Origin: Bdellovibrionales bacterium RIFOXYA1_FULL_36_14
GTDB lineage: Bacteria > Bdellovibrionota > Bacteriovoracia > Bacteriovoracales > Bacteriovoracaceae
DNA: 64,000 nucleotides
Reading direction: 5' to 3'
Assembly: GCA_001769975.1 (NCBI GenBank)
Contig: MEPW01000025.1
Location: 1-64,000, forward strand
Shown here: piece by piece, positions 1 to 64,000 of the stretch
Layout: the number at the start of each line of letters is the position of its first letter
Position numbering within the stretch: the first letter of the stretch is position 1
Translations under genes and position numbers: made by a program
The notes under the pieces: model-generated
The model's database searches: none
What the model was told of the DNA's origin: nothing
What the model saw: the letters and a program-made list of their open reading frames with translations, nothing else

Positions 1-79
1 GTTTTTCAATTTTATTTTTTACGGTAGTTTCAATGTGTTGTGAAGATTCAATATGCCGATAAGATATTTTCAATTCCAT
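1..79 (-). CDS. hpf: Ribosome hibernation promoting factor (HPF/RaiA family), 5' part only
   Basis: The first 26 codons read MELKISYRHIESS followed by QHIETTVKNKIEK, the typical start of HPF/RaiA (sigma-54 modulation) proteins: a beta strand, then a helix ending in a lysine-rich KIEK. The ATG at 79 has a strong AGGAGG ribosome binding site at 84-89. Family members bind the 30S decoding centre and inactivate or dimerise ribosomes in starved cells. The gene runs off the left edge, so its length and any C-terminal dimerisation domain are unknown. It diverges from thyX. The family call rests on a short stretch but a good pattern match. Confidence 0.75.
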   Translation of the reverse strand, partial: MELKISYRHIESSQHIETTVKNKIEK

Positions 80-237
80 CAATCCTCCTGGATGCTTTCT
101 TCATGTCCTAAAATGATATCAATCAATTGGATTGTCGTCACACTATTTTCTTAATTGTCGCTTTGCGCATGTAAAAATACATTGCCCAAATAATAGCTTT
201 TATGGATAATTCATCAAATTAATTACAAAGGTCACCT

Positions 238-1041
238 ATGCAAGAAATAAAATGTTTGGATCACGGATTCGTCAGATTAGTTGATTATATGGGTAATGAT
301 TTTTCCATCACACAAGCGGCGCGCACCAGCTATGGAGATGGCACCAAATCCACCACCAAAGATAAAGCACTGATCCGCTACCTAATGAGACATCGCCATA
401 CCAGCCCATTTGAAATGGTCAGTTTTAAATTTCATTGCAAGATGCCCATCTTTGTAGCGAGACAATGGATACGACATCGTACGGCCAGTTTAAACGAGGT
501 ATCCGGCCGCTATAGTATTTTGCCTGAAGAATTTTACCTTCCCTCCAGAGAAGATATAAACTTTCAAAGCGACACTAACAATCAAGGAAGAAGTGAACAA
601 GCGGTGTCCCCTGAAATTATTGACTACACCTTGTCTAAACTGGAAAACACGTACAAAGAATGTCGTAAAACTTATGAAGATTTAATTGAAAAAGGTATCG
701 CCCGGGAAATTGCCCGGATTGCGCTACCACTTTCCCAATACACCGAATGGTATTGGAAAATGGATCTGCACAATTTACTGCACTTTTTGGCCTTAAGGCT
801 AGATAAACACTCACAAAAAGAAATCAGAGTGTACGCTGAAGCCATCAGAGACTTGATTAAACCTATTGTGCCGACCACATGGGAAGCCTTTGAAGATTAT
901 GTAATAAATGCCCATACTTTCTCAGGCCCTGAAGTAGAAATACTAAAAATGTTAATAAAAGATAATAGAAAAAATATTCCTGAAACAGTGTCAAATATTT
1001 CTAATCGAGAACTTGGAGAATTTAAAGCTTTTTTTAATTAA
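238..1041 (+). CDS. thyX: Flavin-dependent thymidylate synthase ThyX
   Basis: ThyX makes dTMP from dUMP using methylenetetrahydrofolate and NAD(P)H through FAD. The 267-residue protein carries the ThyX signature RHRTASLNEVSGRY near residues 79-92 (consensus RHRxxSxNExSxRY), which binds FAD and dUMP. Upstream, the helix with RHRHTSPFE and downstream RIALPLSQYTEWYW and NLLHFLALRLD also match the family. The length is slightly above the usual 220-250. A short AGGT-type ribosome binding site precedes the ATG. It is a single-gene unit between the divergent hpf and a glycosyltransferase. Use of ThyX suggests reliance on this route for thymidylate, but whether thyA exists elsewhere cannot be seen. 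Confidence 0.97.
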   Translation: MQEIKCLDHGFVRLVDYMGNDFSITQAARTSYGDGTKSTTKDKALIRYLMRHRHTSPFEMVSFKFHCKMPIFVARQWIRHRTASLNEVSGRYSILPEEFYLPSREDINFQSDTNNQGRSEQAVSPEIIDYTLSKLENTYKECRKTYEDLIEKGIAREIARIALPLSQYTEWYWKMDLHNLLHFLALRLDKHSQKEIRVYAEAIRDLIKPIVPTTWEAFEDYVINAHTFSGPEVEILKMLIKDNRKNIPETVSNISNRELGEFKAFFN

Positions 1042-1123
1042 TTTCTTCGTATAATAAAAACTAATTACCAATGTCTGATGGAAACGCTCAATAACCCGTG
1101 AATTTCAGATGTCATGAAAGAAA

Positions 1124-1151
1124 TTTCAATATATTAAGAAAATGATATAAT
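1124..1151 (+). promoter_or_regulatory. Extended -10 promoter immediately upstream of the glycosyltransferase ATG
   Basis: TGATATAAT (1143-1151) is a perfect extended -10. TTTCAA at 1124-1129 is a weak -35 with a 16-base spacer. The -10 ends only 7 bases before the ATG at 1159 and no Shine-Dalgarno sequence lies between, so transcription would start at or next to the start codon (a leaderless mRNA). Confidence 0.45.
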
Positions 1152-1158
1152 CTTCTAG

Positions 1159-2316
1159 ATGAAAAAAATAAAAGTCTTATATATTTCTGCCAATGGCTAT
1201 TTTGGTGGTGCAGAACAATTTGTTTACACTGCTGTTAAAAATCATATTGAATCTAAATCAATCTATGCAGAAATATTCTTTTTTAATAACGGAAATTTTG
1301 TTAATAAATGTCAGAATGAATTGATACCCTTTCACTTGTTACCATTTACATTTAGACTCTCGCATATTTTAAAACTGTTGCGAGCAATCATCTACCTTAG
1401 GAAATATTTAGTAGTTAATCATTTTGACATTATTCATTGTACCATGCCCTATCCTTTCATTGTAACAGTTATGGCAACTCTTTTTTTAAAAATAAAAATT
1501 ACTTGGTTTCAACATGGCCCTGTAGGACAATTTCTTGACTTAATTGCGAATTTATTACCGGTAGATAGAATATATTTTAATACTCAATTTTTACAAAATG
1601 AACATTTAAAAATGCTACGGTCAGGTCGTTACAAACATCTTCATAAAATAATTAATTACGGAATCATAAGAAAACAATGCGACACTCAAAAGGTTTTAAA
1701 CATTAAAAAATCATATGCCGATAATAAATTATTATTTTTAATTGCCGGAAGAATATCTCCCTGGAAAGGATATGAAAACGTTATTAAAGCAGTCAATATC
1801 CTGGTTAAAAATCATAAGGTAGATAATACTAAATTTCATCTACTAATTATTGGTGATTATACGATCAAAAAAGATAAACCATATGCAGATTCACTTAAAA
1901 AAAGTGTTCTACATTATAATCTCAGTCAATTTATAACCTTTCTAAGACATGTAGATGATTTAGAAAATTATATCAAAGCAAGTGACGTATTCATTCATGC
2001 ATCCACCATTCCTGAGCCGTTCGGGTTAGTTGTGGCAGAGGCCATGATTGAACATACTTTAGTTGTTGGTTCTGATGTTGGCGGTGTAACGTCAATACTC
2101 CAAAATAATGTTACAGGACTAAGTTTTCCGTCTACCAAAACTAATTGTTTTAATGAACTTGCTGATATTTTAAATACAATTATAGCTCATCCTCATAATT
2201 ACAAAAATTTAACTGAAAATGCATATCAACAAATTATTGCTAATTACTCTGTAGAGCAGATGATAAAAAATCTAGAAACTGATTACCTTATGCTTTGTGA
2301 AGGAAATTATGAATGA
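1159..2316 (+). CDS. GT4-family glycosyltransferase (GT-B fold)
   Basis: This 385-residue protein would transfer a sugar from a nucleotide-sugar donor to a lipid or glycan acceptor; the acceptor cannot be predicted. The N-terminus has the GT4 acceptor-domain pattern YISANGYFGGAEQFV. The C-terminal Rossmann domain has GRISPWKGYENVIKAV, then ASTIPEPFGLVVAEAM (the EPFGLV...E nucleotide-sugar motif) and GSDVGGVTSIL. No signal peptide or membrane segment is seen, so it is probably cytosolic or peripheral. It overlaps the following methyltransferase gene by a few bases, suggesting one transcript. The gene looks AT-richer than thyX, which would fit horizontal exchange of surface-glycan genes, though I did not compute base composition. 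Confidence 0.9.
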   Translation: MKKIKVLYISANGYFGGAEQFVYTAVKNHIESKSIYAEIFFFNNGNFVNKCQNELIPFHLLPFTFRLSHILKLLRAIIYLRKYLVVNHFDIIHCTMPYPFIVTVMATLFLKIKITWFQHGPVGQFLDLIANLLPVDRIYFNTQFLQNEHLKMLRSGRYKHLHKIINYGIIRKQCDTQKVLNIKKSYADNKLLFLIAGRISPWKGYENVIKAVNILVKNHKVDNTKFHLLIIGDYTIKKDKPYADSLKKSVLHYNLSQFITFLRHVDDLENYIKASDVFIHASTIPEPFGLVVAEAMIEHTLVVGSDVGGVTSILQNNVTGLSFPSTKTNCFNELADILNTIIAHPHNYKNLTENAYQQIIANYSVEQMIKNLETDYLMLCEGNYE

Positions 2317-3025
2317 ATTAAAACAATTTCGAAAAAATGCTTCCTTGAAATCGATTGGAAAATCCTCCGATTTAATTTTGCAAGCAATTTTAAATGAATT
2401 AAAAATTTTAGATCTTCAAAATATTCATTCTATTTTAGACATTGGTTGTGGAACTGGTGATTTATTAAAAAGTCTAAAAACTATCTATCCGTATGCAAAA
2501 CTATCTGGTGTTGATTACACAGATTTTTCAAATCTTGGAAATGATGGTATTAATTTTTATCAACATGATTGTAACCAAAACTTTCCTACAAGTCTTACAA
2601 ATTATGATTTAATCATATCCAGTGAAGTTATTGAACACCTTGAAAATGGCAGACATTTTATCAGAGAAATTTTAAAAATGCTTAATTGGAATGGAACACT
2701 TATCTTATCAACACCAAATCCAGAATCGATTACCAGTATTCTTTCTTATATTTGTAGAGGTTACCACAGCGCTTTTGGACCTAATGATTATCCTGCTCAT
2801 ATTAATTCATATACATTGTTTGAGCTGTCGAACATTTTAATGGAAACAAAAAAAATTCAAAATTTATCACACAAATATATTAGAAATGGCCGTATTCCAC
2901 ATTCAAAAAGGCTTTGGAACGATCTCTTTCCTTGTTTCAATGGTAAACGTTTCTCCGATAATTACATTGTTATTGCGCAAAATTTTCTACCAATCACCTC
3001 ATCGAAAACGCATATACCCAGATAA
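2309..3025 (+). CDS. Class I SAM-dependent methyltransferase (UbiG-like fold)
   Basis: Motif I is ILDIGCGTGDLLKSL and the post-I acidic strand is LSGVDYTDF. DLIISSEVIEHLENG is motif IV and WNGTLILSTPNPES is motif V, which together define a class I methyltransferase of the kind often found with glycan or lipid biosynthesis genes. The start is placed at ATG 2309, which has AAGGAA just upstream; an in-frame GTG at 2297 would lie further inside the glycosyltransferase gene. Its 3' end abuts a remnant of another glycosyltransferase. The substrate is unknown; pairing with the glycosyltransferase suggests sugar or polyketide-like O-methylation of a surface molecule, which is inference. Confidence 0.85.
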   Translation: MNELKQFRKNASLKSIGKSSDLILQAILNELKILDLQNIHSILDIGCGTGDLLKSLKTIYPYAKLSGVDYTDFSNLGNDGINFYQHDCNQNFPTSLTNYDLIISSEVIEHLENGRHFIREILKMLNWNGTLILSTPNPESITSILSYICRGYHSAFGPNDYPAHINSYTLFELSNILMETKKIQNLSHKYIRNGRIPHSKRLWNDLFPCFNGKRFSDNYIVIAQNFLPITSSKTHIPR

Positions 3026-3096
3026 CCCATAACTACTCTATGGATCAGATGATTAAAAGATTGCTAGAAGATTTTCAGACACTTGGTTTAGATTAA
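3026..3096 (+). pseudogene. 3' remnant of a second GT4 glycosyltransferase gene
   Basis: Directly after the methyltransferase stop, an open frame ending at TAA 3094-3096 encodes NYSMDQMIKRLLEDFQTLGLD. This matches the C-terminus of the upstream glycosyltransferase (NYSVEQMIKNLETDYLML) residue by residue over most of its length, and the DNA is also similar. There is no start codon with a ribosome binding site and no room for the rest of a gene. It is best read as the tail of a lost or recombined paralogue. Confidence 0.7.
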
Positions 3097-3108
3097 AAGA
3101 AAAATTAA

Positions 3109-3148
3109 CCTCCCCAAAATCCACATCTGCTTTGACATAATGGGGAGG
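3109..3148. repeat. Inverted repeat with 8-base arms
   Basis: CCTCCCCA (3109-3116) and TGGGGAGG (3141-3148) are perfect inverted arms around a 24-base loop, between the glycosyltransferase remnant and the convergent 3165-3668 gene. There is no clear T tract on either side, so it may be a weak terminator or mRNA end structure. Confidence 0.35.
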
Positions 3149-3164
3149 CTTCTCACTAAGGGTT

Positions 3165-3668
3165 TTAGAAATAGACTGACATATTAAACAAATGAAAGGT
3201 CCAAGGGTTATAAGCAGGATAACTTTCAAAATATTTTTGATATTCGACGAAAACATTCCATGAAATATTTTCGGCTAATGCAAATCTTTTTCCTAAACGT
3301 AAAGAATATAGCCCATCAGAATTTGAATATGAACTTAATCGCCATTTAGAATAATCAAGTCCGATTAATCCAGACAAAAAGATACTCTTATTAATTTCAG
3401 AACTTAAATTATAAGTGATGCCAGTTGAAATATTCAAAGCGTGTATTTGTTCTGATTTAGCATAACTTAATTCTTGCACAATCTGAATTTTTTGGGAAAC
3501 CAAATGACCGTACGAACCTCCCAGCGAAAATATCAATCGATCATTATCATCTACGCCGGCCTCAGCATTCACATCTCCGGCCACCATATGCCTTTTATCC
3601 CACGCAAATGATTGCCAAGAATAAAAAAGCAATACTAATAAAAAGACATAGCTACCCACAAACTTCAT
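3165..3668 (-). CDS. Secreted protein, probable small outer-membrane beta-barrel, function unknown
   Basis: The 167-residue product begins with a signal peptide (MKFVGSYVFLLVLLFYSWQSFAWD, cleavage likely after SFA). The rest alternates polar and hydrophobic residues in short strands (IFSLGGSYGHLV, ELSYAKSEQIHALNISTGITYNL, LSGLIGLDYSKWRLS) and ends in an aromatic residue (MSVYF). These are features of small porin-like outer-membrane proteins. The start is supported by AAGGAGGACTT just before the ATG. It follows, in the same direction, the 343-residue secreted protein. I do not recognise a named family. Confidence 0.7.
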   Translation of the reverse strand: MKFVGSYVFLLVLLFYSWQSFAWDKRHMVAGDVNAEAGVDDNDRLIFSLGGSYGHLVSQKIQIVQELSYAKSEQIHALNISTGITYNLSSEINKSIFLSGLIGLDYSKWRLSSYSNSDGLYSLRLGKRFALAENISWNVFVEYQKYFESYPAYNPWTFHLFNMSVYF

Positions 3669-3717
3669 AAGTCCTCCTTAAAATTAATTTTTGATTATAA
3701 CTTTTAGAAACTAATCG

Positions 3718-4749
3718 CTACATATCTGACAGGAACAAATAAACACAATAAATATTATCCTTAAATATTGCGTAGATTGTCGTTCTTTTATTTTCAATTT
3801 CTTCATCACTCAATAGAGTAATGGTGAATTTCTTAGTCAACTCGTTAAAAGCCTCCTCATCCTCTACATATAAACGCCCTCTAAGTCTTAAGTGCGCTAG
3901 AGCATATTTTACCATTTGATCAACATCTTGTTTTGGTAAAGTCATCGAATGGTTTATTATTATATCAAGAAATTTATCGCATATTTCCTTTTGAAACGAA
4001 CGTTTTTCTTCCCAAGAACTCCAAGGACTGAAATATTTATCTACAATATTCAAATAATAGAAAGTCATATATTTAAACATTTGATACAAGTTCCCTTCCT
4101 GAAGAAAATACTTAGTCACATCCATTAAAGTATATGCCAGTTTCTCTCCTTCACCTTTGCTGTGATATTCTTTTGCGGTCTCAATAAATTTTTTATCCAA
4201 AGGTAACCTGATATGTTGAGACATTCGTCGCAGATAATTCGAGCCAAACTTTTCTTCTAAAACATAGGTGTACAAATTGGTTACGAGAATTGATCCAATC
4301 TCATCTAACCAACCATGATTAACAATACCCAATTTATGACCGCTCTCGTGAATAACATTCACGATGGCCTCTGATTCAGAAACCGAATATTTCAAATAAT
4401 AAGCAAGACTTATCTTGATAATATTGGAATTAGGAATATTGATGGCAGCCTTTTCCTTTCCAAACTCCATCAACATTTCTGGAACTTGTTCAAACTTCAT
4501 ATCCCTAATTAGTCCAGGCCATCTTTTAATATAAAGGTTAAGCACATCCCTGATTTCACTATTTGTAAAATGTTTATCAATAAATTTTGGGGAAAGTTTA
4601 GACATTATTATATATGAATTATTCTTGGCCAATATATATCTTGAAAGATGATTATCACCACCATTACCGGTTTCATTACCCATTAATATTGCGGCAAAAC
4701 TGTTAAATGAATATAAAATAAAAATTAGTGACATAATTGAGACTTTCAT
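3718..4749 (-). CDS. Secreted putative metallopeptidase-like protein with HESGH motif
   Basis: The 343-residue protein has a signal peptide (MKVSIMSLIFILYSFNSFAA) and a GNETGNGGD sequence just after it; a GNGGD stretch behind the signal peptide is, to my knowledge, common in secreted proteins of predatory Bdellovibrionota. Residues 134-145 read HESGHKLGIVNH. This resembles the zinc-metzincin motif HExxHxxGxxH but with one extra residue before the last histidine, so catalysis is plausible but unproven. No known peptidase family is evident from the rest. Its ATG overlaps the stop of the TIGR02147 regulator (ATGA), and AAGGAG precedes it, so the two are translationally coupled. Confidence 0.65.
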   Translation of the reverse strand: MKVSIMSLIFILYSFNSFAAILMGNETGNGGDNHLSRYILAKNNSYIIMSKLSPKFIDKHFTNSEIRDVLNLYIKRWPGLIRDMKFEQVPEMLMEFGKEKAAINIPNSNIIKISLAYYLKYSVSESEAIVNVIHESGHKLGIVNHGWLDEIGSILVTNLYTYVLEEKFGSNYLRRMSQHIRLPLDKKFIETAKEYHSKGEGEKLAYTLMDVTKYFLQEGNLYQMFKYMTFYYLNIVDKYFSPWSSWEEKRSFQKEICDKFLDIIINHSMTLPKQDVDQMVKYALAHLRLRGRLYVEDEEAFNELTKKFTITLLSDEEIENKRTTIYAIFKDNIYCVYLFLSDM

Positions 4750-5492
4750 TTTTTCTCCTTATAATTAGCATTTCGAGTGAGAGGGAATAATTGTATTGAT
4801 AATTTATAGACTTCCTCTTTCTTACCGGTTTCCAAGAGTTTTGCTATTTTTTTTCTAAAGTTTTTGATCATTTTTTTGGCATGTGGAATTTTAGATAGAT
4901 TGATTGCCATCGTAACAGTCGAAAAGTCTCTAATTTCCACGGGGTCATTAATTACTGAATCTTTTGCCAGTTCTAAGGTTTGAATGGTATGATTTTTGAG
5001 AGAAACATTAGCAATATCAGTAGGTGTGGTATATTGCAGACTATTGACCACTACTTTGCCCTCATGCAAAGTTAAAAGCTCTAATTTTAATAGAATTTCT
5101 AAAGCTTGCTTGGCATTTTCCAAACTGATGTTTAATCTTTTTGAAATCCATCTTGCATCAGCTTTAAAATCGTCAATTTCCGCCAAGGATAAAATGGCAA
5201 AATAATACCACTGTGAAATCACTTTAAAATAATCCAGACTTAAAGTTATTTGTTGATTATTTTTATCTTTCTTACTTAGAATATTATCTACTTCTACCGG
5301 GCTGACACAAAGAGAGTCCAAAATCTTCTTGCCCATTTTTCGCGTTATCACTCTCTTCCCATTTAATATTTCAGATACTGCCGATGGCTGAAGTTTCATC
5401 TTACGAGCAAAGGCCCTTAGGGAAAATGCTGGGTTTCTAGTTTTAGCCTCAGCAAAGGAAATTGATAATTTTTTTATTATTTCTTCTTGCAT
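4746..5492 (-). CDS. TIGR02147-family transcriptional regulator
   Basis: The N-terminus contains a Cro/C1-type helix-turn-helix (FSLRAFARKMKLQPSAVSEILNGKRVITRKMGKKIL). Next comes the TIGR02147 core (YFKVISQWYYFAILSLAEI, then a winged-helix-like WISKRLNISLENAKQALEILLKLELL), and then the conserved STVTMAINLSKIPHAKKMIKNFRKKI region. This family is abundant in Fibrobacter and Bdellovibrionota. The start is set at ATG 5492; a TTG at 5510 would add six residues and neither has a clear ribosome binding site. It is co-transcribed with the secreted HESGH protein and diverges from the AOR operon, so it may control either; this is inference. Confidence 0.85.
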   Translation of the reverse strand: MQEEIIKKLSISFAEAKTRNPAFSLRAFARKMKLQPSAVSEILNGKRVITRKMGKKILDSLCVSPVEVDNILSKKDKNNQQITLSLDYFKVISQWYYFAILSLAEIDDFKADARWISKRLNISLENAKQALEILLKLELLTLHEGKVVVNSLQYTTPTDIANVSLKNHTIQTLELAKDSVINDPVEIRDFSTVTMAINLSKIPHAKKMIKNFRKKIAKLLETGKKEEVYKLSIQLFPLTRNANYKEKK

Positions 5493-5535
5493 AATAAATT
5501 TATAAAGCAACCAAACTAATCACGCAACTGTTTTT

Positions 5536-5550
5536 AGAACAAAGTGTTCT
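5536..5550. promoter_or_regulatory. Perfect inverted repeat AGAACA-N3-TGTTCT, candidate operator
   Basis: AGAACAAAGTGTTCT is a perfect dyad located between the TIGR02147 regulator and the AOR operon. A further AGAACA half-site follows at 5562-5567, within AGAACAGCTGT. The position fits an operator for the divergent helix-turn-helix regulator, but no binding data exist. Confidence 0.45.
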
Positions 5551-5709
5551 AAATTACAAATAGAACAGCTGTATAACTGACGTATCAAAAATGTATGTTG
5601 AGTAGAAATTTTAAACAAATCTGTATCACCTTTAGCCAACTACTAATTAGAAAAACTTATTTCGCACACAGTCTTTTTAACGAAAATGCCCAGTATAACA
5701 CCTTTTACG

Positions 5710-5738
5710 TTCTATTTTTCACAGCAATTTGCTATAGT
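5710..5738 (+). promoter_or_regulatory. Putative sigma-70 promoter for the AOR operon
   Basis: TATAGT at 5733-5738 is a good -10. The hexamer 17 bases upstream (TTCTAT, 5710-5715) is a poor -35. A GGGAGG ribosome binding site stands ahead of ATG 5779, leaving a leader of roughly 35 bases. Confidence 0.3.
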
Positions 5739-5778
5739 GACTGCATCCAGAAATTCTAAATAGAGATAGGGAGGAAAA

Positions 5779-8493
5779 ATGCAGCATCATGAGCATATCC
5801 TTAAGTTAAAAAAGTCCCATACACCATATCATCAATTCACTTTTGATAAAGTCAAACTCCATCGTGGATATTCCAATCGCATTTTACGCATTGATCTTTC
5901 TAAAAAAGAAACCACGATTTTGCCAGTCACTCAAGAGATGAAAGATCTTTTTGTGGGGGGTAAGGGTTTTGATATGTGGCTAACCTTCCAAGAAATTGAT
6001 CAAGACACCAAATGGGACAGCGATAATAATCCAATTTGTTTTTCCGTAGGACCTTTAGGTGGAACTACTTCTTTTCCTGGGGCGGGTAAAACTATCGTGA
6101 CCGCCATCTCGCCGGCCACGGCCTCCATTATGGATTCTAATGTCGGAGGATATTTTGGACCTTATCTGAAATTCGCAGGTTTTGATGCCATGGTAATTGT
6201 GGGTAAGGCCCAAGCGGATTCCATCATCTACATTGATGCTGTCAAGGGCAGTTTATCCATTGAAGCGGCACCACTTGAACAACTAGACTCTCACATCATC
6301 GCCGAAGACCTTACCGATATATACGCTGATGATGATTTAGATAAAAGAAATATCTCGGTCGTATCTGCCGGATCTGCTAGTGAACATTCCAGGATGGGAT
6401 TATTAAACTTTTCTTTTTTTGATTGGAGAAGAAATGTTGCCAGATTTAAACAAGCAGGTCGGGGTGGAATTGGTACAGTTTTTAGAAACAAAAAATTAAA
6501 GGCCATAGTTATTAAAAATAATGGAATAACACCAGCATGGACTGTAGCTGAGAGTAAGGTTGCCAAAAATACTAGGCCTAAAAAGATTATCGAAACCACT
6601 TGTAAAAATGAAATCAGTAAAATTGATGCCGTTATCACCAAATGGAATAGTAATCCTGACTATTTAATTGAAATTATGCATCACCTAATGAGTGAGTTTA
6701 AATATATTTCGAAAACATCCATCGACCGACTTAACTTTCACCTTAAAGTTCCTAAATCCTATATCTATCAAGTTGCGACTTTTTACGATGCTTTCTCCCT
6801 TGAGCCCAAAGGTGAAAAAACCATTCAAGTTTGTATGGGACCTGGATGTCATGCTAAAGGTGCTCAAACCGTACTCGATACCTTCAAAAAAGAACTCGGT
6901 ATTAAAGAAGGAGAAACCACTCCTTGCCAAAAATACACCCTGCTTGCCAGCAACTGTCTGGGGGCCTGCGATAAAGCACCACTAGTTAAAATCAATGACC
7001 AAATATATGGCAAAGTAAATCCTACGGACGTTAAATTGATTTTAAGTGGCGATTTTTCTAACGAATCTGCACTGGAATCCCCTGAGATTATCCAGATGCC
7101 AAACCATACCCCTGTATGCGCCTGTGGCGGAGATAAACATTTTTCAACTTTTAAAAAGCTACTTAAAGAAAATAATGCTCAAAATATTATTGATCTCCTA
7201 ACCGAGTCAAAATTAAAAGGCCGAGGTGGTGCGGGTTTTCTTACGGGTAAAAAGATGCAAACTGTTTTTGATACCCATCTTGAAAAAAAGCTTGATTCAG
7301 TGATTGTGGTTAATAGTGCCATTTTTGAACTAGATCCACTTAACGTAATTGAAGGTATTCTAATCAGTGCACTTGCAGTCAGGGCCAATGTTGGTTTTAT
7401 TTGTTTTAGAAATGAACATTTACCAGCATTACTTAAAATGAACGATGCCATTAAGTGGGCCCAAGCCAAAAATTTTTTAGGAAAAAATATTTTAGGAAGT
7501 CATTTTTCCTTTGATCTCCAAGTGCGCCACGGTGCAGGCAGTTTCGTCAGTGGAGAATCCAGCGCGCTCCTGCAAACCCTGGTTGGAAGAGTTGGTGAAC
7601 CCAAGGCCAAATATATAAAACTTGCCGAAGTTGGTTTCAAAAAAAGACCAACACTCGTTTGCAATATTGAAACTATCGCCAATATCCCTCAGATTATCGA
7701 AAAAGGGGTCAGATGGTTTACCAGTATTGGAAAACACTCCGCCGGAACCAAACTGCTATCAATATCTGGAGATGTTAAAAATCCAAGTTTTGTAGAAGTT
7801 CCTTTTGGTACGACAATCAATGAAGTCATTCAAAACGCCTGTGGTGGTGTCAGTAATCCCAAGAAGCGTAGTCTCAAATTTGTGCAAGTGGGAGGACCAA
7901 CCGGCGGTTATCTTCCAGCCAGTATGCTTGAACAAAAAATCGACTATGATTCCTTAAAAGAAGTTGGGGCAATTATCGGATCAGGACTCATCAGTGTCAA
8001 AAATGATCGAAAATGTTTGATTGATTCCTTACTTTATCAAGTAAATTTTCTTGCCAACGAATCTTGCGGGAAATGTACCCCATGTAGAGAAGGTCTAAAT
8101 AAAGCAAAAGCCATTTTACAAAATATTGCCAAAGGTAAAGGTTCAACAAGCCAGCTTGACCTTTTAGAAGATATCGCCACCACCATGCAAGAAACTTCGC
8201 TTTGTCAGTTTGGCAAAACTGCTAGCAATCCGATCTTATCGGCACTTAGATATTTTAAAGAAGATTTTATCTCTCACTTGGAGCATAAAATCTGTGCATC
8301 TGGAGTTTGCAAGGAGCTTACTAAATTTCATATCAATGATAAATGCACGGGATGTACTTTGTGTGCTAAAGTTTGTCCAACAGGATGTATTGCCTCAAAG
8401 AAAAAGGAACTCCACATAATCGATCAACAAAAATGTATTAAGTGTGGGGCTTGCTTTGATGCTTGTAACTTTAAAAGCGTGGAGGTGAGATAA
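5779..8493 (+). CDS. Hybrid oxidoreductase: AOR N-terminal domain + NuoE + NuoF + 2x[4Fe-4S] ferredoxin
   Basis: The 904-residue protein has four modules. Residues 30-246 are an AFOR_N (pterin-binding) domain: GYSNRILRIDL, VGGKGF, GPLGGTTSFPGAGKT, SNVGGYFGPYLKFAGFDA, AGRGGIGTVFRNKKLKAIVIK. Residues 265-420 are NuoE-like with [2Fe-2S] cysteines C352, C357, C393 and C397. Residues 440-845 are NuoF-like with GRGGAGFLTG (481-490) and the N3-type [4Fe-4S] ligands C763, C766, C769 and C809. Residues 850-904 are a ferredoxin with two CxxCxxCxxxC motifs (856-866 and 886-896). The usual NuoF loop with the DExEPGT flavin/NADH residues is shortened to NSAIFELDP (512-520), and GEETAL is GESSAL. The AOR C-terminal domain is in the next gene, joined by a TAATG overlap with GGAGG before it, so both probably form one soluble complex that passes electrons between a W/Mo-pterin site and a flavin. 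The substrate is unknown. Confidence 0.9.
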   Translation: MQHHEHILKLKKSHTPYHQFTFDKVKLHRGYSNRILRIDLSKKETTILPVTQEMKDLFVGGKGFDMWLTFQEIDQDTKWDSDNNPICFSVGPLGGTTSFPGAGKTIVTAISPATASIMDSNVGGYFGPYLKFAGFDAMVIVGKAQADSIIYIDAVKGSLSIEAAPLEQLDSHIIAEDLTDIYADDDLDKRNISVVSAGSASEHSRMGLLNFSFFDWRRNVARFKQAGRGGIGTVFRNKKLKAIVIKNNGITPAWTVAESKVAKNTRPKKIIETTCKNEISKIDAVITKWNSNPDYLIEIMHHLMSEFKYISKTSIDRLNFHLKVPKSYIYQVATFYDAFSLEPKGEKTIQVCMGPGCHAKGAQTVLDTFKKELGIKEGETTPCQKYTLLASNCLGACDKAPLVKINDQIYGKVNPTDVKLILSGDFSNESALESPEIIQMPNHTPVCACGGDKHFSTFKKLLKENNAQNIIDLLTESKLKGRGGAGFLTGKKMQTVFDTHLEKKLDSVIVVNSAIFELDPLNVIEGILISALAVRANVGFICFRNEHLPALLKMNDAIKWAQAKNFLGKNILGSHFSFDLQVRHGAGSFVSGESSALLQTLVGRVGEPKAKYIKLAEVGFKKRPTLVCNIETIANIPQIIEKGVRWFTSIGKHSAGTKLLSISGDVKNPSFVEVPFGTTINEVIQNACGGVSNPKKRSLKFVQVGGPTGGYLPASMLEQKIDYDSLKEVGAIIGSGLISVKNDRKCLIDSLLYQVNFLANESCGKCTPCREGLNKAKAILQNIAKGKGSTSQLDLLEDIATTMQETSLCQFGKTASNPILSALRYFKEDFISHLEHKICASGVCKELTKFHINDKCTGCTLCAKVCPTGCIASKKKELHIIDQQKCIKCGACFDACNFKSVEVR

Positions 8494-10508
8494 TGGAAAC
8501 TAAAAAAATACCCCTCACCATTAATGGTATCGAAACTACGGTAGTTAAAGGGACCACTCTCCTTAATGCCATTAATAAATTAAATATTGATATCCCGACC
8601 CTGTGCCATCATAAAGATCTCACGCCTAATGGTAGTTGTCGTCTATGTATGTGTGAAATAAGTATGGATGGGAAAAAAGAACTCGTTACCAGCTGTAATT
8701 ATCCCATTACCCATTCCATTACCGTAGAAACCGAAAACGAAAAAGTTAAAAAACATCGTAAGAATTTAAGTCTTATGTATCTTGGTCGCTACCCAAATGT
8801 GCCAGTGATCAAAGATCTTGCCAAAAGATGTGAGGCCTATGATGCTAACCTTTTTAAAAGCGAAATCACGGAAGAATCAACAAACGCATGTATTCTTTGT
8901 GGCAGATGCGTTCGTGCCTGCGAGGAATTTATTCAAGAAAAAATTCTCAGTTTTGCGGGACGTGGAATTAATCGCCACCTGACCATGCCTTTTAATGAAG
9001 TTGATCCCCATTGTGTTGGGTGCACTAGTTGTGCGTATGTGTGTCCCACCGGTGCCATTCAAATTGTTGATCAAATGAATAATCCGGCCAACCCTGAACT
9101 GATTAGAAATCATGGTATGAAAGTCAACGCTGAAATGGCCAACCTTGATCCTTACCAATGTCGTATGCGCGAAGTAGGAACCGCCAATATTGTTGAAGTC
9201 ATGGATAAATACGACCTGCTACCAGTTCATAACTATAAATTCGGACAACACGTTGATACACCTAAAATTGATTCCAAAGTTATGAAAAATCATTATTTCA
9301 CCCAAGGACACCCAGATCAATGCTGGCATGGGTGTTCCATGGCCTGTGCCAAAGCAGTGGATGGATTTAAGCTAAAAACCGGGCCCTACAAAGGCCATAA
9401 AGTTTGCGTAGATGGGCCTGAATATGAAACCGCTGGTGGTTGTAGCAATATGGGTTGCTTTGACATTGATTTTGTCGTTGAATTTAATTTTTATTGCGAT
9501 ACTTACGGAATTGATACTATTTCAATGGGCACTACCATGGCCTTTGTTATGGAAGCCTTTGAGGCCGGAGTCATTACCACCAAAGATACAAACGGCCTCA
9601 AACTCAACTTTGGAGCCTGCAACGAAGTGCTAACATGCCTTCATCAATTGTCACAAGGCGAGGGCTTTGGAGTAGAAGTCGGTCAAGGCGTTAAGTTTCT
9701 CAAAGAAAAGTGGAGCAAACAAAAACCGCAATTTAAAAATTTCCTCTATGATATCGGAATGGAGGCCAAAGGTCTTGAATACTCTGAGTACATGTGTAAA
9801 GAATCACTGGCCCAACAGGCCGGTTATACCCTGGCCCTAAAAGGTCCCCAACACGATGAAGCCTGGCTCATCTTTATGGACATGGTTAATAATCAAATCC
9901 CTTCCTTTGAAGATAAGGCAGAGGCACTTTATTACTTCCCACTTTTTAGAACCTGGTTTGGACTCCAAGGTCTTTGTAAAATTGTTTGGAATGATGTCTC
10001 CCCTGCTGATAACAAAAAACATCCTCCTCAACAAGCGGCTAAAATTCCAGAACACGTGGATAATTACTGGAAATTTTTTGAAGGTATGACTGGTATAAAA
10101 CTTGATGAAGAAAAAATGCTTAATCAATCAGCGCGAGTGCATAATCTTCAAAAAATTATAGGACTTATGCTTGGAAGAAATAAACTTATTGATGATATTC
10201 CTCCCTACCGTGCCGTAGGCCCGGTCACCAAGGAAGAATATACTTCAAGATCAGAGCGCTATGACAAAGAACTAAAAGAAAAAATTGGTATTGATCCAAC
10301 GCCTCTTTCTATCGAAGAAAAAATGCAAAAAATCAGAGAATATCGTATGCATCAATACCACAAGGTAATGCAAGCTGCTTTTAAACGACGAGGCTGGGAT
10401 GAATTTGGTATCCCTAAAATTGAAAGGTTAAAGGAATTGGGAATTGATCGCCCTGAATTTATCCAAATTTTAGAAAAGGCCCGCCAAGAAGCAAGGGAGC
10501 AAAACTAG
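8493..10508 (+). CDS. Hybrid oxidoreductase: NuoG-type Fe-S module + AOR C-terminal catalytic domain
   Basis: Residues 1-80 are a NuoG/HoxU-type [2Fe-2S] domain (C38, C49, C52, C68). Residues 130-187 hold two [4Fe-4S] motifs (C133/136/139/143 and C174/177/180/184). The intervening His/Cys cluster of NuoG (N5) is absent: LGRYPNVPVIKDLAKRC replaces it. Residues 200-665 are AFOR_C: VGTANIVEVMDKYDLLPVHN, then CWHGCSMAC (277-285), GPEYETAGGCSNMG, YGIDTISMGT, KGPQH (H454, equivalent to the catalytic His of AOR) and LQGLC (C495, the fourth cluster ligand). The cluster motif is Cx3Cx3C rather than the usual Cx2Cx3C. Without the N-terminal pterin-binding domain this subunit cannot be a complete AOR, so it should pair with the preceding gene product. 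The next gene starts directly after its stop. Confidence 0.9.
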   Translation: METKKIPLTINGIETTVVKGTTLLNAINKLNIDIPTLCHHKDLTPNGSCRLCMCEISMDGKKELVTSCNYPITHSITVETENEKVKKHRKNLSLMYLGRYPNVPVIKDLAKRCEAYDANLFKSEITEESTNACILCGRCVRACEEFIQEKILSFAGRGINRHLTMPFNEVDPHCVGCTSCAYVCPTGAIQIVDQMNNPANPELIRNHGMKVNAEMANLDPYQCRMREVGTANIVEVMDKYDLLPVHNYKFGQHVDTPKIDSKVMKNHYFTQGHPDQCWHGCSMACAKAVDGFKLKTGPYKGHKVCVDGPEYETAGGCSNMGCFDIDFVVEFNFYCDTYGIDTISMGTTMAFVMEAFEAGVITTKDTNGLKLNFGACNEVLTCLHQLSQGEGFGVEVGQGVKFLKEKWSKQKPQFKNFLYDIGMEAKGLEYSEYMCKESLAQQAGYTLALKGPQHDEAWLIFMDMVNNQIPSFEDKAEALYYFPLFRTWFGLQGLCKIVWNDVSPADNKKHPPQQAAKIPEHVDNYWKFFEGMTGIKLDEEKMLNQSARVHNLQKIIGLMLGRNKLIDDIPPYRAVGPVTKEEYTSRSERYDKELKEKIGIDPTPLSIEEKMQKIREYRMHQYHKVMQAAFKRRGWDEFGIPKIERLKELGIDRPEFIQILEKARQEAREQN

Positions 10509-11111
10509 ATGTCGGAGATGTTTTCACGAAATGTCCCAGATTCTTTTAATATTTTAAAAGAAGTTACCGTCGGCATTGCGGGATGTGGTGGAATTGGCTC
10601 CAATGTAGCGACCAGTTTAACTCGCTCAGGAGTTGGAAGCCTGATTATCGCAGATATGGACCTAGTGGAAATCACCAACCTCAACCGCCAACATTATTTT
10701 CAAGACGATATCGGCAAAACTAAAGTAGATGCTCTCAGTACTCACTTACACAATATTAATCCTGACCTGAAAATTATCACACATTTTGGTAAAGTTACCC
10801 GCCGTAATTATCTTGATCTTTTTAAAAACGTGGATATTTTAATTGAAGCATTCGATTTAGCAGAAGAAAAAAAATGGCTCATTGAAGGTTGGATGAAAAA
10901 TAATCCGACACTACCAATTATTGGAGGCTCAGGTCTTTCTGGTACAGGCAAGACAGAGTTGCTTAAAGTTCAAAGATCCGGCCAACTTACTCTGTGCGGA
11001 GATCAGGAAAGTGATATGAGTGAAGGACTGATCGCACCAAGAGTAATTATGGTTGCCAATATGATGGCCTATGAAACTATCTTTCAAATTTTAAAGGATC
11101 GAAAATCATGA
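10509..11111 (+). CDS. ThiF family-2 E1-like adenylyltransferase for a sulfur carrier
   Basis: The 200-residue protein shows the E1 nucleotide-binding motif GIAGCGGIGSNVA, the conserved acidic IIADMDLVE, and NLNRQHYFQDDIGKTKVDAL (ATP-contacting Arg and Lys). It ends with LCGDQESDMSEGLIAPRV, typical of the short ThiF family 2. The Zn-binding CxxC pairs and catalytic-cysteine region of MoeB/long ThiF are not present. It would adenylate the C-terminal glycine of a ThiS/MoaD-like protein, and such a gene follows with an ATGA overlap. Similar E1/MoaD pairs accompany tungsten AOR genes and are thought to serve pterin-dithiolene synthesis, so a cofactor role for the hybrid AOR is the best inference. 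A thiamine role is the alternative. Confidence 0.88.
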   Translation: MSEMFSRNVPDSFNILKEVTVGIAGCGGIGSNVATSLTRSGVGSLIIADMDLVEITNLNRQHYFQDDIGKTKVDALSTHLHNINPDLKIITHFGKVTRRNYLDLFKNVDILIEAFDLAEEKKWLIEGWMKNNPTLPIIGGSGLSGTGKTELLKVQRSGQLTLCGDQESDMSEGLIAPRVIMVANMMAYETIFQILKDRKS

Positions 11112-11308
11112 TTACAGTTAATAATCGAGATCAACTGGAATGGTCCCCCAATATGACAGTGCAAGATGTTTTAAATCACATGGGACACACTTATTCTCTC
11201 ATCACTGTTACCGTTAATGATAAGTTAGTAGAAGATGAAGATTATGATAGCTTTGTAGTTCCTGATCATGCGTTTGTCAGTGTCTTTCACTTGGCACATG
11301 GTGGATAA
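11108..11308 (+). CDS. MoaD/ThiS-like sulfur carrier protein
   Basis: This 66-residue ubiquitin-fold protein has MITVNNRDQLEW, MTVQDVLNHMGH, ITVTVNDKLVEDEDYDSF and VPDHAFVSVFHLAHGG. The C-terminal Gly-Gly is the site that an E1-like enzyme adenylates and that then carries a thiocarboxylate. Its start overlaps the ThiF-like gene (ATGA), and its GGT GGA TAA end overlaps the start of the flavoprotein gene. The context argues for sulfur transfer to the molybdo- or tungstopterin of the hybrid AOR rather than to thiamine, but sequence alone cannot separate MoaD from ThiS. Confidence 0.85.
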   Translation: MITVNNRDQLEWSPNMTVQDVLNHMGHTYSLITVTVNDKLVEDEDYDSFVVPDHAFVSVFHLAHGG

Positions 11309-12494
11309 TATAATTTTCACACCATTTAAAATCCATAACCTTACCATTAACAATCGCATGGTACGTGCTGCTACCTATGAAGGTCATGCTGATTTTAACC
11401 AAACGCCACTTCCCTCTATGATTGGACTTTACGAAGAACTCGCAAAAAATGAGGTCGGCTTGATTATAACTGGTGGTAATGCCACCTCTCAATCTGGACG
11501 GACGATCCGGCCAAGACAGGCTTCCATCCAAACGACTGAACAAGTAAAAAGGTGGAAAAAAGTGACTGACCGGGTACACCTCTATGAATCAAAAATTTTT
11601 ATGCAAATATCCCATGCTGGCAGACAAACTTTAAAAAAAGTCACTAAGCAAAGAGTTCTTGCTCCCTCTAAAATCAAAAGCCCTCTATTTAAACAAACGC
11701 CCACAGTCCTTAATAAAGCTGAAATCAAAAATATTGTTTTAGAATATGCTAATGCTGCGTTTAACGCTAAAGCAGCTGGGTTTGATGGTGTGCAAATCCA
11801 TGCCGGCCATGGTTATTTAGTTCATCAATTTCTTTCTCCCCATATAAATAAAAGAACTGATCAGTACGGCGGAAGCGATGTCAATCGGTTTAGATTTTTA
11901 AAAGAAATTTTAAGCGAAGTAAAAAATAGTTGCGGCACTTCTTATCCGGTTATTATCAAACTTAATCTAGGCGATGATTTAGGTTTTTCTTTGGCAGACG
12001 CTAAAGAGTATATAAAATTATTAAATGACTGTAACACGGTTGATGCCATTGAACTGTCATATGGGACTATGGATCAACCATTCAATATTATCAGGGGTAA
12101 AACCCCCTGGGATTTTGGTTTTACTTTTTCACCCTTTTTCTCGTCTTACCCACCTATATTGAAAAATATTGTTTTCCATTTGATGAAAAATAAAATCAAA
12201 AAAAGCACACTCCCGTTTTGCTTTAACTACAACTTAAAAAGTGCCCAAGAGATCTTAAATCTTTCAAGTAAACCCATGCTTCTAACCGGGGGAATTCGAA
12301 AAGTCAGAGATATTGAATCAATATTAGAGCAAGGATTTACTGCGGTTACTCTAAGCAGACCTTTTATTAGAGAACCGGATTTAGTAAAAAAAATACGTTA
12401 CAAATTAACCGATGCATCCAAGTGTATAAATTGTAATTTATGTACCATTCACTGTGACTCTCCCAAGCAGACCCACTGTTATTTAATATCTTAA
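11298..12494 (+). CDS. Old Yellow Enzyme-family NADH:flavin oxidoreductase with Cys-rich C-terminus
   Basis: The protein (about 398 residues from ATG 11298) is an FMN TIM barrel. Visible motifs are FTPFKIHNLTINNRMVRAAT, FMQISHAGRQT, AGFDGVQIHAGHGYLVHQFLSP (conserved HxxH active-site pair), KRTDQYGGSDVNRFRF and PMLLTGGIRK followed by TAVTLSRPFIREPDL. It ends CINCNLCTIHCDSPKQTHC, which recalls the cluster-binding tail of 2,4-dienoyl-CoA reductase-type members but with different spacing; a [4Fe-4S] cluster is possible. OYE enzymes reduce activated C=C bonds. The ATG lies inside the sulfur-carrier gene, so it is translated as the fifth member of the AOR operon. A longer in-frame start at 11268 is unlikely. 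The physiological substrate is unknown. Confidence 0.88.
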   Translation: MVDNIIFTPFKIHNLTINNRMVRAATYEGHADFNQTPLPSMIGLYEELAKNEVGLIITGGNATSQSGRTIRPRQASIQTTEQVKRWKKVTDRVHLYESKIFMQISHAGRQTLKKVTKQRVLAPSKIKSPLFKQTPTVLNKAEIKNIVLEYANAAFNAKAAGFDGVQIHAGHGYLVHQFLSPHINKRTDQYGGSDVNRFRFLKEILSEVKNSCGTSYPVIIKLNLGDDLGFSLADAKEYIKLLNDCNTVDAIELSYGTMDQPFNIIRGKTPWDFGFTFSPFFSSYPPILKNIVFHLMKNKIKKSTLPFCFNYNLKSAQEILNLSSKPMLLTGGIRKVRDIESILEQGFTAVTLSRPFIREPDLVKKIRYKLTDASKCINCNLCTIHCDSPKQTHCYLIS

Positions 12495-12500
12495 ATTACA

Positions 12501-14273
12501 TTAAAATTGAGTAGGAGCATCAATTGCATCCGAGCAATTGGGATTTTTCGGGTCCAGATAAGGTATGGTCGGAGTTGGCGGAGGCTGACATTTAAAATTT
12601 ATGCAATCACCAAAAGTGGGTTTGTAATAACAACGAATAGCACAGGTTTGTCTTCCATCAAAAACACCTGTTTTCACTTTGTAACAAGTCACAATCTGAT
12701 ATTCCTGACAAAACTCTCTAGCAATACAACTCTCCCCGGCACTTTTGGAACACAAGACCTTCTGGTCTTGAGTATAGCTATGAGGAGCACAAATTTTTTG
12801 GCTGTTACAACACAAGCTGGAGCATTCTAAATCACTTTGACAACTATCACCCATGAGCCGATTACCTTCATTGTTTAGATCACTCAAACAACTGCCTCCC
12901 ACAAGGGATTTTTCAAAGCATTGATTATTAAAACAACACTCTCCAGTTCCACAATTTCCATCTATTTGACAAGAACGATTCGTGGTAAAAACATTTTGTT
13001 CCTCGAGTAGTTGAATTTTCAGAGTTTTATTTTTTACCACACTAATCTCTTTTTCATTTCCATCTAAGTAAAAAACTTCTATGTCTGCAGTGACATTACA
13101 CTTATTAACGCTCGGACTGATGACTCGTATACTACATCCGTCCATATGCAAGCTTTCACCGCTCATTTGCATAATTTTTCTCTCCTTGCGTGCAAAAGGT
13201 AAAGCGCTGCCGATATATTCGATTTGATTTTGGAGGGTGAGAGTTTGGGCCCTTGGATAGAGGTTTGCCTGAAATCCCAACTCAGGGTTAGTTGAACTAT
13301 CAATACTCTTTTGAAAAATTCCATATTTACCAAAAACCGCACTACCAGATATTTGCCATTGGCCCAGAGCACTTGTTCTAAAAGGACCGCGCCAACTATA
13401 ATCTTTCCCGTCCAATCTTATGACACTGCTTAGGGAATTATTAACCAACACTTTTCCAAGCGGGCCCAGCGCAGTTTGCAAATCTACAAGATCAGCACTA
13501 TCTGGCAAACATCGATTTTTAACAACTTCTAAGGAATTTTGGTCATAACCATTTTTTTCCACATCATACAATGGGTATTTTCGAAGCATGGTTAAATTGG
13601 AACTATCATATAGACCACTATCAATTACACTGGCATACGAATATAGACAACGGGCCTGAGCATAGTTGCATTTGGGTTTGGCCACAGTTGGTACAAATGT
13701 CGGATCATCTTCAGTTTTTAATCCTCGACAATATAAATTTTGATCTTTGGAATTTTCCACTACGTCATTGCTTTCACTATAATCTTTGTAATCGTAGAGA
13801 TCATAGTGAACGCGGATGGTTCGAAAATCCTGTTGATTAAAATCCAAGATAAGATTATCAACTTGGGTGTCCGGAGTAATCCCACTACCTTTGGCAACAA
13901 GTCCTTGCATGGTGACGCTGCTTAGTTCTGTGCCAAAGCGAAATCTTACATAAATAATTTTATCTTTAAGCGTAAATAGATTTAATCCGGAGAAATACAA
14001 CCGGCCATCAAAATTTTTTGGCAGCGAAATTTTAGTTTTATAGCTGCCATCGGTAGGATCAACGATCCCATTAAGGAGAACTTCTGGTACCAAATTACTA
14101 GGAATTTCCGGGGTGGTTACGGTGGGATTCAAATCAATAGCGTCTTCATTTTGATCGTTAATACTTTGTGGATTGCCCTTGACACTACCACTGGTTAGTC
14201 TTTTTCCCGTAGTTTGAGTTTCCATGCACCCAAAAAAAAGCCCAAAAATAAGCAACCAGATAGTCCGTTTCAT
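12501..14273 (-). CDS. Large lipoprotein with Cys-rich C-terminal repeats, function unknown
   Basis: From ATG 14271-14273 the product begins MKRTIWLLIFGLFFGCMETQ, a lipoprotein signal with lipobox FFGC. An in-frame upstream start at 14306 would hide this signal and is rejected. After a Thr/Pro-rich linker comes a roughly 300-residue domain of unknown type. The last ~150 residues have many paired cysteines (CQIDGNCGTGECCFNNQCF, DSCQSDLECSSLCCNSQKIC), resembling repeated small disulfide knots of the type seen in secreted delta-proteobacterial proteins. Not acidic at the +2 position (Met), so outer-membrane sorting is likely. It converges on the OYE gene with a 6-base gap. Confidence 0.75.
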   Translation of the reverse strand: MKRTIWLLIFGLFFGCMETQTTGKRLTSGSVKGNPQSINDQNEDAIDLNPTVTTPEIPSNLVPEVLLNGIVDPTDGSYKTKISLPKNFDGRLYFSGLNLFTLKDKIIYVRFRFGTELSSVTMQGLVAKGSGITPDTQVDNLILDFNQQDFRTIRVHYDLYDYKDYSESNDVVENSKDQNLYCRGLKTEDDPTFVPTVAKPKCNYAQARCLYSYASVIDSGLYDSSNLTMLRKYPLYDVEKNGYDQNSLEVVKNRCLPDSADLVDLQTALGPLGKVLVNNSLSSVIRLDGKDYSWRGPFRTSALGQWQISGSAVFGKYGIFQKSIDSSTNPELGFQANLYPRAQTLTLQNQIEYIGSALPFARKERKIMQMSGESLHMDGCSIRVISPSVNKCNVTADIEVFYLDGNEKEISVVKNKTLKIQLLEEQNVFTTNRSCQIDGNCGTGECCFNNQCFEKSLVGGSCLSDLNNEGNRLMGDSCQSDLECSSLCCNSQKICAPHSYTQDQKVLCSKSAGESCIAREFCQEYQIVTCYKVKTGVFDGRQTCAIRCYYKPTFGDCINFKCQPPPTPTIPYLDPKNPNCSDAIDAPTQF

Positions 14274-14439
14274 AAGACTTATTCTAAATCCAAGTTCAAA
14301 ATTCATGCCTAAAATACCGTTATTTATAAATGATTACAGATAGTTAGCTATTATTTTGCATCAATAATAAGCAATTTAACCGACGCATTTTTGTGTCTAT
14401 AAACAAGGTTTATTTTGTCGGTTTTTTTAATGCCTTACC

Positions 14440-14471
14440 CTTGACTCTCACTAAATTACCACCATGGTGGT
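14440..14471 (+). promoter_or_regulatory. htpG upstream element: heat-shock-like -35 and a 14-base perfect palindrome
   Basis: CTTGA at 14440-14444 followed 14 bases later by CCACCATGG resembles, loosely, a sigma-32 promoter. The latter lies within ACCACCATGGTGGT (14458-14471), a perfect palindrome about 30 bases before the htpG ATG. It may be a promoter, an operator, or both. Confidence 0.3.
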
Positions 14472-14502
14472 TTGTACAATTTTTTTATCAGGAGTTTTTT
14501 AA

Positions 14503-16473
14503 ATGAGTGAAAGAAAAGGTTCGATTTCTGTCAAAACCGCTGACATTTTCCCTATCATCAAAAAATGGCTTTATTCCGAACATGATATTTTTTTAAGAGA
14601 GCTAGTGGCCAATGCCACCGATGCTATCACAAAAAGATCTACGCTGGCCCGCACCCAAAACATTGAGATTCCTGAAGGAAAAATTATTATTGATGTAGAT
14701 AAAAAAAATGGCATCATAAAAATTCATGATAATGGCATCGGAATGACGGAAGAGGAAGTTGAAAAGTATATTGCCCAATTGGCCTTTTCGGGTGCTGAAG
14801 AATTTGTCAAACAAATGAAAGGCGTCGAAGATGCCAATAAATTCGACATCATCGGAAAATTTGGTTTGGGATTTTATTCGTCTTTCATGGTGGCCCAAAA
14901 AGTGGAAATTGATTCCCTAAGTGCTTCTGAAAATGCCACAGCAACTAAATGGATCTGTGATGGCGATACCGAATATGTTTTTGGTACCTCTGACCGACAG
15001 TCAATTGGAACCACCATTACTTTGCATGTTAACGACGATGGGAAAGAATATTTAGACGATTACAAAGTTAACTCATCCCTGCGCAAATTTTGTGATTTTA
15101 TGCCTTATCCAATCACAGTTTATGACCTTGAAAAAATAGAAAAAGAGAAAAAAGACAATACCAAGAAGAAGGAAGAAGAAAAGTATTCTTACTACGAAAA
15201 AGGTACCCTTATCAACGAAACCACTCCACTTTGGAAAAAAAATACCAATGACTTAAAAGATGAAGATTATCTTGAGTTTTTTAAAAAGCTTTATCCCATG
15301 GAAAAAGAACCACTTTTTTGGATACACCTAAAAGTTGATCATCCTTTTACACTCGAAGGTATCCTTTATTTTCCTAAATTAAATCTTAATAAACCTTTTA
15401 ACGAATCCAATATTAAACTTTACTGTAAACAAGTTTTTGTTTCAGATAATGTAAAAAACATTATTCCAGAGTTTTTGTCTCTGCTTAAAGGGGTCATTGA
15501 TTCTCCCGATATTCCTCTTAATGTTTCCAGATCATCGTTACAAGGCGATCCTAATATCAAAAAAATTTCCAACTATGTTATTAAAAAAGTGGCTGAATCG
15601 CTTAAAAAACTCTTTAAAAATGACCGTCCTAAATATGAAAAGATCTGGGAGGATATTGGTATATTTGTCAAATATGGTTGTATTTCTGATTCCAAATTTG
15701 ACGAACTACTGCGAGAAATGGTGATTTTTAAAGCTTTTGATAATAAATATCTCACAATTAACGAATACATCGACAGTATTCCCGAAAAATACGAGGATAA
15801 ATTAAAAGAAAAAATCTTGTATGCTATCAAAGATAAATGCGACAACAGTCTAAGGGCCCAATTATGGGATGAACAGATCAATAGTGTTTTAACTGACGAA
15901 CATATTGATCCCCACTTCATGCAACATGCAGAAATGAAATCACTTAAAGACCAAAAAATTCATTTTTGTTCGGTGGATTCTGAAATTGAAAATATTCTAA
16001 CCGCTGAATCCAACGGGCCTGATGATTTAAAAATAAAAGATCTTTTTATTGATATCCTAGCACCCAAAAAAGAAACTTCCACCGAAAAAGTCGACGCGGC
16101 TAATATGCCAGTAGAAGAAATAAATAATTCCTTGAATATTGAAATTGTAAAACTTAAAAACAGTCAATCTCCGGCATTTTTTAAAATTGATGAACAAATG
16201 AAAAGATATCGAAATATGATCCAGGCCATGGGACAAAATGACAACGTTTTCCCAGTGAAAAAAACCTTGGTAATCAACCCCAACAACCCGCTAGTAAAAA
16301 ATACACTAAAGATATGGGAAAATGGCAACAATAAAAACCTAGTAGAAAAACTATGTCACCATGTCGAAGACCTAGCTTCTATTTCCTCTGAAGGACTCAA
16401 AGATAGTGAGAAAGAAGGGTTTGTTAAAAGATCCCAAGATCTAATCTCTGAACTTTCTAATCATTTAATTTAA
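14503..16473 (+). CDS. htpG: Chaperone protein HtpG (Hsp90)
   Basis: The 656-residue protein is a cytosolic ATP-dependent chaperone dimer. The GHKL ATPase motifs are clear: FLRELVANATDAITK (catalytic Glu and Asn), IHDNGIGMTEEEVEKYI, GKFGLGFYSSFMVA and GTTITLHV. The middle domain has PLFWIHLKVDHPF, LYFPK, LYCKQVFVSDN, FLSLLKGVIDSPDIPLNVSRS and YEKIWEDIGIFVKYG. The C-terminal dimerisation part includes NPNNPLVKNTL. The length is normal. An AGGAG ribosome binding site lies before ATG 14503, and a hairpin terminator follows. Confidence 0.98.
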   Translation: MSERKGSISVKTADIFPIIKKWLYSEHDIFLRELVANATDAITKRSTLARTQNIEIPEGKIIIDVDKKNGIIKIHDNGIGMTEEEVEKYIAQLAFSGAEEFVKQMKGVEDANKFDIIGKFGLGFYSSFMVAQKVEIDSLSASENATATKWICDGDTEYVFGTSDRQSIGTTITLHVNDDGKEYLDDYKVNSSLRKFCDFMPYPITVYDLEKIEKEKKDNTKKKEEEKYSYYEKGTLINETTPLWKKNTNDLKDEDYLEFFKKLYPMEKEPLFWIHLKVDHPFTLEGILYFPKLNLNKPFNESNIKLYCKQVFVSDNVKNIIPEFLSLLKGVIDSPDIPLNVSRSSLQGDPNIKKISNYVIKKVAESLKKLFKNDRPKYEKIWEDIGIFVKYGCISDSKFDELLREMVIFKAFDNKYLTINEYIDSIPEKYEDKLKEKILYAIKDKCDNSLRAQLWDEQINSVLTDEHIDPHFMQHAEMKSLKDQKIHFCSVDSEIENILTAESNGPDDLKIKDLFIDILAPKKETSTEKVDAANMPVEEINNSLNIEIVKLKNSQSPAFFKIDEQMKRYRNMIQAMGQNDNVFPVKKTLVINPNNPLVKNTLKIWENGNNKNLVEKLCHHVEDLASISSEGLKDSEKEGFVKRSQDLISELSNHLI

Positions 16474-16474
16474 A

Positions 16475-16497
16475 TATCGGGCCTTTAAGGCCCGATA
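16475..16497. terminator. Bidirectional hairpin between htpG and the DksA-like gene
   Basis: TATCGGGCCTT and AAGGCCCGATA form 11-base perfect arms around one base, beginning 2 bases after the htpG stop. The following AAATATTTT is a weak T tract. It can serve both convergent genes. Confidence 0.7.
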
Positions 16498-16531
16498 AAT
16501 ATTTTAATACTGTTTAATCCGTTATTACTTA

Positions 16532-17020
16532 TCAGTTATATTGAATGGTTTGTTCATCAATGCGCTTGCGATTAAACTTTAAAATCTTGTCATCCAAAAA
16601 TTCATCCTCATTTTTAGCTAAATCCAGCACATTATTATTAATGATTTCTTTTCCTAGAGTATGAGAACGATTTTTATAGAGAACCTGCACTTCTTCTTTT
16701 TCCTCTTGCTCTTTACATTTTATACAAAGATTGGCCGTTGGACGAGCTATCAAACGTTTTGCCTCTATTTCTTCACCACACTCAAGGCAGGTTCCAAACT
16801 CACCCTCGTCAATTTTTTGTAAAGCCTCGTTAATTCTATGAATAAAAAGTTCTTTTCTTTTTCTCAATTTAATGGCCAAAGTATTATCTCTTTCAAATAT
16901 TAGTAGATCTACTTCATCTCCTTTTGAACTGTTCATTTCTTCTTGAATTCCCTCCAGACTGTACTTTTCAAGCATGAGATTAAAAAGATTTTTAAATTTC
17001 ATAATTTTCTCTTTTTGCAT
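16532..17020 (-). CDS. TraR/DksA-family zinc-finger regulator
   Basis: The protein (162 residues from ATG 17020) has a coiled-coil-rich N-terminal half and a four-cysteine zinc finger CLECGEEIEAKRLIARP...CIKC, preceded by ALQKIDEGEFGTC, the classic DksA/TraR signature. Members bind the RNA polymerase secondary channel and adjust transcription, often with ppGpp. The start at 17020 is chosen because AAAGGAGTTGAT precedes it; an in-frame ATG at 17056 lacks such a site. The C-terminal extension past the finger (about 55 residues) is longer than in E. coli DksA. No binding partner is predicted beyond RNA polymerase. Confidence 0.9.
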   Translation of the reverse strand: MQKEKIMKFKNLFNLMLEKYSLEGIQEEMNSSKGDEVDLLIFERDNTLAIKLRKRKELFIHRINEALQKIDEGEFGTCLECGEEIEAKRLIARPTANLCIKCKEQEEKEEVQVLYKNRSHTLGKEIINNNVLDLAKNEDEFLDDKILKFNRKRIDEQTIQYN

Positions 17021-17410
17021 ATCAACTCCTTTTGCTGTTGCCTCCGGTTCATCCATTTTCCGAAGTTCAAGGAAATCATTTCCGTCTTGGATTTTTTTTT
17101 CCTTTAATAAAACGCCTTAAGGCCTGCAATGGCCTTATTCGTTTTTGATAAATACTTTAATGCGAAAGCAGTGCCATAATTAAATTGTCAATTTTCACAA
17201 ATTTAGACATATATCAAGATTTTAAGGGTCATTATGGCCTTGAAGCTATGTGCCAAATTGGTCACATTTAACTCTATCTTTGCAACATAATAATAATTTC
17301 AGATAGTTATATTTATCAAACACCAAGAAATTAATACATTGTGTCATTATTAATATTACACTGCGTCACATTCCATGTTATAAATAATAAGCACTATTTT
17401 AGGAGTACTC
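17021..17410. other. Non-coding divergent intergenic region
   Basis: This 390-base AT-rich stretch separates the DksA-like gene from the divergent secreted-protein gene. It holds an inverted repeat, TAAGGCC-TGCAAT-GGCCTTA (17118-17137), which could be a leader structure for the DksA-like mRNA. Promoters for both directions presumably lie here, but I see no convincing -35/-10 pair. No RNA gene was recognised. Confidence 0.5.
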
Positions 17411-18139
17411 ATGCGCTTAGTTTTTCTATTTATATGCTTGATGATTTTTTCCAGTTATGGGAGCGATGACTTCATGATGGCGTTGGAATTAGAAGACGCC
17501 ACCTTCCCTACCACTGCCCTAAATGACAAAACCATAAATTGTTTGCAATTGAGTTATGATGCTGATGAAAAGATCGCAAGTGTTATAAGGTATATAAATG
17601 AAAAAGGTGAATTTATTTTATCAGAAGAACCAAGTGCCAGAAAAAGTTTAGAGAGAATCAATCAAAAATTTAAAAAAGATGAATTATTATTTAAAATGGA
17701 AACCGGTTTTTCGGTAGGTCTTAGCACGCTAGTTGTATATCTAAAACGACAAAATTTGCTATCACTTGCAAAATATACGGGAGTCAAAACTGGCCAATTA
17801 GCAACTTTTATCTCAAACGGTATAACGGGCCACCCCGCACTGGGGCCAACTCTAACTTTTTTAAGTGCCTTAACTTTTACCTATTTTTACAAATCAGAAT
17901 TATCAGATGGGACTTTACTTGCTCATTATATAAACCACCTCGATAATTTTTTAGAACTACCACAAGATGTGCAAATTGATTTTATAATCAACTGCCAAAG
18001 AATTGATCAAAGAATTGAACTGTGCAATCAATTTGAACAAAAAATAATTGCACTTGACCAATTTATAACAGCAGCGATAGATAAAAAAATTGAACAGGAT
18101 AGTTTTGAAAGATTAATGAAAAAAATTGATAAAGAATAA
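17411..18139 (+). CDS. Secreted protein of unknown function
   Basis: The 242-residue product has a signal peptide (MRLVFLFICLMIFSSYGS). The mature part is mostly helical, with a possible membrane or hydrophobic segment around FISNGITGHPALGPTLTFLSALTFTYFYKS. Two cysteine-containing stretches (INCQRIDQRIELCNQF) could form a disulfide. AGGAGT precedes the ATG. It lies 14 bases before the 819-residue secreted protein and is probably co-transcribed with it. No family recognised. Confidence 0.75.
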   Translation: MRLVFLFICLMIFSSYGSDDFMMALELEDATFPTTALNDKTINCLQLSYDADEKIASVIRYINEKGEFILSEEPSARKSLERINQKFKKDELLFKMETGFSVGLSTLVVYLKRQNLLSLAKYTGVKTGQLATFISNGITGHPALGPTLTFLSALTFTYFYKSELSDGTLLAHYINHLDNFLELPQDVQIDFIINCQRIDQRIELCNQFEQKIIALDQFITAAIDKKIEQDSFERLMKKIDKE

Positions 18140-18153
18140 AAAAAAGAGGAAAT

Positions 18154-20613
18154 ATGAAAAGATTGATTTGGTTATCCCTTTCCTTGGTAGCTCTTACCTG
18201 CCACTTAAGTTCACAGGCACAAACAAGCTACGATAATATTGATGATTATTACAGGGACACAGTGGTCAGCGACAGCCGATATAACGTCTTTAATGATGTC
18301 CTACAAAAAGATTTTGAAAAAATATATTTAGAAGATACGCCTATCAATAAGATTTATGCCATTAGACTACTTTTAAATAGTCCTGAGTACTTTACCCAAG
18401 GAATCACCTATCTCAATCAAATAATTAGAAAAGGTGGTTTCACTCCTTCAGCTCATAGGAATTTAGTAGATGCTTCTAAAATCTTAAGAGAATGCGACCT
18501 CATGTCAGTAAAGCATTGGTATAACGTTGTGACTGGACAATCAACTATTGTCGAAAAAAGGGCCTTTATCGTCGCCCAATATTTCCTTAACGAAGCAATT
18601 ATGAATTCCAGAGTCAGACTTAACATCTCCAGCCGCAACGAAAAAAAATTTGTAGAAGCACTTTTTAAAAGCTATATTTTTCCTCTTCCTCTTGTGGGGA
18701 CCCAAGTAAACATTATCTATCCCAAAAAAGATGAATATGCTTTTAGCAAGTGGCAATTGGTAGAATCTATCCTAGTAGATACCTTAATGCTTAACCCTGC
18801 TGATGTGGAAAAAATTAGAGTCATCAGAGGTCAAAGTGATTTCATGAAAAGATTTAAAAATCTTGTGCTGGAACATTTGGGACAAGCAATTGATCAAGGA
18901 ACTTTTGAGGAGGAACTTCCCAAATTATTGAGCGATGTCGGTGTGCACATTGAAAATAATAATCCAAATACCAACGATAATCTTCCAATTACCCCTAATG
19001 ATCCCTCTAACAAAGGTTTGATTTCTAGTACTGTTGGCGTACTTAGTGGAGTGGTAATTACTCCTGAACAAAAAAAACAACTCTATAAACTTCTTTATAA
19101 TCTCTATAAAGGATATGTTTCAGAAGATAACATTCCTCTCGAATCTTACAACGATACCATTCGTCTCTCACTTCTTATGCAATTAATTGCAGACCCCGGA
19201 ACCATAGCCGTCGATCCACAGCTTAGGGCCTTTGCAGAAAATATAAAAGTCGAAATCTCTCTAGGAACCGAAGACATGACTGCTTACAAGGAACTTTATC
19301 TAGCTACCAAAGCACTGGCTGATCAAGAAAAAATAGAATCCTGCGCCTCTATACGCCATAACAGTCAAGTCGTATTTAATCTTGAATGTCTCTACAAACG
19401 AAGTCAAACCAGTCTTGGCATGAATCGTAAATCCATACATGAAATAGTCATAGGAATGGGCGAAAAAGATGACCAGAATACTGATTTAAGCGATGTGAGT
19501 GAGCCTGTAGTCAGACTGGTTACCAGTATCGGAGGAGAAGACCTGGAAAGGTTGAGAGCTTTTATTATGATCGCCAAACTACATGTCATAAAAAGAATTG
19601 GCGACCCTATCATCACCCATTATCCTTCAAAAATATGGAATTTTTTAGTTCAATTATCAGAAAAGGGAAATTCTAAATTTGGAAAATCGATTGGAGGTGT
19701 GGCAAAAACCGTAGACGAAACTGCGGTTAAGTACGCTTTTTCTAAATTGAACACAATTTATGATAAAATTACCATCCCTGAAAAAGCCATTTACGCCAAA
19801 TATCGCAATTTTATTGATCGAAGAACCTTGGCTAAACGATTTGATTATTATCACAAAAATCTAGAATCGATTGAAAAAATGAATAAAGTGCTGAAAAAAG
19901 AAAATAAACCTACACTTCCACTGGGCCCGACTAGCCCCTTCACTCCGGCTAGTAAATTAGAACAGATTTTAAACAAAGTCATTATTCTAACCGCTATCGC
20001 GGAAGTGGCTTCACTTACCAGCGACATGTATAGGCTTGATAACATCAGTGATAAGCGTGACTCTATTGCCACGCACGGTGGTAATTTTATTAACCTAGCG
20101 TTCTATCTTAAACCAGGTTACGGAACCATTTTGGCATCCTGGGATATGCTTGCGTCAGCCGCAAAATGGCTGGGCATGGAAAATACTCTGTATTCGCACG
20201 ATATGTTCGCCGGAGCTATTAATTACATGATGGCGTGGACAAATTTTGCCAGCAATCCTACCGAATTAAAACTTCGAGAAGTTGAAATGAGCTATAAAAT
20301 CCCCATGGATCCTATTACTCTAGAAAATGTCGTTGATCGTCTTGAGGATAATAACATCAATTTAAATAGCGTCTTTATGGAAGCCACTAATCAGGCAATT
20401 GAAGGAATTGGTCGCTTGATTTCAGGTATCTATTTTGGACACAGAATAGTAAATGAAAATAAAGTAGATAGATATCTAACAGCGACTTTTGGAAAAAGAA
20501 TCGGGACTTATGAAAAATATTATGAAGATTTTATGGTCTCTTACGGAAAAACGATAAAAGCCGCTGCCAATCAATACCCACCCACTGAAAACGAATTAGA
20601 AAAACCCGAGTAA
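18154..20613 (+). CDS. Large secreted protein of unknown function
   Basis: The 819-residue product begins with a signal peptide (MKRLIWLSLSLVALTCHLSSQAQ). The mature part is predicted largely helical, without repeats or a recognised domain. Hydrophobic stretches near residues 610-640 (KVIILTAIAEVASLTS) and 660-690 (AFYLKPGYGTILASWDMLASAAKWLG) could be membrane-associated. An AGAGGAAAT ribosome binding site precedes the ATG. It forms a two-gene unit with the preceding secreted protein and ends in a hairpin terminator, so the pair likely acts together in the periplasm or envelope. Confidence 0.75.
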   Translation: MKRLIWLSLSLVALTCHLSSQAQTSYDNIDDYYRDTVVSDSRYNVFNDVLQKDFEKIYLEDTPINKIYAIRLLLNSPEYFTQGITYLNQIIRKGGFTPSAHRNLVDASKILRECDLMSVKHWYNVVTGQSTIVEKRAFIVAQYFLNEAIMNSRVRLNISSRNEKKFVEALFKSYIFPLPLVGTQVNIIYPKKDEYAFSKWQLVESILVDTLMLNPADVEKIRVIRGQSDFMKRFKNLVLEHLGQAIDQGTFEEELPKLLSDVGVHIENNNPNTNDNLPITPNDPSNKGLISSTVGVLSGVVITPEQKKQLYKLLYNLYKGYVSEDNIPLESYNDTIRLSLLMQLIADPGTIAVDPQLRAFAENIKVEISLGTEDMTAYKELYLATKALADQEKIESCASIRHNSQVVFNLECLYKRSQTSLGMNRKSIHEIVIGMGEKDDQNTDLSDVSEPVVRLVTSIGGEDLERLRAFIMIAKLHVIKRIGDPIITHYPSKIWNFLVQLSEKGNSKFGKSIGGVAKTVDETAVKYAFSKLNTIYDKITIPEKAIYAKYRNFIDRRTLAKRFDYYHKNLESIEKMNKVLKKENKPTLPLGPTSPFTPASKLEQILNKVIILTAIAEVASLTSDMYRLDNISDKRDSIATHGGNFINLAFYLKPGYGTILASWDMLASAAKWLGMENTLYSHDMFAGAINYMMAWTNFASNPTELKLREVEMSYKIPMDPITLENVVDRLEDNNINLNSVFMEATNQAIEGIGRLISGIYFGHRIVNENKVDRYLTATFGKRIGTYEKYYEDFMVSYGKTIKAAANQYPPTENELEKPE

Positions 20614-20630
20614 TCCACCCGGGTTTTTCT
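20601..20630 (+). terminator. Rho-independent terminator
   Basis: AAAACCCG (20601-20608) pairs with CGGGTTTT (20620-20627) and runs into a T tract. It overlaps the stop of the 819-residue protein gene. Confidence 0.75.
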
Positions 20631-20718
20631 AATGATTTAACCACACAGAAATTACATACCAATTTAAGTCATTTTGGCCTAAAATTAATTTTATATTATA
20701 ATCACCAACGAGAAATTC

Positions 20719-22524
20719 ATGGACATGGAATTTGTTGATTCTCTGATTGATGAAATCAAAGAGATTTTGCCACAATTAAAGACCCCAGTATTAGAGCTTC
20801 AAAAAAAAGTTAATAACCCTAAATATTTTGCTCAATTCGGCCAAATTATTGATCGCCTTTTTGGCACTTGTTCCATGCTCGATTTACACGAATGTGCTGC
20901 CTACTTCGGAATGATCAAAGACATCTGTTATAAATCTAGATTTTTGGATGAAGAAGATGGCCAAAAAGCAGTCTTAGAATTGATGAAAAAATGCATATAC
21001 ATTCTGGGAAGATTCAAGGAATCCATCTCCACAGAAGACAAAATACCAGCGTTGTTGGAAGAAGTGGCCTTGGCGCTTAAAAATGCCGGTCAAATCAAAC
21101 AAGATTATCTCCATGCTATAAGACATGGGAGTGTTTCCATTGATCCAAACGAAGACATCATCGTCATCTTTGAAAAATTTAGAAAGATGAGTGATCTGGT
21201 CATGCAGTCAGAGCATCTCATGACTCCGACTCCTTTATTTGCTAGCTCTCTTCTTAGCTTTCAAAAAAAATTAGAAAATCCTAATTACAAAATAACTTCC
21301 GTACTCATTGATGCTTCCCTTGATAAAGAAATCTGGCTACCTCTTTTAGAAGTTGTGCGAACTTTTCGCCCTGGAATTCCTATTGGATTAGTCTCTGGCT
21401 CACCCGAATCATTCAAAATCATAGATTTTCAAAAAATTGGGGTCACTAATGTTTTTAAATACCCTGCTACTTTTGATATCCTCCAACAATACGCCGGAAG
21501 TATCCTTAAAGGAGAAATTAATTTTGCCCCAAATGAATCCACCCTACCAAAAGATCCTCTTACAGATAAAGATGATCAACCACTTGAGATTTTAGATTTT
21601 ATTGAAATGCTGGCATCCAATATCCACTTATGTGTCAAAAACCCTTTTGATATTTATGTAAAAGTAGGTAATAAAATGCTTAAATTTTCTCTGCAAAATG
21701 AAAAAATGACCGATGAGCAGATTCAAAATCACAAGCATAAAAATATTAAAACGTATTATGTCAAAAAAATGGATTATGATAAATATTTAAATATTTGTAA
21801 ACTGGAAGTGGCCCGAATTATCAGCGATAAATCCATTGATTTGGGCAGTAAAATCTCCAAAACCGCCAGTTTTGGGGCCGAAACTTATTCATATATCAAA
21901 CATTGTGGTATTGATAAAAAAACCATTAATGAAGCCAATAATTTTGTGGAAAATGTCTCTAGTAGCCTAAATGGCATATTAAAAGATAATAAAAATTTAA
22001 AAAACCCGGAATTTATCAAATCATTTATGAATGACCTGGCCGGGCAAGAGCATGCGGTTTCAGTGGCTATGATCACAGGCCTTTTCCTTGAATCTTTAGA
22101 AGCTGAAGGGAGCATTCGAGACCAGATCATTCTTTCAGCTTTTTTACATGATATAGGACTGCATGATGCCAACGATAAGGTCAAATCGGAAAACGAAGAA
22201 GAAATGAATGATGAAGAGAAAGAAATATTTTATAATCACCCTACTAAAGGAGCTGCATTACTTAAAGATTTAGGATTAAAAAATGTTTTACTGGAGGCGA
22301 TTGAGCGTCATCATATGCGACTTGATGGTAGAGGTTTTCCACGTTGGGAAAAAGGTAGCGTTAATAAAGTTAATCACATTGCCGAAGTTATTGGGCTTGC
22401 CGAAGAACTTAGTCACTGGATCAATAAAGCCAGCAGTGATAAATCCATCAATCCACTTAGCATGGTAAAAAAAGAATATTTCTCTGAAAAAATCCAAAAG
22501 GCCTACATAAAGATATTTCTTTAA
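20719..22524 (+). CDS. HD-GYP-like signalling protein with degenerate receiver domain
   Basis: The 601-residue protein has an N-terminal helical region resembling an Hpt bundle but without an obvious phosphorylatable His (IIDRLFGTCSMLDLHECAAYF). Around residues 175-265 is a receiver-like alpha/beta segment (ITSVLIDASLDKEIWLPLLEVVRTFRPGIPIGLVSGS) that lacks a clear phospho-accepting context. The C-terminus is an HD-GYP-type domain: ILSAFLHDIGLHD, HPTKGAALL, AIERHHMRLDGRGFP. The HHxxxDGxG(Y)P motif is present with Phe for Tyr, compatible with cyclic-di-GMP hydrolysis but not proof. A TATAAT lies at 20697-20702, giving a very short leader without a Shine-Dalgarno sequence. Its 3' end overlaps the convergent FliG-like gene by 4 bases. 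Confidence 0.85.
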   Translation: MDMEFVDSLIDEIKEILPQLKTPVLELQKKVNNPKYFAQFGQIIDRLFGTCSMLDLHECAAYFGMIKDICYKSRFLDEEDGQKAVLELMKKCIYILGRFKESISTEDKIPALLEEVALALKNAGQIKQDYLHAIRHGSVSIDPNEDIIVIFEKFRKMSDLVMQSEHLMTPTPLFASSLLSFQKKLENPNYKITSVLIDASLDKEIWLPLLEVVRTFRPGIPIGLVSGSPESFKIIDFQKIGVTNVFKYPATFDILQQYAGSILKGEINFAPNESTLPKDPLTDKDDQPLEILDFIEMLASNIHLCVKNPFDIYVKVGNKMLKFSLQNEKMTDEQIQNHKHKNIKTYYVKKMDYDKYLNICKLEVARIISDKSIDLGSKISKTASFGAETYSYIKHCGIDKKTINEANNFVENVSSSLNGILKDNKNLKNPEFIKSFMNDLAGQEHAVSVAMITGLFLESLEAEGSIRDQIILSAFLHDIGLHDANDKVKSENEEEMNDEEKEIFYNHPTKGAALLKDLGLKNVLLEAIERHHMRLDGRGFPRWEKGSVNKVNHIAEVIGLAEELSHWINKASSDKSINPLSMVKKEYFSEKIQKAYIKIFL

Positions 22525-22958
22525 ACATATTCTTCATTTTTTTGGGGATCAAGAATTAGTTGACCATTTTCCACTTTTTTTCTGACTACTTCCATGATCT
22601 TTGCTTTAGCTGCTTCCACCTGGCTGATTGGCACTAGCTTTTTATTAATAATATCCTCTAAATCCTTTTTCATTCCGGAAGAAACATTTTTATAAAAATG
22701 GTTTTTTAAATCATCGCTGGAGGTTTTTAATGCCAAAGCCAAATCATTTAAATTAATTTCTTTTAAAAATTCTCCGATCATTTTACTCGTCATAAACTGT
22801 AGATCTTCAAAGACCACCAGATTATCTTTTAATAAGTTGGCCATGTGAGGATCTTTTTTTTCAATATTTTTTAAGAGTGTATCTCTTTCCCCGGTTGTTA
22901 ACTTTTGAAGTATTTTAACGGCTGCTCTAATACCACCAAATTTATTTCCTTTAAACAT
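22521..22958 (-). CDS. FliG-like protein (flagellar switch domain paralogue)
   Basis: This 145-residue protein matches the FliG middle/C-terminal helical repeat pattern: GGIRAAVKILQKLTTGERDTLLKNIEKKDPHMANLL, then VFEDLQFM, then LALALKTSSDDLKNHFYKNVSSGMKKDLEDI and VPISQVEAAKAKIMEVVRKKVENGQL. Full FliG is about 330 residues, so only one switch-type domain is present. It is not next to other flagellar genes. It could be a FliG paralogue that acts at the rotor or in another machine; no direct evidence. A weak AGG lies before the ATG. Confidence 0.75.
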   Translation of the reverse strand: MFKGNKFGGIRAAVKILQKLTTGERDTLLKNIEKKDPHMANLLKDNLVVFEDLQFMTSKMIGEFLKEINLNDLALALKTSSDDLKNHFYKNVSSGMKKDLEDIINKKLVPISQVEAAKAKIMEVVRKKVENGQLILDPQKNEEYV

Positions 22959-23060
22959 ATCTTTGCCTCACTTAAAGCCATTATATCAATGCCTTTTTCT
23001 AAAAAGTAGAGGAAAAACTGATCATTTTAATTTTTAACTAAATTACGGTAGAATTATCCT

Positions 23061-23702
23061 ATGAAGCAAATTCTGACAATCTGGATTTTTCTCTTATCTT
23101 TTAATCTTTATTCAAACGAACAAATCGTCAACCCACTACTTTATTGTTTAGGTGATGAAGAAGAATCTTTACACAAAAATAAAACCGTTGGGGCCATCTA
23201 TAAAATTAATCAAATCTTCATTGAAGAATTTAGTTTATTTAATCAAATATATTTAAAAAGCCAATATCTTCAAGAAATTTGTTATTCCACTTCTACTTAC
23301 TCTCCCTCCATTAATTTATTAAAACACCTTCTCCTTTTAGGTGATGATATCTTTCACATCAAAACATCTTCAGTGCTACTACACACCATCAGTTTACGTT
23401 CTTCAATTCAAGGACTGGTGGCCAAAGCACCCAATATTTTTTTAATTTGGATTGGCGAAATTCAATCTGGCGCCCCTTCACATGATTGTCTTGACAAATA
23501 TATTCCACATCTTGCCGATTTAAAATTCAAAGTAAAATATCTTGAAGAAGAAACTGGTGCTGGAATCAGCTTATTTTTTAAAGATACTAATACCATTGAA
23601 ACCATTTTCAGCCATTTAAATAAACTCGACAGTATCTTCGAAAAATGCAAAAAAGATTTTCAAAACAGAGAAATCGATATTATTAAAGGTAAAGTTTTTT
23701 AG
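23061..23702 (+). CDS. Secreted protein of unknown function, probably from a leaderless mRNA
   Basis: The 213-residue product starts with a signal peptide (MKQILTIWIFLLSFNLYSNEQ). The mature part has four cysteines and is mainly helical; no family recognised. TAGAAT (23049-23054), a 5/6 match to the -10 consensus, ends only 6 bases before the ATG, and there is no Shine-Dalgarno sequence. Its 3' end overlaps the convergent map gene by 4 bases. Confidence 0.7.
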   Translation: MKQILTIWIFLLSFNLYSNEQIVNPLLYCLGDEEESLHKNKTVGAIYKINQIFIEEFSLFNQIYLKSQYLQEICYSTSTYSPSINLLKHLLLLGDDIFHIKTSSVLLHTISLRSSIQGLVAKAPNIFLIWIGEIQSGAPSHDCLDKYIPHLADLKFKVKYLEEETGAGISLFFKDTNTIETIFSHLNKLDSIFEKCKKDFQNREIDIIKGKVF

Positions 23703-24463
23703 ATCGTCTCTTGTTTTCTAAGAGTTAGTACTTCATAACCCGTACTGGTTACCAAAACGGTATGTTCAAATTGGGCCGAAGGCAGCCTGTCTTTAGTTAC
23801 CACCGTCCAATTATCTTTAAGCACTTCACAATATCTTTCACCTAAGTTAATCATGGGTTCCACTGTAAAAGTCATTCCCTCTTTTAATAGTGTACCTTTG
23901 TTTTGTTCACCGTAATGAAGTATTTGAGGATCTTCATGAAAGCTTCTGCCGATACCATGTCCACAGTACTCTTCCACTACGCTATAACCGTGTTCTAAGG
24001 CATAGGTTTCTATGGCGTATCCAATATCGCCGGTTTTTTTGCCAGGTTTAATGACTTTAATTCCACGAAGCATACATTCATAGGTTACTTCCACTAATTT
24101 TTTTAGTTTTAAATCTACTTCGCCAACAAAAAAAGTTGCACTGGTATCGCCATGGAAGCCTTCCAAAAAAGTTGTTACGTCCACGTTTATAATATCACCA
24201 TTTTTGAGCACTTCCTTACCACTGGGTATCCCATGACAGATAACTTCATTTAAAGATGTGCATATGGACTTTGGAAAACCATGGTAATTAAGGGGAGAAG
24301 GAATGGCCCCATGACTAACTATGTACTCATGGCATAAATCGTTTAATTTTTCCGTTGATACCCCGGGTTTAATGTATGGTTCAATGTATTGCAAAGTCTC
24401 ACTGGCCAAAGCACATGTTTTACGCATTAATTCAATTTCTCTTTTTGATTTTATCGCTATCAT
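23699..24463 (-). CDS. map: Methionine aminopeptidase, type I
   Basis: The 254-residue cytosolic enzyme removes initiator methionine from nascent proteins. The five metal ligands are in place: NVDVTTFLEGFHGDTS (two Asp), GHGIGRSFHEDPQILHYG (His), EPMINLG (Glu) and QFEHTVLVT (Glu). HGFPKSICTSLNEVICHG carries the conserved substrate-side His. Length and motif order match type Ia enzymes. It is a single gene here, divergent from aat. Confidence 0.97.
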   Translation of the reverse strand: MIAIKSKREIELMRKTCALASETLQYIEPYIKPGVSTEKLNDLCHEYIVSHGAIPSPLNYHGFPKSICTSLNEVICHGIPSGKEVLKNGDIINVDVTTFLEGFHGDTSATFFVGEVDLKLKKLVEVTYECMLRGIKVIKPGKKTGDIGYAIETYALEHGYSVVEEYCGHGIGRSFHEDPQILHYGEQNKGTLLKEGMTFTVEPMINLGERYCEVLKDNWTVVTKDRLPSAQFEHTVLVTSTGYEVLTLRKQETI

Positions 24464-24591
24464 AACTTCCTTTCGAATTTGGTGCTCTAGTCATATACTT
24501 AACTTATATATTTAAGTATTTTTTTATAATATACTATTAACTAAAAACAAACAAATAATCTAACTCAAATTGTGAAAGAGAAACTTAATAA

Positions 24592-25248
24592 ATGCCAGTC
24601 ATAACCTTTCCCCCCATCGATAATGCTACCAAAGACGGCCTAGTTGCGGTGGGCGGAGATCTGGATATTTACACCTTAGTCGAAGCTTATAATCAAGGGA
24701 TTTTTCCATGGCCTATTGGTGAAGATTATCCAATGGCATGGTTTAGTCCCGATCCAAGGGGTATACTAGAAGTTGCCGATCTGCATGTGCCAAAAAGTTT
24801 AAAAAAATTTTTAAAAAACAACCCTTACACTGTAACTTTTAATCAGGCCTTTAGTGAGGTGCTATGGGAATGTAAAGAAATCAAAAGACCACATCAAGAT
24901 TCCACCTGGATTACGGACGAGATAATGGATTCTTTTACTCAGCTTTATTGTCATCATTTAGCCTATTCGGTAGAAACTTGGCATAATCATGAGCTGGTAG
25001 GAGGTCTGTACGGATTTATTAGTGGAAATATTATCAGTGGGGAATCCATGTTTCACAAGGCTGAAAATGCCTCTAAAATCGCTTTAATTTTTTTACTTCA
25101 ACATCTTGAAAAACACCATATTCCTTTTTTGGACACCCAGATGATCACTCCAGTGGTTAAAAGTCTCGGGGGTAAAGAAATCCGACGCTCAGAATTCATC
25201 AAAAGACTAAATCTGCTAAAAAAAATGCCTCTAAGGAAAATATTTTAG
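24592..25248 (+). CDS. aat: Leucyl/phenylalanyl-tRNA--protein transferase
   Basis: Aat transfers Leu or Phe from tRNA to N-terminal Lys/Arg, marking proteins for ClpS/ClpAP. The 218-residue protein shows the family pattern: FPPIDNATKDGLVAVGGDL, LVEAYNQGIFPWP, MAWFSPDPRG, HQDSTWITDEI, SVETWHNHELVGGLYGF, GNIISGESMFHKAENASKIAL and FLDTQMITPVVKSLGG. A TATAAT at 24525-24530 could be its -10. Confidence 0.97.
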   Translation: MPVITFPPIDNATKDGLVAVGGDLDIYTLVEAYNQGIFPWPIGEDYPMAWFSPDPRGILEVADLHVPKSLKKFLKNNPYTVTFNQAFSEVLWECKEIKRPHQDSTWITDEIMDSFTQLYCHHLAYSVETWHNHELVGGLYGFISGNIISGESMFHKAENASKIALIFLLQHLEKHHIPFLDTQMITPVVKSLGGKEIRRSEFIKRLNLLKKMPLRKIF

Positions 25249-25263
25249 CTCAAAAAGCCTAGC

Positions 25264-25291
25264 TTTACTCACAGAAGTATCTTGATATAAT
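25264..25291 (+). promoter_or_regulatory. Strong promoter directly abutting a GTG start
   Basis: TTTACT (25264-25269), a 16-base spacer and a perfect TATAAT (25286-25291). The expected transcription start falls at the GTG start codon at 25298. An in-frame TAA immediately precedes that GTG, so no longer protein is possible. Confidence 0.55.
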
Positions 25292-25297
25292 AAGTAA

Positions 25298-25912
25298 GTG
25301 AGTCAATATTTTTACAATACCCTAATCATATTATCGCTGGCACTCTGGTGCCTGGGTTTTAGTTACGTACCCGAAAAAATATCACTCCATGAACGAAAAC
25401 AACTTACTTTTAGTTATGGCGTATTTCAACCTGGAAATAACTGGGCAACCTCTTCCCATGAGGTAAATCGAGAACTCCCCTCCACGGTTTATGGAACTCA
25501 AATCAAAGTTCGATACGAAAGTTATGACTTAGATTTTATTGATTATCGCATTGGCGTGGATATTCAAGGGATAGCAGATAAGGATCTCCTGTTTTCCGCG
25601 GTCTCACTGGCCTTTGACTTAACCAATGATCTCTATAACAAAAAAAAACATCGTATCATCAGTGTAGGCACATTCGCTTACTCACCAAGAACCGTCATCA
25701 TCGCTGATGATGAGCAATTGGAAGGGATCTCCTATAAGTATGGCCTTTCCTTTGAATGGGTGTATGCCATCTTTAAAACCTGGTCAATGAAAACCATGAT
25801 TGGTTACAACTACCAAAAGCTGGGAGAATATGACTCTACTTATTTTTTTGACCCCAGCTACATGACTATCAGAGGCATCGAAGCTGGGGTTGGATTAAAC
25901 TATGTTTTTTAA
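25298..25912 (+). CDS. Secreted or membrane-anchored beta-barrel-like protein, unknown function
   Basis: This 204-residue protein starts at GTG and begins with a hydrophobic signal segment (FYNTLIILSLALWCLGFSYV). The rest shows amphipathic strands with many aromatics (LTFSYGVF, IKVRYESYDLDFIDYRIGVDI, SFEWVYAIFKTWSMKTMIGYNYQ) and ends YVF, like an outer-membrane barrel. There is no Shine-Dalgarno sequence, and a promoter abuts the start, indicating a leaderless mRNA. It overlaps the convergent giant lipoprotein gene by 4 bases. Confidence 0.65.
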   Translation: MSQYFYNTLIILSLALWCLGFSYVPEKISLHERKQLTFSYGVFQPGNNWATSSHEVNRELPSTVYGTQIKVRYESYDLDFIDYRIGVDIQGIADKDLLFSAVSLAFDLTNDLYNKKKHRIISVGTFAYSPRTVIIADDEQLEGISYKYGLSFEWVYAIFKTWSMKTMIGYNYQKLGEYDSTYFFDPSYMTIRGIEAGVGLNYVF

Positions 25913-28900
25913 TAAGAGATAGAATTTACACTAACAGGCACGCTGCTGTGTAAATCAGGAGCAGTGCTCGTTCCTAGTTGTCCGTAATCATTATTACCCC
26001 AGCATTTCGCACCATTTTTAAAGAGAGCGCAAGTGTGATTACTTCCGGCAGTCAAAAGTATAACTTCCGATCCAGCGGTTAAACCACTTACGTCTTGAGC
26101 ATATGGCGAGCTTATGGTATTGCTTGTACCCAGTTGTCCATAATCATTATTACCCCAGCATTTTACCGCTCCACTTATTTGTAAGGCACAACTATGTCTT
26201 AGACCAGATACCACCTGTACTACCTGAGTAAGCGCGGTATCACTAGCGTCGACATCCACTATCACAGGGATGGTACTATTCCCTACGGCATTATTGTTAC
26301 CAAGCTGTCCATCGGAATCACTACCCCAACATCTCACTCCTTCATTCACGACAATGCATGCATGATTTCCCCCTACACTAATCATATCGGCATTGTTGCC
26401 ACCGGCGATCGGTACAGCGTAGAGAGCTTCGATATTAACAGTATTATTACCCCAACAATAAACTTGTTTGGTATTACCAATAATGGCACAACTGTAATTT
26501 CCGCCCGCTGCCAACTTATGAATAGTACCAACCGTGCTTAAATTGGCGGCGCCTCGTAAAACAATTTTGGGAACATAAGACGCAGAATCCAGATTATCTC
26601 CCAGTTGCCCGTCGACACCTTGTCCCCAACACATAATCTCACCACCCACTTTAGCACAGGTATGTTCTCTACCACTGGATATATCGGTAACGCGCGCTAG
26701 ATTGGCGGTCGTTTCATCCTTGACCGCCACGGGAGTTGAACTGGCACTAAGTACCGTGGAGACTCCTAACTTACCAAGCGAATTATTACCCCAACAACGG
26801 GCCTCACTATTAAAAGCGGCACAAGAAAAATCCATTCCGGTAGAAAGTCCTTTGATAATACCGTCCGTTGCTAACAATACTTGCGCGGGATTGGTGCTAT
26901 TTGAGGCACTTCCATATCCCAGTCGACCTGAACCACCATTTCCGAAGCAATAGGTACCGCTGTTTAAATAGACACAAGAATGTTCCTCTCCGGCCGAGAT
27001 ACTGATACCACTCATGGTATAGACATAATCAGGCGAAGTTTTATTCGTATTGGTTCCGTTACCAAGCTGATAGGTATTATTTTTTCCAAAACACCTCGCT
27101 CCGCCACTGGTAATTATACAAGTATGACTTCCGCCGGCAAATACTCCCTGAGCTTTAGTATTGGCAGTAAAGCCGGTAACGTCAGTTGGAACATTTTTAT
27201 AGACGTTGGTGGAATCGCCAAGTTGTCCTTCGACATTTCGTCCCCAACATTTCACCCCAGCACTAAGCAGCGCACAGGTATGATCATCACCGGCAGTAAT
27301 CTGCACCACTCCAGTATTGGCCCCCAATTCATTCACAAAATCACCAACTACTGGAATGGTTTTCATGCTTACCGCATCTGAACCGTTTCCTAGTTGTCCA
27401 TACACATTCGATCCAAAACACTGGACTCCACCGTCATAAAGTGCACAAGTATGAGATCGCCCGAGCGCCATTATAAAATCTTTTTTAGTAGCAGATAATC
27501 CAGTGATCAACCTTGGGGCAATTTGATAATTTCCGCTGCTTCCAATTCCCAGCTGGCCTTGATTATTTCGTCCCCAACAATAGAGATCGCCTCCTTGGAC
27601 CGCACAAGCGTGTTCAGCACCTGCATATATTGCATCTACATCACTTAAAATAGCTGGATCAAGTAATGAAGCATATAAGCGATACGTGTTGCTTGAGTTA
27701 ATCCCCAGTTGTCCGTAGACATTATCACCCCAACAGTAAATATTACCTGATGTGTTGAGGGCACAACTAAAATATTTACCAACGGCAATTTGCTTGATGT
27801 TGTTGATAGCATTACCAGAAACATCCACCACCGCCGTCGATAATGCTGTTCTAAATGGCTCGTTAGTATTCACACCTAGTTGTCCAGTGGTGCTGGCTAA
27901 TTTTTGATTGCTACCAAAACAATACACTAAACCAGAAATCAGTGAACATGTATGATCGGCCCCGGAAGCCACTTGAATAGCATTGGCCAAACTTAAAATA
28001 TGTTTCGGATAACTTCTAAGGGTATTCGTTCCGTCTCCTAACTGATAGAGGGCATTGTCTCCCCATCCACTAACCCGATCTTTAAAGATTGTAAAATTAT
28101 GATCTTCTCCAGGATAGAGGGCCAGGGCTTTTTGATAGTATTTAGTAACTAAAGTAGATTGATTATTGGCACTATCGCTTTGGGTCGCGGTTATGACCAC
28201 CAGCCCATCTGGATAATCACCTAAAGTAGCCACATCATAACTCCATACACTACCCACACAATTAGCACTTAATGCTTGAGTATGACTTCCACCGTCTGAA
28301 ATACTAATCGTCACTTCAGTTGATCCAGCTGGTGGATTGGTGCAAGTTCCTGAGATGCTAAATGGCTCTATGATATTGGTTCCCTGCGTGGCCTTAATAT
28401 ATGTACCCATCCCTGGAGTATCTATTGTGACAACAGGTGCAATGGTATCAATTATTATATTTCTACTGGCCAAGGTGGTGGGCATGACAATCGCAAAATT
28501 GGTCATAATATTACCACCAATATCAACCATCGTTGCACCATTCATATGGAACATGGATGATGCTACTCCAAAGACTTCCAAAGGATTGGCCCAGTCACCT
28601 TGAGTTACCGTATAATTACAGGTCATTTGGGTAAGGATCGTCGAACTTAGGGTGCACATTATTTCTCTTTCCAAACCACCAATATTAAGGCCCAAGGTGG
28701 GACTGCCACCCACTGGAGCTTGCATGCTGGCAGAAAAAGTTACTTCTATAGGAATAATTTCACCGACGGTGTAATATCCTCCTGCTTGATGAGTAGGTCC
28801 TGCATCGACATCTACAATAGTTGGAGGAATCGTGCTGACGTATAAATCCTTATTACCAGCTAATGACGTTGGTAATAAGACGTCAGGAAGAATTAAACTA

Positions 28901-31900
28901 GCTGTAAAAATCTGGGCATCATAAATAGTGGTGATTGTACCACTACTTAGTACTAAGGAGCCTGTGGCCTCATAATTTAAATCAGCATTAAAATCTCCTG
29001 CCTGTACCGTGTAATTACATAACAAAATGGAAGTATCACTTATATCTGGAATGCAATCAATAAGTCTCGTGGTATCAGGACTTGCCACGGTATTAATCAC
29101 TAAGTTGAGGGCAACCGAAGCATTACTTGATAAAATTATATCATGAGAAAAATCTATTTTAATTTCTATCACGTCATTTAAAATGTAGATGCCATTTACA
29201 TTATCAGAAGTAACGACGTTAACTGCAGCAGTAGTTCCATCTACAATCATGGTATTGGGCATAAACGGAGTGGTTAAAGTTAAATTGGCCTGATTCCCGT
29301 TTCTATCTCTGATATCACCAACCAGGGCATTCACATTTGCATAACTCAGATATCCAGCAATGGTTATATCATTAGCACCAACCGTATAACTACAAACGAT
29401 AGCTTTATTATCAGTTGGGTGGCTGATGCAATTAATGGTTTTGCCAAGGGCCCCAATATTTAAATCCAACGTCACCGCACTCATTAAAGCTATAGCCTCA
29501 TGAAATGAAATAGTGATTTCTAAAGTCTGTCCCAAATACATTTTATCCGGGGCAATTAACGACGGTGAAGCTACTATACTGGTTACATAAGGTCTAGTGC
29601 CATCTATAAGCGTGGAAATTGCCAAGCTCGGAATATGCAAATCAGCATAATTGATTCCATTAACATCTCGAATTGTCCCATTTACCCCATTATTAGACAC
29701 CAAAGAGGTACTGCTAGATATGGAAATATTTTGTCCAATACTTCCCGCACCTTCACCATCTCCATTTTTCACTTGATAAGAAAATCTGGCAGTATCACCA
29801 ACGGCCTGAACAAATTGGGCAACACCAGTGGAGTTTACACCTCCCACGTTTAAATACAATAAAGGATTACCGGTGACCGAGATATTTTGATCAAAGGTAA
29901 AGTCCAGTAATAAATTATAACCATCATCTATACTAATGAGTGCCGGAGTTGACGCCACGGTTACGCTGGTAATGTGAGGAACCAACCCATTGATTACGAT
30001 GGGATCGTTAACGATTGTTCCAGCAGGATCAAACGTCGTGTAATCTAAAAAGTTTCCGGCAGTATCAAAAATAGCATGTGTCCCCGAGATAGTTAGCGGA
30101 TTAGTGGCGGAAAAAGATAACGGATTGGCCAAATCATTAGATAACACCGTATAGGAAAAGGTCAAAATGTTGGTATTGGATCCGCTGGTATAAGTGGCCA
30201 CTCTTCCATTACTTAAATTGATTCCCAAAGCTCCGCTACTAATATTCACGACTTCGTTTAATTCCATTTCTAAGCGCACAATCTGTCCAACCGTATATGA
30301 CAAAGTAGTACCAGTCGTTGCTCCTTGAGGTCTAATCTCCACTACTTCTGGTGAAAAAGAATCAATTTTAATATCTTTTAAAACTTTAAGCGAAAAGCCA
30401 GTCTCTGGGTCTGGTAGGTATCCCGCGACTGGGGCAGGAATACTAAAGAGTGAATTTCCTCTGGCATCCCTGATATCTCCCCCACTTGAATCAAGTGAAG
30501 TTATACTTAGATAGTTTAAATCACAATTAGGATCGCTAAATTCAGTTACACATATAATAGGATCTATGCCAATCCGGTCACCACTCATGATTTGATAATG
30601 AAAAATCAAAGTTGTGGGATTTTCCACATGATCAAATGTGGCCCGACGAGTAACCCCACTGGTATTTAATAAAAGGGCCGGCGTTCCAATTACTGTAATT
30701 TCTTCTGAAAAAACTAATGTGAGAGGAAGTATCCCCGCACCTAGTCCTAAATTGGAATTAGGGCCGTATTTGGCATTTGCAATCAACGAAGTAACTTGAG
30801 ATACGGTAGGTCTTAAGGCATCGATAGTCATATTTTTATTAACTGATAGTGATCCAGCACCAATACTCCCTGTTCCCGGAGTGTATAGTCGCAAATCAAC
30901 GACATCCATTTGATTGCCATTTATGTCTCTCATCGCCGATCCGTTAAAGACTAGTGCTTGGGTATTTAAATAATCCAGTCTGCCATCAATTCTATGTTGT
31001 GTGGAATCCCCAGCTTTGACCCGATATTCAAATTCAAGCATTGAAGTTCCCGAACCTCCAATATAAGAAGCCGTTCCACATAAGGTGATATCAGGGTTGG
31101 TATCTAGAGTTAAATAAGGAGTTCCAGACACTGTATTAACAATGACCACATCATCAAATATAATTCGAATAGTAAAAAGATCATCTTGAAGATAATTTCC
31201 ATTAATGTTGGGAGAGGTAATATTCGTAACTACAGGAACTTTTCCATCTACGGTAACTGGCATTTGCAGGGAAACTGGATTACTCAAAGATCCCAAATCA
31301 CCGGAATTGGGAAAATTTCCCAACAAGTTACCATACAAATCCCCCACATTAATAAGTGGATTGGCACCAACATAATCCAAATGCTCAATCCCATTATTGT
31401 AATCACCTTTTAAAACAGTATAAGGACAAGTAAAGGTAGTTAACGGATTTACATGAACATAGGTACAATCCACATATTGGGAAGTTAAAAGGTTATTATA
31501 AATGTTAAGTAACAAACGAGGAGTACCCGTTACATAAAGAGGGGTAGCTGTCGTAGTTATCTTAATAGTTACCAAATCACCCATTATTTTGGTTCCCACA
31601 TCCACCGTAGTGATTGCATCAATGGGAGGTCGGTTAGTACCAAGCGTGATTAATTTATTTCGAATTTCGGAAGGAATTACGCCCTCGTAAATATTACTTG
31701 CGGCATTACCTACTTCATCTTCTAGAGTGGCCCCCACCAAACTGAATATGCTGGCACTGGCAGTGTCTATATCTAAATACGGTGCCTGAGGTCCCGTCAC
31801 TATATCTCCATCGTTGGCAATATAGCTGAAAATAATTTGGTTACTTCCACTACCACTTACATAAGTGGCAGTCCGAGTAGGTGTCACGTTGATAAACATT

Positions 31901-33615
31901 GCCAACGCCCCCGTCACCACCACATCTTGATCAAACTCGACAATAAATTCCACCAAATCACCAATTCCTACCAAGGCACTGGTGGCGGTGTTTGTATAGG
32001 CCCTGATCATATGTGGTCGATCACCGTCAATATCAACGTTTCGTAAAAAATCAATTGCGGTGGAAGAAGTCGGTGGAGGCAAAAGTTGACTGAGACTTTC
32101 ACCATTATCAGTTATCATGGAACCACCATTAAATTTTAGTGGCCCGTTACTAGGCGTAAACATATCATTCGCGATATAGGCAAGTGAAGGTCCAGTGGAG
32201 AAATCATTTTCCTCCACGGTATAGCGAAACTGCAGTACACTCGTTCCACTGCCCCCCACATAAGAAGCTCTCGCGGTAAGATTTATACCATCGATTATTT
32301 GCAGTTCAAGATAAGGAGTTCCCGTAACCACGATATCTCTACTCGTTTCTAGAAAAATGTTAATGGTCTGACCTAATATATAAGTGCCATCTGGTTCATT
32401 TATATACCCCCTTACAACTCGGGCCACTCGAGCATTCACAGGGATATTGGCAGCATACAGGCCATTGCTGGTAGGTGCAGGGAGAGGTAACAATAAATTA
32501 TTATTTCCCACATCCGTCAAAACGCCTCCATTTAAAACTAAGGCATCTACCGTCAAGTACTGAAGCCTGGTTGCATAATCTTCCACCTGTACGGTATAAA
32601 TGAAATTCAAACTTGTAGAAGTACTGGTAGTAGGATCAAATACGGCGTATCGATAATTAGGAGTAAGATTGAGTTCAATTCTAGGATACCCCTGGCTCAC
32701 GTTCCAAGAAATAGGTTCAGAAGTATTCACTTGAATATGAATTTGGTCACCTTGATTTCTCATTTCGCCCGCTGTCGCGGTAGTGGTAACGGATAAAATG
32801 CTAGGTGCACCAGTATCAATGATTATATTTTGATTATCGGATAGGGAATTACCTCCACCAATTACTGGTAATGCAGCAACTGTTGAAAACGCATTCCCGG
32901 CCACATCCCTAATTAATCCACCCAAAGCACTGGTAGATGAATATTCTAAATCTGAAGTGTTGTCTAAAAAATTAACAACATATTTAAAAACTAATATTGA
33001 AGTTCCACTCCCTGAAACGTACAAACCTTTCGCTCCAGCTGAAGCATTTAGGAGTAACATTACACTTCCAGAGAGATACACAGGCTCATTAAATTCAATC
33101 TCAATATTTATTATATCTGCCAACCCATAGGTACCATCCCCGGTGGATGAACTTACATTTAAAATAAGTGGAGACAATGTATCTTTCCTGGTACTGAGAG
33201 TAACCGTTCTGGCCTGTCCTAAGAAATCTGAGTGATTGGCGACAATGGTCACAGTTCCTTGAGCAAGAGTGGTTAGATCAAGTTCCCGTCCAATTCCAGT
33301 TGACCATACATTACCGTTACAAACAATATTTCCATTGGGAGCGCGTACAGTACCGTTCACATCAATGGCCTGCACGACTACGTACGCTCCATTTTCCGAA
33401 CACACCCCCGATAACGGAAAGTTAGTATAATTTGAAGAATTGATAAAAGTAGCAGAACTTTGAATCGACAACGTCGTGTTATCTTCCGATCCTGGAACTC
33501 GAGCATTAAACGGTTTATTAGGCAGACAAGAAACAAGTAACACCTGACTGATGATCATCAACCATATAAGTTTCCTTAAGGGCGTATAACCTACGAGATA
33601 GCCGTAATTAACCAA
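25909..33615 (-). CDS. Giant lipoprotein with Ig-like repeats and 14 RCC1 repeats
   Basis: A 2568-residue surface protein. It begins with a lipoprotein signal (LRKLIWLMIISQVLLVSC, lipobox LVSC). The TTG start at 33615 is preceded by AGGAGTGTATA and is therefore accepted. After a short Ig-like unit come about 12 repeats of roughly 120-140 residues, each with the pattern YxxGDxIxIxIxFxExVxVxGxPxLxLN, then YVSGSGTSxLxFxYxVxxGD, then DxxGN; these resemble calcium- or adhesin-type Ig repeats. The last ~750 residues hold 14 RCC1 units (HTCAL...CWGxNxxGQLG), enough for two seven-bladed propellers, and most blades have a Cys pair. It is probably anchored on the cell surface and used for binding or adhesion, which is inference. 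Antisense ORFs are by-products. Confidence 0.9.
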   Translation of the reverse strand: MVNYGYLVGYTPLRKLIWLMIISQVLLVSCLPNKPFNARVPGSEDNTTLSIQSSATFINSSNYTNFPLSGVCSENGAYVVVQAIDVNGTVRAPNGNIVCNGNVWSTGIGRELDLTTLAQGTVTIVANHSDFLGQARTVTLSTRKDTLSPLILNVSSSTGDGTYGLADIINIEIEFNEPVYLSGSVMLLLNASAGAKGLYVSGSGTSILVFKYVVNFLDNTSDLEYSSTSALGGLIRDVAGNAFSTVAALPVIGGGNSLSDNQNIIIDTGAPSILSVTTTATAGEMRNQGDQIHIQVNTSEPISWNVSQGYPRIELNLTPNYRYAVFDPTTSTSTSLNFIYTVQVEDYATRLQYLTVDALVLNGGVLTDVGNNNLLLPLPAPTSNGLYAANIPVNARVARVVRGYINEPDGTYILGQTINIFLETSRDIVVTGTPYLELQIIDGINLTARASYVGGSGTSVLQFRYTVEENDFSTGPSLAYIANDMFTPSNGPLKFNGGSMITDNGESLSQLLPPPTSSTAIDFLRNVDIDGDRPHMIRAYTNTATSALVGIGDLVEFIVEFDQDVVVTGALAMFINVTPTRTATYVSGSGSNQIIFSYIANDGDIVTGPQAPYLDIDTASASIFSLVGATLEDEVGNAASNIYEGVIPSEIRNKLITLGTNRPPIDAITTVDVGTKIMGDLVTIKITTTATPLYVTGTPRLLLNIYNNLLTSQYVDCTYVHVNPLTTFTCPYTVLKGDYNNGIEHLDYVGANPLINVGDLYGNLLGNFPNSGDLGSLSNPVSLQMPVTVDGKVPVVTNITSPNINGNYLQDDLFTIRIIFDDVVIVNTVSGTPYLTLDTNPDITLCGTASYIGGSGTSMLEFEYRVKAGDSTQHRIDGRLDYLNTQALVFNGSAMRDINGNQMDVVDLRLYTPGTGSIGAGSLSVNKNMTIDALRPTVSQVTSLIANAKYGPNSNLGLGAGILPLTLVFSEEITVIGTPALLLNTSGVTRRATFDHVENPTTLIFHYQIMSGDRIGIDPIICVTEFSDPNCDLNYLSITSLDSSGGDIRDARGNSLFSIPAPVAGYLPDPETGFSLKVLKDIKIDSFSPEVVEIRPQGATTGTTLSYTVGQIVRLEMELNEVVNISSGALGINLSNGRVATYTSGSNTNILTFSYTVLSNDLANPLSFSATNPLTISGTHAIFDTAGNFLDYTTFDPAGTIVNDPIVINGLVPHITSVTVASTPALISIDDGYNLLLDFTFDQNISVTGNPLLYLNVGGVNSTGVAQFVQAVGDTARFSYQVKNGDGEGAGSIGQNISISSSTSLVSNNGVNGTIRDVNGINYADLHIPSLAISTLIDGTRPYVTSIVASPSLIAPDKMYLGQTLEITISFHEAIALMSAVTLDLNIGALGKTINCISHPTDNKAIVCSYTVGANDITIAGYLSYANVNALVGDIRDRNGNQANLTLTTPFMPNTMIVDGTTAAVNVVTSDNVNGIYILNDVIEIKIDFSHDIILSSNASVALNLVINTVASPDTTRLIDCIPDISDTSILLCNYTVQAGDFNADLNYEATGSLVLSSGTITTIYDAQIFTASLILPDVLLPTSLAGNKDLYVSTIPPTIVDVDAGPTHQAGGYYTVGEIIPIEVTFSASMQAPVGGSPTLGLNIGGLEREIMCTLSSTILTQMTCNYTVTQGDWANPLEVFGVASSMFHMNGATMVDIGGNIMTNFAIVMPTTLASRNIIIDTIAPVVTIDTPGMGTYIKATQGTNIIEPFSISGTCTNPPAGSTEVTISISDGGSHTQALSANCVGSVWSYDVATLGDYPDGLVVITATQSDSANNQSTLVTKYYQKALALYPGEDHNFTIFKDRVSGWGDNALYQLGDGTNTLRSYPKHILSLANAIQVASGADHTCSLISGLVYCFGSNQKLASTTGQLGVNTNEPFRTALSTAVVDVSGNAINNIKQIAVGKYFSCALNTSGNIYCWGDNVYGQLGINSSNTYRLYASLLDPAILSDVDAIYAGAEHACAVQGGDLYCWGRNNQGQLGIGSSGNYQIAPRLITGLSATKKDFIMALGRSHTCALYDGGVQCFGSNVYGQLGNGSDAVSMKTIPVVGDFVNELGANTGVVQITAGDDHTCALLSAGVKCWGRNVEGQLGDSTNVYKNVPTDVTGFTANTKAQGVFAGGSHTCIITSGGARCFGKNNTYQLGNGTNTNKTSPDYVYTMSGISISAGEEHSCVYLNSGTYCFGNGGSGRLGYGSASNSTNPAQVLLATDGIIKGLSTGMDFSCAAFNSEARCWGNNSLGKLGVSTVLSASSTPVAVKDETTANLARVTDISSGREHTCAKVGGEIMCWGQGVDGQLGDNLDSASYVPKIVLRGAANLSTVGTIHKLAAGGNYSCAIIGNTKQVYCWGNNTVNIEALYAVPIAGGNNADMISVGGNHACIVVNEGVRCWGSDSDGQLGNNNAVGNSTIPVIVDVDASDTALTQVVQVVSGLRHSCALQISGAVKCWGNNDYGQLGTSNTISSPYAQDVSGLTAGSEVILLTAGSNHTCALFKNGAKCWGNNDYGQLGTSTAPDLHSSVPVSVNSISY

Positions 33616-33843
33616 TATACACTCCTAACAAACCATCGTACGAACACTTTGATCAAATATTAACATGACATTTAACGCAATTTGTTCAAACGATCGGCAT
33701 ATATTTATCGGAAAAAAAAAAAAATTATTTATAATAATCTAAGAAGATTAATTAAATAATATCAAATAGTTATAGTGCTAAATAAAAATAATTGTCGTAT
33801 TTTTTAGAGATGAAGTGCAAAAAACAATCAGTCAATTAACGGG

Positions 33844-34284
33844 TTACTTATCGTCAATAACCAACTTTTCTTGGCAAACGACCTGGTGTTTATCTTTTCT
33901 TCCCAGATATGACTTTCTTACTTTTAAGGTAATGGCATCGATTGGGCAGACATCTTCGCAGACAAAACAGCTAAGACACCGACTATAGTCAATATTCATT
34001 TTCACTTCATGGTGCTGGAGTAGCTTGACTTCAATACAGGCACTGGGACAGGCCCGCTCACAAATTTTACAGCCATTACAAATGATTTTATTTTTTTGAT
34101 TTACTACCAGAGTTGGAAAACCTAAAGCTCTGTCTGACTTTCGCAGATTTGTAGATGATTTCATTTTTAAGGCAGAATAAGATTTTAGTGAAGTGCTCAT
34201 CATTTTCAGCGCTTTTAATACTGCACGCCCGAAACTATTTTTTTTAAAGTCATCAATATGGGGAATCATGTTTTTCTCACTCAA
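33844..34284 (-). CDS. NuoI/EchF-like 2x[4Fe-4S] ferredoxin subunit
   Basis: The 146-residue protein has two clusters: CNGCKICERACPSACIEV and CLSCFVCEDVCPIDAI. The arrangement is like NuoI, HycF or EchF, which carry electrons to the N2 cluster of complex I-like enzymes. It overlaps the preceding NuoCD-like gene by 4 bases (ATGA), the third member of a nuoB-CD-I-like set. No membrane subunit follows. A 60-residue N-terminal extension without recognised domains precedes the clusters. Confidence 0.88.
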   Translation of the reverse strand: MSEKNMIPHIDDFKKNSFGRAVLKALKMMSTSLKSYSALKMKSSTNLRKSDRALGFPTLVVNQKNKIICNGCKICERACPSACIEVKLLQHHEVKMNIDYSRCLSCFVCEDVCPIDAITLKVRKSYLGRKDKHQVVCQEKLVIDDK

Positions 34285-35963
34285 CGATCCACTTCATGAA
34301 TATTAATATCCAAGGATCGTACAAGTAACGGTAGCCGTTTTATATTTTCATTTCTAATAATTTCTGGAATAGCACTCAATAATTTATAGCTTGGTCCAAT
34401 TATTTTAAACCGATAAGGTAAATAATCTCCGACTGATTTGATAAAAATTCCAGCACAACCTCGAGCATTTTCAATTCTTGAAAAATGTTCTTTAGATGAA
34501 AGTAGTGGACCATGACTATAGTACTCGTCATAATTTTTTAAATTTAACTCAGAGTCATTTAATTTATCTTTTTCAACTAGTTCACACTTTTCAATTGGAA
34601 CATAATATTTGCCACTGGGAACATTATCTAAGATTTGAGAAATAATCTTAACCGACTCATAAATTTCTTTCATCCTTACGTAATATCGATCATACGAATT
34701 TCCATATGCCCCAAGTGGTATATCGAATTCTACTTCGTCATACAAATAGTACGGGTCATTTTTTCTTAGGTCAAATTTAACTCCACACGCCCTTAAATTT
34801 GGCCCTTCTAATCCCAATTTCATAGCATCTTTAGCCGTGATCGCATTGGTACTAAGTTGATCAATCCATTGGATAGATTTAGTTAATTGTTTCTCTAATT
34901 GCCTTACCAATCTTTCAAATTTGCCAATTGATTGCAAAATAAAAACCACCGTTTCTCTTTTTATATCTTGATTAAAACCACCAAAACGATGGGGATTTCT
35001 CCCATCATATGACAGTCCTAGTTGAGACATATACTCACCAAACATGTGCATAATCTCTTTAATTAATGCAAAAGCTACATCGTTTACGGCCAACTCCAAC
35101 ATGCGTTGAATAGTCTGCAAATGATCAAAAATACGGTCCATTTCAAGATATAGCATTCTGATCGCGGCGATACGATCGGAGACAGGGATTTGAAGAATTT
35201 CTTCCACAGTTTTGCACCAAAGAATAGGTAATGAATTTCCCGATAAGCATTTGTATCTGTGCAGTAACTGCAAAATATTTAAACTATTGGTTGCTTCAAA
35301 CTTTTTCTCAAGGCCTATATGATGATATCCGATTTCAATTTCCGAGGCACCAATGCAATCTTCTTTTAGCTCCATTAAAATACGAAATTGATTATTCGTT
35401 GACGGGTGGAACGGACCAAAACTAAACCATTGTTTAGAAGAATTTACTGTGGGAACTAAAACGCTCGAAATCTTAAAGAAGCTTCTATAAGTGGGTTCTT
35501 TTACCACTTCGCTTGCATCATCTTTTCTCAGTAAAAAACTCTTGATATGGTCGTGGGTAAATAATTGTTTATTTCGACCACTAGTATTGGAAATACCAAA
35601 AAATTCAAAAATCTCTCTTAAATACCAGTCGCCTACTTGCCATAAGTTTGAAAAATCAGCGATCTGCTCTCTATTTTCAATTATTGTTTGAAGAAAAATT
35701 ATTTGGGAGTCCACTGGTCTCTCTAGGATAAAGACCAGTACGAAATCACTATCGGGTAACTTAACCGTGGATGAATAAACAATCACATCCACTAGTTTCA
35801 AAAACTGATATTGTTCTTTTAAAATTTGCAAACTTTTATGCAAATTTTTATTTTTAATACTAAAAGTGCAATAACCTTCATTATCAGCGGACACCTCACA
35901 TTCGATTAAAAGCTTAAATTCTTTAACAAGTATTTCTTTTGAATATTCAAAGGTCCAATTCAT
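34281..35963 (-). CDS. NuoC-NuoD fusion / hydrogenase-large-subunit-like protein without Ni ligands
   Basis: The 560-residue protein joins a NuoC-like N-terminus (GDWYLREIFEFFGISNTSGRN, then LLRKDD) to a NuoD-like C-terminus (FSFGPFHPSTNNQFRI, HHIGLEKKFEA, DRIAAIRMLYLEMDRIFDHL, GLEGPNLRACGVKFDLRKNDPYY, then SLDINIHEVDR). In [NiFe] hydrogenases the two metal CxxC motifs lie near RxCGxC and DPCxxC. Here the first region reads RYKCLSGNSL, with no CxxC, and the C-terminal motif is DINIHEVDR, as in complex I. It is therefore a quinone-site-like or Ehr-type subunit, not a hydrogenase. No proton-pumping subunits are encoded nearby. Confidence 0.85.
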   Translation of the reverse strand: MNWTFEYSKEILVKEFKLLIECEVSADNEGYCTFSIKNKNLHKSLQILKEQYQFLKLVDVIVYSSTVKLPDSDFVLVFILERPVDSQIIFLQTIIENREQIADFSNLWQVGDWYLREIFEFFGISNTSGRNKQLFTHDHIKSFLLRKDDASEVVKEPTYRSFFKISSVLVPTVNSSKQWFSFGPFHPSTNNQFRILMELKEDCIGASEIEIGYHHIGLEKKFEATNSLNILQLLHRYKCLSGNSLPILWCKTVEEILQIPVSDRIAAIRMLYLEMDRIFDHLQTIQRMLELAVNDVAFALIKEIMHMFGEYMSQLGLSYDGRNPHRFGGFNQDIKRETVVFILQSIGKFERLVRQLEKQLTKSIQWIDQLSTNAITAKDAMKLGLEGPNLRACGVKFDLRKNDPYYLYDEVEFDIPLGAYGNSYDRYYVRMKEIYESVKIISQILDNVPSGKYYVPIEKCELVEKDKLNDSELNLKNYDEYYSHGPLLSSKEHFSRIENARGCAGIFIKSVGDYLPYRFKIIGPSYKLLSAIPEIIRNENIKRLPLLVRSLDINIHEVDR

Positions 35964-35965
35964 TA

Positions 35966-36397
35966 TTACAACTCTTTCCTTTTATTTAAAATCAACTCAT
36001 CCAAATTTGACACAAAATGCCCAATAGCATTTGGCGCAACTGGGCAACCAGTCAAGTAATAGTCTACTTTGATATATTTTTCGACACCGGTTAAAGTATT
36101 ATATCCATTAAAAGCACCCCCATTGGCGGCACAATTGCCAAACGCCACGACTATTTTAAAATCGGACATATCTTCATAAATGTTTATTAATACATTTAAC
36201 AAGAGTGGATTAATAGTACCATGGATAAACAAAAAGTTTGCCTGTCTAGGACTATCAACAATATTCAAAGTGTAGTTTGTATGGGTTACCAGAGTCTTTA
36301 ATTCTTCAGATAAATCTCCCTGAATACAACAACTATTGCCAAAAACAATAGCGTTGATATTTTTCTTGATACTCCAATTTTTTATTTTTTCAATCAT
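35966..36397 (-). CDS. NuoB-like [4Fe-4S] (N2) subunit
   Basis: The 143-residue protein has the four ligands of the N2-type cluster in the expected order: GNSCCIQGDL, FGNCAANGGAF and TGCPVAPNAI. The rest (ANFLFIHGTINPLLLNVLINIYEDM and FKIVVAFGNC) follows the NuoB/HycG flavodoxin-like fold. It starts the nuoB-CD-I-like set, 2 bases upstream of the NuoCD-like gene. It lies 27 bases after the stop of a lipoprotein gene with the same orientation, so all four may form one transcript. Confidence 0.88.
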   Translation of the reverse strand: MIEKIKNWSIKKNINAIVFGNSCCIQGDLSEELKTLVTHTNYTLNIVDSPRQANFLFIHGTINPLLLNVLINIYEDMSDFKIVVAFGNCAANGGAFNGYNTLTGVEKYIKVDYYLTGCPVAPNAIGHFVSNLDELILNKRKEL

Positions 36398-36424
36398 AGT
36401 ATCAGACCACCAAATTTAGAAAAT

Positions 36425-38038
36425 TTAAAAAGTGTAGTTTTTATTTGCAATATGAAATCCCTCCCATTGGACATCACTGGGAAAAATAAATTCATTTTCA
36501 TCTTCTGAAATAAAATTCCCTTCTTTTATCATCATCCCTTGAATCCTACTCCATAAGGAATCAGGCTCTTTGGAGCAACTGATCCTTTTGGAAGACACTT
36601 GTACCCAAGAGTAAAGTTTTTCATGTGAACCTGCATAAAAATCATAAGTCACATATCTATAAAACTGTTCGTTAGAATTATTCATCATACGATTGAACAA
36701 AACTGGTAATTTTACAAATGCAGCGTCCAACGCTTCTGAAGAGCAATAAGTTAATTCTTCATATTGATCAAGGGCCCATTGACCTTGAGTAGTGCGATAA
36801 TTTTTAAACCATTCTCTTTTAGAACAGTTATAAACATAATTTAAGTCGTTGGCATGAAAGAAGCCCTCAAGATAAGCAAAAAACCAATGTCTCTGGCTGT
36901 CTTCATTTAAATTAGCGGCCATGACATTTTTGGCACAAACTGCATACTTGTCTTTGAAATTTTTATAAAATTGAACAAAAAATGTTGAAAAGTTATCCTT
37001 AGATAATTCAAATATTTTTTGTTCCATCATTTCTCTTCGTAATGTAACCAAGTCAGCGGTTTCAATTTTTTTATCGGTTTTTTGTTTTTGTAAATTCTTT
37101 TCTATAACGCTATCAATCCACTTTTTATCACTAAGTTTCGCCTTGATAGTTTTAATTTCGAAGACTTTTTTCCAGATATAATCATACATTTCATGGCAAG
37201 TGTTTCGCAGTTTCATCATATCTTTAAATTGATATAAATACCCCTTCTCAATAGCAAATAAAAGCGCCTTATCTGCGGCGATTTCATCCACGACTCGAAT
37301 GTAGGGAAACTCCAATCCTTGTTCTTGAGTTCTTCCTGAGGAATTGGCCAGATAGGCAACTGTATATTTCCAATCCACTTCTTTCTTTAAATCATAAAGA
37401 TCTCTGACATAAGTATATTTTTCATATGTTGGATCGACCGCTACTAACACTAATCTGGCCAGCCATTCATTGCTTGAAAGGCAGGGATACTTTTCACAAG
37501 ATTGTTCCACCACGCCTCCCACCACTCGCACCCGGTGTGAACCGACCGCATGGCTTAGGGCCCTTTTGTAGGTATCCTTTGCCCCAAAAACGATAATTTT
37601 TTGGGGTAATCCAACACCATCAAGTAACCTAGGTATAAACCCTTCCGTGAAATTGGGTTTATAGATGACTTTGGTATAATTATTCCAAACATCCTTTTGC
37701 TTACATAAGTGGTATTTACTAAACAGCTTGCCTGAGTACAAGTCTATATCAAAACGCTTGGTTTCTCCTTCAGGCGTAAGTACTACAAAATTAATCATGA
37801 GATCTTTTTGTGATGAAAAAGGCACCAAATCAAAAAACGGATGAGCTGCCACCGTTTGTTCCTCTACAGTATTTGAATAGATACTATTAGTATCAAACCA
37901 AACTGGTCGGGCCTGTAAAAATTCAACATTATGGTTTATAGGCGGGGCACTACACGATAAAACACTCACCACTACTGCAATCGAAGTAGCTAATACTTTT
38001 TTTTTTGTTTGACAGATCCCTAGTAAATAGTTCAACAT
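36425..38038 (-). CDS. Lipoprotein of unknown function
   Basis: The 537-residue product begins with a long signal region and a lipobox at C29 (ATSIAVVVSVLSC). The mature protein is mostly helical with many cysteines and charged residues (KLSDKKWIDSVIEKNLQKQKTDKKI). No known domain is recognised. It lies upstream of the NuoB/CD/I-like set in the same orientation, 27 bases away, and starts next to the divergent tRNA-Leu gene. A role with the redox genes is possible but unsupported. Confidence 0.75.
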   Translation of the reverse strand: MLNYLLGICQTKKKVLATSIAVVVSVLSCSAPPINHNVEFLQARPVWFDTNSIYSNTVEEQTVAAHPFFDLVPFSSQKDLMINFVVLTPEGETKRFDIDLYSGKLFSKYHLCKQKDVWNNYTKVIYKPNFTEGFIPRLLDGVGLPQKIIVFGAKDTYKRALSHAVGSHRVRVVGGVVEQSCEKYPCLSSNEWLARLVLVAVDPTYEKYTYVRDLYDLKKEVDWKYTVAYLANSSGRTQEQGLEFPYIRVVDEIAADKALLFAIEKGYLYQFKDMMKLRNTCHEMYDYIWKKVFEIKTIKAKLSDKKWIDSVIEKNLQKQKTDKKIETADLVTLRREMMEQKIFELSKDNFSTFFVQFYKNFKDKYAVCAKNVMAANLNEDSQRHWFFAYLEGFFHANDLNYVYNCSKREWFKNYRTTQGQWALDQYEELTYCSSEALDAAFVKLPVLFNRMMNNSNEQFYRYVTYDFYAGSHEKLYSWVQVSSKRISCSKEPDSLWSRIQGMMIKEGNFISEDENEFIFPSDVQWEGFHIANKNYTF

Positions 38039-38057
38039 TGTTGGGTAATTACTCCTT

Positions 38058-38146
38058 GCCCGGGTGGTGAAACGGTAGACACAAGGGATTTAAAATCCCT
38101 CGGCCTTAAACGGGCCGTACGAGTTCAAGTCTCGTCCTGGGCACCA
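38058..38146 (+). tRNA. tRNA-Leu (anticodon UAA)
   Basis: The acceptor arm GCCCGGG pairs with CCTGGGC (one G-U pair). The anticodon arm AGGGA-TTTAAAA-TCCCT gives anticodon TAA. A long variable arm (CGGCC TTAAAC GGGCCG) identifies a class II tRNA, and the T arm GAGTTCAAGTCTC is standard. The 3' CCA is encoded. The gene reads UUA (and UUG by wobble) codons. Confidence 0.96.
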
Positions 38147-38205
38147 ACTACCTTTTAATTATCCGCTAGAATTTCATACTTTGTAAACTGCTGGTTTGAT
38201 AAATC

Positions 38206-38406
38206 TTAGTGATTATGTTTACCACAGCAATTATGTTCTTCTGATTTTTCTTCTTGATGCGAATGATTACACTCACACTCATGGCCCATCATCTCACTAG
38301 CTCTTTTACAGGAAGGTTTATATTGCCTTTTTTTAAAAATCATACTCATTGATATGGCAAAAATAAAAAAAGCAAAAACAATCAAAATCGGAATTATTAT
38401 TTTCAT
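38206..38406 (-). CDS. nqrM: NqrM-like Na+-NQR assembly protein
   Basis: This short protein (66 residues from ATG 38406) has one membrane segment (IIIPILIVFAFFIFAISMSMIF). A cytosolic or periplasmic tail follows with clustered Cys and His (SCKRASEMMGHECECNHSH, then CCGKHNH). NqrM, needed to deliver iron for the Nqr complex, has one TM helix and four conserved cysteines, and its gene usually follows nqrF. The start is chosen because AAGGATGG precedes ATG 38406; an upstream ATG at 38436 overlaps nqrF. The His-rich end is longer than in typical NqrM. Confidence 0.75.
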   Translation of the reverse strand: MKIIIPILIVFAFFIFAISMSMIFKKRQYKPSCKRASEMMGHECECNHSHQEEKSEEHNCCGKHNH

Positions 38407-38416
38407 TAAACCATCC

Positions 38417-39634
38417 TTATCCACCGAAATCATCAAACATTATATCTTCTTGCTCTACCCCTTGATCCATCAACATATCTATCACACTTTTATTCATCAT
38501 AGGTGGTCCACATAGATAGTATTCACAATCTTCCGGTGCTTTATGTTTTTTTATATATTCATCTCTAAGCACATTGTGGATAAAGCCCTTATACCCGCTC
38601 CAATTATCTTCAGGTAATGGCTCGCTCAAGGCAGTATACCACACAAAATTAGGATTTTGTTTTGCCAATTCATCAAATTCTTCAGTATAAAACATTTCCC
38701 GCTTACTTCTGGCCCCATACCAGAAGCTTATTTTTCGCTTAGTTTTAATTCGTTTCAATTGATCATAAATATGGGATCTCATGGGGGCCATACCTGCTCC
38801 CCCACCAATAAAAACCATTTCTTTATCTGTGTCTCTGGCAAAAAACTCACCAAAGGGGCCAAAAAGTGTCACTTCGTCCCCAGGTTTTAAACCAAATATA
38901 TAGGAGGACATTATTCCAGGAGGGAAAGCCGTTTTAGGTGGTGGTGTCGCAATCCTTACGTTCAATATGATAATTGATTTTTCTTCCGGATAGCTGGCCA
39001 TTGAATAGGCCCGAACTACTTTTTCTTTGGTAACTGATTTATATTGCCAGAGATTCCACTTGTCCCAATCACCTCGATATTCTTTTTCGATATCAAAGTC
39101 GGTGTATTTGATTTCGTGAGGGGGACACTCGATTTGGATATAGCCACCGGCACGGAAAGGTATACTTTCCCCTGCAGGAATTTCAAGAATAAGCTCTTTG
39201 ATAAAGGTCGCCACGTTCTTGTTCGACCTGACTTTACATTTCCACATTTTGACACCGAAAACCTCCTCGGGTACGACTACATCCATGTTTCCCTTCACTG
39301 GAACCTGACAGGATAACCTATATTTTGCTTTTATTTCTCTTCTGGACAATTGCCCTTCTTCAGTCGGCAAAACATCTCCTCCGCCACTATTGATAACCAC
39401 TTTGCACTGGCCACAACTACCTCCTCCACCACAAGCTGAAGCTACAAAAAGTTTTTCTTGGGCCAATGCATTCATGAGTTTCCCCCCTACCGGGATTTCT
39501 AAATTCTTCTCATGATTGACATTAATTTTAATATATCCTTCTGAAACCAATTTACTTTTAGCAAATAAAATAAGCAGTACTAAAAAAAGCACCACCAAGG
39601 TAAACATCAAGACTCCTACTATTATAATCATCAT
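38417..39634 (-). CDS. nqrF: Na+-translocating NADH:quinone reductase subunit F
   Basis: NqrF is the NADH entry subunit. The 405-residue protein has an N-terminal TM helix, a [2Fe-2S] ferredoxin domain ([20 protein letters not shown]...LSCQV), an FAD domain (RAYSMASYP) and an NADH-binding domain ([34 protein letters not shown]). It is the sixth gene of the nqrABCDEF order, with nqrM directly after it. Length and motifs are canonical. Confidence 0.97.
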
Positions 39635-39651
39635 CTGATCTACCCCTTCGC

Positions 39652-40263
39652 CTATAACTGAATACCCGAAAAAGCTAAAAAGCCAATGGCCATTAACCCC
39701 ACGGTGATAAAGGTAATCCCAAGTCCTCTAAGTCCTGCGGGAACATTACTATATTTTAATTTTTCCCTAATACCGGCCAAAGCCGTGATGGCCAATGCCC
39801 AACCAAATCCTGAACCTACTCCATAGGTTACACTTTCCATCAAGGTGTAGTCTCGTTCCACCATAAAAAGGGTCCCACCTAAAATCGCACAATTGACCGT
39901 AATCAATGGTAAGAAAATCCCAAGAGCATTATAAAGGGTTGGAACATATTTATCTAAAAACATCTCCAACACCTGTACCAGAGCGGCAATTACACCAATA
40001 TAGCTAATCAATCCTAAAAATGTTAAATCCATGCCGGAAATGCCCATCCAGGCCAGAGCATCCTCTTTAAGCAGATAATTAAAAATGAGGTTATTGGCAG
40101 GAACGGTAATTGCTTGCACTACTATGACGGCAACGCCAAGGCCTAAAGCTGTTTTAACTTTTTTAGAAACGGCAATAAATGTACACATACCAAGGAAAAA
40201 ACTTATGGCCAAATTTTCAACGAAGATAGATTTCGTAAGTATGCTTAAATAATGTTCCAACAT
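39652..40263 (-). CDS. nqrE: Na+-NQR subunit E (membrane)
   Basis: This 203-residue protein has six predicted membrane helices and is similar to NqrD and RnfA/E. Motifs include [18 protein letters not shown] and [17 protein letters not shown]; these half-helices carry the cysteines that, in known structures, bind a membrane-buried Fe-S cluster between NqrD and NqrE. It lies 17 bases before nqrF and 2 bases after nqrD. Confidence 0.96.
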
Positions 40264-40265
40264 AG

Positions 40266-40883
40266 CTATTTCTCCTCCACCTGGTCTTTTTTAAAAGTTC
40301 GAATACCCCAGATTAAAAAACCAATAAGAAAAAATGCACTGGGGGCCAGTAACATTAATCCATTTCCCTGATACCATCCGCCTTCGCTGGTTAATTTGAA
40401 GATAGTAAAACCTAGGATTTTTCCGTTACCAAATAGTTCGCGAAAAAACGCTACGGATATAAGAATAAAACTGTAACCGAGCCCATTTCCAATACCATCC
40501 ATAAAACTATTGACCGGCCCATTTTTCATGGCATAACCTTCGGTTCTTCCCATGACAATACAATTAGTAATTATAAGTCCCACATACACGGATAAGCTTT
40601 TTGAAACATTATAAAAGTAAGCCTTCAATATTTGATCAGTCACTATAACCATGGAAGCAATAATAGTCATTTGCACGATAATTCGTATGGAAGAAGGAAT
40701 ATGGTTCCTAATGATACTAACCGACAAACTAGAAAAGGCAGTAACTAAGGTAACAGCAACGCTCATAACCAAAGTGGTTTCCATTTTAGTCGTAACTGCT
40801 AACGCAGAACAAATACCTAGAATTTGAAGAGCAATCGGATTATTGTTAAAAACTGGGTCAAATAATATTTTTTTGATACTCAT
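40266..40883 (-). CDS. nqrD: Na+-NQR subunit D (membrane)
   Basis: This 205-residue six-helix membrane protein pairs with NqrE. Motifs are [27 protein letters not shown] and [19 protein letters not shown], with the inverted-repeat topology typical of NqrD/RnfE and the cysteines for the membrane Fe-S site. It overlaps nqrC by 4 bases. Confidence 0.96.
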
Positions 40884-41662
40884 TTTAGGTACCCTCGAGT
40901 CTTAATATTTTTTAAAAATTTTAAATAACCATGCTGACCTAACCAATAATGGAGAAGGTTTTCCACTCCGTTACTAGTAAGGGTGGCCCCGGAAAGACCA
41001 TCTACTTGAAAATCCTTATGAGGATTTTCCGTAACTTTTCCTTTCACAACATCAATCTTAGTATTAAATTGATCATCATAAACATGTTTGCCTGGCCATA
41101 TTTTCTTCCAATCAGGATTATCAACTTCCCCTCCCAGACCTGGAGTTTCCCCATGTTCAAAAAATTGAAACCCTTTTACTGTCTTAAGATCCGGTGCCAA
41201 AGATAAAAAGCCAAACATTGTGGACCATAATCCCTTGCCGTAAACAGGTAAAACGACTTGCGTAGTGAAGCCATTATCTTTAACAAAATAGACACTGGAA
41301 TATTTCGAACGGAATTTAATATTAGCAATATCATCAGAAGGTTCGATCAGCATATTTTCTTTAGGATCTTTTCTAGATTTTTTTAGATCGTATTTATAAG
41401 GATCAATGACCTCCGTGAATTCTCCAGTTTCAAGATCAACCATCTTCATTTCGATCTTCTTATAGGCTTCCACGACATCATCTTTAGTTGCACTGACATC
41501 AATAAGTCCGGTTGCCATTAGTAAATTCCTGCGAACATCTAAGGCTTTATTTTCCGCTTGTTTTTCCCCTAATACTACCACTGAAATGGAGACCATGATG
41601 GAGCAAACCAAACACAGCAGCAGTGATACTAAGAGTGTCTTTTTTATGCTGTTGTTTGACAT
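40880..41662 (-). CDS. nqrC: Na+-NQR subunit C (covalent FMN)
   Basis: The 260-residue protein has an N-terminal TM helix and a periplasmic FMN-binding domain. The flavinylation motif is [12 protein letters not shown], where the Thr takes FMN through a phosphoester; ApbE carries this out, and no apbE gene lies in this cluster. [21 protein letters not shown] is the other conserved family segment. It overlaps nqrB by 19 bases. Confidence 0.96.
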
Positions 41663-42849
41663 CTGTTTCTCCTTCTTTTGATATTCGCGGCTATTACAAA
41701 ATAATCAATCAGTGGGGCAAATACATTAGCAAATAAAATAGATAGCATCATGCCCTCTGGGTAAGCTGGATTAACCACCCGTACTAATATCACCATCACC
41801 CCGATTAAAAGCCCATAGAAATATTGGCCAAGCAAGGTTTGGGCCCCTGATACCGGATCAGTGGCCATAAACACACAACCAAACATAAAGCCACCATAAA
41901 CCAGATGATAATAAGCAGGAATATTGAACATATGATTAGTAGTACTACCAATAAAGTTAAACATAAAACTAGTGGCCATTGCTCCGAATATACAACTTAA
42001 AATAATGCGATATGATCCAACTTTGGTGACTATCAAAAAAATCCCACCTAAAATACATGCGATAGCTGAAGTTTCTCCGATGGCCCCTGGAATTTTGCCA
42101 ATGAATGCATCCATAAAGGAGTACACACTGTTTCCGCTGGCAGCAAATTGACTAAGGGCCGTAGCACCGGTATGTCCATCTACCGCTATCCACACCAGAT
42201 CCCCTGATATTTCAGCGGGGTAAGCAAAAAATAAAAAGGCCCGAGCTGCAAGTGCAGGGTTTAGGAAATTCATTCCAGTTCCACCAAAAACTTCTTTGGC
42301 GATAACAACTCCAAAGCTAATCCCCAAGGCTACCTGCCAAAGCGGAATGGTGGGGGGTAAAATTAAAGCATACAAGGGTGCTGTTACAAAAAAACCTTCA
42401 TTAACTTCTTCTTTCCTCACACTAGAAAACAGTACTTCCCAAAATATCCCAACCACCAGTGTGACAACAAAAATTGGAATAAAATAAGTCGCCCCGTGAA
42501 GAAAACAAAATAATATGTTTTGGGGATCAGCGGTAATATTAAAATAATTGAGCAGTTCACCTCTAAACCCTGGTATCAGGTGAAGGCCGTTACCGCTTAA
42601 AACCACATTGCTTTGATAGCCCACATTATATAAACCAAATAAGATACAAGGTAACAAAGAAATCATCACAAAGGTCATCATTCTTTTTAGATCAAGACCA
42701 TCCCGTACGTGAACACTTCCAGTGGTGGCCTTTCCGGGAGTCATAAAAAAAGTATCTGCTGCTTCCCATAAATAATATAGCTTATGGAGCTTTGCTCCTT
42801 TTTCAAAATAGACAGAGCCTTTTTTAAAAAATTTTTCTACCAATTTCAT
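41644..42849 (-). CDS. nqrB: Na+-NQR subunit B (covalent FMN, membrane)
   Basis: The 401-residue multi-pass membrane subunit also carries covalent FMN at DGHTGATALSQ. Conserved family segments include GGTGMNFLNPALAARAFLFFAYP and MATDPVSGAQT, the latter next to the Na+ pathway in known structures. NqrB is about 410 residues elsewhere, so the gene is complete. It lies 3 bases downstream of nqrA. Confidence 0.97.
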   Translation of the reverse strand: MKLVEKFFKKGSVYFEKGAKLHKLYYLWEAADTFFMTPGKATTGSVHVRDGLDLKRMMTFVMISLLPCILFGLYNVGYQSNVVLSGNGLHLIPGFRGELLNYFNITADPQNILFCFLHGATYFIPIFVVTLVVGIFWEVLFSSVRKEEVNEGFFVTAPLYALILPPTIPLWQVALGISFGVVIAKEVFGGTGMNFLNPALAARAFLFFAYPAEISGDLVWIAVDGHTGATALSQFAASGNSVYSFMDAFIGKIPGAIGETSAIACILGGIFLIVTKVGSYRIILSCIFGAMATSFMFNFIGSTTNHMFNIPAYYHLVYGGFMFGCVFMATDPVSGAQTLLGQYFYGLLIGVMVILVRVVNPAYPEGMMLSILFANVFAPLIDYFVIAANIKRRRNRCQTTA

Positions 42850-42852
42850 AAA

Positions 42853-44202
42853 TCATCCTTCTTTTTCAATCACATCAAGGAGCTCTCTTAAGTTTTTCCC
42901 AAAATCAGTTTTACTTGGACACACATAGGTACATAAGGCCAAATCCTCTTCTGATAACTCCAGACATCCCAAGTTTATTGAATCATCAATTTCTTTTGCC
43001 ATAATACTTTTTAAAAGATTAGTGGCCAAAAAATCCCCGGGCAACACCCTTTCATAAGATCCAACTGGAACAATATTGCGATGTTGACCATTGACACTTG
43101 TATTGAATGCAAATTTCTTTTTTAATAACAACTTGGATAAAAAAACATTAGTGACCGAGAATTTATGCAAGCCGGGCGTTGCCCAGCCAAACAATTCTCT
43201 ATTATGTCCTTCGGCAAGCAAGGTTATCTGATGATGAAATCTTCCTAAATAAGCTTTTTCCTTAAAATATCCTGTACCATTTAAAACGGAACCTGAAACG
43301 ACCCTAGTTTCAGAGGGACTTTTTACTTCACCACTTAGAAGATCATCGATGGATGTACCCAATCTGGTTTTTATGATTCTAGGGTTTAGAGCATGTGGAC
43401 CTGACAAAGCAACATAGCGGGTAGTCCACAGTTTTCCATCGGCAAATAATTTGGATATGGCAATTACATCCTGATAATCAATATGCCACACGGTTTTATT
43501 TTCTGAAACTGGATCCAGATAATGAATGTGGGTTCCGGGATTTCCCGCGGGATGAAGGCCTGAAAACTCTTCGACTGAAACCTGTGGTTGCGCACTCTTT
43601 ATTGAAGAATTTTTTTTCACACAAACATACACTTTACCGCTAGTGAGTTTGGCCAAAATATTAATTCCGTCATAAAAATTTGCTTCATATTTTTTAATGA
43701 TTATTTCCGGATCAAAGCTTAAAGGATTCGTATCCATTGCCTTAATAAAAATAGCTGCAGGTCTAGTTCCAGCATAAGGAGTTTTATCAAAAGGTCTGGT
43801 CCTTAAGGCTGTCCACAAACCCGATTCAAGAAGTACCTTTTTAATTTCCTCTTCATTCATTAGATTAGAAGGTTTAGTCATGATAGGTTTAAAAGAAACA
43901 CTTTGTTCTTGACTAGCGAGCTTAATAGTAAGGGATAAAAATTTGCGCTTTTCACCTCGGCTGATGTTGATAATTTCACCAGCTCCAGGTGAAGTAATAA
44001 AAACTCCGGGACGCTTTTTATCTTCAAAAAGCTTTTGGCCTATTTCAACTTTATTCCCCACTTCCACTAACATCTGGGGCTTCATTCCCTTGTAATCATC
44101 GCCAATAATCGCTAACCATGTTGATCTTTTGGATTCATCAATCAAGTTCAAAGGACTTCCCACAATGGGTAAATTTAATCCATTTTTAATTCTAATCATC
44201 AC
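42853..44202 (-). CDS. nqrA: Na+-NQR subunit A
   Basis: The 449-residue protein is the soluble cytosolic subunit of the Na+ pump, with barrel-sandwich and NqrA-specific domains (MIRIKNGLNLPIVGSP, GAGEIINISRGEKRKFLSL, FSGLHPAGNPGTHIHYLDPVS, ALSGPHALNPRIIKTRLG, CLELSEEDLALCTYVCPSKTDFG). The ending CTYVCPSKTDFG is the usual NqrA C-terminal motif. It is the first gene of the operon, whose promoter must lie in 44203-44270. Confidence 0.97.
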   Translation of the reverse strand: MMIRIKNGLNLPIVGSPLNLIDESKRSTWLAIIGDDYKGMKPQMLVEVGNKVEIGQKLFEDKKRPGVFITSPGAGEIINISRGEKRKFLSLTIKLASQEQSVSFKPIMTKPSNLMNEEEIKKVLLESGLWTALRTRPFDKTPYAGTRPAAIFIKAMDTNPLSFDPEIIIKKYEANFYDGINILAKLTSGKVYVCVKKNSSIKSAQPQVSVEEFSGLHPAGNPGTHIHYLDPVSENKTVWHIDYQDVIAISKLFADGKLWTTRYVALSGPHALNPRIIKTRLGTSIDDLLSGEVKSPSETRVVSGSVLNGTGYFKEKAYLGRFHHQITLLAEGHNRELFGWATPGLHKFSVTNVFLSKLLLKKKFAFNTSVNGQHRNIVPVGSYERVLPGDFLATNLLKSIMAKEIDDSINLGCLELSEEDLALCTYVCPSKTDFGKNLRELLDVIEKEG

Positions 44203-44270
44203 AATATCCTACGCTAATTAATTGTTTTACTTAAGGTCTATTAAAAGTATCACAACCGTTTTAGGAATTC
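44203..44270. promoter_or_regulatory. Probable nqr operon promoter region
   Basis: The gap between nqrA and the terminator of the upstream symporter gene is only 68 bases and should hold the minus-strand nqr promoter. A TTGTGA element on the minus strand could be a -35, but no good -10 is visible. Confidence 0.25.
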
Positions 44271-44299
44271 AAAAAAAATGGCCTCGGATTCCCGAGGCC
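44271..44299 (-). terminator. Rho-independent terminator of symporter copy A
   Basis: GGCCTCGG-GAAT-CCGAGGCC on the minus strand forms an 8-base stem with a T8 tract after it. The same element recurs at 46671-46699, part of the duplicated unit. Confidence 0.9.
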
Positions 44300-44335
44300 T
44301 AACCTTTTAAAAATTTGTTAAATGTTTATGATATA

Positions 44336-46258
44336 TTAAAATATCTTCTCGATCTTAAGCTTTTTTCCATCAAGAAACAAGCCATTTTCCCAAGTCTTCT
44401 TATTCATCATGATAATACTATCAGATTTATTATGGGCCTGCGCAGCTTTAGTATGGAGGGATCTAAGACCTCCCAACCACCAACGATGGTCTTCCACATA
44501 GATCATATCCTCGGTTACTGCTTTCAATGCCTCCATAGTTTTATTAGACACGCTTATTTCATCCTCTTTCAGAGATTGGTCAAATTCGACTTCCAAATGA
44601 CCAATTTTTTTACCCAAAGTTTCATTTAAACGGTCTGAACCTTTATAGATTTTCTTGGCATCTTCCAGTGTGCAAATGGTAAGTCCTTTGGTTTTTTCAT
44701 CACTTTCTCTAGCGGTAACCAAAGTAATAATGATACCAACCAAGGCGGTAACAATCATTCCAAACAATGCTCTCATATAGATATATTTTTTAGAAAGCAG
44801 TCCGGCCCCTAAAACAAAGTTAGCAATGGGATCAATCAAAAGATCTGTCATGAAGGGTGAAAACTCGGTTACAAAAGTTAGTACCGCTCCAAAAACCATA
44901 GATATACAAGCAGCTTTGGTATTAAACCTGCGCCAGAAAGCTCCGAGGAAGATCGTTGTAACTAGCGCTGGGATAATTAACATAATCCCTTTGTAGTGAA
45001 TGGCCATCAACGAACCTTTCATGCCAATAAAACTAAAGGACAAAAATAATCCACCAAGAGCAATCAGGGCGGACATCCATCGAGCGGCAATTAAATAATG
45101 CCTTTCGCTGGCATTTTTCTTAATCAAAGGTTTATAAATGTCATATATTCCAATCGCTGCACAGGCATTGATAAGTGTATCCACAGTGCTCATTAATGCA
45201 GCCGAAAGAGCTGCTACCACAAAACCAAAAACCAAGGCATTTTGTTTCAAGCACTCCCACGCCACAATTAAAAAAGTATGGTAGTAATTTTCAATATGAA
45301 TAGCATTTATACCTTCTAACATGCCACCCATCGCAGCCTGTTTAATGACCAATGATTTAGCAATCCAGCCCACGGCTCCCACAATGATAGCAGAAAAAGG
45401 TAAAGTAAAAAGTACGTTAAAAATGCAGGCCTTTCTTCCTTCATTCACAGATTTTAAGGCCAGATATCGCATTATAAAGCCCTGATTCATAAAGGTAAAA
45501 GCAATAGATCCGGCCAGAGCTTCTCCCCAGAACAATTCGGCAGTGTTAAATTGATAATCATTAAATAAGTGCACAAATGGAAGTCTATGAGTAACTGGAA
45601 GCCACGCCCACCATTCACCTATTCCACCTAAAGCAACTAGGCCTGCGATGATAGCTATCCCTCCCGCAATATAAAGCATAATTCCCTGGGCCAGATCAGT
45701 AAAAATAACCGCAGTCTGTCCTCCAAAAGTAACATAACCTCCTAGTACTAGGGTCACAAGAGGTATTGACCAGTACATGGAAATTCCAAGTAGTCCTTGC
45801 AGTGCAACTCCCATGGTAAAAAGATTATAGCCAATATAAAATAGCATATAGGCCAGGATAATCACCAAAGCGATGTATCTGGCTGTATCATTAAATCTCC
45901 TAGCAAAATATTCTGGAATCGATTTTACTCTGGAAAAATAAATAATCGGTAGCCAACCAAACATAAAAAAAGGAATAATAAACCAGTCGTTGGTATAAGT
46001 CATCGCAGAACTAAGTCCTGTTTCCATACCCTGTTGAGAATACTTTAAATAGGAGTATGATCCGATACCGGTCGCGATCATGGAGGCAGCACCTAACCAC
46101 CAAGCAAACCGCTGACCTGAATAAAAGAAATCGTTAACATCTTTAGAAAACTTGGTAAAGAATCCACCAAACCAAGCAATTAATATAAAATAGACCACTA
46201 ATACTGCGGCGACCGTAATCAAAGCAGACATCGATAAGTTTAAACCTTGAACTTCCAT
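44336..46258 (-). CDS. SSS-family Na+/solute symporter, copy A
   Basis: The 640-residue membrane protein has the SSS (SLC5) pattern: about 13-14 helices, DVNDFFYSGQRFAWWLGAASMIATGIGSYSYLKYSQQG near the N-terminus, RFNDTARYIALV, GGQTAVIFTDLAQGIMLYIAG and ALSAALMSTVDTLINACAA (the Na+-binding helix 8 region). It has a hydrophilic tail of about 130 residues past the last helix (TARESDEKTKGLTICTLEDAKKIY to KIEKIF). The solute is unknown; the family transports sugars, amino acids, organic acids and vitamins. It is co-transcribed with the small membrane gene just upstream, 9 bases away. Confidence 0.93.
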   Translation of the reverse strand: MEVQGLNLSMSALITVAAVLVVYFILIAWFGGFFTKFSKDVNDFFYSGQRFAWWLGAASMIATGIGSYSYLKYSQQGMETGLSSAMTYTNDWFIIPFFMFGWLPIIYFSRVKSIPEYFARRFNDTARYIALVIILAYMLFYIGYNLFTMGVALQGLLGISMYWSIPLVTLVLGGYVTFGGQTAVIFTDLAQGIMLYIAGGIAIIAGLVALGGIGEWWAWLPVTHRLPFVHLFNDYQFNTAELFWGEALAGSIAFTFMNQGFIMRYLALKSVNEGRKACIFNVLFTLPFSAIIVGAVGWIAKSLVIKQAAMGGMLEGINAIHIENYYHTFLIVAWECLKQNALVFGFVVAALSAALMSTVDTLINACAAIGIYDIYKPLIKKNASERHYLIAARWMSALIALGGLFLSFSFIGMKGSLMAIHYKGIMLIIPALVTTIFLGAFWRRFNTKAACISMVFGAVLTFVTEFSPFMTDLLIDPIANFVLGAGLLSKKYIYMRALFGMIVTALVGIIITLVTARESDEKTKGLTICTLEDAKKIYKGSDRLNETLGKKIGHLEVEFDQSLKEDEISVSNKTMEALKAVTEDMIYVEDHRWWLGGLRSLHTKAAQAHNKSDSIIMMNKKTWENGLFLDGKKLKIEKIF

Positions 46259-46267
46259 TTTATCCCC

Positions 46268-46588
46268 CTAAGCCTTTACTGGTGTGTTGAGTGCTAAGTA
46301 GATCCATATTGCATGACCACCAGCAAAAAGAAAAAAACCACCAATTAACCACGCTAACCAAATGGTTTCACTACCTCTGCCCAGTTTAATCGCTTTAGTT
46401 TTAAAAATTAAAAGCATGCCAATTAAAAAAGTTATTAGTCCAAAACCATATTGATAACAATAACTTGCCCAAGGACTGCTTGCGTCAAAATTACTCAAAA
46501 CAAATCTTGGAAACACATAGGTAAATAACAAAACACAAATAATAAGTATTGGAACCATGACCTTGTTTTTACAATCACATTTTTCCAT
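46268..46588 (-). CDS. Small membrane protein accompanying the symporter, copy A
   Basis: The 106-residue protein begins MEKCDCKNK, a short cytosolic Cys stretch, followed by three hydrophobic segments (VPILIICVLLFTYVFPRFVL, YCYQYGFGLITFLIGMLLIF, WLAWLIGGFFLFAGGHAIWIYL). It lies immediately before the symporter, in the manner of small partner subunits of some SSS transporters, but is not one of the families I know. Its copy B homologue is also 106 residues. Confidence 0.85.
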   Translation of the reverse strand: MEKCDCKNKVMVPILIICVLLFTYVFPRFVLSNFDASSPWASYCYQYGFGLITFLIGMLLIFKTKAIKLGRGSETIWLAWLIGGFFLFAGGHAIWIYLALNTPVKA

Positions 46589-46670
46589 GAAGGCTCCTTG
46601 GTTTTATAGTTTCGGTTATCTTTAAGGAAACGGACTTTATTGTCAAGCATAACCGGACATTTCTAAACAA

Positions 46671-46699
46671 AAAAAAAATGGCCTCGGATTCCCGAGGCC
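46671..46699 (-). terminator. Rho-independent terminator of symporter copy B
   Basis: The same GGCCTCGG stem-loop with a T tract as at 44271-44299, downstream of the second symporter gene on the minus strand. Confidence 0.9.
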
Positions 46700-46735
46700 T
46701 AACCTTTTAAAAATTTGTTAAATGTTTATGAGATA

Positions 46736-48664
46736 TTAAAATATCTTCTCAATCTTAAGTTTTTTTCCATCAAGGAACAAACCATTTTCCCAAGTCTTTT
46801 TATTCATCATGATAATATCATCTGATTTATTGTGAGCATTCGCCGCTTTGGTGTGCAGAGATCTCAGTCCTCCCAACCACCAGCGCTGGTCTTCCACATA
46901 GATCATATCTTCAGCTACTGCCTTCAATTGATCCATAGTTTTTTGGGACACACTAATCATATCCTCTTTTAGCGATTGATTAAATTCGACACTAAGTTGA
47001 CCTACTTTTTTACCCACGGTTTCATTTAACCTATCTGAGCCCTTATAAATTTTCTTAGCATCTTCCAGTGTACAGATGGTAAGTCCTTTAGTTTTTTCAT
47101 CACTTTCTCTAGCGGTAACCAAAGTAACCACAATACCAACCAAGGCCGTAACAATCATCCCAAACAATGCTCTCATGTAAATGTATTTTTTAGAAAGCAA
47201 TCCAGCTCCTAAAACAAAGTTAGCAATAGGATCGATCAAAAGATCAGTCATAGCTGGTGAAAACTCTGTAGCAAAAGTTAAGACCGCTCCAACCACCATA
47301 GATATACAAGCAGCTTTAGAATTAAATCTACGCCAGAAAGCTCCTAAGAAAATCGTGGTAACCAATGCAGGGATAATTAACATAATTCCCTTATAGTGAA
47401 TTGACATGAGGGATCCTTCCATTCCAATAAATGAAAAAGAAAGAATCAAACCAACCACCGTAAAAATTACCGACACCCATCGGGCAGCAATCAAGTAATG
47501 TCTTTCGCTGGCATTTTTTTTAATCAATGGCTTATAGATGTCATAAATTCCTACCGCGGCACAGGCATTAATGAGAGTATCTACCGTGCTCATCAGGGCA
47601 GCTGACAAAGCTGCTACCACAAAGCCAAATACCAAGGCATTTTGGTGGAGGCATTCCCACACCACAATGAGAAATGTATGGTAATAATTTGCAATATGAA
47701 TAGGATTTAATCCTTCCAAAGCCCCACCCATGGCAGCTTGTTTTACGATGAGTGATTTAGCAATCCAGCCCACAGCACCTACAATGATTGCTGAAAAAGG
47801 TAAGGTAAAAAGAACATTAAAGATACAGGCCTTTCTTCCTTCGTTAACTGATTTTAAGGCCAGATAACGCATGATAAAACCTTGATTCATAAAAGTAAAT
47901 GCAATGGAACCGGCCAGCGCCTCACCCCAGAATAATTCGGCAGTGTTAAATTTATAGTCGTTAAAAAGATGCACAAAAGGAAGTCGATGGGTAACAGGTA
48001 ACCATGCCCACCATTCACCTAGTCCACCCAAGGCCACAATTCCAACGATAATGGCAATAGCTCCAGCAATATAGAGCATGATTCCTTGAGCAAGATCAGT
48101 AAAAATAACCGCAGTTTGCCCACCGAAAGTAACATACCCTCCAACAATAAGAGTAGTAAGTGGAATACTCCAGTACATGGAAATTCCAAGCAGACCTTCC
48201 AACGCTACCCCCATAGTAAATAAATTATAGCCAATATAAAACAGCATATAGGCAAGGATAATTACTAAAGCGATATATCTGGCGGTATCATTAAATCTTC
48301 TGGCAAAATATTCAGGAATCGATCTTACTCTAGAAAAGTAAATAATCGGCAACCAACCAAACATAAAAAAGGGAATAATAAACCAGTCGTTCGTGTAAGT
48401 CATTGCTGAACTAAGTCCAGTCTCTACACCTTGCTGGGAATATTTTAAATAAGAATAAGAACCAATCCCGGTCGCGATCATGGAGGCAGCACCTAGCCAC
48501 CAAGCAAATCGCTGGCCTGAATAAAAGAAATCGTTAACGTCTTTGGAAAACTTGGTAAAAAATCCACCAAACCAGGCAATCAAAATAAAATAGGTGAGTA
48601 AAACTATTCCGATAATAATCAAAGAAGTTGGTGCAATATTGAGACCTTGAACTTGAGCTTCCAT
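46736..48664 (-). CDS. SSS-family Na+/solute symporter, copy B
   Basis: The 642-residue protein is nearly identical to copy A, with two extra residues at the N-terminus (MEAQVQGLN) and scattered changes. These include NYKFNTAELFW for NYQFNTAELFW-type positions, changes in helix loops near VGQLSVEFNQSLKEDMIS, and LNPIHIANYYHTF. The Na+-site and gating motifs are unchanged, so both copies should transport. It follows its own small membrane gene by 9 bases. Divergence is concentrated in third-codon positions, indicating an older duplication under selection. Confidence 0.93.
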   Translation of the reverse strand: MEAQVQGLNIAPTSLIIIGIVLLTYFILIAWFGGFFTKFSKDVNDFFYSGQRFAWWLGAASMIATGIGSYSYLKYSQQGVETGLSSAMTYTNDWFIIPFFMFGWLPIIYFSRVRSIPEYFARRFNDTARYIALVIILAYMLFYIGYNLFTMGVALEGLLGISMYWSIPLTTLIVGGYVTFGGQTAVIFTDLAQGIMLYIAGAIAIIVGIVALGGLGEWWAWLPVTHRLPFVHLFNDYKFNTAELFWGEALAGSIAFTFMNQGFIMRYLALKSVNEGRKACIFNVLFTLPFSAIIVGAVGWIAKSLIVKQAAMGGALEGLNPIHIANYYHTFLIVVWECLHQNALVFGFVVAALSAALMSTVDTLINACAAVGIYDIYKPLIKKNASERHYLIAARWVSVIFTVVGLILSFSFIGMEGSLMSIHYKGIMLIIPALVTTIFLGAFWRRFNSKAACISMVVGAVLTFATEFSPAMTDLLIDPIANFVLGAGLLSKKYIYMRALFGMIVTALVGIVVTLVTARESDEKTKGLTICTLEDAKKIYKGSDRLNETVGKKVGQLSVEFNQSLKEDMISVSQKTMDQLKAVAEDMIYVEDQRWWLGGLRSLHTKAANAHNKSDDIIMMNKKTWENGLFLDGKKLKIEKIF

Positions 48665-48673
48665 TTTGTCCCC

Positions 48674-48994
48674 CTATCCTTTCACTGGCGTGTTAAGTGC
48701 TAAATAAATCCACACTGCATGTCCAATCGCAAATATAAAAAATCCAGCGATCAGCCAACCAAACCAAAAAGTTTCACTACCTCTGCCCAGCTTAATCGCT
48801 TTCGTTTTAAAAATTAAAAGTAACCCAATTAAAAAAGTAACCAGACCAAAACCATATTGGTAAAGGTAGCTGGCCCAAGGATCACTGGCATCAAAATTGT
48901 TTAAAATAAATCTGGGAAAAAAATAAGTGAATACTAAAACCACTACAATTAAAACAGGAATAAGAACTTTGTTTTTACATTGACAGGGTTCCAT
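48674..48994 (-). CDS. Small membrane protein accompanying the symporter, copy B
   Basis: The 106-residue protein begins MEPCQCKNKVLIPVLIVVVLVFTYF. The start at ATG 48994 is preceded by AAAGGAGCC, so an in-frame start at 49060 is rejected. Three hydrophobic segments match copy A closely (YQYGFGLVTFLIGLLLIFKTKAIKLGRGSE is shared almost exactly). Confidence 0.85.
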   Translation of the reverse strand: MEPCQCKNKVLIPVLIVVVLVFTYFFPRFILNNFDASDPWASYLYQYGFGLVTFLIGLLLIFKTKAIKLGRGSETFWFGWLIAGFFIFAIGHAVWIYLALNTPVKG

Positions 48995-49135
48995 AAAAAA
49001 GGCTCCTTTCATAATTAATATTGTGGCGATAATCATTGAAATATTGTGCGCCGTCAACAACTATTCTGGGATATTATTTGAACAAAATCCTAACAGAATT
49101 TTCCTGTTTTATGCGTAACTAAAACGTATTTGGAA

Positions 49136-49627
49136 TTATTTTAACAAACAACATTTTTTGAATTTCTTGCCGCTTCCACAAAAACATGGATCATTACGTC
49201 CAATTTTGGGTTCTGAGCGCACCACTTGTTCTCTAACTATTTTTCCATCCATAAAAAACCATTTATCATCAATCTTTTGAAACTGGGCCACTTCGTGATG
49301 AGTATTTTTTACGCCACCAGCTTCATAGTGAGCTTTGAATTCAACTGAACCTTTGGTATCATTTTCCATTCCAGCTTTGGTGGAAATGATTTCCAACCCT
49401 AGCCATTTCGAGTTTTTTGACCATTGATCTGCTTCCTGTGCATTAAATTCATTAATTTCTTCTGGGTTGAAAGTTTTGCCCAAATAATCAATGGTATTTT
49501 TTACGAAAGAGGTATATCTGGCCCGCATGGTAGCTTCTGCGGTGGGTGCTTCTTTTTTCCCAAGAATATAAGGTTCACAACAAGTAGTATACGATTTATC
49601 ACTATTACAAGGACATTTTTCGGCCAT
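49136..49627 (-). CDS. YchJ-family SEC-C motif protein
   Basis: The 163-residue protein has SEC-C zinc motifs at both ends: [17 protein letters not shown] at the N-terminus and [18 protein letters not shown] at the C-terminus. A UPF0225/YchJ middle domain lies between ([44 protein letters not shown]). The function is unknown; SEC-C modules bind SecB, ribosomes or nucleic acids in other proteins. GAGGTGA precedes the ATG. It is 9 bases after a methyltransferase gene and probably shares its transcript. Confidence 0.92.
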
Positions 49628-49636
49628 AAACTCACC

Positions 49637-50320
49637 TCAAAATCTAAAAATGAACTCACTAAATGGACTATTGGTTTCATCAAAATGTACCTTACTTTCC
49701 AGCAGTCGGCCAGATACAAACGTAAAATGTTTTTTTAAAAGTTTATGATAACGAGTCTTACTTCTTCGGAGCGCATATTCATCAAAAAATTCTAGATCTT
49801 TAATTTGTTTGTCCAGCTCGCGGTTAGTAGGGGCAGAAAAATATAAATATTTAACTTTTTTTGCCATTATGGGAAGTACCGCATTTATTTCATCGTCTGA
49901 GAGGTATTGAAAAACTGAAGTACAAATTCCTAGATCAAAAACTTTTTGTTGTTTGGCCCTTTTTTTTGCCCATGTTAATAAATCGATGGATTCAATTTTT
50001 AAATTGATATTTTCGGTGACTTTTAATTTGATTTTAGAATTCACAATATCAAACATATATTGCGAAGGTTCGATGCCGTAGGCCCGATATGGTAGAAATG
50101 TCGCTAGCATCTCTCTAAACAAAAGGCCCATCCCAAATCCAAAATCACAGATACTTTCCACTTCAAAAAAATCCAATTCAAATAAATATTTTAAATAGTT
50201 GGCATGTTCTCTGACATTACCAATACCATCAATACTGGCCGGATCTGAATAGTTTTTTTCCCAGTATTCCGAATGAAAACCCTGTGCTCCATTAAATTTT
50301 TTTTGCTTAGTTTGTTTCAT
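49637..50320 (-). CDS. Class I SAM-dependent methyltransferase
   Basis: The 227-residue protein has motif I variant SICDFGFGMGLLFREML and an acidic YGIEPSQYMFDIV. LGICTSVFQYLSDDEINAVLPIMAK is motif IV, and KYLYFSAPTNREL follows. Glycines in motif I are spaced as usual (FGFGMG). The substrate is unknown. No Shine-Dalgarno sequence is visible before the ATG. It is followed closely by the ychJ-like gene. Confidence 0.8.
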   Translation of the reverse strand: MKQTKQKKFNGAQGFHSEYWEKNYSDPASIDGIGNVREHANYLKYLFELDFFEVESICDFGFGMGLLFREMLATFLPYRAYGIEPSQYMFDIVNSKIKLKVTENINLKIESIDLLTWAKKRAKQQKVFDLGICTSVFQYLSDDEINAVLPIMAKKVKYLYFSAPTNRELDKQIKDLEFFDEYALRRSKTRYHKLLKKHFTFVSGRLLESKVHFDETNSPFSEFIFRF

Positions 50321-50499
50321 TTTTTAATTCTGAAGATTAATATCTAAGCCAAATCTAATACAAAACCATCTACGTGACAAATAAGGATAGGCTAGAAGGT
50401 TTTAAATAACCTAGTTCCGTCGCCCTAACATTTGTTTAATAAATTAAACTTTATTTTTTAAATAATAATCCGATCAAGTTTAACAGGAATTATTATTTT

Positions 50500-51249
50500 A
50501 TGAGCATAAGCGAACGTCTCCATACCCGTAAAATCTTTAAAGGTATTTTTGAATACTTCGAAGGTGACCGCATGTATGCCCAAGAGACTTTTGAGGTATA
50601 TAAGGATACCAGTCTTTACGACATGTTTTTTATTTCCGAAATGCTCGGAAGAACCAAGACCGGTGAAATGCTTAAAACCCAGGTTTATTACGAAATTAAT
50701 AAAAACTGGACTCCTACAAAAGTTGTGGTGGAAAAATTTTTAGGTCCGAAATCGGCCAAAGAAAGTTATGTATTTAATAATCAAAACAGCTCCATAACTT
50801 ATGAATTTAAATCCAAACATTTGGTTAATACCCATACGATGAATACCGGCCCCAAATTTCATATCACCACCCCTACTGCTGCCACCAGTATGCTCTTTAT
50901 TCAAACCAAAAAATTTGATACGACCTCTAGCAACGAATGTGCCGTCATTGCTTGTGAAAACCAATGGAGATTTCGTGCAGAACCGGTGGTAAAAAGTGTT
51001 TTTTTAGAACGAATTTCTCTTACGGCTGAAGCTTTAAGTCTTAATAAAAGTATAGTTCAGGCCACCCATTATAAAATCCATAACGCCCGAAACACTGATT
51101 TTAATAAAAAAAAGAAAAGGGCCGATGATATTGAACCCCTACCGCCGGTGGATGTCTACTTAAGTCCGCATGCCTCAATTCCCTACTTGATTCAATCTCC
51201 GGAAATGAAAATTCAAATCAAAACTCTTAACAATCTCGAGCAAGAGTAA
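50500..51249 (+). CDS. Conserved-looking cytosolic protein, function unknown
   Basis: The 249-residue protein has no signal peptide or membrane helix. It alternates strands and short helices (RKIFKGIFEYFEGDRMYAQETFEVYKD, then KVVVEKFLGPKSAKESYVF), suggesting a beta-rich lipid-binding-like or sheet fold. AGGAATT precedes the ATG at a wide spacing. I do not recognise a family. It lies alone between divergent and convergent neighbours. Confidence 0.65.
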   Translation: MSISERLHTRKIFKGIFEYFEGDRMYAQETFEVYKDTSLYDMFFISEMLGRTKTGEMLKTQVYYEINKNWTPTKVVVEKFLGPKSAKESYVFNNQNSSITYEFKSKHLVNTHTMNTGPKFHITTPTAATSMLFIQTKKFDTTSSNECAVIACENQWRFRAEPVVKSVFLERISLTAEALSLNKSIVQATHYKIHNARNTDFNKKKKRADDIEPLPPVDVYLSPHASIPYLIQSPEMKIQIKTLNNLEQE

Positions 51250-51265
51250 TTTAATTCTTAATCTT

Positions 51266-54157
51266 TTAATTTTCCGGCTTAATAAAGGCTTTCACATGAG
51301 CGCAAGCATCAGAAAGATTCGTACGATTAATAACATATGGTTTCATAAGATTGGTGAATTTATCAAAAGTAGACTTCTTCCAAGTTTTGATTCGGGCATC
51401 TACAATAATCACTCCACCAAAATCCTGATCGGTACGCAGCAGCCTACCCAATTTTTGGTGCAAAGATCGAGAGCGATGAGAGAGATAATAGTCCGTAAAC
51501 TCGTTACCTATAGATTTTTCAAAAAAATCCCTTCTTTTATCAATCACTAACTCTTGTCTTAAATCAGGAATTTTATCAACAAAAATAAATTGCAATGTAT
51601 CTCCTGGAATATCTATGCCTTCCCCAAAAGATTCCATACCCAGCAAAATACCCATCTGGCTTTTTTTAAATTCTTCCACCACAAAATTTCCCATATCCTG
51701 GATAAAAAGCGGTATTTCACCTTCAAATTCGCTGAGCATTATTTCTCTGGCCACTTCAAATCTCGTACGGGCCGAAAACAGCAATAAACTTCTTCCATTA
51801 ATATCTCTTATAAGTTTTATAATAGGTGCCAGCACCACTTTAACAAAATCTTTTTGGTAGAAATTTGGGACATCATCGCATACAAAAATTTTGGTTTTAT
51901 GTTCATAATCATAAACGGCGGGAAGATAAAAACCAGTTTTAAACCGTTTTTCTGGTTTTAAATAAAGATAACCGGTGGCCCATTCAATTCCCTTACTACC
52001 GCTATCCCCATTGGCATTACCAAGAGTCGCCGAAGTCATGACCACGCTAGTAGAAGTTTCCAATAGTTGATCATGCACAATTTTTCCGATATTAATCGGT
52101 ACTGCCAAAAACTCATAACCATATTCTTCATGAAAACGTATGGATTTTGAATATTCTTCATTGTCACTTAGGAGTTGGGCAAAACTTACTACATGGTCTT
52201 CTATCGGTCCTACAAATTTTTCAAAACGGGTAAAGGCCAAAATTTCTTTTTCGTCTTCTAGCTGATCAATCGTCCATTTACTGATGTAAGGCGTGAGGAT
52301 TTTATAAATCTCTTTAAAGCTTAAAAACAGCGCTTCCACATGATTTCTAATTCCAATAGATACACCTTCTTGATCTTTTGGTGTAATCATCGGAGTTTCA
52401 TTCCAGTATAAATCTGTATAACGAGACTTGGTCTTAAATAATTTTTCAATTAATTCTTCCAGGTCACTTAAATGATCATTCAGTACCGTCGCCTGCTCTT
52501 GAATTTTAACCTTTATATCATTAATGATTGCGGTTGATTCCCCAACTCGTTCTTCTTTTCTGGCCAGCAAATAAAAAAGCGCCCCCACCCCTTGCAAGTT
52601 TTCAAATGAAGATTTGATTTGAGAAAGAGAGTCTTTGGTGATTTCGAGAGTATAAGCCTTGGTGGCTTCATTTTCAATTTTATGGGCCTCATCAACAATA
52701 ATGTTACCCGGGCGGTTAAACCCTTTAGGCCAGGTGAACATCAGCGCATGGTTACCAATGATAATTGATGCTTCTTTAGCCGCTTTAAGCCCTTTTATAT
52801 AGGAGCAATCGGAGGCAAACGGGCATTTCCAACCTCCGCAAGAACGAAAATCCACCAGGATTTCCCGCTCTAGCTTGGCAGCTTTTTTCAAGGATCTTTT
52901 TATAACATAAGGAAAATTATCTTTAGTAAAGATGTCATCACTGGAAGCTACCGAATTATGATAAAAAATAAGATCAAAATACATTTTAAGATAATTTTCT
53001 TCAAAATCATTATTCATACTAAAAAGATCTTGTTCGTTTAAGGTCTGCCTGAAAATCAGCTCACAATAGTGATTACCAGATCCCACTAATTGTTTGATTC
53101 TGACATCATTTTTAAAAGGGCCCAAAATTTTTTTAATAAGAGGTACATCTTTTTTCATGATCTGATGTTGCAGCGTTTTGGTTCCGGTAGAAATTAAAAT
53201 CTGACTTTCATCATTTTGAATCGCATAGAGTAAACTTGGTAGTAAATAACCAAAGGTTTTGCCCGTACCCGTAGGGGCCTGAACCAAACAATGAATTTTG
53301 TTTTTAAAGGATTGACCAACTTTATGAGCTAACTCCATCTGGGTTTGTCTAAATTGATAAGCAGGGATGATTTTTTGAATTTCCTCTTGGTTTTGTAATA
53401 TCTCTTTAATGTTTTCGCCGCTAAATTCTTTTTTAAAGGCAGTCATTGCCACAGCACTCGCTTCATCGGGTTTAACCAGTCGATTGATTTCCGCAAGTTT
53501 TTCATTTAGATCAAAATCAATTTGCAGAGCAATTTCATCCAGTTGTTCGAAGGCCAAGCTAAAAAAGTGATAATACCAATAATCGGTTAATTGATATTCC
53601 AAAAATAAATCAGTTATTCTTTGATGAAGTCCCTTGTCTTTTTTTACCTGTGCGGTAGCGATCAATAAAACTTTCAAAAGATCCACGGAATCTTCATAAC
53701 CTCTATGAACTTCCGACTTTCTAATCCCCCATTCAGTAATAAAGCTTTCAAGATTGAATATGCTTCTACCTGGCATAAGCAAGGCCAGATAAAAGATACT
53801 ATCCTCGTAGGATTCTCTTTTATAATTTCCGGCAATTTTGTCAAAATATTCTTTTAAAAAACTTTTTTCAAAGTCTGAGTTATGGGCCAATAAAGCACAT
53901 CCCATCAAATCAAGTACATCCTTAGAAACATTCTCCCAAGAAGGAGCATCACTTACCATCTTGGTAGTAATACCGGTTAGCTTTTGAATAAAATGACTGA
54001 GTTTATACTCATAATGGACTAGCGAGGAATACTCTCGCACCAGTTTCGTACCTTCAAATTCTAAAAAGCCTACATCAATAATTGAATCTTTAGAGGGATC
54101 AATCCCCGAAGTTTCGATATCTATTAAGGCCCAGCGGCCCAGTTTAGAATCACTCAT
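51266..54157 (-). CDS. dinG: DinG-type ATP-dependent helicase with N-terminal DEDD exonuclease
   Basis: The 963-residue protein begins with a DnaQ/PolC-like 3'-5' exonuclease (IDIETSGID with D13 and E15, AHNSDFEKSFL, HRGYEDSVDLLKV). It continues with an XPD/DinG-type SF2 helicase: APTGTGKT (residues 294-301, Walker A), IVDEAHKIENEA (DEAH), VMTSATLG, RSLLLFSARTRF, GMESFGEGIDIPGD and QKLGRLLRTDQDFGG. Cysteines in SGNHYC, SCGGWKC and DCSYIKG are spaced as for a [4Fe-4S] cluster. The exonuclease-helicase order is that of many Gram-positive DinG proteins. The role is DNA repair or R-loop/secondary-structure removal. It overlaps yebC by 4 bases. Confidence 0.93.
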   Translation of the reverse strand: MSDSKLGRWALIDIETSGIDPSKDSIIDVGFLEFEGTKLVREYSSLVHYEYKLSHFIQKLTGITTKMVSDAPSWENVSKDVLDLMGCALLAHNSDFEKSFLKEYFDKIAGNYKRESYEDSIFYLALLMPGRSIFNLESFITEWGIRKSEVHRGYEDSVDLLKVLLIATAQVKKDKGLHQRITDLFLEYQLTDYWYYHFFSLAFEQLDEIALQIDFDLNEKLAEINRLVKPDEASAVAMTAFKKEFSGENIKEILQNQEEIQKIIPAYQFRQTQMELAHKVGQSFKNKIHCLVQAPTGTGKTFGYLLPSLLYAIQNDESQILISTGTKTLQHQIMKKDVPLIKKILGPFKNDVRIKQLVGSGNHYCELIFRQTLNEQDLFSMNNDFEENYLKMYFDLIFYHNSVASSDDIFTKDNFPYVIKRSLKKAAKLEREILVDFRSCGGWKCPFASDCSYIKGLKAAKEASIIIGNHALMFTWPKGFNRPGNIIVDEAHKIENEATKAYTLEITKDSLSQIKSSFENLQGVGALFYLLARKEERVGESTAIINDIKVKIQEQATVLNDHLSDLEELIEKLFKTKSRYTDLYWNETPMITPKDQEGVSIGIRNHVEALFLSFKEIYKILTPYISKWTIDQLEDEKEILAFTRFEKFVGPIEDHVVSFAQLLSDNEEYSKSIRFHEEYGYEFLAVPINIGKIVHDQLLETSTSVVMTSATLGNANGDSGSKGIEWATGYLYLKPEKRFKTGFYLPAVYDYEHKTKIFVCDDVPNFYQKDFVKVVLAPIIKLIRDINGRSLLLFSARTRFEVAREIMLSEFEGEIPLFIQDMGNFVVEEFKKSQMGILLGMESFGEGIDIPGDTLQFIFVDKIPDLRQELVIDKRRDFFEKSIGNEFTDYYLSHRSRSLHQKLGRLLRTDQDFGGVIIVDARIKTWKKSTFDKFTNLMKPYVINRTNLSDACAHVKAFIKPEN

Positions 54158-54900
54158 CCCATTTTATTTAAAAGTTCTTCATCAAATTCGACGTTGTGAT
54201 AAACTTTTTGAACATCATCATCATCTTCCAAAACCTCTAGCAGTTTCATAAACTTCATAAAGGCTTCTTCATCTAATTTTTTAGTTTCGGTGCAAATGCG
54301 CTGAAGGCCAGATTCCTGAGGAGTAATATTGAGATCCTGCAATTTTTTTTGCACACTACCAAAATCATCCATAGCAGTAGTTACGGTCAGAATGCCATCT
54401 TCATTTTGCACATCTTCTGCACCAGCATCAATCATTTCCAAGGTAAATTGATCTTCATCCATCTCAAGATTCTCTATGGTGAAAATACCTTTACGAAGAA
54501 ACAAAAACTGCAGACAACCATCCTTGCCCATATTGCCGCCATATTTATTAAAGTAACTGCGAATGTTACCGATGGTTCGCACTTTGTTATCCGTGGCACA
54601 ATCTATAAAAAAAGCAACCCCATTGGGGCCAAAGGCTTCGTAAGCAATTTCTTGAAAATCGTCCCCACCTACCCCTGCAGCTTTTTTAATCGCGCGTTCA
54701 ACGGTGTCTTTGGGCATATTTTGGGCGCGGGCGTTTTGCACAGCTGCACGCAACCGCGGATTAGCATCAGGATCAGGACCACCACCAGTTTTAACCGCTA
54801 CACTTAATTCTTTAATTAATTTACTAAAGATCTTTCCTCTTCTCGCATCAGCTGCACCTTTTTTGTGCATAATATTTTTCCACTTACTATGCCCTGACAT
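54154..54900 (-). CDS. yebC: YebC/PmpR-family protein
   Basis: The 248-residue protein starts MSGHSKWKNIMHKKGAADARRGKIFSKLIKEL and continues with ENARAQNMPKDTVERAIKKAAG-like and EIAYEAFGPNGVAFFIDCATDN segments that define the family. YebC proteins bind DNA and regulate, or act on ribosomes to relieve stalling at proline-rich sequences. AAGGAG precedes the ATG. The ATGA overlap joins it to dinG, a pairing that suggests DNA- or translation-stress expression. Confidence 0.97.
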   Translation of the reverse strand: MSGHSKWKNIMHKKGAADARRGKIFSKLIKELSVAVKTGGGPDPDANPRLRAAVQNARAQNMPKDTVERAIKKAAGVGGDDFQEIAYEAFGPNGVAFFIDCATDNKVRTIGNIRSYFNKYGGNMGKDGCLQFLFLRKGIFTIENLEMDEDQFTLEMIDAGAEDVQNEDGILTVTTAMDDFGSVQKKLQDLNITPQESGLQRICTETKKLDEEAFMKFMKLLEVLEDDDDVQKVYHNVEFDEELLNKMG

Positions 54901-54957
54901 TTTACAACTCCTTAAAAATATTTAGTTTGATTTTATATCCCAAAAAATCCGGGTTGA

Positions 54958-56301
54958 CTATTTAAACGACTGGTAACGCTGTACACAAGGCTTGATTTTT
55001 CGAGATTTTTTTACCGCCAATATCGCAAACCCCATGATTAAAAGCAAGAACCCAAAATAATTCATCAAATAATAAGCGCCATAGCTTATCATTCTAACCC
55101 ACCAACGGGCATTTTCATTTTGATAAATCATTTTAGCATAATGGGGTGAGTACATATAATATAGTCCCACTATTTTTTTACCCAGGATATTAGTCAGCAA
55201 CAACTCATCTCTAATATGTCTAAAATAATCAATAACAAAATGTTCTTCGCCAAATCCCGCCGTCATAATAAAGCAAGCCTGTTTTTCCAGCAAGGCTTCA
55301 ATTTTTTCGGGTGATTTGGCCATAGAATTAGAAAGCAGACTTACAAATTGATATTTATTCATCATGGCCAGGGAGAAATTATATTTATCATCAGGTTCAC
55401 TTTCTGTGCGGTTCTCTAGTCCTTTGATATCCAAATATCCATCTTTTACCGCATCCACTTCCACCTTGACTGTGCTGCCAACAACACCCATAGCGTCTTG
55501 AAAAGTATCGTCGGCATGATCCCCCCCATCTGGTAAATCGATAGCCAAGGTTTTATAGGCCAAGTCCGTGCTCATCTGGGTAATCGTTTTACCTCCTTCA
55601 AAAATGGCCTTAAGTCTTCCGTCACCTTTTTTAAGTTCTACTAGAGTTATGCGATTAACCGGAACTTTAGCGCTAAAGAGAAAATCGTAATAAGCAGCCT
55701 TGGTGCCGTAGGTACTAGGAAGTGCCGGAGCATCAGCTGCTATAATTTCTGAACTTAAAAAAAAGAATACACTAACAGTGAATTCAAGTTTCGCCACTGG
55801 ATCGACTATATTAGCTTTTTCCAATAAATCATCGATACTAACATTAAAGGTAAAAGGTTCGGAGGCATTATTAGTGACTAGGGTTTTTAGATGATGATCA
55901 CCTAACACTTTCCAAGTAGTTTCATTGTCTCGCTTTACGGAGGCATATAAGTAATACTCCACGGAATCCGATTTATAAGCTTCCAAACTGACTTTCACAT
56001 AACTATTAGCCGGATTGCCCAAATCGGGAATCAATAAATTTTTAGGAGCAGAAAATCTGACATTATTGACTTCCCCTGCCCCCGTATGGGCCGCAATATA
56101 AACTTTTTGCGGATAAGTGGTGCTATTGGGTTTTTGGGAGGAAGTTCTTTCCGTGATCATCAAATTATCATTACCAACCGCCAACGTGCCAACCAGGATT
56201 GTTGGATCAATCTCATCCGTGCCATTGGGAGTGACTACTTCGCCAAACAAGGTTTGGATAAAAAATATCTGACTTATAAAGAAAATAATATACTTATACA
56301 T
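54958..56301 (-). CDS. Secreted membrane-anchored protein with CFI-box C-terminus
   Basis: The 447-residue protein has a signal peptide (MYKYIIFFISQIFFIQTLFGE). A beta-rich extracytoplasmic region is followed from C343 by CFIMTAGFGEEH, then HIRDELLLTN, GKKIVGLYYMYSPHYAKMI and a C-terminal TM helix (YGAYYLMNYFGFLLLIMGFAIL) plus basic residues. This matches the CFI-box-CTERM module (consensus CFIATAxYG...RxFRDxxL...GxxxVxxYYxxSP), thought to be a C-terminal sorting or processing signal. It is a single gene. The function of the N-terminal part is unknown. Confidence 0.85.
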   Translation of the reverse strand: MYKYIIFFISQIFFIQTLFGEVVTPNGTDEIDPTILVGTLAVGNDNLMITERTSSQKPNSTTYPQKVYIAAHTGAGEVNNVRFSAPKNLLIPDLGNPANSYVKVSLEAYKSDSVEYYLYASVKRDNETTWKVLGDHHLKTLVTNNASEPFTFNVSIDDLLEKANIVDPVAKLEFTVSVFFFLSSEIIAADAPALPSTYGTKAAYYDFLFSAKVPVNRITLVELKKGDGRLKAIFEGGKTITQMSTDLAYKTLAIDLPDGGDHADDTFQDAMGVVGSTVKVEVDAVKDGYLDIKGLENRTESEPDDKYNFSLAMMNKYQFVSLLSNSMAKSPEKIEALLEKQACFIMTAGFGEEHFVIDYFRHIRDELLLTNILGKKIVGLYYMYSPHYAKMIYQNENARWWVRMISYGAYYLMNYFGFLLLIMGFAILAVKKSRKIKPCVQRYQSFK

Positions 56302-56473
56302 TCCACTTCCTTTTCTTTTGATTATCTCAATACTGAAGATGATTCGTCAATTATCAAAAGGCGTTAAGGCAAAGCTGACAATCTGTACCCTTTGATATGT
56401 TGCTTTAATTCCAAAAACTAATAGAATAATGTTTGCGCTTATATTTATCTAATCATTTCTAAAAGGAGCCAAT

Positions 56474-57022
56474 ATGTCCAAATTAACTTTTTTATATCTC
56501 GCCCTTATTTTAAGTATTAATCTTTTCGCCGATTGCAATTTTGAGAAAAATGAATGTCCAGTCAAGGAAGAATTTAACCAGTTTATTCTTAAGGAATTTA
56601 AAGGAAGATTAGCTGCTCCCATGAAAGATCCCGTGGATGGACTTAAATACCTAGAAATCGAAGAGGCAGTTAAATATATTGGTAATGACGCCTATGTGTT
56701 TATTGATAATAGACCAGCCGATTACGTTAAAGATTGTAGCATCAAAGGGGCCGTTAATTATTTATTCGGAGTTCCCACCACTTCCGATAATACCCTCACC
56801 AAAGAAATCACCAAGGGATTGGCAGACAAAGGAAAAACTCTTATTTTCTACTGTAACAGCGCCAAATGCTATCGCTCTTTAAATGCGGCCATTCAAACTT
56901 ACGCATGGGGTATTCCAAAAGAGAAAATCTTATGGTTTGGAAAAGGCATAGCGGGGATCGTGCAAAATACCGAATTTTCCAAATATCTAAATGGTGACAG
57001 GTGCAGCGAATATAAGAAGTAG
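56474..57022 (+). CDS. Secreted rhodanese-like protein
   Basis: The 182-residue protein has a signal peptide (MSKLTFLYLALILSINLFADC). A rhodanese domain follows (YLEIEEAVKYIGNDAYVFIDNRPADYVKDCSIKGAVN) with the active-site loop YCNSAKCYRSLNAA; the first Cys is the likely sulfurtransferase cysteine. AGGAGCC precedes the ATG. Periplasmic rhodaneses are linked to sulfur relay or redox, but the substrate cannot be given. A hairpin follows the gene. Confidence 0.88.
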   Translation: MSKLTFLYLALILSINLFADCNFEKNECPVKEEFNQFILKEFKGRLAAPMKDPVDGLKYLEIEEAVKYIGNDAYVFIDNRPADYVKDCSIKGAVNYLFGVPTTSDNTLTKEITKGLADKGKTLIFYCNSAKCYRSLNAAIQTYAWGIPKEKILWFGKGIAGIVQNTEFSKYLNGDRCSEYKK

Positions 57023-57038
57023 AATCACAGATAATGGC

Positions 57039-57070
57039 GGGAAAGAAGTCAATGCGTTTACTTCTTTCCC
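57039..57070. terminator. Hairpin between rhodanese and response-regulator genes
   Basis: GGGAAAGAAGT and ACTTCTTTCCC form 11-base perfect arms with a 10-base loop. The structure overlaps the 3' end of the convergent response regulator gene. T tracts are weak on both sides, so termination is probable but not certain. Confidence 0.5.
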
Positions 57071-57510
57071 CTTATTAGTTTCCAATAAGTAGATAATTTT
57101 TCTGGTGGTAAAACATCCGAAATTTTCTTCATACCCTCGGGATTTACTCCACACTCAATTCCTCGCAAAGCAATTTCTTTTAAGGTTTTGATATCCGGTT
57201 TTTGTACAAAATCAAAGGCCCCATAGCGGGAAACTTCGAACATCAAATCCTTTGTCCCATGGCCGGTGTAAAAAATAATCGGACATAGATTCCCTTCTTC
57301 TCTGATTTGACGAATAACTTCTATGCCGTTCATTCCTGGCATAATCATGTCACAAATAGCACAGTCAATTTTTTCGGTGTGAAATATTTCAAGCGCCTCC
57401 AGGCCATCTTTGGCCGAAAAAATCTTTTCCACATAGTTAGTTAATTCCCTGACCACTAAGTAAATAATCGCCGGATCGTCATCAATTATAAGTAAGCTAC
57501 CTTTTTTCAT
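57058..57510 (-). CDS. Response regulator receiver-domain protein
   Basis: The 150-residue protein is a single receiver domain: LIIDDDPAII (acidic pocket), IDCAICDMIMPGMNGIEVI (phospho-accepting Asp), IIFYTGHGT (conserved Thr) and FDFVQKPD (conserved Lys). There is no output domain; a 25-residue tail ends RGKK. AAGGAACGATC precedes the ATG. It overlaps the Nudix-NadD gene by 14 bases, so the two are coupled. The kinase partner is not nearby. Confidence 0.92.
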   Translation of the reverse strand: MKKGSLLIIDDDPAIIYLVVRELTNYVEKIFSAKDGLEALEIFHTEKIDCAICDMIMPGMNGIEVIRQIREEGNLCPIIFYTGHGTKDLMFEVSRYGAFDFVQKPDIKTLKEIALRGIECGVNPEGMKKISDVLPPEKLSTYWKLIRGKK

Positions 57511-58471
57511 GATCGTTCCTTAATTTTGTTGATGAAACATGTCGGTATTCATGATCTGATAAAATAATTATCTCTATGTTATGATTCAGGGTTAGAATTT
57601 CATTTTTAACCAGATCGCATTCATTATTATTTAAATGGCGAGGAACCACAAATAAAAAATCCATCATGGAAATTAAAGTTGAAGCATTTTCCCAATTTTT
57701 TAAACAAGCAAATTGGTCATCTCCCATCAATAGACCTTTTTTTCGAGCGGTTATCTTTTCAAACCAATAAGCTGTGGGATTGGGAGTTTCTTTGCCATAA
57801 AAGCCTGGGTGAATGACTACTGGATATGGTTCAAGTTGGTGCTTTAAAACTTTCAAAGCTTGATAATAACAAACATGCTCCTTACTCACCACTGCGCTTT
57901 TCCAAGGACTGGTGTCTGGAACAACGACCAGCAATTTATCTGGATAATCTTTTAAAAACAGCTTAACACATTCTGTGTGGCCTGCATGCCAAGGATTAAA
58001 ACTCCCCCCAAAAAAAACTACCTCTTGGTCTTTATATTGAGGAGCAGATAGAGGAAAAAGTATTCCCAGGGCCTCACAAAGAATTGCACCATGATCAAAA
58101 GCTAGCCTTTCAATTTTATCTAGATCGACCCATTTTGCAGCCGCCGCATCGTCTTTGGCCTTAATTTTTAACCAACCATCTGAATTATTTTCAAGGATAA
58201 AAAGATACGGATAGGTATGAGTATCACCTCGGGGATCGCGTCCACTTTTTTGCCTCATACAAAGGGAGCGTGCCTGCTCTTCTTTTAAGATAAGATCGGT
58301 TTCTTCATATAGTTCCCGAAGACAGGCATGAAGCGGATCTTCATTGGCATCAATAAATCCCCCTGGAAAGGCCCACTCTCCTTGGAATGGCGGATTTTTT
58401 CTCTTGACCAGTAAAACCTGATACTTATTTTTTGATCTAAGGAAAACAATAGCGTCAGCTGTTTTACGCAT
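57497..58471 (-). CDS. Fusion: Nudix hydrolase + NadD-type nucleotidyltransferase
   Basis: From ATG 58471 (overlapping the pgi stop) the product has two domains. The N-terminal half is a Nudix hydrolase with [22 protein letters not shown] (GX5EX7REUXEEXGU form). The C-terminal half has [20 protein letters not shown] (GGSFDPxHxGH motif of NMN/NaMN adenylyltransferases), VVPDTSPWK, and ends with VSSTKLRND (ISSTxIR motif). It would make NAD(-like) dinucleotides and clear or hydrolyse them. Known bifunctional NMNAT-Nudix enzymes have the domains in the opposite order. TTG at 58495 is a less likely start. It overlaps the response regulator gene and follows pgi. Confidence 0.85.
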
Positions 58472-60086
58472 GGTTATAGTGTCTAAATTTCTCAATCAAC
58501 TGATTGGTGGATGAATCGTGCTGCAACCTAGTTTGCTCTTTATTCTTTAATTCTTCCAAAACTTTTTTGGCCAGCACTTTACCCAATTCCACGCCCCATT
58601 GGTCAAAGGAATTAATATCCCAAATAATTCCTTGAACAAAAATTTTATGTTCATACATGGCTATTAATTTACCAAGGTTTCGAGGACTCAGCTGATCTGC
58701 CATAATAGTTGAAGATGGTCGATTACCGCTGAATGTTTTAAAAGGAATTAATTCTGGTGCCACTCGTTCTTGTTGTAGCTCCTCTTGGTTTTTCCCAAAT
58801 GCCAATGCTTCAGACTGGGCAATTAAATTGGCCATAAGTTTGGAATGATGATCACCAACGTTGTTTAGAGGTTTAAAAAAACCAATAAAATCACAAGGAA
58901 TAAGTTTGGTCCCTTGGTGAATCAATTGATAAAAAGCATGTTGTCCGTTGGTACCTGGTTCTCCCCAAATAATAGGGCCGGTTTGATAATCTACGACACT
59001 ACCATCTCGAGTCACCGACTTACCGTTAGATTCCATATCCCCTTGTTGAAAGTAGGCCGGAAATCTATGCAGGTATTGATCGTAAGGTAGGATCGCCTGG
59101 GTTTCGCATTGGTAAAAATTATTATACCAAATGCCCAGTAATCCCATTATAACCGGGATATTTTTTTCCAAGGCCACATTTTTAAAATGATTATCCATTT
59201 CATGAAACCCTTCCAATAGCTCAATAAAGTTCTGTGAACCAATTTTAATCATGACTGAAAGACCAATGGCGGAGGTCACCGAATAACGTCCCCCTACCCA
59301 ATCCCAGAATTCAAACATATTTCTCGGATCTATGCCAAACTCTTCCACTTTCGTTTGATTAGTGGATAAGGCCACAAAATGCTTGGAAATCGCTTTTTCA
59401 TCACGCAAAGTATTGAGTAACCATTTTCTTGCAGTAGTCGCATTAGTCATGGTTTCCTCAGTGGTAAAAGTCTTGCTGGCAATAATAAAAAGAGTTTCTT
59501 CCGGATTGATTTTTTTAAGCGTTTCAGCAATATGCGTACCATCTATGTTGGATATAAAATAATTTTCAATGTCACTTTTACCATAAAACTTTAAAGCCTC
59601 TGCCACCATGAGCGGCCCTAAATCCGATCCTCCGATTCCAATATTAACGATATTTTTTAATTTTTTTCCGGTGTATCCCACCAAACGTCCTTCACGAACG
59701 TCACTAGCAAATTGCACCATCTGCTCTAAGACTCTATTCACATCGTCCATGATGTTTTTCCCGTCCAACACGATCTTAGTGTTACTTCTATTTCGCAAAG
59801 CAATATGAAGTACTGAACGGTTTTCCGTATTATTAATTCTTTCTCCCCTGAACATCTTGTTTATTTCTTCCGGTAAATGGCGTGCTTTCGCCAAAGAAAT
59901 CAAATGATTAAACGTTTCCTGAGTAACCAGGTGTTTAGAGTAATCAAAATAAATACCACAGGCATCAATACTAAAATCTACAACTCTGGCTTTATTTTCG
60001 CTAAAAAGCTCTCTTAAATTGATATTTTTCATTTTCTGATGATGATCTTCTAAGGCTTTCCATTCTTTTAATTTTTTGAGGGCCAT
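58464..60086 (-). CDS. pgi: Glucose-6-phosphate isomerase
   Basis: The 540-residue enzyme interconverts glucose 6-phosphate and fructose 6-phosphate. Motifs include [84 protein letters not shown] (catalytic His) and [19 protein letters not shown]. Length and order match the bacterial PGI family. A GGAG site precedes the ATG. It overlaps the Nudix-NadD gene, so they are expressed together. Confidence 0.98.
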
Positions 60087-60253
60087 AGCATACTCCAGGG
60101 AAATTTTATTAATAACTTACCCCTATAATATAACAAGTAGTGGAAGTATCGGGCCATTTATTTTTACGTTTAATAAGTTCTATTAAATGTCTTGATCAAG
60201 CGGATAAGTACTTTTATTATGTTCAATATCTGACTTATTCATGCGGAGTATTT

Positions 60254-61963
60254 ATGAACCAATTACAAAAATCACTTGCTGATTTTCTAAGCGTCTACCC
60301 AAAACAAAAAAGTAATTTATCCAAAAGTGAACTGATTAAAGAAGCTGTTTTAAACAAAGAAGCTTTCATCACCAAAACTGGCAATCTGGCAACCTGGACT
60401 CACCCCGATTCTACTGGTAGAAGTCCTGAAGATACCGTAACTGTCAAAAGACCATCGGCTACTGACTGCATAGACTGGACCAGTAAAAACAATATCGCTA
60501 TTAGTGAAGAAACGTTTGATATGATTTTTGAAGATGCCATGGGTTTTTTAAAACAAAAAGATAAACTCTATATTCAAGATAAGGCAATCGGTGCTGATCA
60601 CCGTTTTGCTCTTCCCCTAAAAATCATTACCGACCGGGCCTTAGGAGGAGTGTTTTCGGAAAATATGTTTAGGGAAATCCCGACCAAAATCCAAGAGAGT
60701 TGTTTTTTTAATAAAACTTTTACCCTGATAACTCTACCTTTTGATAAATTATCGCCAGAAAGATATCAAAATCGTCTTAGAAAACTTCCCAGCGGACAAA
60801 CCTCCAGTATGGTTATTGCCATGGACCTAGATCGCAAGATAGCAATTATTATCGGTTCAAGTTATTTAGGAACCATGAAGAAAACTATTTTTACTGTCAT
60901 GAATTATTATCTCCCCTTAGAGGGGGTTTTACCCCTTCACTGTTCTGCTAATGAAGGCAAAAGTGGTGATACTGCCATTATGCTAGGCCTTTCAGGTACT
61001 GGCAAAACCACACTTTCCGCTGATCCCAAACGCAAACTACTCGGAGATGATGAACATGGTTGGTGTGAGCACGGCGTCTTTAATTTTGAAAATGGATGCT
61101 ATGCCAAGATGCTTGACATGACCAAAGAGGCGGAACCAGAAATCTGGGAAGCTATTATGCATGAAGATGAGTACCAAAATCATGGTGCCATAATTGAAAA
61201 CGCTTTTATGTACCCAAATGGCGAATTTGATTTTTCCGATTCCAGGTTAACTCAAAACTCCAGGGCCTCATATCCTCTTACCTACTTGAAAAATATTAAA
61301 ACCTCGTCCGTTGGAGGGCCACCGAAAACTATCATTTTTTTAACCGCTGATGCCTACGGAGTTATTCCTCCCATTTCCAAACTTAATCATGATCAGGCCA
61401 TGTTATGGTTTTTAATGGGTTATACCAGCAAGCTTGCCGGAACTGAACGAGGAGTAAAGGAACCGCAGGCCACTTTTTCTCGCTTTTTCGGCGCTCCCTT
61501 TATGCCCAGCAATCCTGCCATCTATGCCAAGATGCTCGGAGATAAAATCGATAAATATAAAACCAACGTTTTTCTCATTAACACCGGCTGGGTAGGCGGC
61601 AAATATGGCGTTGGAAAAAGAATCAAACTCTCCTACACCAGAAGCATGTTAGAAGCAGCAATCTGCGGAAACCTAGACCAGGTTGAATATTCTTTTGATG
61701 AAATTTTCCAGGTAAATATCCCCAAAACTTGCCCAGAGGTACCCGAAGAAATCCTAAGCCCGAAAAACATGTGGGGAAATGAGACTCTCTTTTTAACCAC
61801 CGCCCATGAACTGGCCAAGCAGTTTCAAATTCATTTTGATAAATCTTTTTCCAATAACCAGATTAGCGATCAGGTGGCCCAATGCTGCCCGGGTAAAAAT
61901 TTTACAAAACCACTAACGAGTATTGCTTCTCAATTAAAACCTGATTATACTCTAACTGATTAA
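60254..61963 (+). CDS. pckA: Phosphoenolpyruvate carboxykinase (ATP)
   Basis: PckA makes PEP from oxaloacetate with ATP, the first committed step of gluconeogenesis. The protein (569 residues from ATG 60254) has LSGTGKTTLSADP (kinase-1a P-loop), LLGDDEHGW (kinase-2), LHCSANEG, RASYPLTYLKNI, GGPPKTIIFLTADAYGV, and GWVGGKYGVGKRIKLSYTR. The start at 60254 has GGAGTATTT before it, and an upstream in-frame start at 60140 is rejected. PckA, the enolase-like gene and pgi together suggest gluconeogenic carbon flow, as expected for an organism living on amino acids. A tiny ORF and a terminator follow. Confidence 0.97.
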   Translation: MNQLQKSLADFLSVYPKQKSNLSKSELIKEAVLNKEAFITKTGNLATWTHPDSTGRSPEDTVTVKRPSATDCIDWTSKNNIAISEETFDMIFEDAMGFLKQKDKLYIQDKAIGADHRFALPLKIITDRALGGVFSENMFREIPTKIQESCFFNKTFTLITLPFDKLSPERYQNRLRKLPSGQTSSMVIAMDLDRKIAIIIGSSYLGTMKKTIFTVMNYYLPLEGVLPLHCSANEGKSGDTAIMLGLSGTGKTTLSADPKRKLLGDDEHGWCEHGVFNFENGCYAKMLDMTKEAEPEIWEAIMHEDEYQNHGAIIENAFMYPNGEFDFSDSRLTQNSRASYPLTYLKNIKTSSVGGPPKTIIFLTADAYGVIPPISKLNHDQAMLWFLMGYTSKLAGTERGVKEPQATFSRFFGAPFMPSNPAIYAKMLGDKIDKYKTNVFLINTGWVGGKYGVGKRIKLSYTRSMLEAAICGNLDQVEYSFDEIFQVNIPKTCPEVPEEILSPKNMWGNETLFLTTAHELAKQFQIHFDKSFSNNQISDQVAQCCPGKNFTKPLTSIASQLKPDYTLTD

Positions 61964-61988
61964 TAACTTAAAAATCAGGATTAGTTAT

Positions 61989-62054
61989 ATGACGAGGTGG
62001 TTGTTTGTAATTGTAGTATTTATTTTTGTTTTAAAAGTAACCTTTGGTGGTTAA
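61989..62054 (+). CDS. 21-residue hydrophobic peptide (small ORF)
   Basis: ATG at 61989 opens a 22-codon frame ending in TAA 62052-62054: MTRWLFVIVVFIF, then VLKVTFGG. It has an AGGA at 61977-61980, 8 bases before the ATG, and fits a single membrane helix. It lies 25 bases after pckA and just before its terminator, so it would be made from the pckA mRNA. Too short for homology; coding status is uncertain. Confidence 0.4.
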   Translation: MTRWLFVIVVFIFVLKVTFGG

Positions 62055-62088
62055 CAAAAAAAATGCCTCTAAGAGAGGCATTTTTTTT
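62055..62088. terminator. Bidirectional Rho-independent terminator between pckA and the enolase-like gene
   Basis: ATGCCTCT-AAG-AGAGGCAT (62063-62081) is flanked by A and T tracts, a symmetric terminator. The stop of the convergent enolase-like gene lies in its T tract. Confidence 0.85.
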
Positions 62089-63601
62089 ATGCAAATAACG
62101 AAAGCTTAACTTCCTTTGGTAATCCCTCAAAACCGGCCACATATGTTTTAATCTTTTTCTCTCTCATTTCTTCTTCTGCTCTAATCAAAGGATTATAGTT
62201 TTGTAAATTTCTCTCCCCATTGGGTGCGCCGGCCTTAAACCATAATTTATTTGTAACCGCTCCATACATCAGAGGCATGTAAGGTAAAAATTCGCTGGAA
62301 CCTTCGGTAGAGCGATGTGAAAAGAACGCAGTAAAGCCTCCCTTTTTTATATTGTCCAAAGCCTCTTGCAAGGAGGATATGTTGAGTTTAGCTAATTCAC
62401 TCATCACATATTTTAAATCTCCTCTAGCTTTTAAGTATTCACTAACTTCATCAAAATTGGCAAAACCTAAAACGATATCTGAGGCGAGTCTGGTTTCTGT
62501 GAAAGTCCCGGCCTGGTTAAGTTTTATAAGGATAGAATTCCCACATCTTTGTGATCGATTTTTACCAGCAAGAAATGGAATGATAAAACGCATTTGAGTA
62601 ACGGCGGCATCATCGATAACAATTTGAACCTTATCTCCATATTTTTCGGTCATCATTCGGTGAGTTTCAAAATCCACTTCACTGCCTGGATCTTCCATGG
62701 TTACAAAATTATTTGAAGACGAAACAACCGACCAGTTAAATTCCACCATTTCTTCTCTGGTTTTAATCCCACCTTTGGAAAAATGCAGATCGTATTTTCC
62801 TTCACACCGAAGCTCTGCAGTTTTTTGAATTTCGCTAAAAGCATTATCTGTTCCTACCGCGTAATCCTTATCTTGCAATTCAAGTTGCGTAGCACATTCT
62901 TTGATTCTTCTTAGTCCTTCAAAATTATCTTCCACCGGAAAAACAAACCCACGTTCTTTTGCCGTGCCGGTAGGTTTGCCATCTCTAACTAGATTTTTTT
63001 CAAACTGTTTAAAAAACTTCACGCCGGTTTTAAAAACATCTTTGATAGATTTATCTTTCATCGAAAAGAAAAACATCTCCTGAATATCTTGTTTCGTACC
63101 AGGAACATGTTCTCCGCCACACACCATATTAAAACCAATATTAGGGAAGTAGAATTTTTTCATATCTTTAGAGGCCATGACTTCCCATGCTTTATAACCA
63201 GAAGCTTTAAGAAGAGTTTGAAAAAAGACCGTAGAAGCGGCCAAAGTGGCATTGCCACCCCACTTTTTCTTATTTGGTCCGGCTTTTTTAACCAGCAAAA
63301 GATCAAACTCATAGCAAGCTTTCAATATATCTTTGGGGCTTTTTATTACCACTTTTTTGGGCAACAATGGCCCGATATTTTTTGTAATAGATTGGATTGC
63401 CTTATCATTGGGAATATAAATCGCTTCATTTTCACCATCGGAGGTTCCCTTGGCTATTCCGTTTCTCTCTTCAATATTAAAAGATTCTTTACCGCGTTTT
63501 ACAGAAGCCGTCATAACGCCCTCAAGCGTAAAGGCTGCATACGAGGATAAAATCTCTCTACCTTTTAAACTAAAATTAGAAACAATCGTCTCACGTGCCA
63601 T
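62087..63601 (-). CDS. Divergent enolase-like protein
   Basis: The protein (504 residues from ATG 63601, preceded by AAGGAG) aligns with enolase in order: GGNATLAASTVFFQTLL, MVCGGEHVPGTKQDIQEMFFF (substrate His, Glu), an ERGF element like GDEGG, GTDNAFSEI and MEDPGSEVD (metal Asp and Glu), IDDAAVTQ (metal Asp), SILIKLNQAGTFTET (catalytic Lys), FFSHRSTEGS and LWFKAGAPNGERNLQNYNPLIRAEEEM. All expected catalytic residues seem present, but GDEGG is not intact and the protein is 60-80 residues longer than usual. It could be the housekeeping enolase or a specialised paralogue. pckA and pgi nearby fit a role in gluconeogenesis. Confidence 0.75.
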   Translation of the reverse strand: MARETIVSNFSLKGREILSSYAAFTLEGVMTASVKRGKESFNIEERNGIAKGTSDGENEAIYIPNDKAIQSITKNIGPLLPKKVVIKSPKDILKACYEFDLLLVKKAGPNKKKWGGNATLAASTVFFQTLLKASGYKAWEVMASKDMKKFYFPNIGFNMVCGGEHVPGTKQDIQEMFFFSMKDKSIKDVFKTGVKFFKQFEKNLVRDGKPTGTAKERGFVFPVEDNFEGLRRIKECATQLELQDKDYAVGTDNAFSEIQKTAELRCEGKYDLHFSKGGIKTREEMVEFNWSVVSSSNNFVTMEDPGSEVDFETHRMMTEKYGDKVQIVIDDAAVTQMRFIIPFLAGKNRSQRCGNSILIKLNQAGTFTETRLASDIVLGFANFDEVSEYLKARGDLKYVMSELAKLNISSLQEALDNIKKGGFTAFFSHRSTEGSSEFLPYMPLMYGAVTNKLWFKAGAPNGERNLQNYNPLIRAEEEMREKKIKTYVAGFEGLPKEVKLSLFA

Positions 63602-63853
63602 CTTTAACTCCTTATGAATAATCAATATATAAGGAATTCTACATGCATTTTAATTAAGAGGCTAGCAGCATAAAAAAACCATTGGCAATAATTGAGGGTT
63701 TAAATCAAATTAGCCGTAATCCTTAATGGAAAAAAATATTATTTGAGTTATCTAGTCGAGTGTTATTTTTATTTTTTTATTTATTTATCTTGAAATAACA
63801 GGTTAACATAAATAGGTAGTAAACCTGTGAAATAATGCTAAAAGAGTTGAAAA

Positions 63854-64000
63854 ATGATACAGTTAAGCCCAGCTGAGCAAGAAACCATTTACGGCCTCGC
63901 AGAAAAAATCCTTGGCATCAGCCAAAAGGGTAAATTTAGAAAAAACATTTTGGTAAGAAATATTGAACTGAGAATTTCTCAAACCAAGAGAAAAAACCTT
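63854..64000 (+). CDS. Partial CDS at the right edge, unknown function
   Basis: A frame from ATG 63854 stays open for 49 codons to the edge (MIQLSPAEQETIYGLAEKILGI, then KGKFRKNILVRNIELRI). The pattern of a helix with LS...E...I...I, then K and R-rich segments, is weakly like the N-terminal helical domain of CheR methyltransferases, but this is a guess. The 228-base gap before it (63626-63853) holds AT-rich DNA with no clear gene. Confidence 0.55.
   Translation, partial: MIQLSPAEQETIYGLAEKILGISQKGKFRKNILVRNIELRISQTKRKNL

Follow-up and report, generated by a model that had tools for sequence, protein, structure and literature searches.

Among the closest described systems is AmWOR1 of Acetomicrobium mobile (WorABCSL, a class IV WOR or Wor-Bfu; PDB 9mqx), which has the same A, B, C and L parts, in the same C-B-A gene order, as the locus presented here. 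In AmWOR1 the L subunit is intact and an S subunit carries four [4Fe-4S] clusters, whereas in the split locus L is cut, C and A are joined to the cut ends, and S is absent. The class II benzoyl-CoA reductase BamBC-DEFGHI likewise combines an AOR-like subunit with the NuoE/F/G-like subunits BamG/H/I, but BamB is intact, is associated with HdrA-like subunits, and lacks the AOR second-shell residues (PMC12096430) that are found in the split enzyme. The bifurcating enzymes of the Bfu (HydABC) family (PMC9304861) share BfuA (A1, A2, A4), BfuB (B1-B5) and BfuC with the three-gene form of the split locus, but in none of those described is the enzyme for the third substrate divided between the two ends of the module. 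Intact AORs of ~720 aa (class I / class II WOR-like) align over their whole length with the split enzyme, at 47-58% identity in the N half and 54-60% in the C half, and share with it a CX3CX3C motif and ThiF/ThiS neighbours. These are single polypeptides without a Bfu module; some are encoded on their own and others beside a ferredoxin-like WorS of ~130 aa. The 2026 classification, which covers 4,064 WORs, admitted only polypeptides that contain both AOR domains (PMC13328260), and for this reason split enzymes are not part of it. A search of open-licence papers returned nothing relevant on a split AOR, an AOR-NuoE fusion or an AOR in Bdellovibrio, and as far as could be found the arrangement is undescribed.

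The window examined is a 64,000-nucleotide stretch of a Bdellovibrionales genome, and all genes described here lie on its + strand. Positions 5779-10508 contain an AOR/WorL cut at the boundary between domains 1 and 2, where a NuoE-NuoF-ferredoxin-NuoG block separates its two parts. The domain order proposed for both proteins by the first-pass annotation was recovered in profile searches. P1 (5779-8493, 904 aa) begins with AFOR_N (PF02730), the metallopterin-binding AOR domain 1 (5878-6519, residues 34-247; E 1e-48, profile positions 2-198 of 199). This is followed by a thioredoxin-like NuoE/BfuC-like [2Fe-2S] domain matching the full profile (6622-7047, residues 282-423; ligands C352, C357, C393 and C397), a NuoF/BfuB-like domain (Complex1_51K / SLBB / NADH_4Fe-4S; 7201-8277, residues 475-833) and a C-terminal double [4Fe-4S] ferredoxin (B3/B4; 8332-8475, residues 852-899). 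P2 (8493-10508, 671 aa) starts with a NuoG/BfuA-like module (8502-9062, residues 4-190) composed of Fer2, with [2Fe-2S] ligands C38, C49, C52 and C68, and two [4Fe-4S] sites (C133-C143 and C174-C184). No His-Cys3 cluster was found in this module, and its predicted cluster set is that of a Wor/Bam-type (type 2) BfuA. The remainder of P2 is AFOR_C (PF01314), AOR domains 2 and 3 (9120-10445, residues 210-651; E 2.5e-84, profile positions 5-385 of 385), so that AFOR_N and AFOR_C are on different polypeptides.

The reading frame had been described as broken within the inserted block. A gene break is indeed present, with a TAATG stop/start overlap at 8491-8495, but it is an ordinary boundary between the end of NuoF-ferredoxin and the start of NuoG, found in every related locus, and no sequencing frameshift was detected. 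A Shine-Dalgarno sequence, GGAGGTGA (8481-8488), lies 5' of the overlap, and P2 thus has its own ribosome-binding signal. The proposal that the two genes make up one AOR with an inserted block was borne out by the intact relatives, in which the halves are 4 residues apart (cut between residues 246 and 250) and no AOR sequence is missing. As the insertion cuts one AOR without sequence loss, P1 and P2 would form an obligate hetero-oligomer, and two or three proteins would be needed for each active site. Among PDB chains, the NuoG part of P2 was closest to 9mqx_A, the NuoF part of P1 to 9mqx_B, and the AOR_N/NuoE part to 9mqx_D/9mqx_C. An AF2 model of P1 residues 1-434 matched 9mqx_D, 4z3w_A, 1b25 and 1aor in Foldseek; the AlphaFold model of P2, built from 7 sequences, had a pLDDT of 51 and was set aside.

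Seven distinct loci with a split AOR were found in Bdellovibrionota, in Bacteroidales (two MAGs) and on one unassigned contig. A two-gene form is present in the window, L033 and L034, and a three-gene form in L104, L042 and L043; L041 also has the three-gene form, judging by what its truncated contig covers. The window and L033 share the same architecture and flanking genes, while L034 belongs to another genus of the same family and L104 to another family. The split sequences formed one clade (SH-aLRT 100) whether the tree was built from the N half, the C half or both together, and this clade is nested among the intact ~720-aa AORs. The latter occur in 136 of 393 Bacteroidales genomes and 17 of 341 Clostridia genomes. 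No relative was detected in viral contigs scanned with the P2 alignment. Chance is excluded as an explanation, because the two members of a single domain pair are both matched over their full length, and this is kept over seven loci. The ancestral layout is one of three genes: the first encodes AOR_N-NuoE, the second a NuoF that is complete and of the bifurcating type, and the third NuoG-AOR_C; P1 corresponds to genes A and B of this form, fused. The changes in the window lineage are the fusion of genes 1 and 2, the loss of the second [2Fe-2S] domain (B5) and the deletion of 11 NuoF residues.

The first-pass annotation had also suggested coupling to NADH, ferredoxin or both, perhaps by electron bifurcation. 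The corresponding signatures were observed in the three-gene relatives only: the ligands of B1-B5 are all present in their NuoF, which also bears the Ala232/Met234/Phe367 signature of the bifurcating type (PMC7311640), and L042, L043 and L104 have BfuC and BfuA (A1/A2). WorA, WorB and WorC homologues are present, with the WorB-like part complete in the three-gene loci and incomplete in the window. By its sequence, the three-gene form therefore carries the marks of a Bfu core capable of electron bifurcation. In the window, L033 and L034, the 11-residue NADH/FMN loop (ADEGDPGAFMD-type) found in all other NuoF/BfuB sequences compared is missing, and with it Ala232 and Met234; in the window the NuoF/BfuB alignment places the deletion at N512-S513 (7312-7317). 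This loop has a described function (PMC11677225, PMC6560083), and in complex I it holds the Glu95-Ser96-Glu97 triad that contacts nicotinamide (PMC11677225). The only thioredoxin-like [2Fe-2S] domain of P1 has 44% identity to the A-gene NuoE and 28% to the B5 domain, and by this comparison it is the BfuC one and B5 is gone. The window form thus differs from AmWOR1 in lacking both B5 and the NADH loop. The B2 ligands C438, C476/T, H525, C531 and C536 (NiFe-Bfu numbering) correspond to C746, A784, H833, C839 and C844, so that four of the five are kept, the fifth being Ala in the window and Ser in L033 and L034. The two-gene NuoF lies on a long branch (1.07), and 43 of 124 otherwise invariant positions are altered or missing in one or more of the two-gene forms.

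The reading we prefer, with a probability of about 0.6, is that the locus encodes one AOR/WorL active site on two polypeptides, with an inserted Bfu scaffold that is now linked to ferredoxin. Comparison with the intact and three-gene relatives shows that an intact ~720-aa AOR was opened in frame at the domain 1/domain 2 boundary and that a C-B-A (NuoE-NuoF-NuoG) Bfu-type module was inserted in the gap; the N half now continues into subunit C (NuoE), and subunit A (NuoG) continues into the C half. The halves would have to come together again at the bis-metallopterin, with the electron module keeping them joined. No WorS gene with four [4Fe-4S] clusters was found next to any split locus, and NuoG-type clusters are fused to AOR_C. 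Aldehyde-derived electrons would pass from the AOR [4Fe-4S] cluster to these NuoG-type clusters, in place of a WorS wire. A complete FMN/B2/B5 core would receive them in the three-gene form and divide them between NAD+ and ferredoxin. The window's two-gene form no longer has B5 or the NADH/FMN loop, and its most likely output is therefore ferredoxin alone, through the conserved C-terminal double cluster.

An enzyme in the window that is still NAD(H)-coupled or bifurcating would require the loop to be compensated and B5 to be dispensable. The window NuoF keeps the ligands of B1, B3, B4 and C1 as well as most of those of B2, is under purifying selection (dN/dS 0.069), and retains the GRGGAGF and GESSAL motifs of the FMN pocket, so that FMN may still bind. 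However, the absence of the loop and of B5 makes such coupling unlikely, and non-bifurcating homologues are stated to be without clusters B2-B5 (PMC9304861). Membership of the bifurcating Bfu group was rejected for the window enzyme on the same two losses, and it is more likely an aldehyde:ferredoxin oxidoreductase on a retired bifurcation scaffold.

The AOR cluster ligands named in the first-pass annotation were confirmed by alignment. P2 C277, C281 and C285 align with PfAOR C288, C291 and C295, and C495 with the final cysteine that binds the cluster in the Aromatoleum AOR, giving all four [4Fe-4S] ligands in a CX3CX3C rather than a CX2CX3C motif. The second-shell residues listed for PfAOR are Thr243, Glu313, Tyr427 and His448 (PMC12096430). 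The first three correspond to T230, E312 and Y433 in the alignment to 1aor; H454 is matched to H437 in the alignment with FOR, and its distance of 21 residues from Y433 is that between Tyr427 and His448. All four are therefore kept in P2. This bears on whether another low-potential reaction, as in BamB or YdhV, is catalysed instead of aldehyde oxidation: Pfam AFOR_C also covers BamB, and in BamB-BamGHI, too, subunits resembling NuoEFG accompany one that resembles AOR (PMC13328260), but the BCR and YdhV clades lack the second-shell residues (PMC12096430), and such chemistry appears quite doubtful here. BamB-type chemistry was set aside as a first choice on these grounds.

Downstream of P2, coordinates and domain matches agreed with the genes previously noted, each abutting or overlapping the last: a ThiF-like adenylyltransferase (10509-11111), a 66-aa ThiS/MoaD-like sulfur carrier with a C-terminal GG (11108-11308) and an OYE-family flavoenzyme with a C-terminal Cys cluster (11298-12494). 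ThiF is also found beside many of the intact AORs and at the majority of the split loci, and is probably a pterin sulfur-transfer accessory. The overlap of the OYE gene with the operon, and its Cys cluster, would fit delivery of electrons to the OYE for ene-reduction, or a reverse acid reductase driven by reduced ferredoxin. The OYE is next to the split AOR in the two genomes of the window's genus only, is absent beside every other split locus including L034 of the same family, and evolves faster (dN/dS 0.119). It is regarded as an accessory on account of this restricted presence, and both a role as electron acceptor and a reverse reaction seem improbable.

Both AOR halves are under strong purifying selection (dN/dS 0.032 for AFOR_N and 0.042 for AFOR_C, compared with 0.026 for the C-terminal ferredoxin and 0.104 for NuoE), and no other large part of the operon is as constrained. 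A complete AOR, which might have paired differently with these proteins, was found elsewhere in the genome (575 aa, contig C50), but pairing was rejected as it is only 23-28% identical and has its own context. The halves could in principle be relics or moonlighting proteins without an AOR site while this complete enzyme does the work, in a genome where pterin synthesis genes were not found; their constraint, which is on a par with that of the complete AOR (0.046), and a pairing kept in seven loci and at least two phyla, make this very unlikely. An assembly chimera, frameshift or mis-binning can be dismissed: the source genomes are mostly MAGs, and L043 and L044 are one contig binned in two phyla, but the architecture recurs in the window, L033, L034, L104 and the two Bacteroidales MAGs at 62-91% identity, with a separate start for each gene and a conserved gene boundary.

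The genes moaA, moaC and moeA are needed for the pterin cofactor. None of the three was found in the window genome or its sister genome, the two genomes of the genus, which makes the cofactor supply of the split enzyme puzzling. It is conceivable, although speculative, that an active site built from two chains, joined at both cut ends by the inserted bifurcation module, arose once and spread between phyla, and that the window genus has converted it to a ferredoxin-only version and takes up a pterin that it cannot make itself, released by other cells such as prey or partners.

If the preferred two-chain reading holds, the bis-metallopterin active site can tolerate a two-chain construction, and the AOR domain 1/domain 2 boundary would be a natural in-frame insertion point for a bifurcation module, with no need for a WorS wire. 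The current WOR classification has a blind spot for split enzymes (PMC13328260). The intact, split/bifurcating and split/ferredoxin-only relatives would provide a ready series for step-by-step testing.

The two overlapping genes of the window together encode a single AOR that is cut between its domains by a NuoE-F-Fd-G block. P1 (5779-8493, plus strand, 904 aa) encodes AFOR_N, NuoE, NuoF and a double [4Fe-4S] ferredoxin, and P2 (8493-10508, plus strand, 671 aa) encodes a NuoG-type Fe-S module followed by AFOR_C. In profile searches AFOR_N in P1 and AFOR_C in P2 were each covered end to end, bearing out the proposal of the first-pass annotation that the halves of one AOR lie on two proteins. 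The genes meet in a TAATG overlap, and P2 has a strong Shine-Dalgarno sequence of its own. ThiF, ThiS/MoaD and OYE-family genes follow P2 without gaps; the last (11298-12494), which overlaps the operon and encodes a C-terminal Cys cluster, was found in this genus only. Elsewhere in the window are a 560-aa NuoC-NuoD-like fusion (Complex1_30kDa plus 49kDa, 34281-35963) near a Na+-NQR operon (38417-44202), and, on the minus strand, an open reading frame of 2568 aa (25909-33615).

Judged from their sequences, both AOR halves are clearly functional. The pterin-binding motifs of domain 1, N-GG and AGRGG-G, are retained in P1, and P2 has the cluster ligands C277, C281, C285 and C495. By alignment, Thr243, Glu313 and Tyr427 of the reference enzyme PfAOR are retained in P2 as T230, E312 and Y433. 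P2 H454 aligns with FOR H437, which corresponds to AOR H448, and lies 21 residues past the Tyr, a spacing as for PfAOR His448. The list of catalytic second-shell residues that includes PfAOR His448 is that of PMC12096430. For the window paired with locus L033 of the same genus, dN/dS was 0.032 for AOR_N and 0.042 for AOR_C, near the 0.046 of a complete AOR in the same genomes; values for the electron module were 0.104 (NuoE), 0.069 (NuoF), 0.068 (NuoG) and 0.026 (C-terminal ferredoxin). This complete AOR of 575 aa (L001 1489-3216, on contig C50 of the window's genome, and L036 8511-10238) is distant from the split one. In an AlphaFold model of P1 residues 1-434 (pLDDT 70), the AOR domain 1 part matched 9mqx_D, 4z3w_A, 1b25 and 1aor, and the NuoE part matched NuoE-like 9mqx_C; the P2 model was too poor for use. 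We infer that the two halves reassemble, and the metal content, substrate and electron acceptor are likewise deduced.

Both halves are most closely related to intact single-chain AORs (about 720 aa), which occur in 136 of 393 Bacteroidales genomes, 17 of 341 from Clostridia and, at the threshold used, none of 340 from Bdellovibrionota. In alignments to these AORs, the break falls between residue 246, where the N half stops, and residue 250, after which the C half begins; this is the boundary of AOR domains 1 and 2, and no AOR sequence was lost. In the joint tree, and also when the N half and the C half were each given a tree of their own, the split sequences formed a single clade (SH-aLRT 100) within the intact family, and the halves therefore share their history. 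A single origin of the split is most likely, and Bdellovibrionota probably gained it laterally. In Clostridia, the intact AOR is often preceded by a gene for a small WorS-like ferredoxin and followed by ThiS. At six clostridial loci (L108, L109, L110, L111, L113, L114), AOR and WorS adjoin three small genes, by eye resembling HcnA/B/C-type subunits of a D-hydroxyproline- or sarcosine-type dehydrogenase, which suggests a substrate from amino-acid breakdown. At L111 (7131-11892, genome G674) the genes after the intact AOR are ThiS and then an unfused NuoE and NuoF with the non-bifurcating (Thr/Lys) signature; this is possibly an NAD-linked variant.

Split loci were surveyed by a pattern-seeded scan of 84,980 species genomes and targeted genome searches, and most of the hosts are MAGs. 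Distribution figures refer to sampled genomes; the scan gives a lower bound, as L104 was missed by it and recovered by genome search. The two-gene layout recurs in the second genome known for the genus (Bdellovibrionales RIFOXYC1_FULL_37_79, L033/L039; P1 83%, P2 91% identity) and, within the same family, in another genus (L034/L040; P1 62%, P2 75%). A three-gene version was found at L104, from another family of Bdellovibrionota, and in two MAGs of Bacteroidales (L042, and L041, whose contig ends within the first gene). It was also found on a single contig that had been placed unchanged in both a 'Clostridia' and a 'Candidatus Dojkabacteria' MAG from one spring (L043 = L044); at least one of these placements is a mis-binning, and the host of the contig is therefore uncertain. 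Gene A encodes AOR_N-NuoE (432-437 aa). Gene B (626-628 aa) encodes a HydB-like NuoF that stands alone and includes a [2Fe-2S] domain, and gene C (667-671 aa) encodes NuoG-AOR_C. The two-gene form therefore corresponds to a fusion of A with B.

The clusters of the NuoG part, one [2Fe-2S] and two [4Fe-4S] with no His-Cys3 site, are the 'type 2' set of Wor- and Bam-type Bfu enzymes, and this part is closest to 9mqx_A. In a small tree with few references, the split NuoF proteins formed one clade (100/95), grouping with a Bacteroidales Bfu and 9mqx_B, the B subunit of the Acetomicrobium mobile Wor-Bfu (95/95), not with hydrogenase or Nfn examples. WorS was absent beside every split locus, and the NuoG clusters fused to AOR_C may stand in for it. 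The three-gene loci have complete B1-B5 ligands and the bifurcating-type NADH/FMN residues Ala232, Met234 and Phe367 (signature defined in PMC7311640), and are predicted to be bona fide Bfu cores by the criteria of PMC9304861.

In all three two-gene forms, NuoF lacks an 11-residue stretch (VCN-ADEGDPGAFMD-type to VVNS/VCNS-AIFE). In complex I, it is the Glu95-Ser96-Glu97 triad of this loop that touches the nicotinamide (PMC11677225, PMC6560083). Also missing is the B5 [2Fe-2S] domain; the sole thioredoxin-like domain is that of NuoE, with 44% identity to A-gene NuoE versus 28% to B5. One B2 ligand position is Ala in the window (Ser in relatives), with the diagnostic His and three Cys kept. The two-gene NuoF has a branch length of 1.07 changes per site, versus 0.19 for the AOR halves encoded in those genomes. 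Since both GRGGAGF and GESSAL are retained, FMN may still bind. On the simplest reading, the window's lineage lost NAD(H) reactivity, and bifurcation with it, and the conserved double cluster at the C terminus would now pass the electrons on to ferredoxin. The NADH coupling or bifurcation first suggested for the window is thus unlikely there, with loop and B5 gone, and the bifurcation signatures are seen in the three-gene loci only. One host of a split AOR (G144) carries another Bfu module (L089 3873-10177), a 798-aa NuoE-B5-NuoF-Fd fusion beside a 1290-aa NuoG-headed protein; as this fusion retains B5, C+B fusion alone need not cost that domain.

Searches for moaA (PF06463), moaC (PF01967) and moeA (PF03453) found none in the window's genome (86% complete) or its sister (95%). 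In the genomes of L034, L104 and one Bacteroidales host they recovered both moeA and moaC, as well as moaA by matches that were at least weak. The window's genome and its sister each have a single MoCF_biosynth match, a protein of about 407 aa without a MoeA_N match, probably CinA. Either the same cluster is missing from two drafts or the cofactor comes from elsewhere. Both genomes nevertheless encode two AOR-family enzymes and ThiF/MoaD-like genes, and the strong conservation of the two AORs argues that cofactor is available.

A text search of open-licence literature found no description of a split AOR. Every part is known separately from the accounts of WOR classes I-V (PMC13328260) and of the Bfu enzymes (PMC9304861), and class IV WORs join these parts as separate subunits; a cut AOR is not mentioned in the portions of these papers that were consulted. 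The WOR census admitted only proteins with both AOR domains in one chain (PMC13328260). The chemistry and modules are known; the arrangement of the chains is conserved and, by these searches, new.
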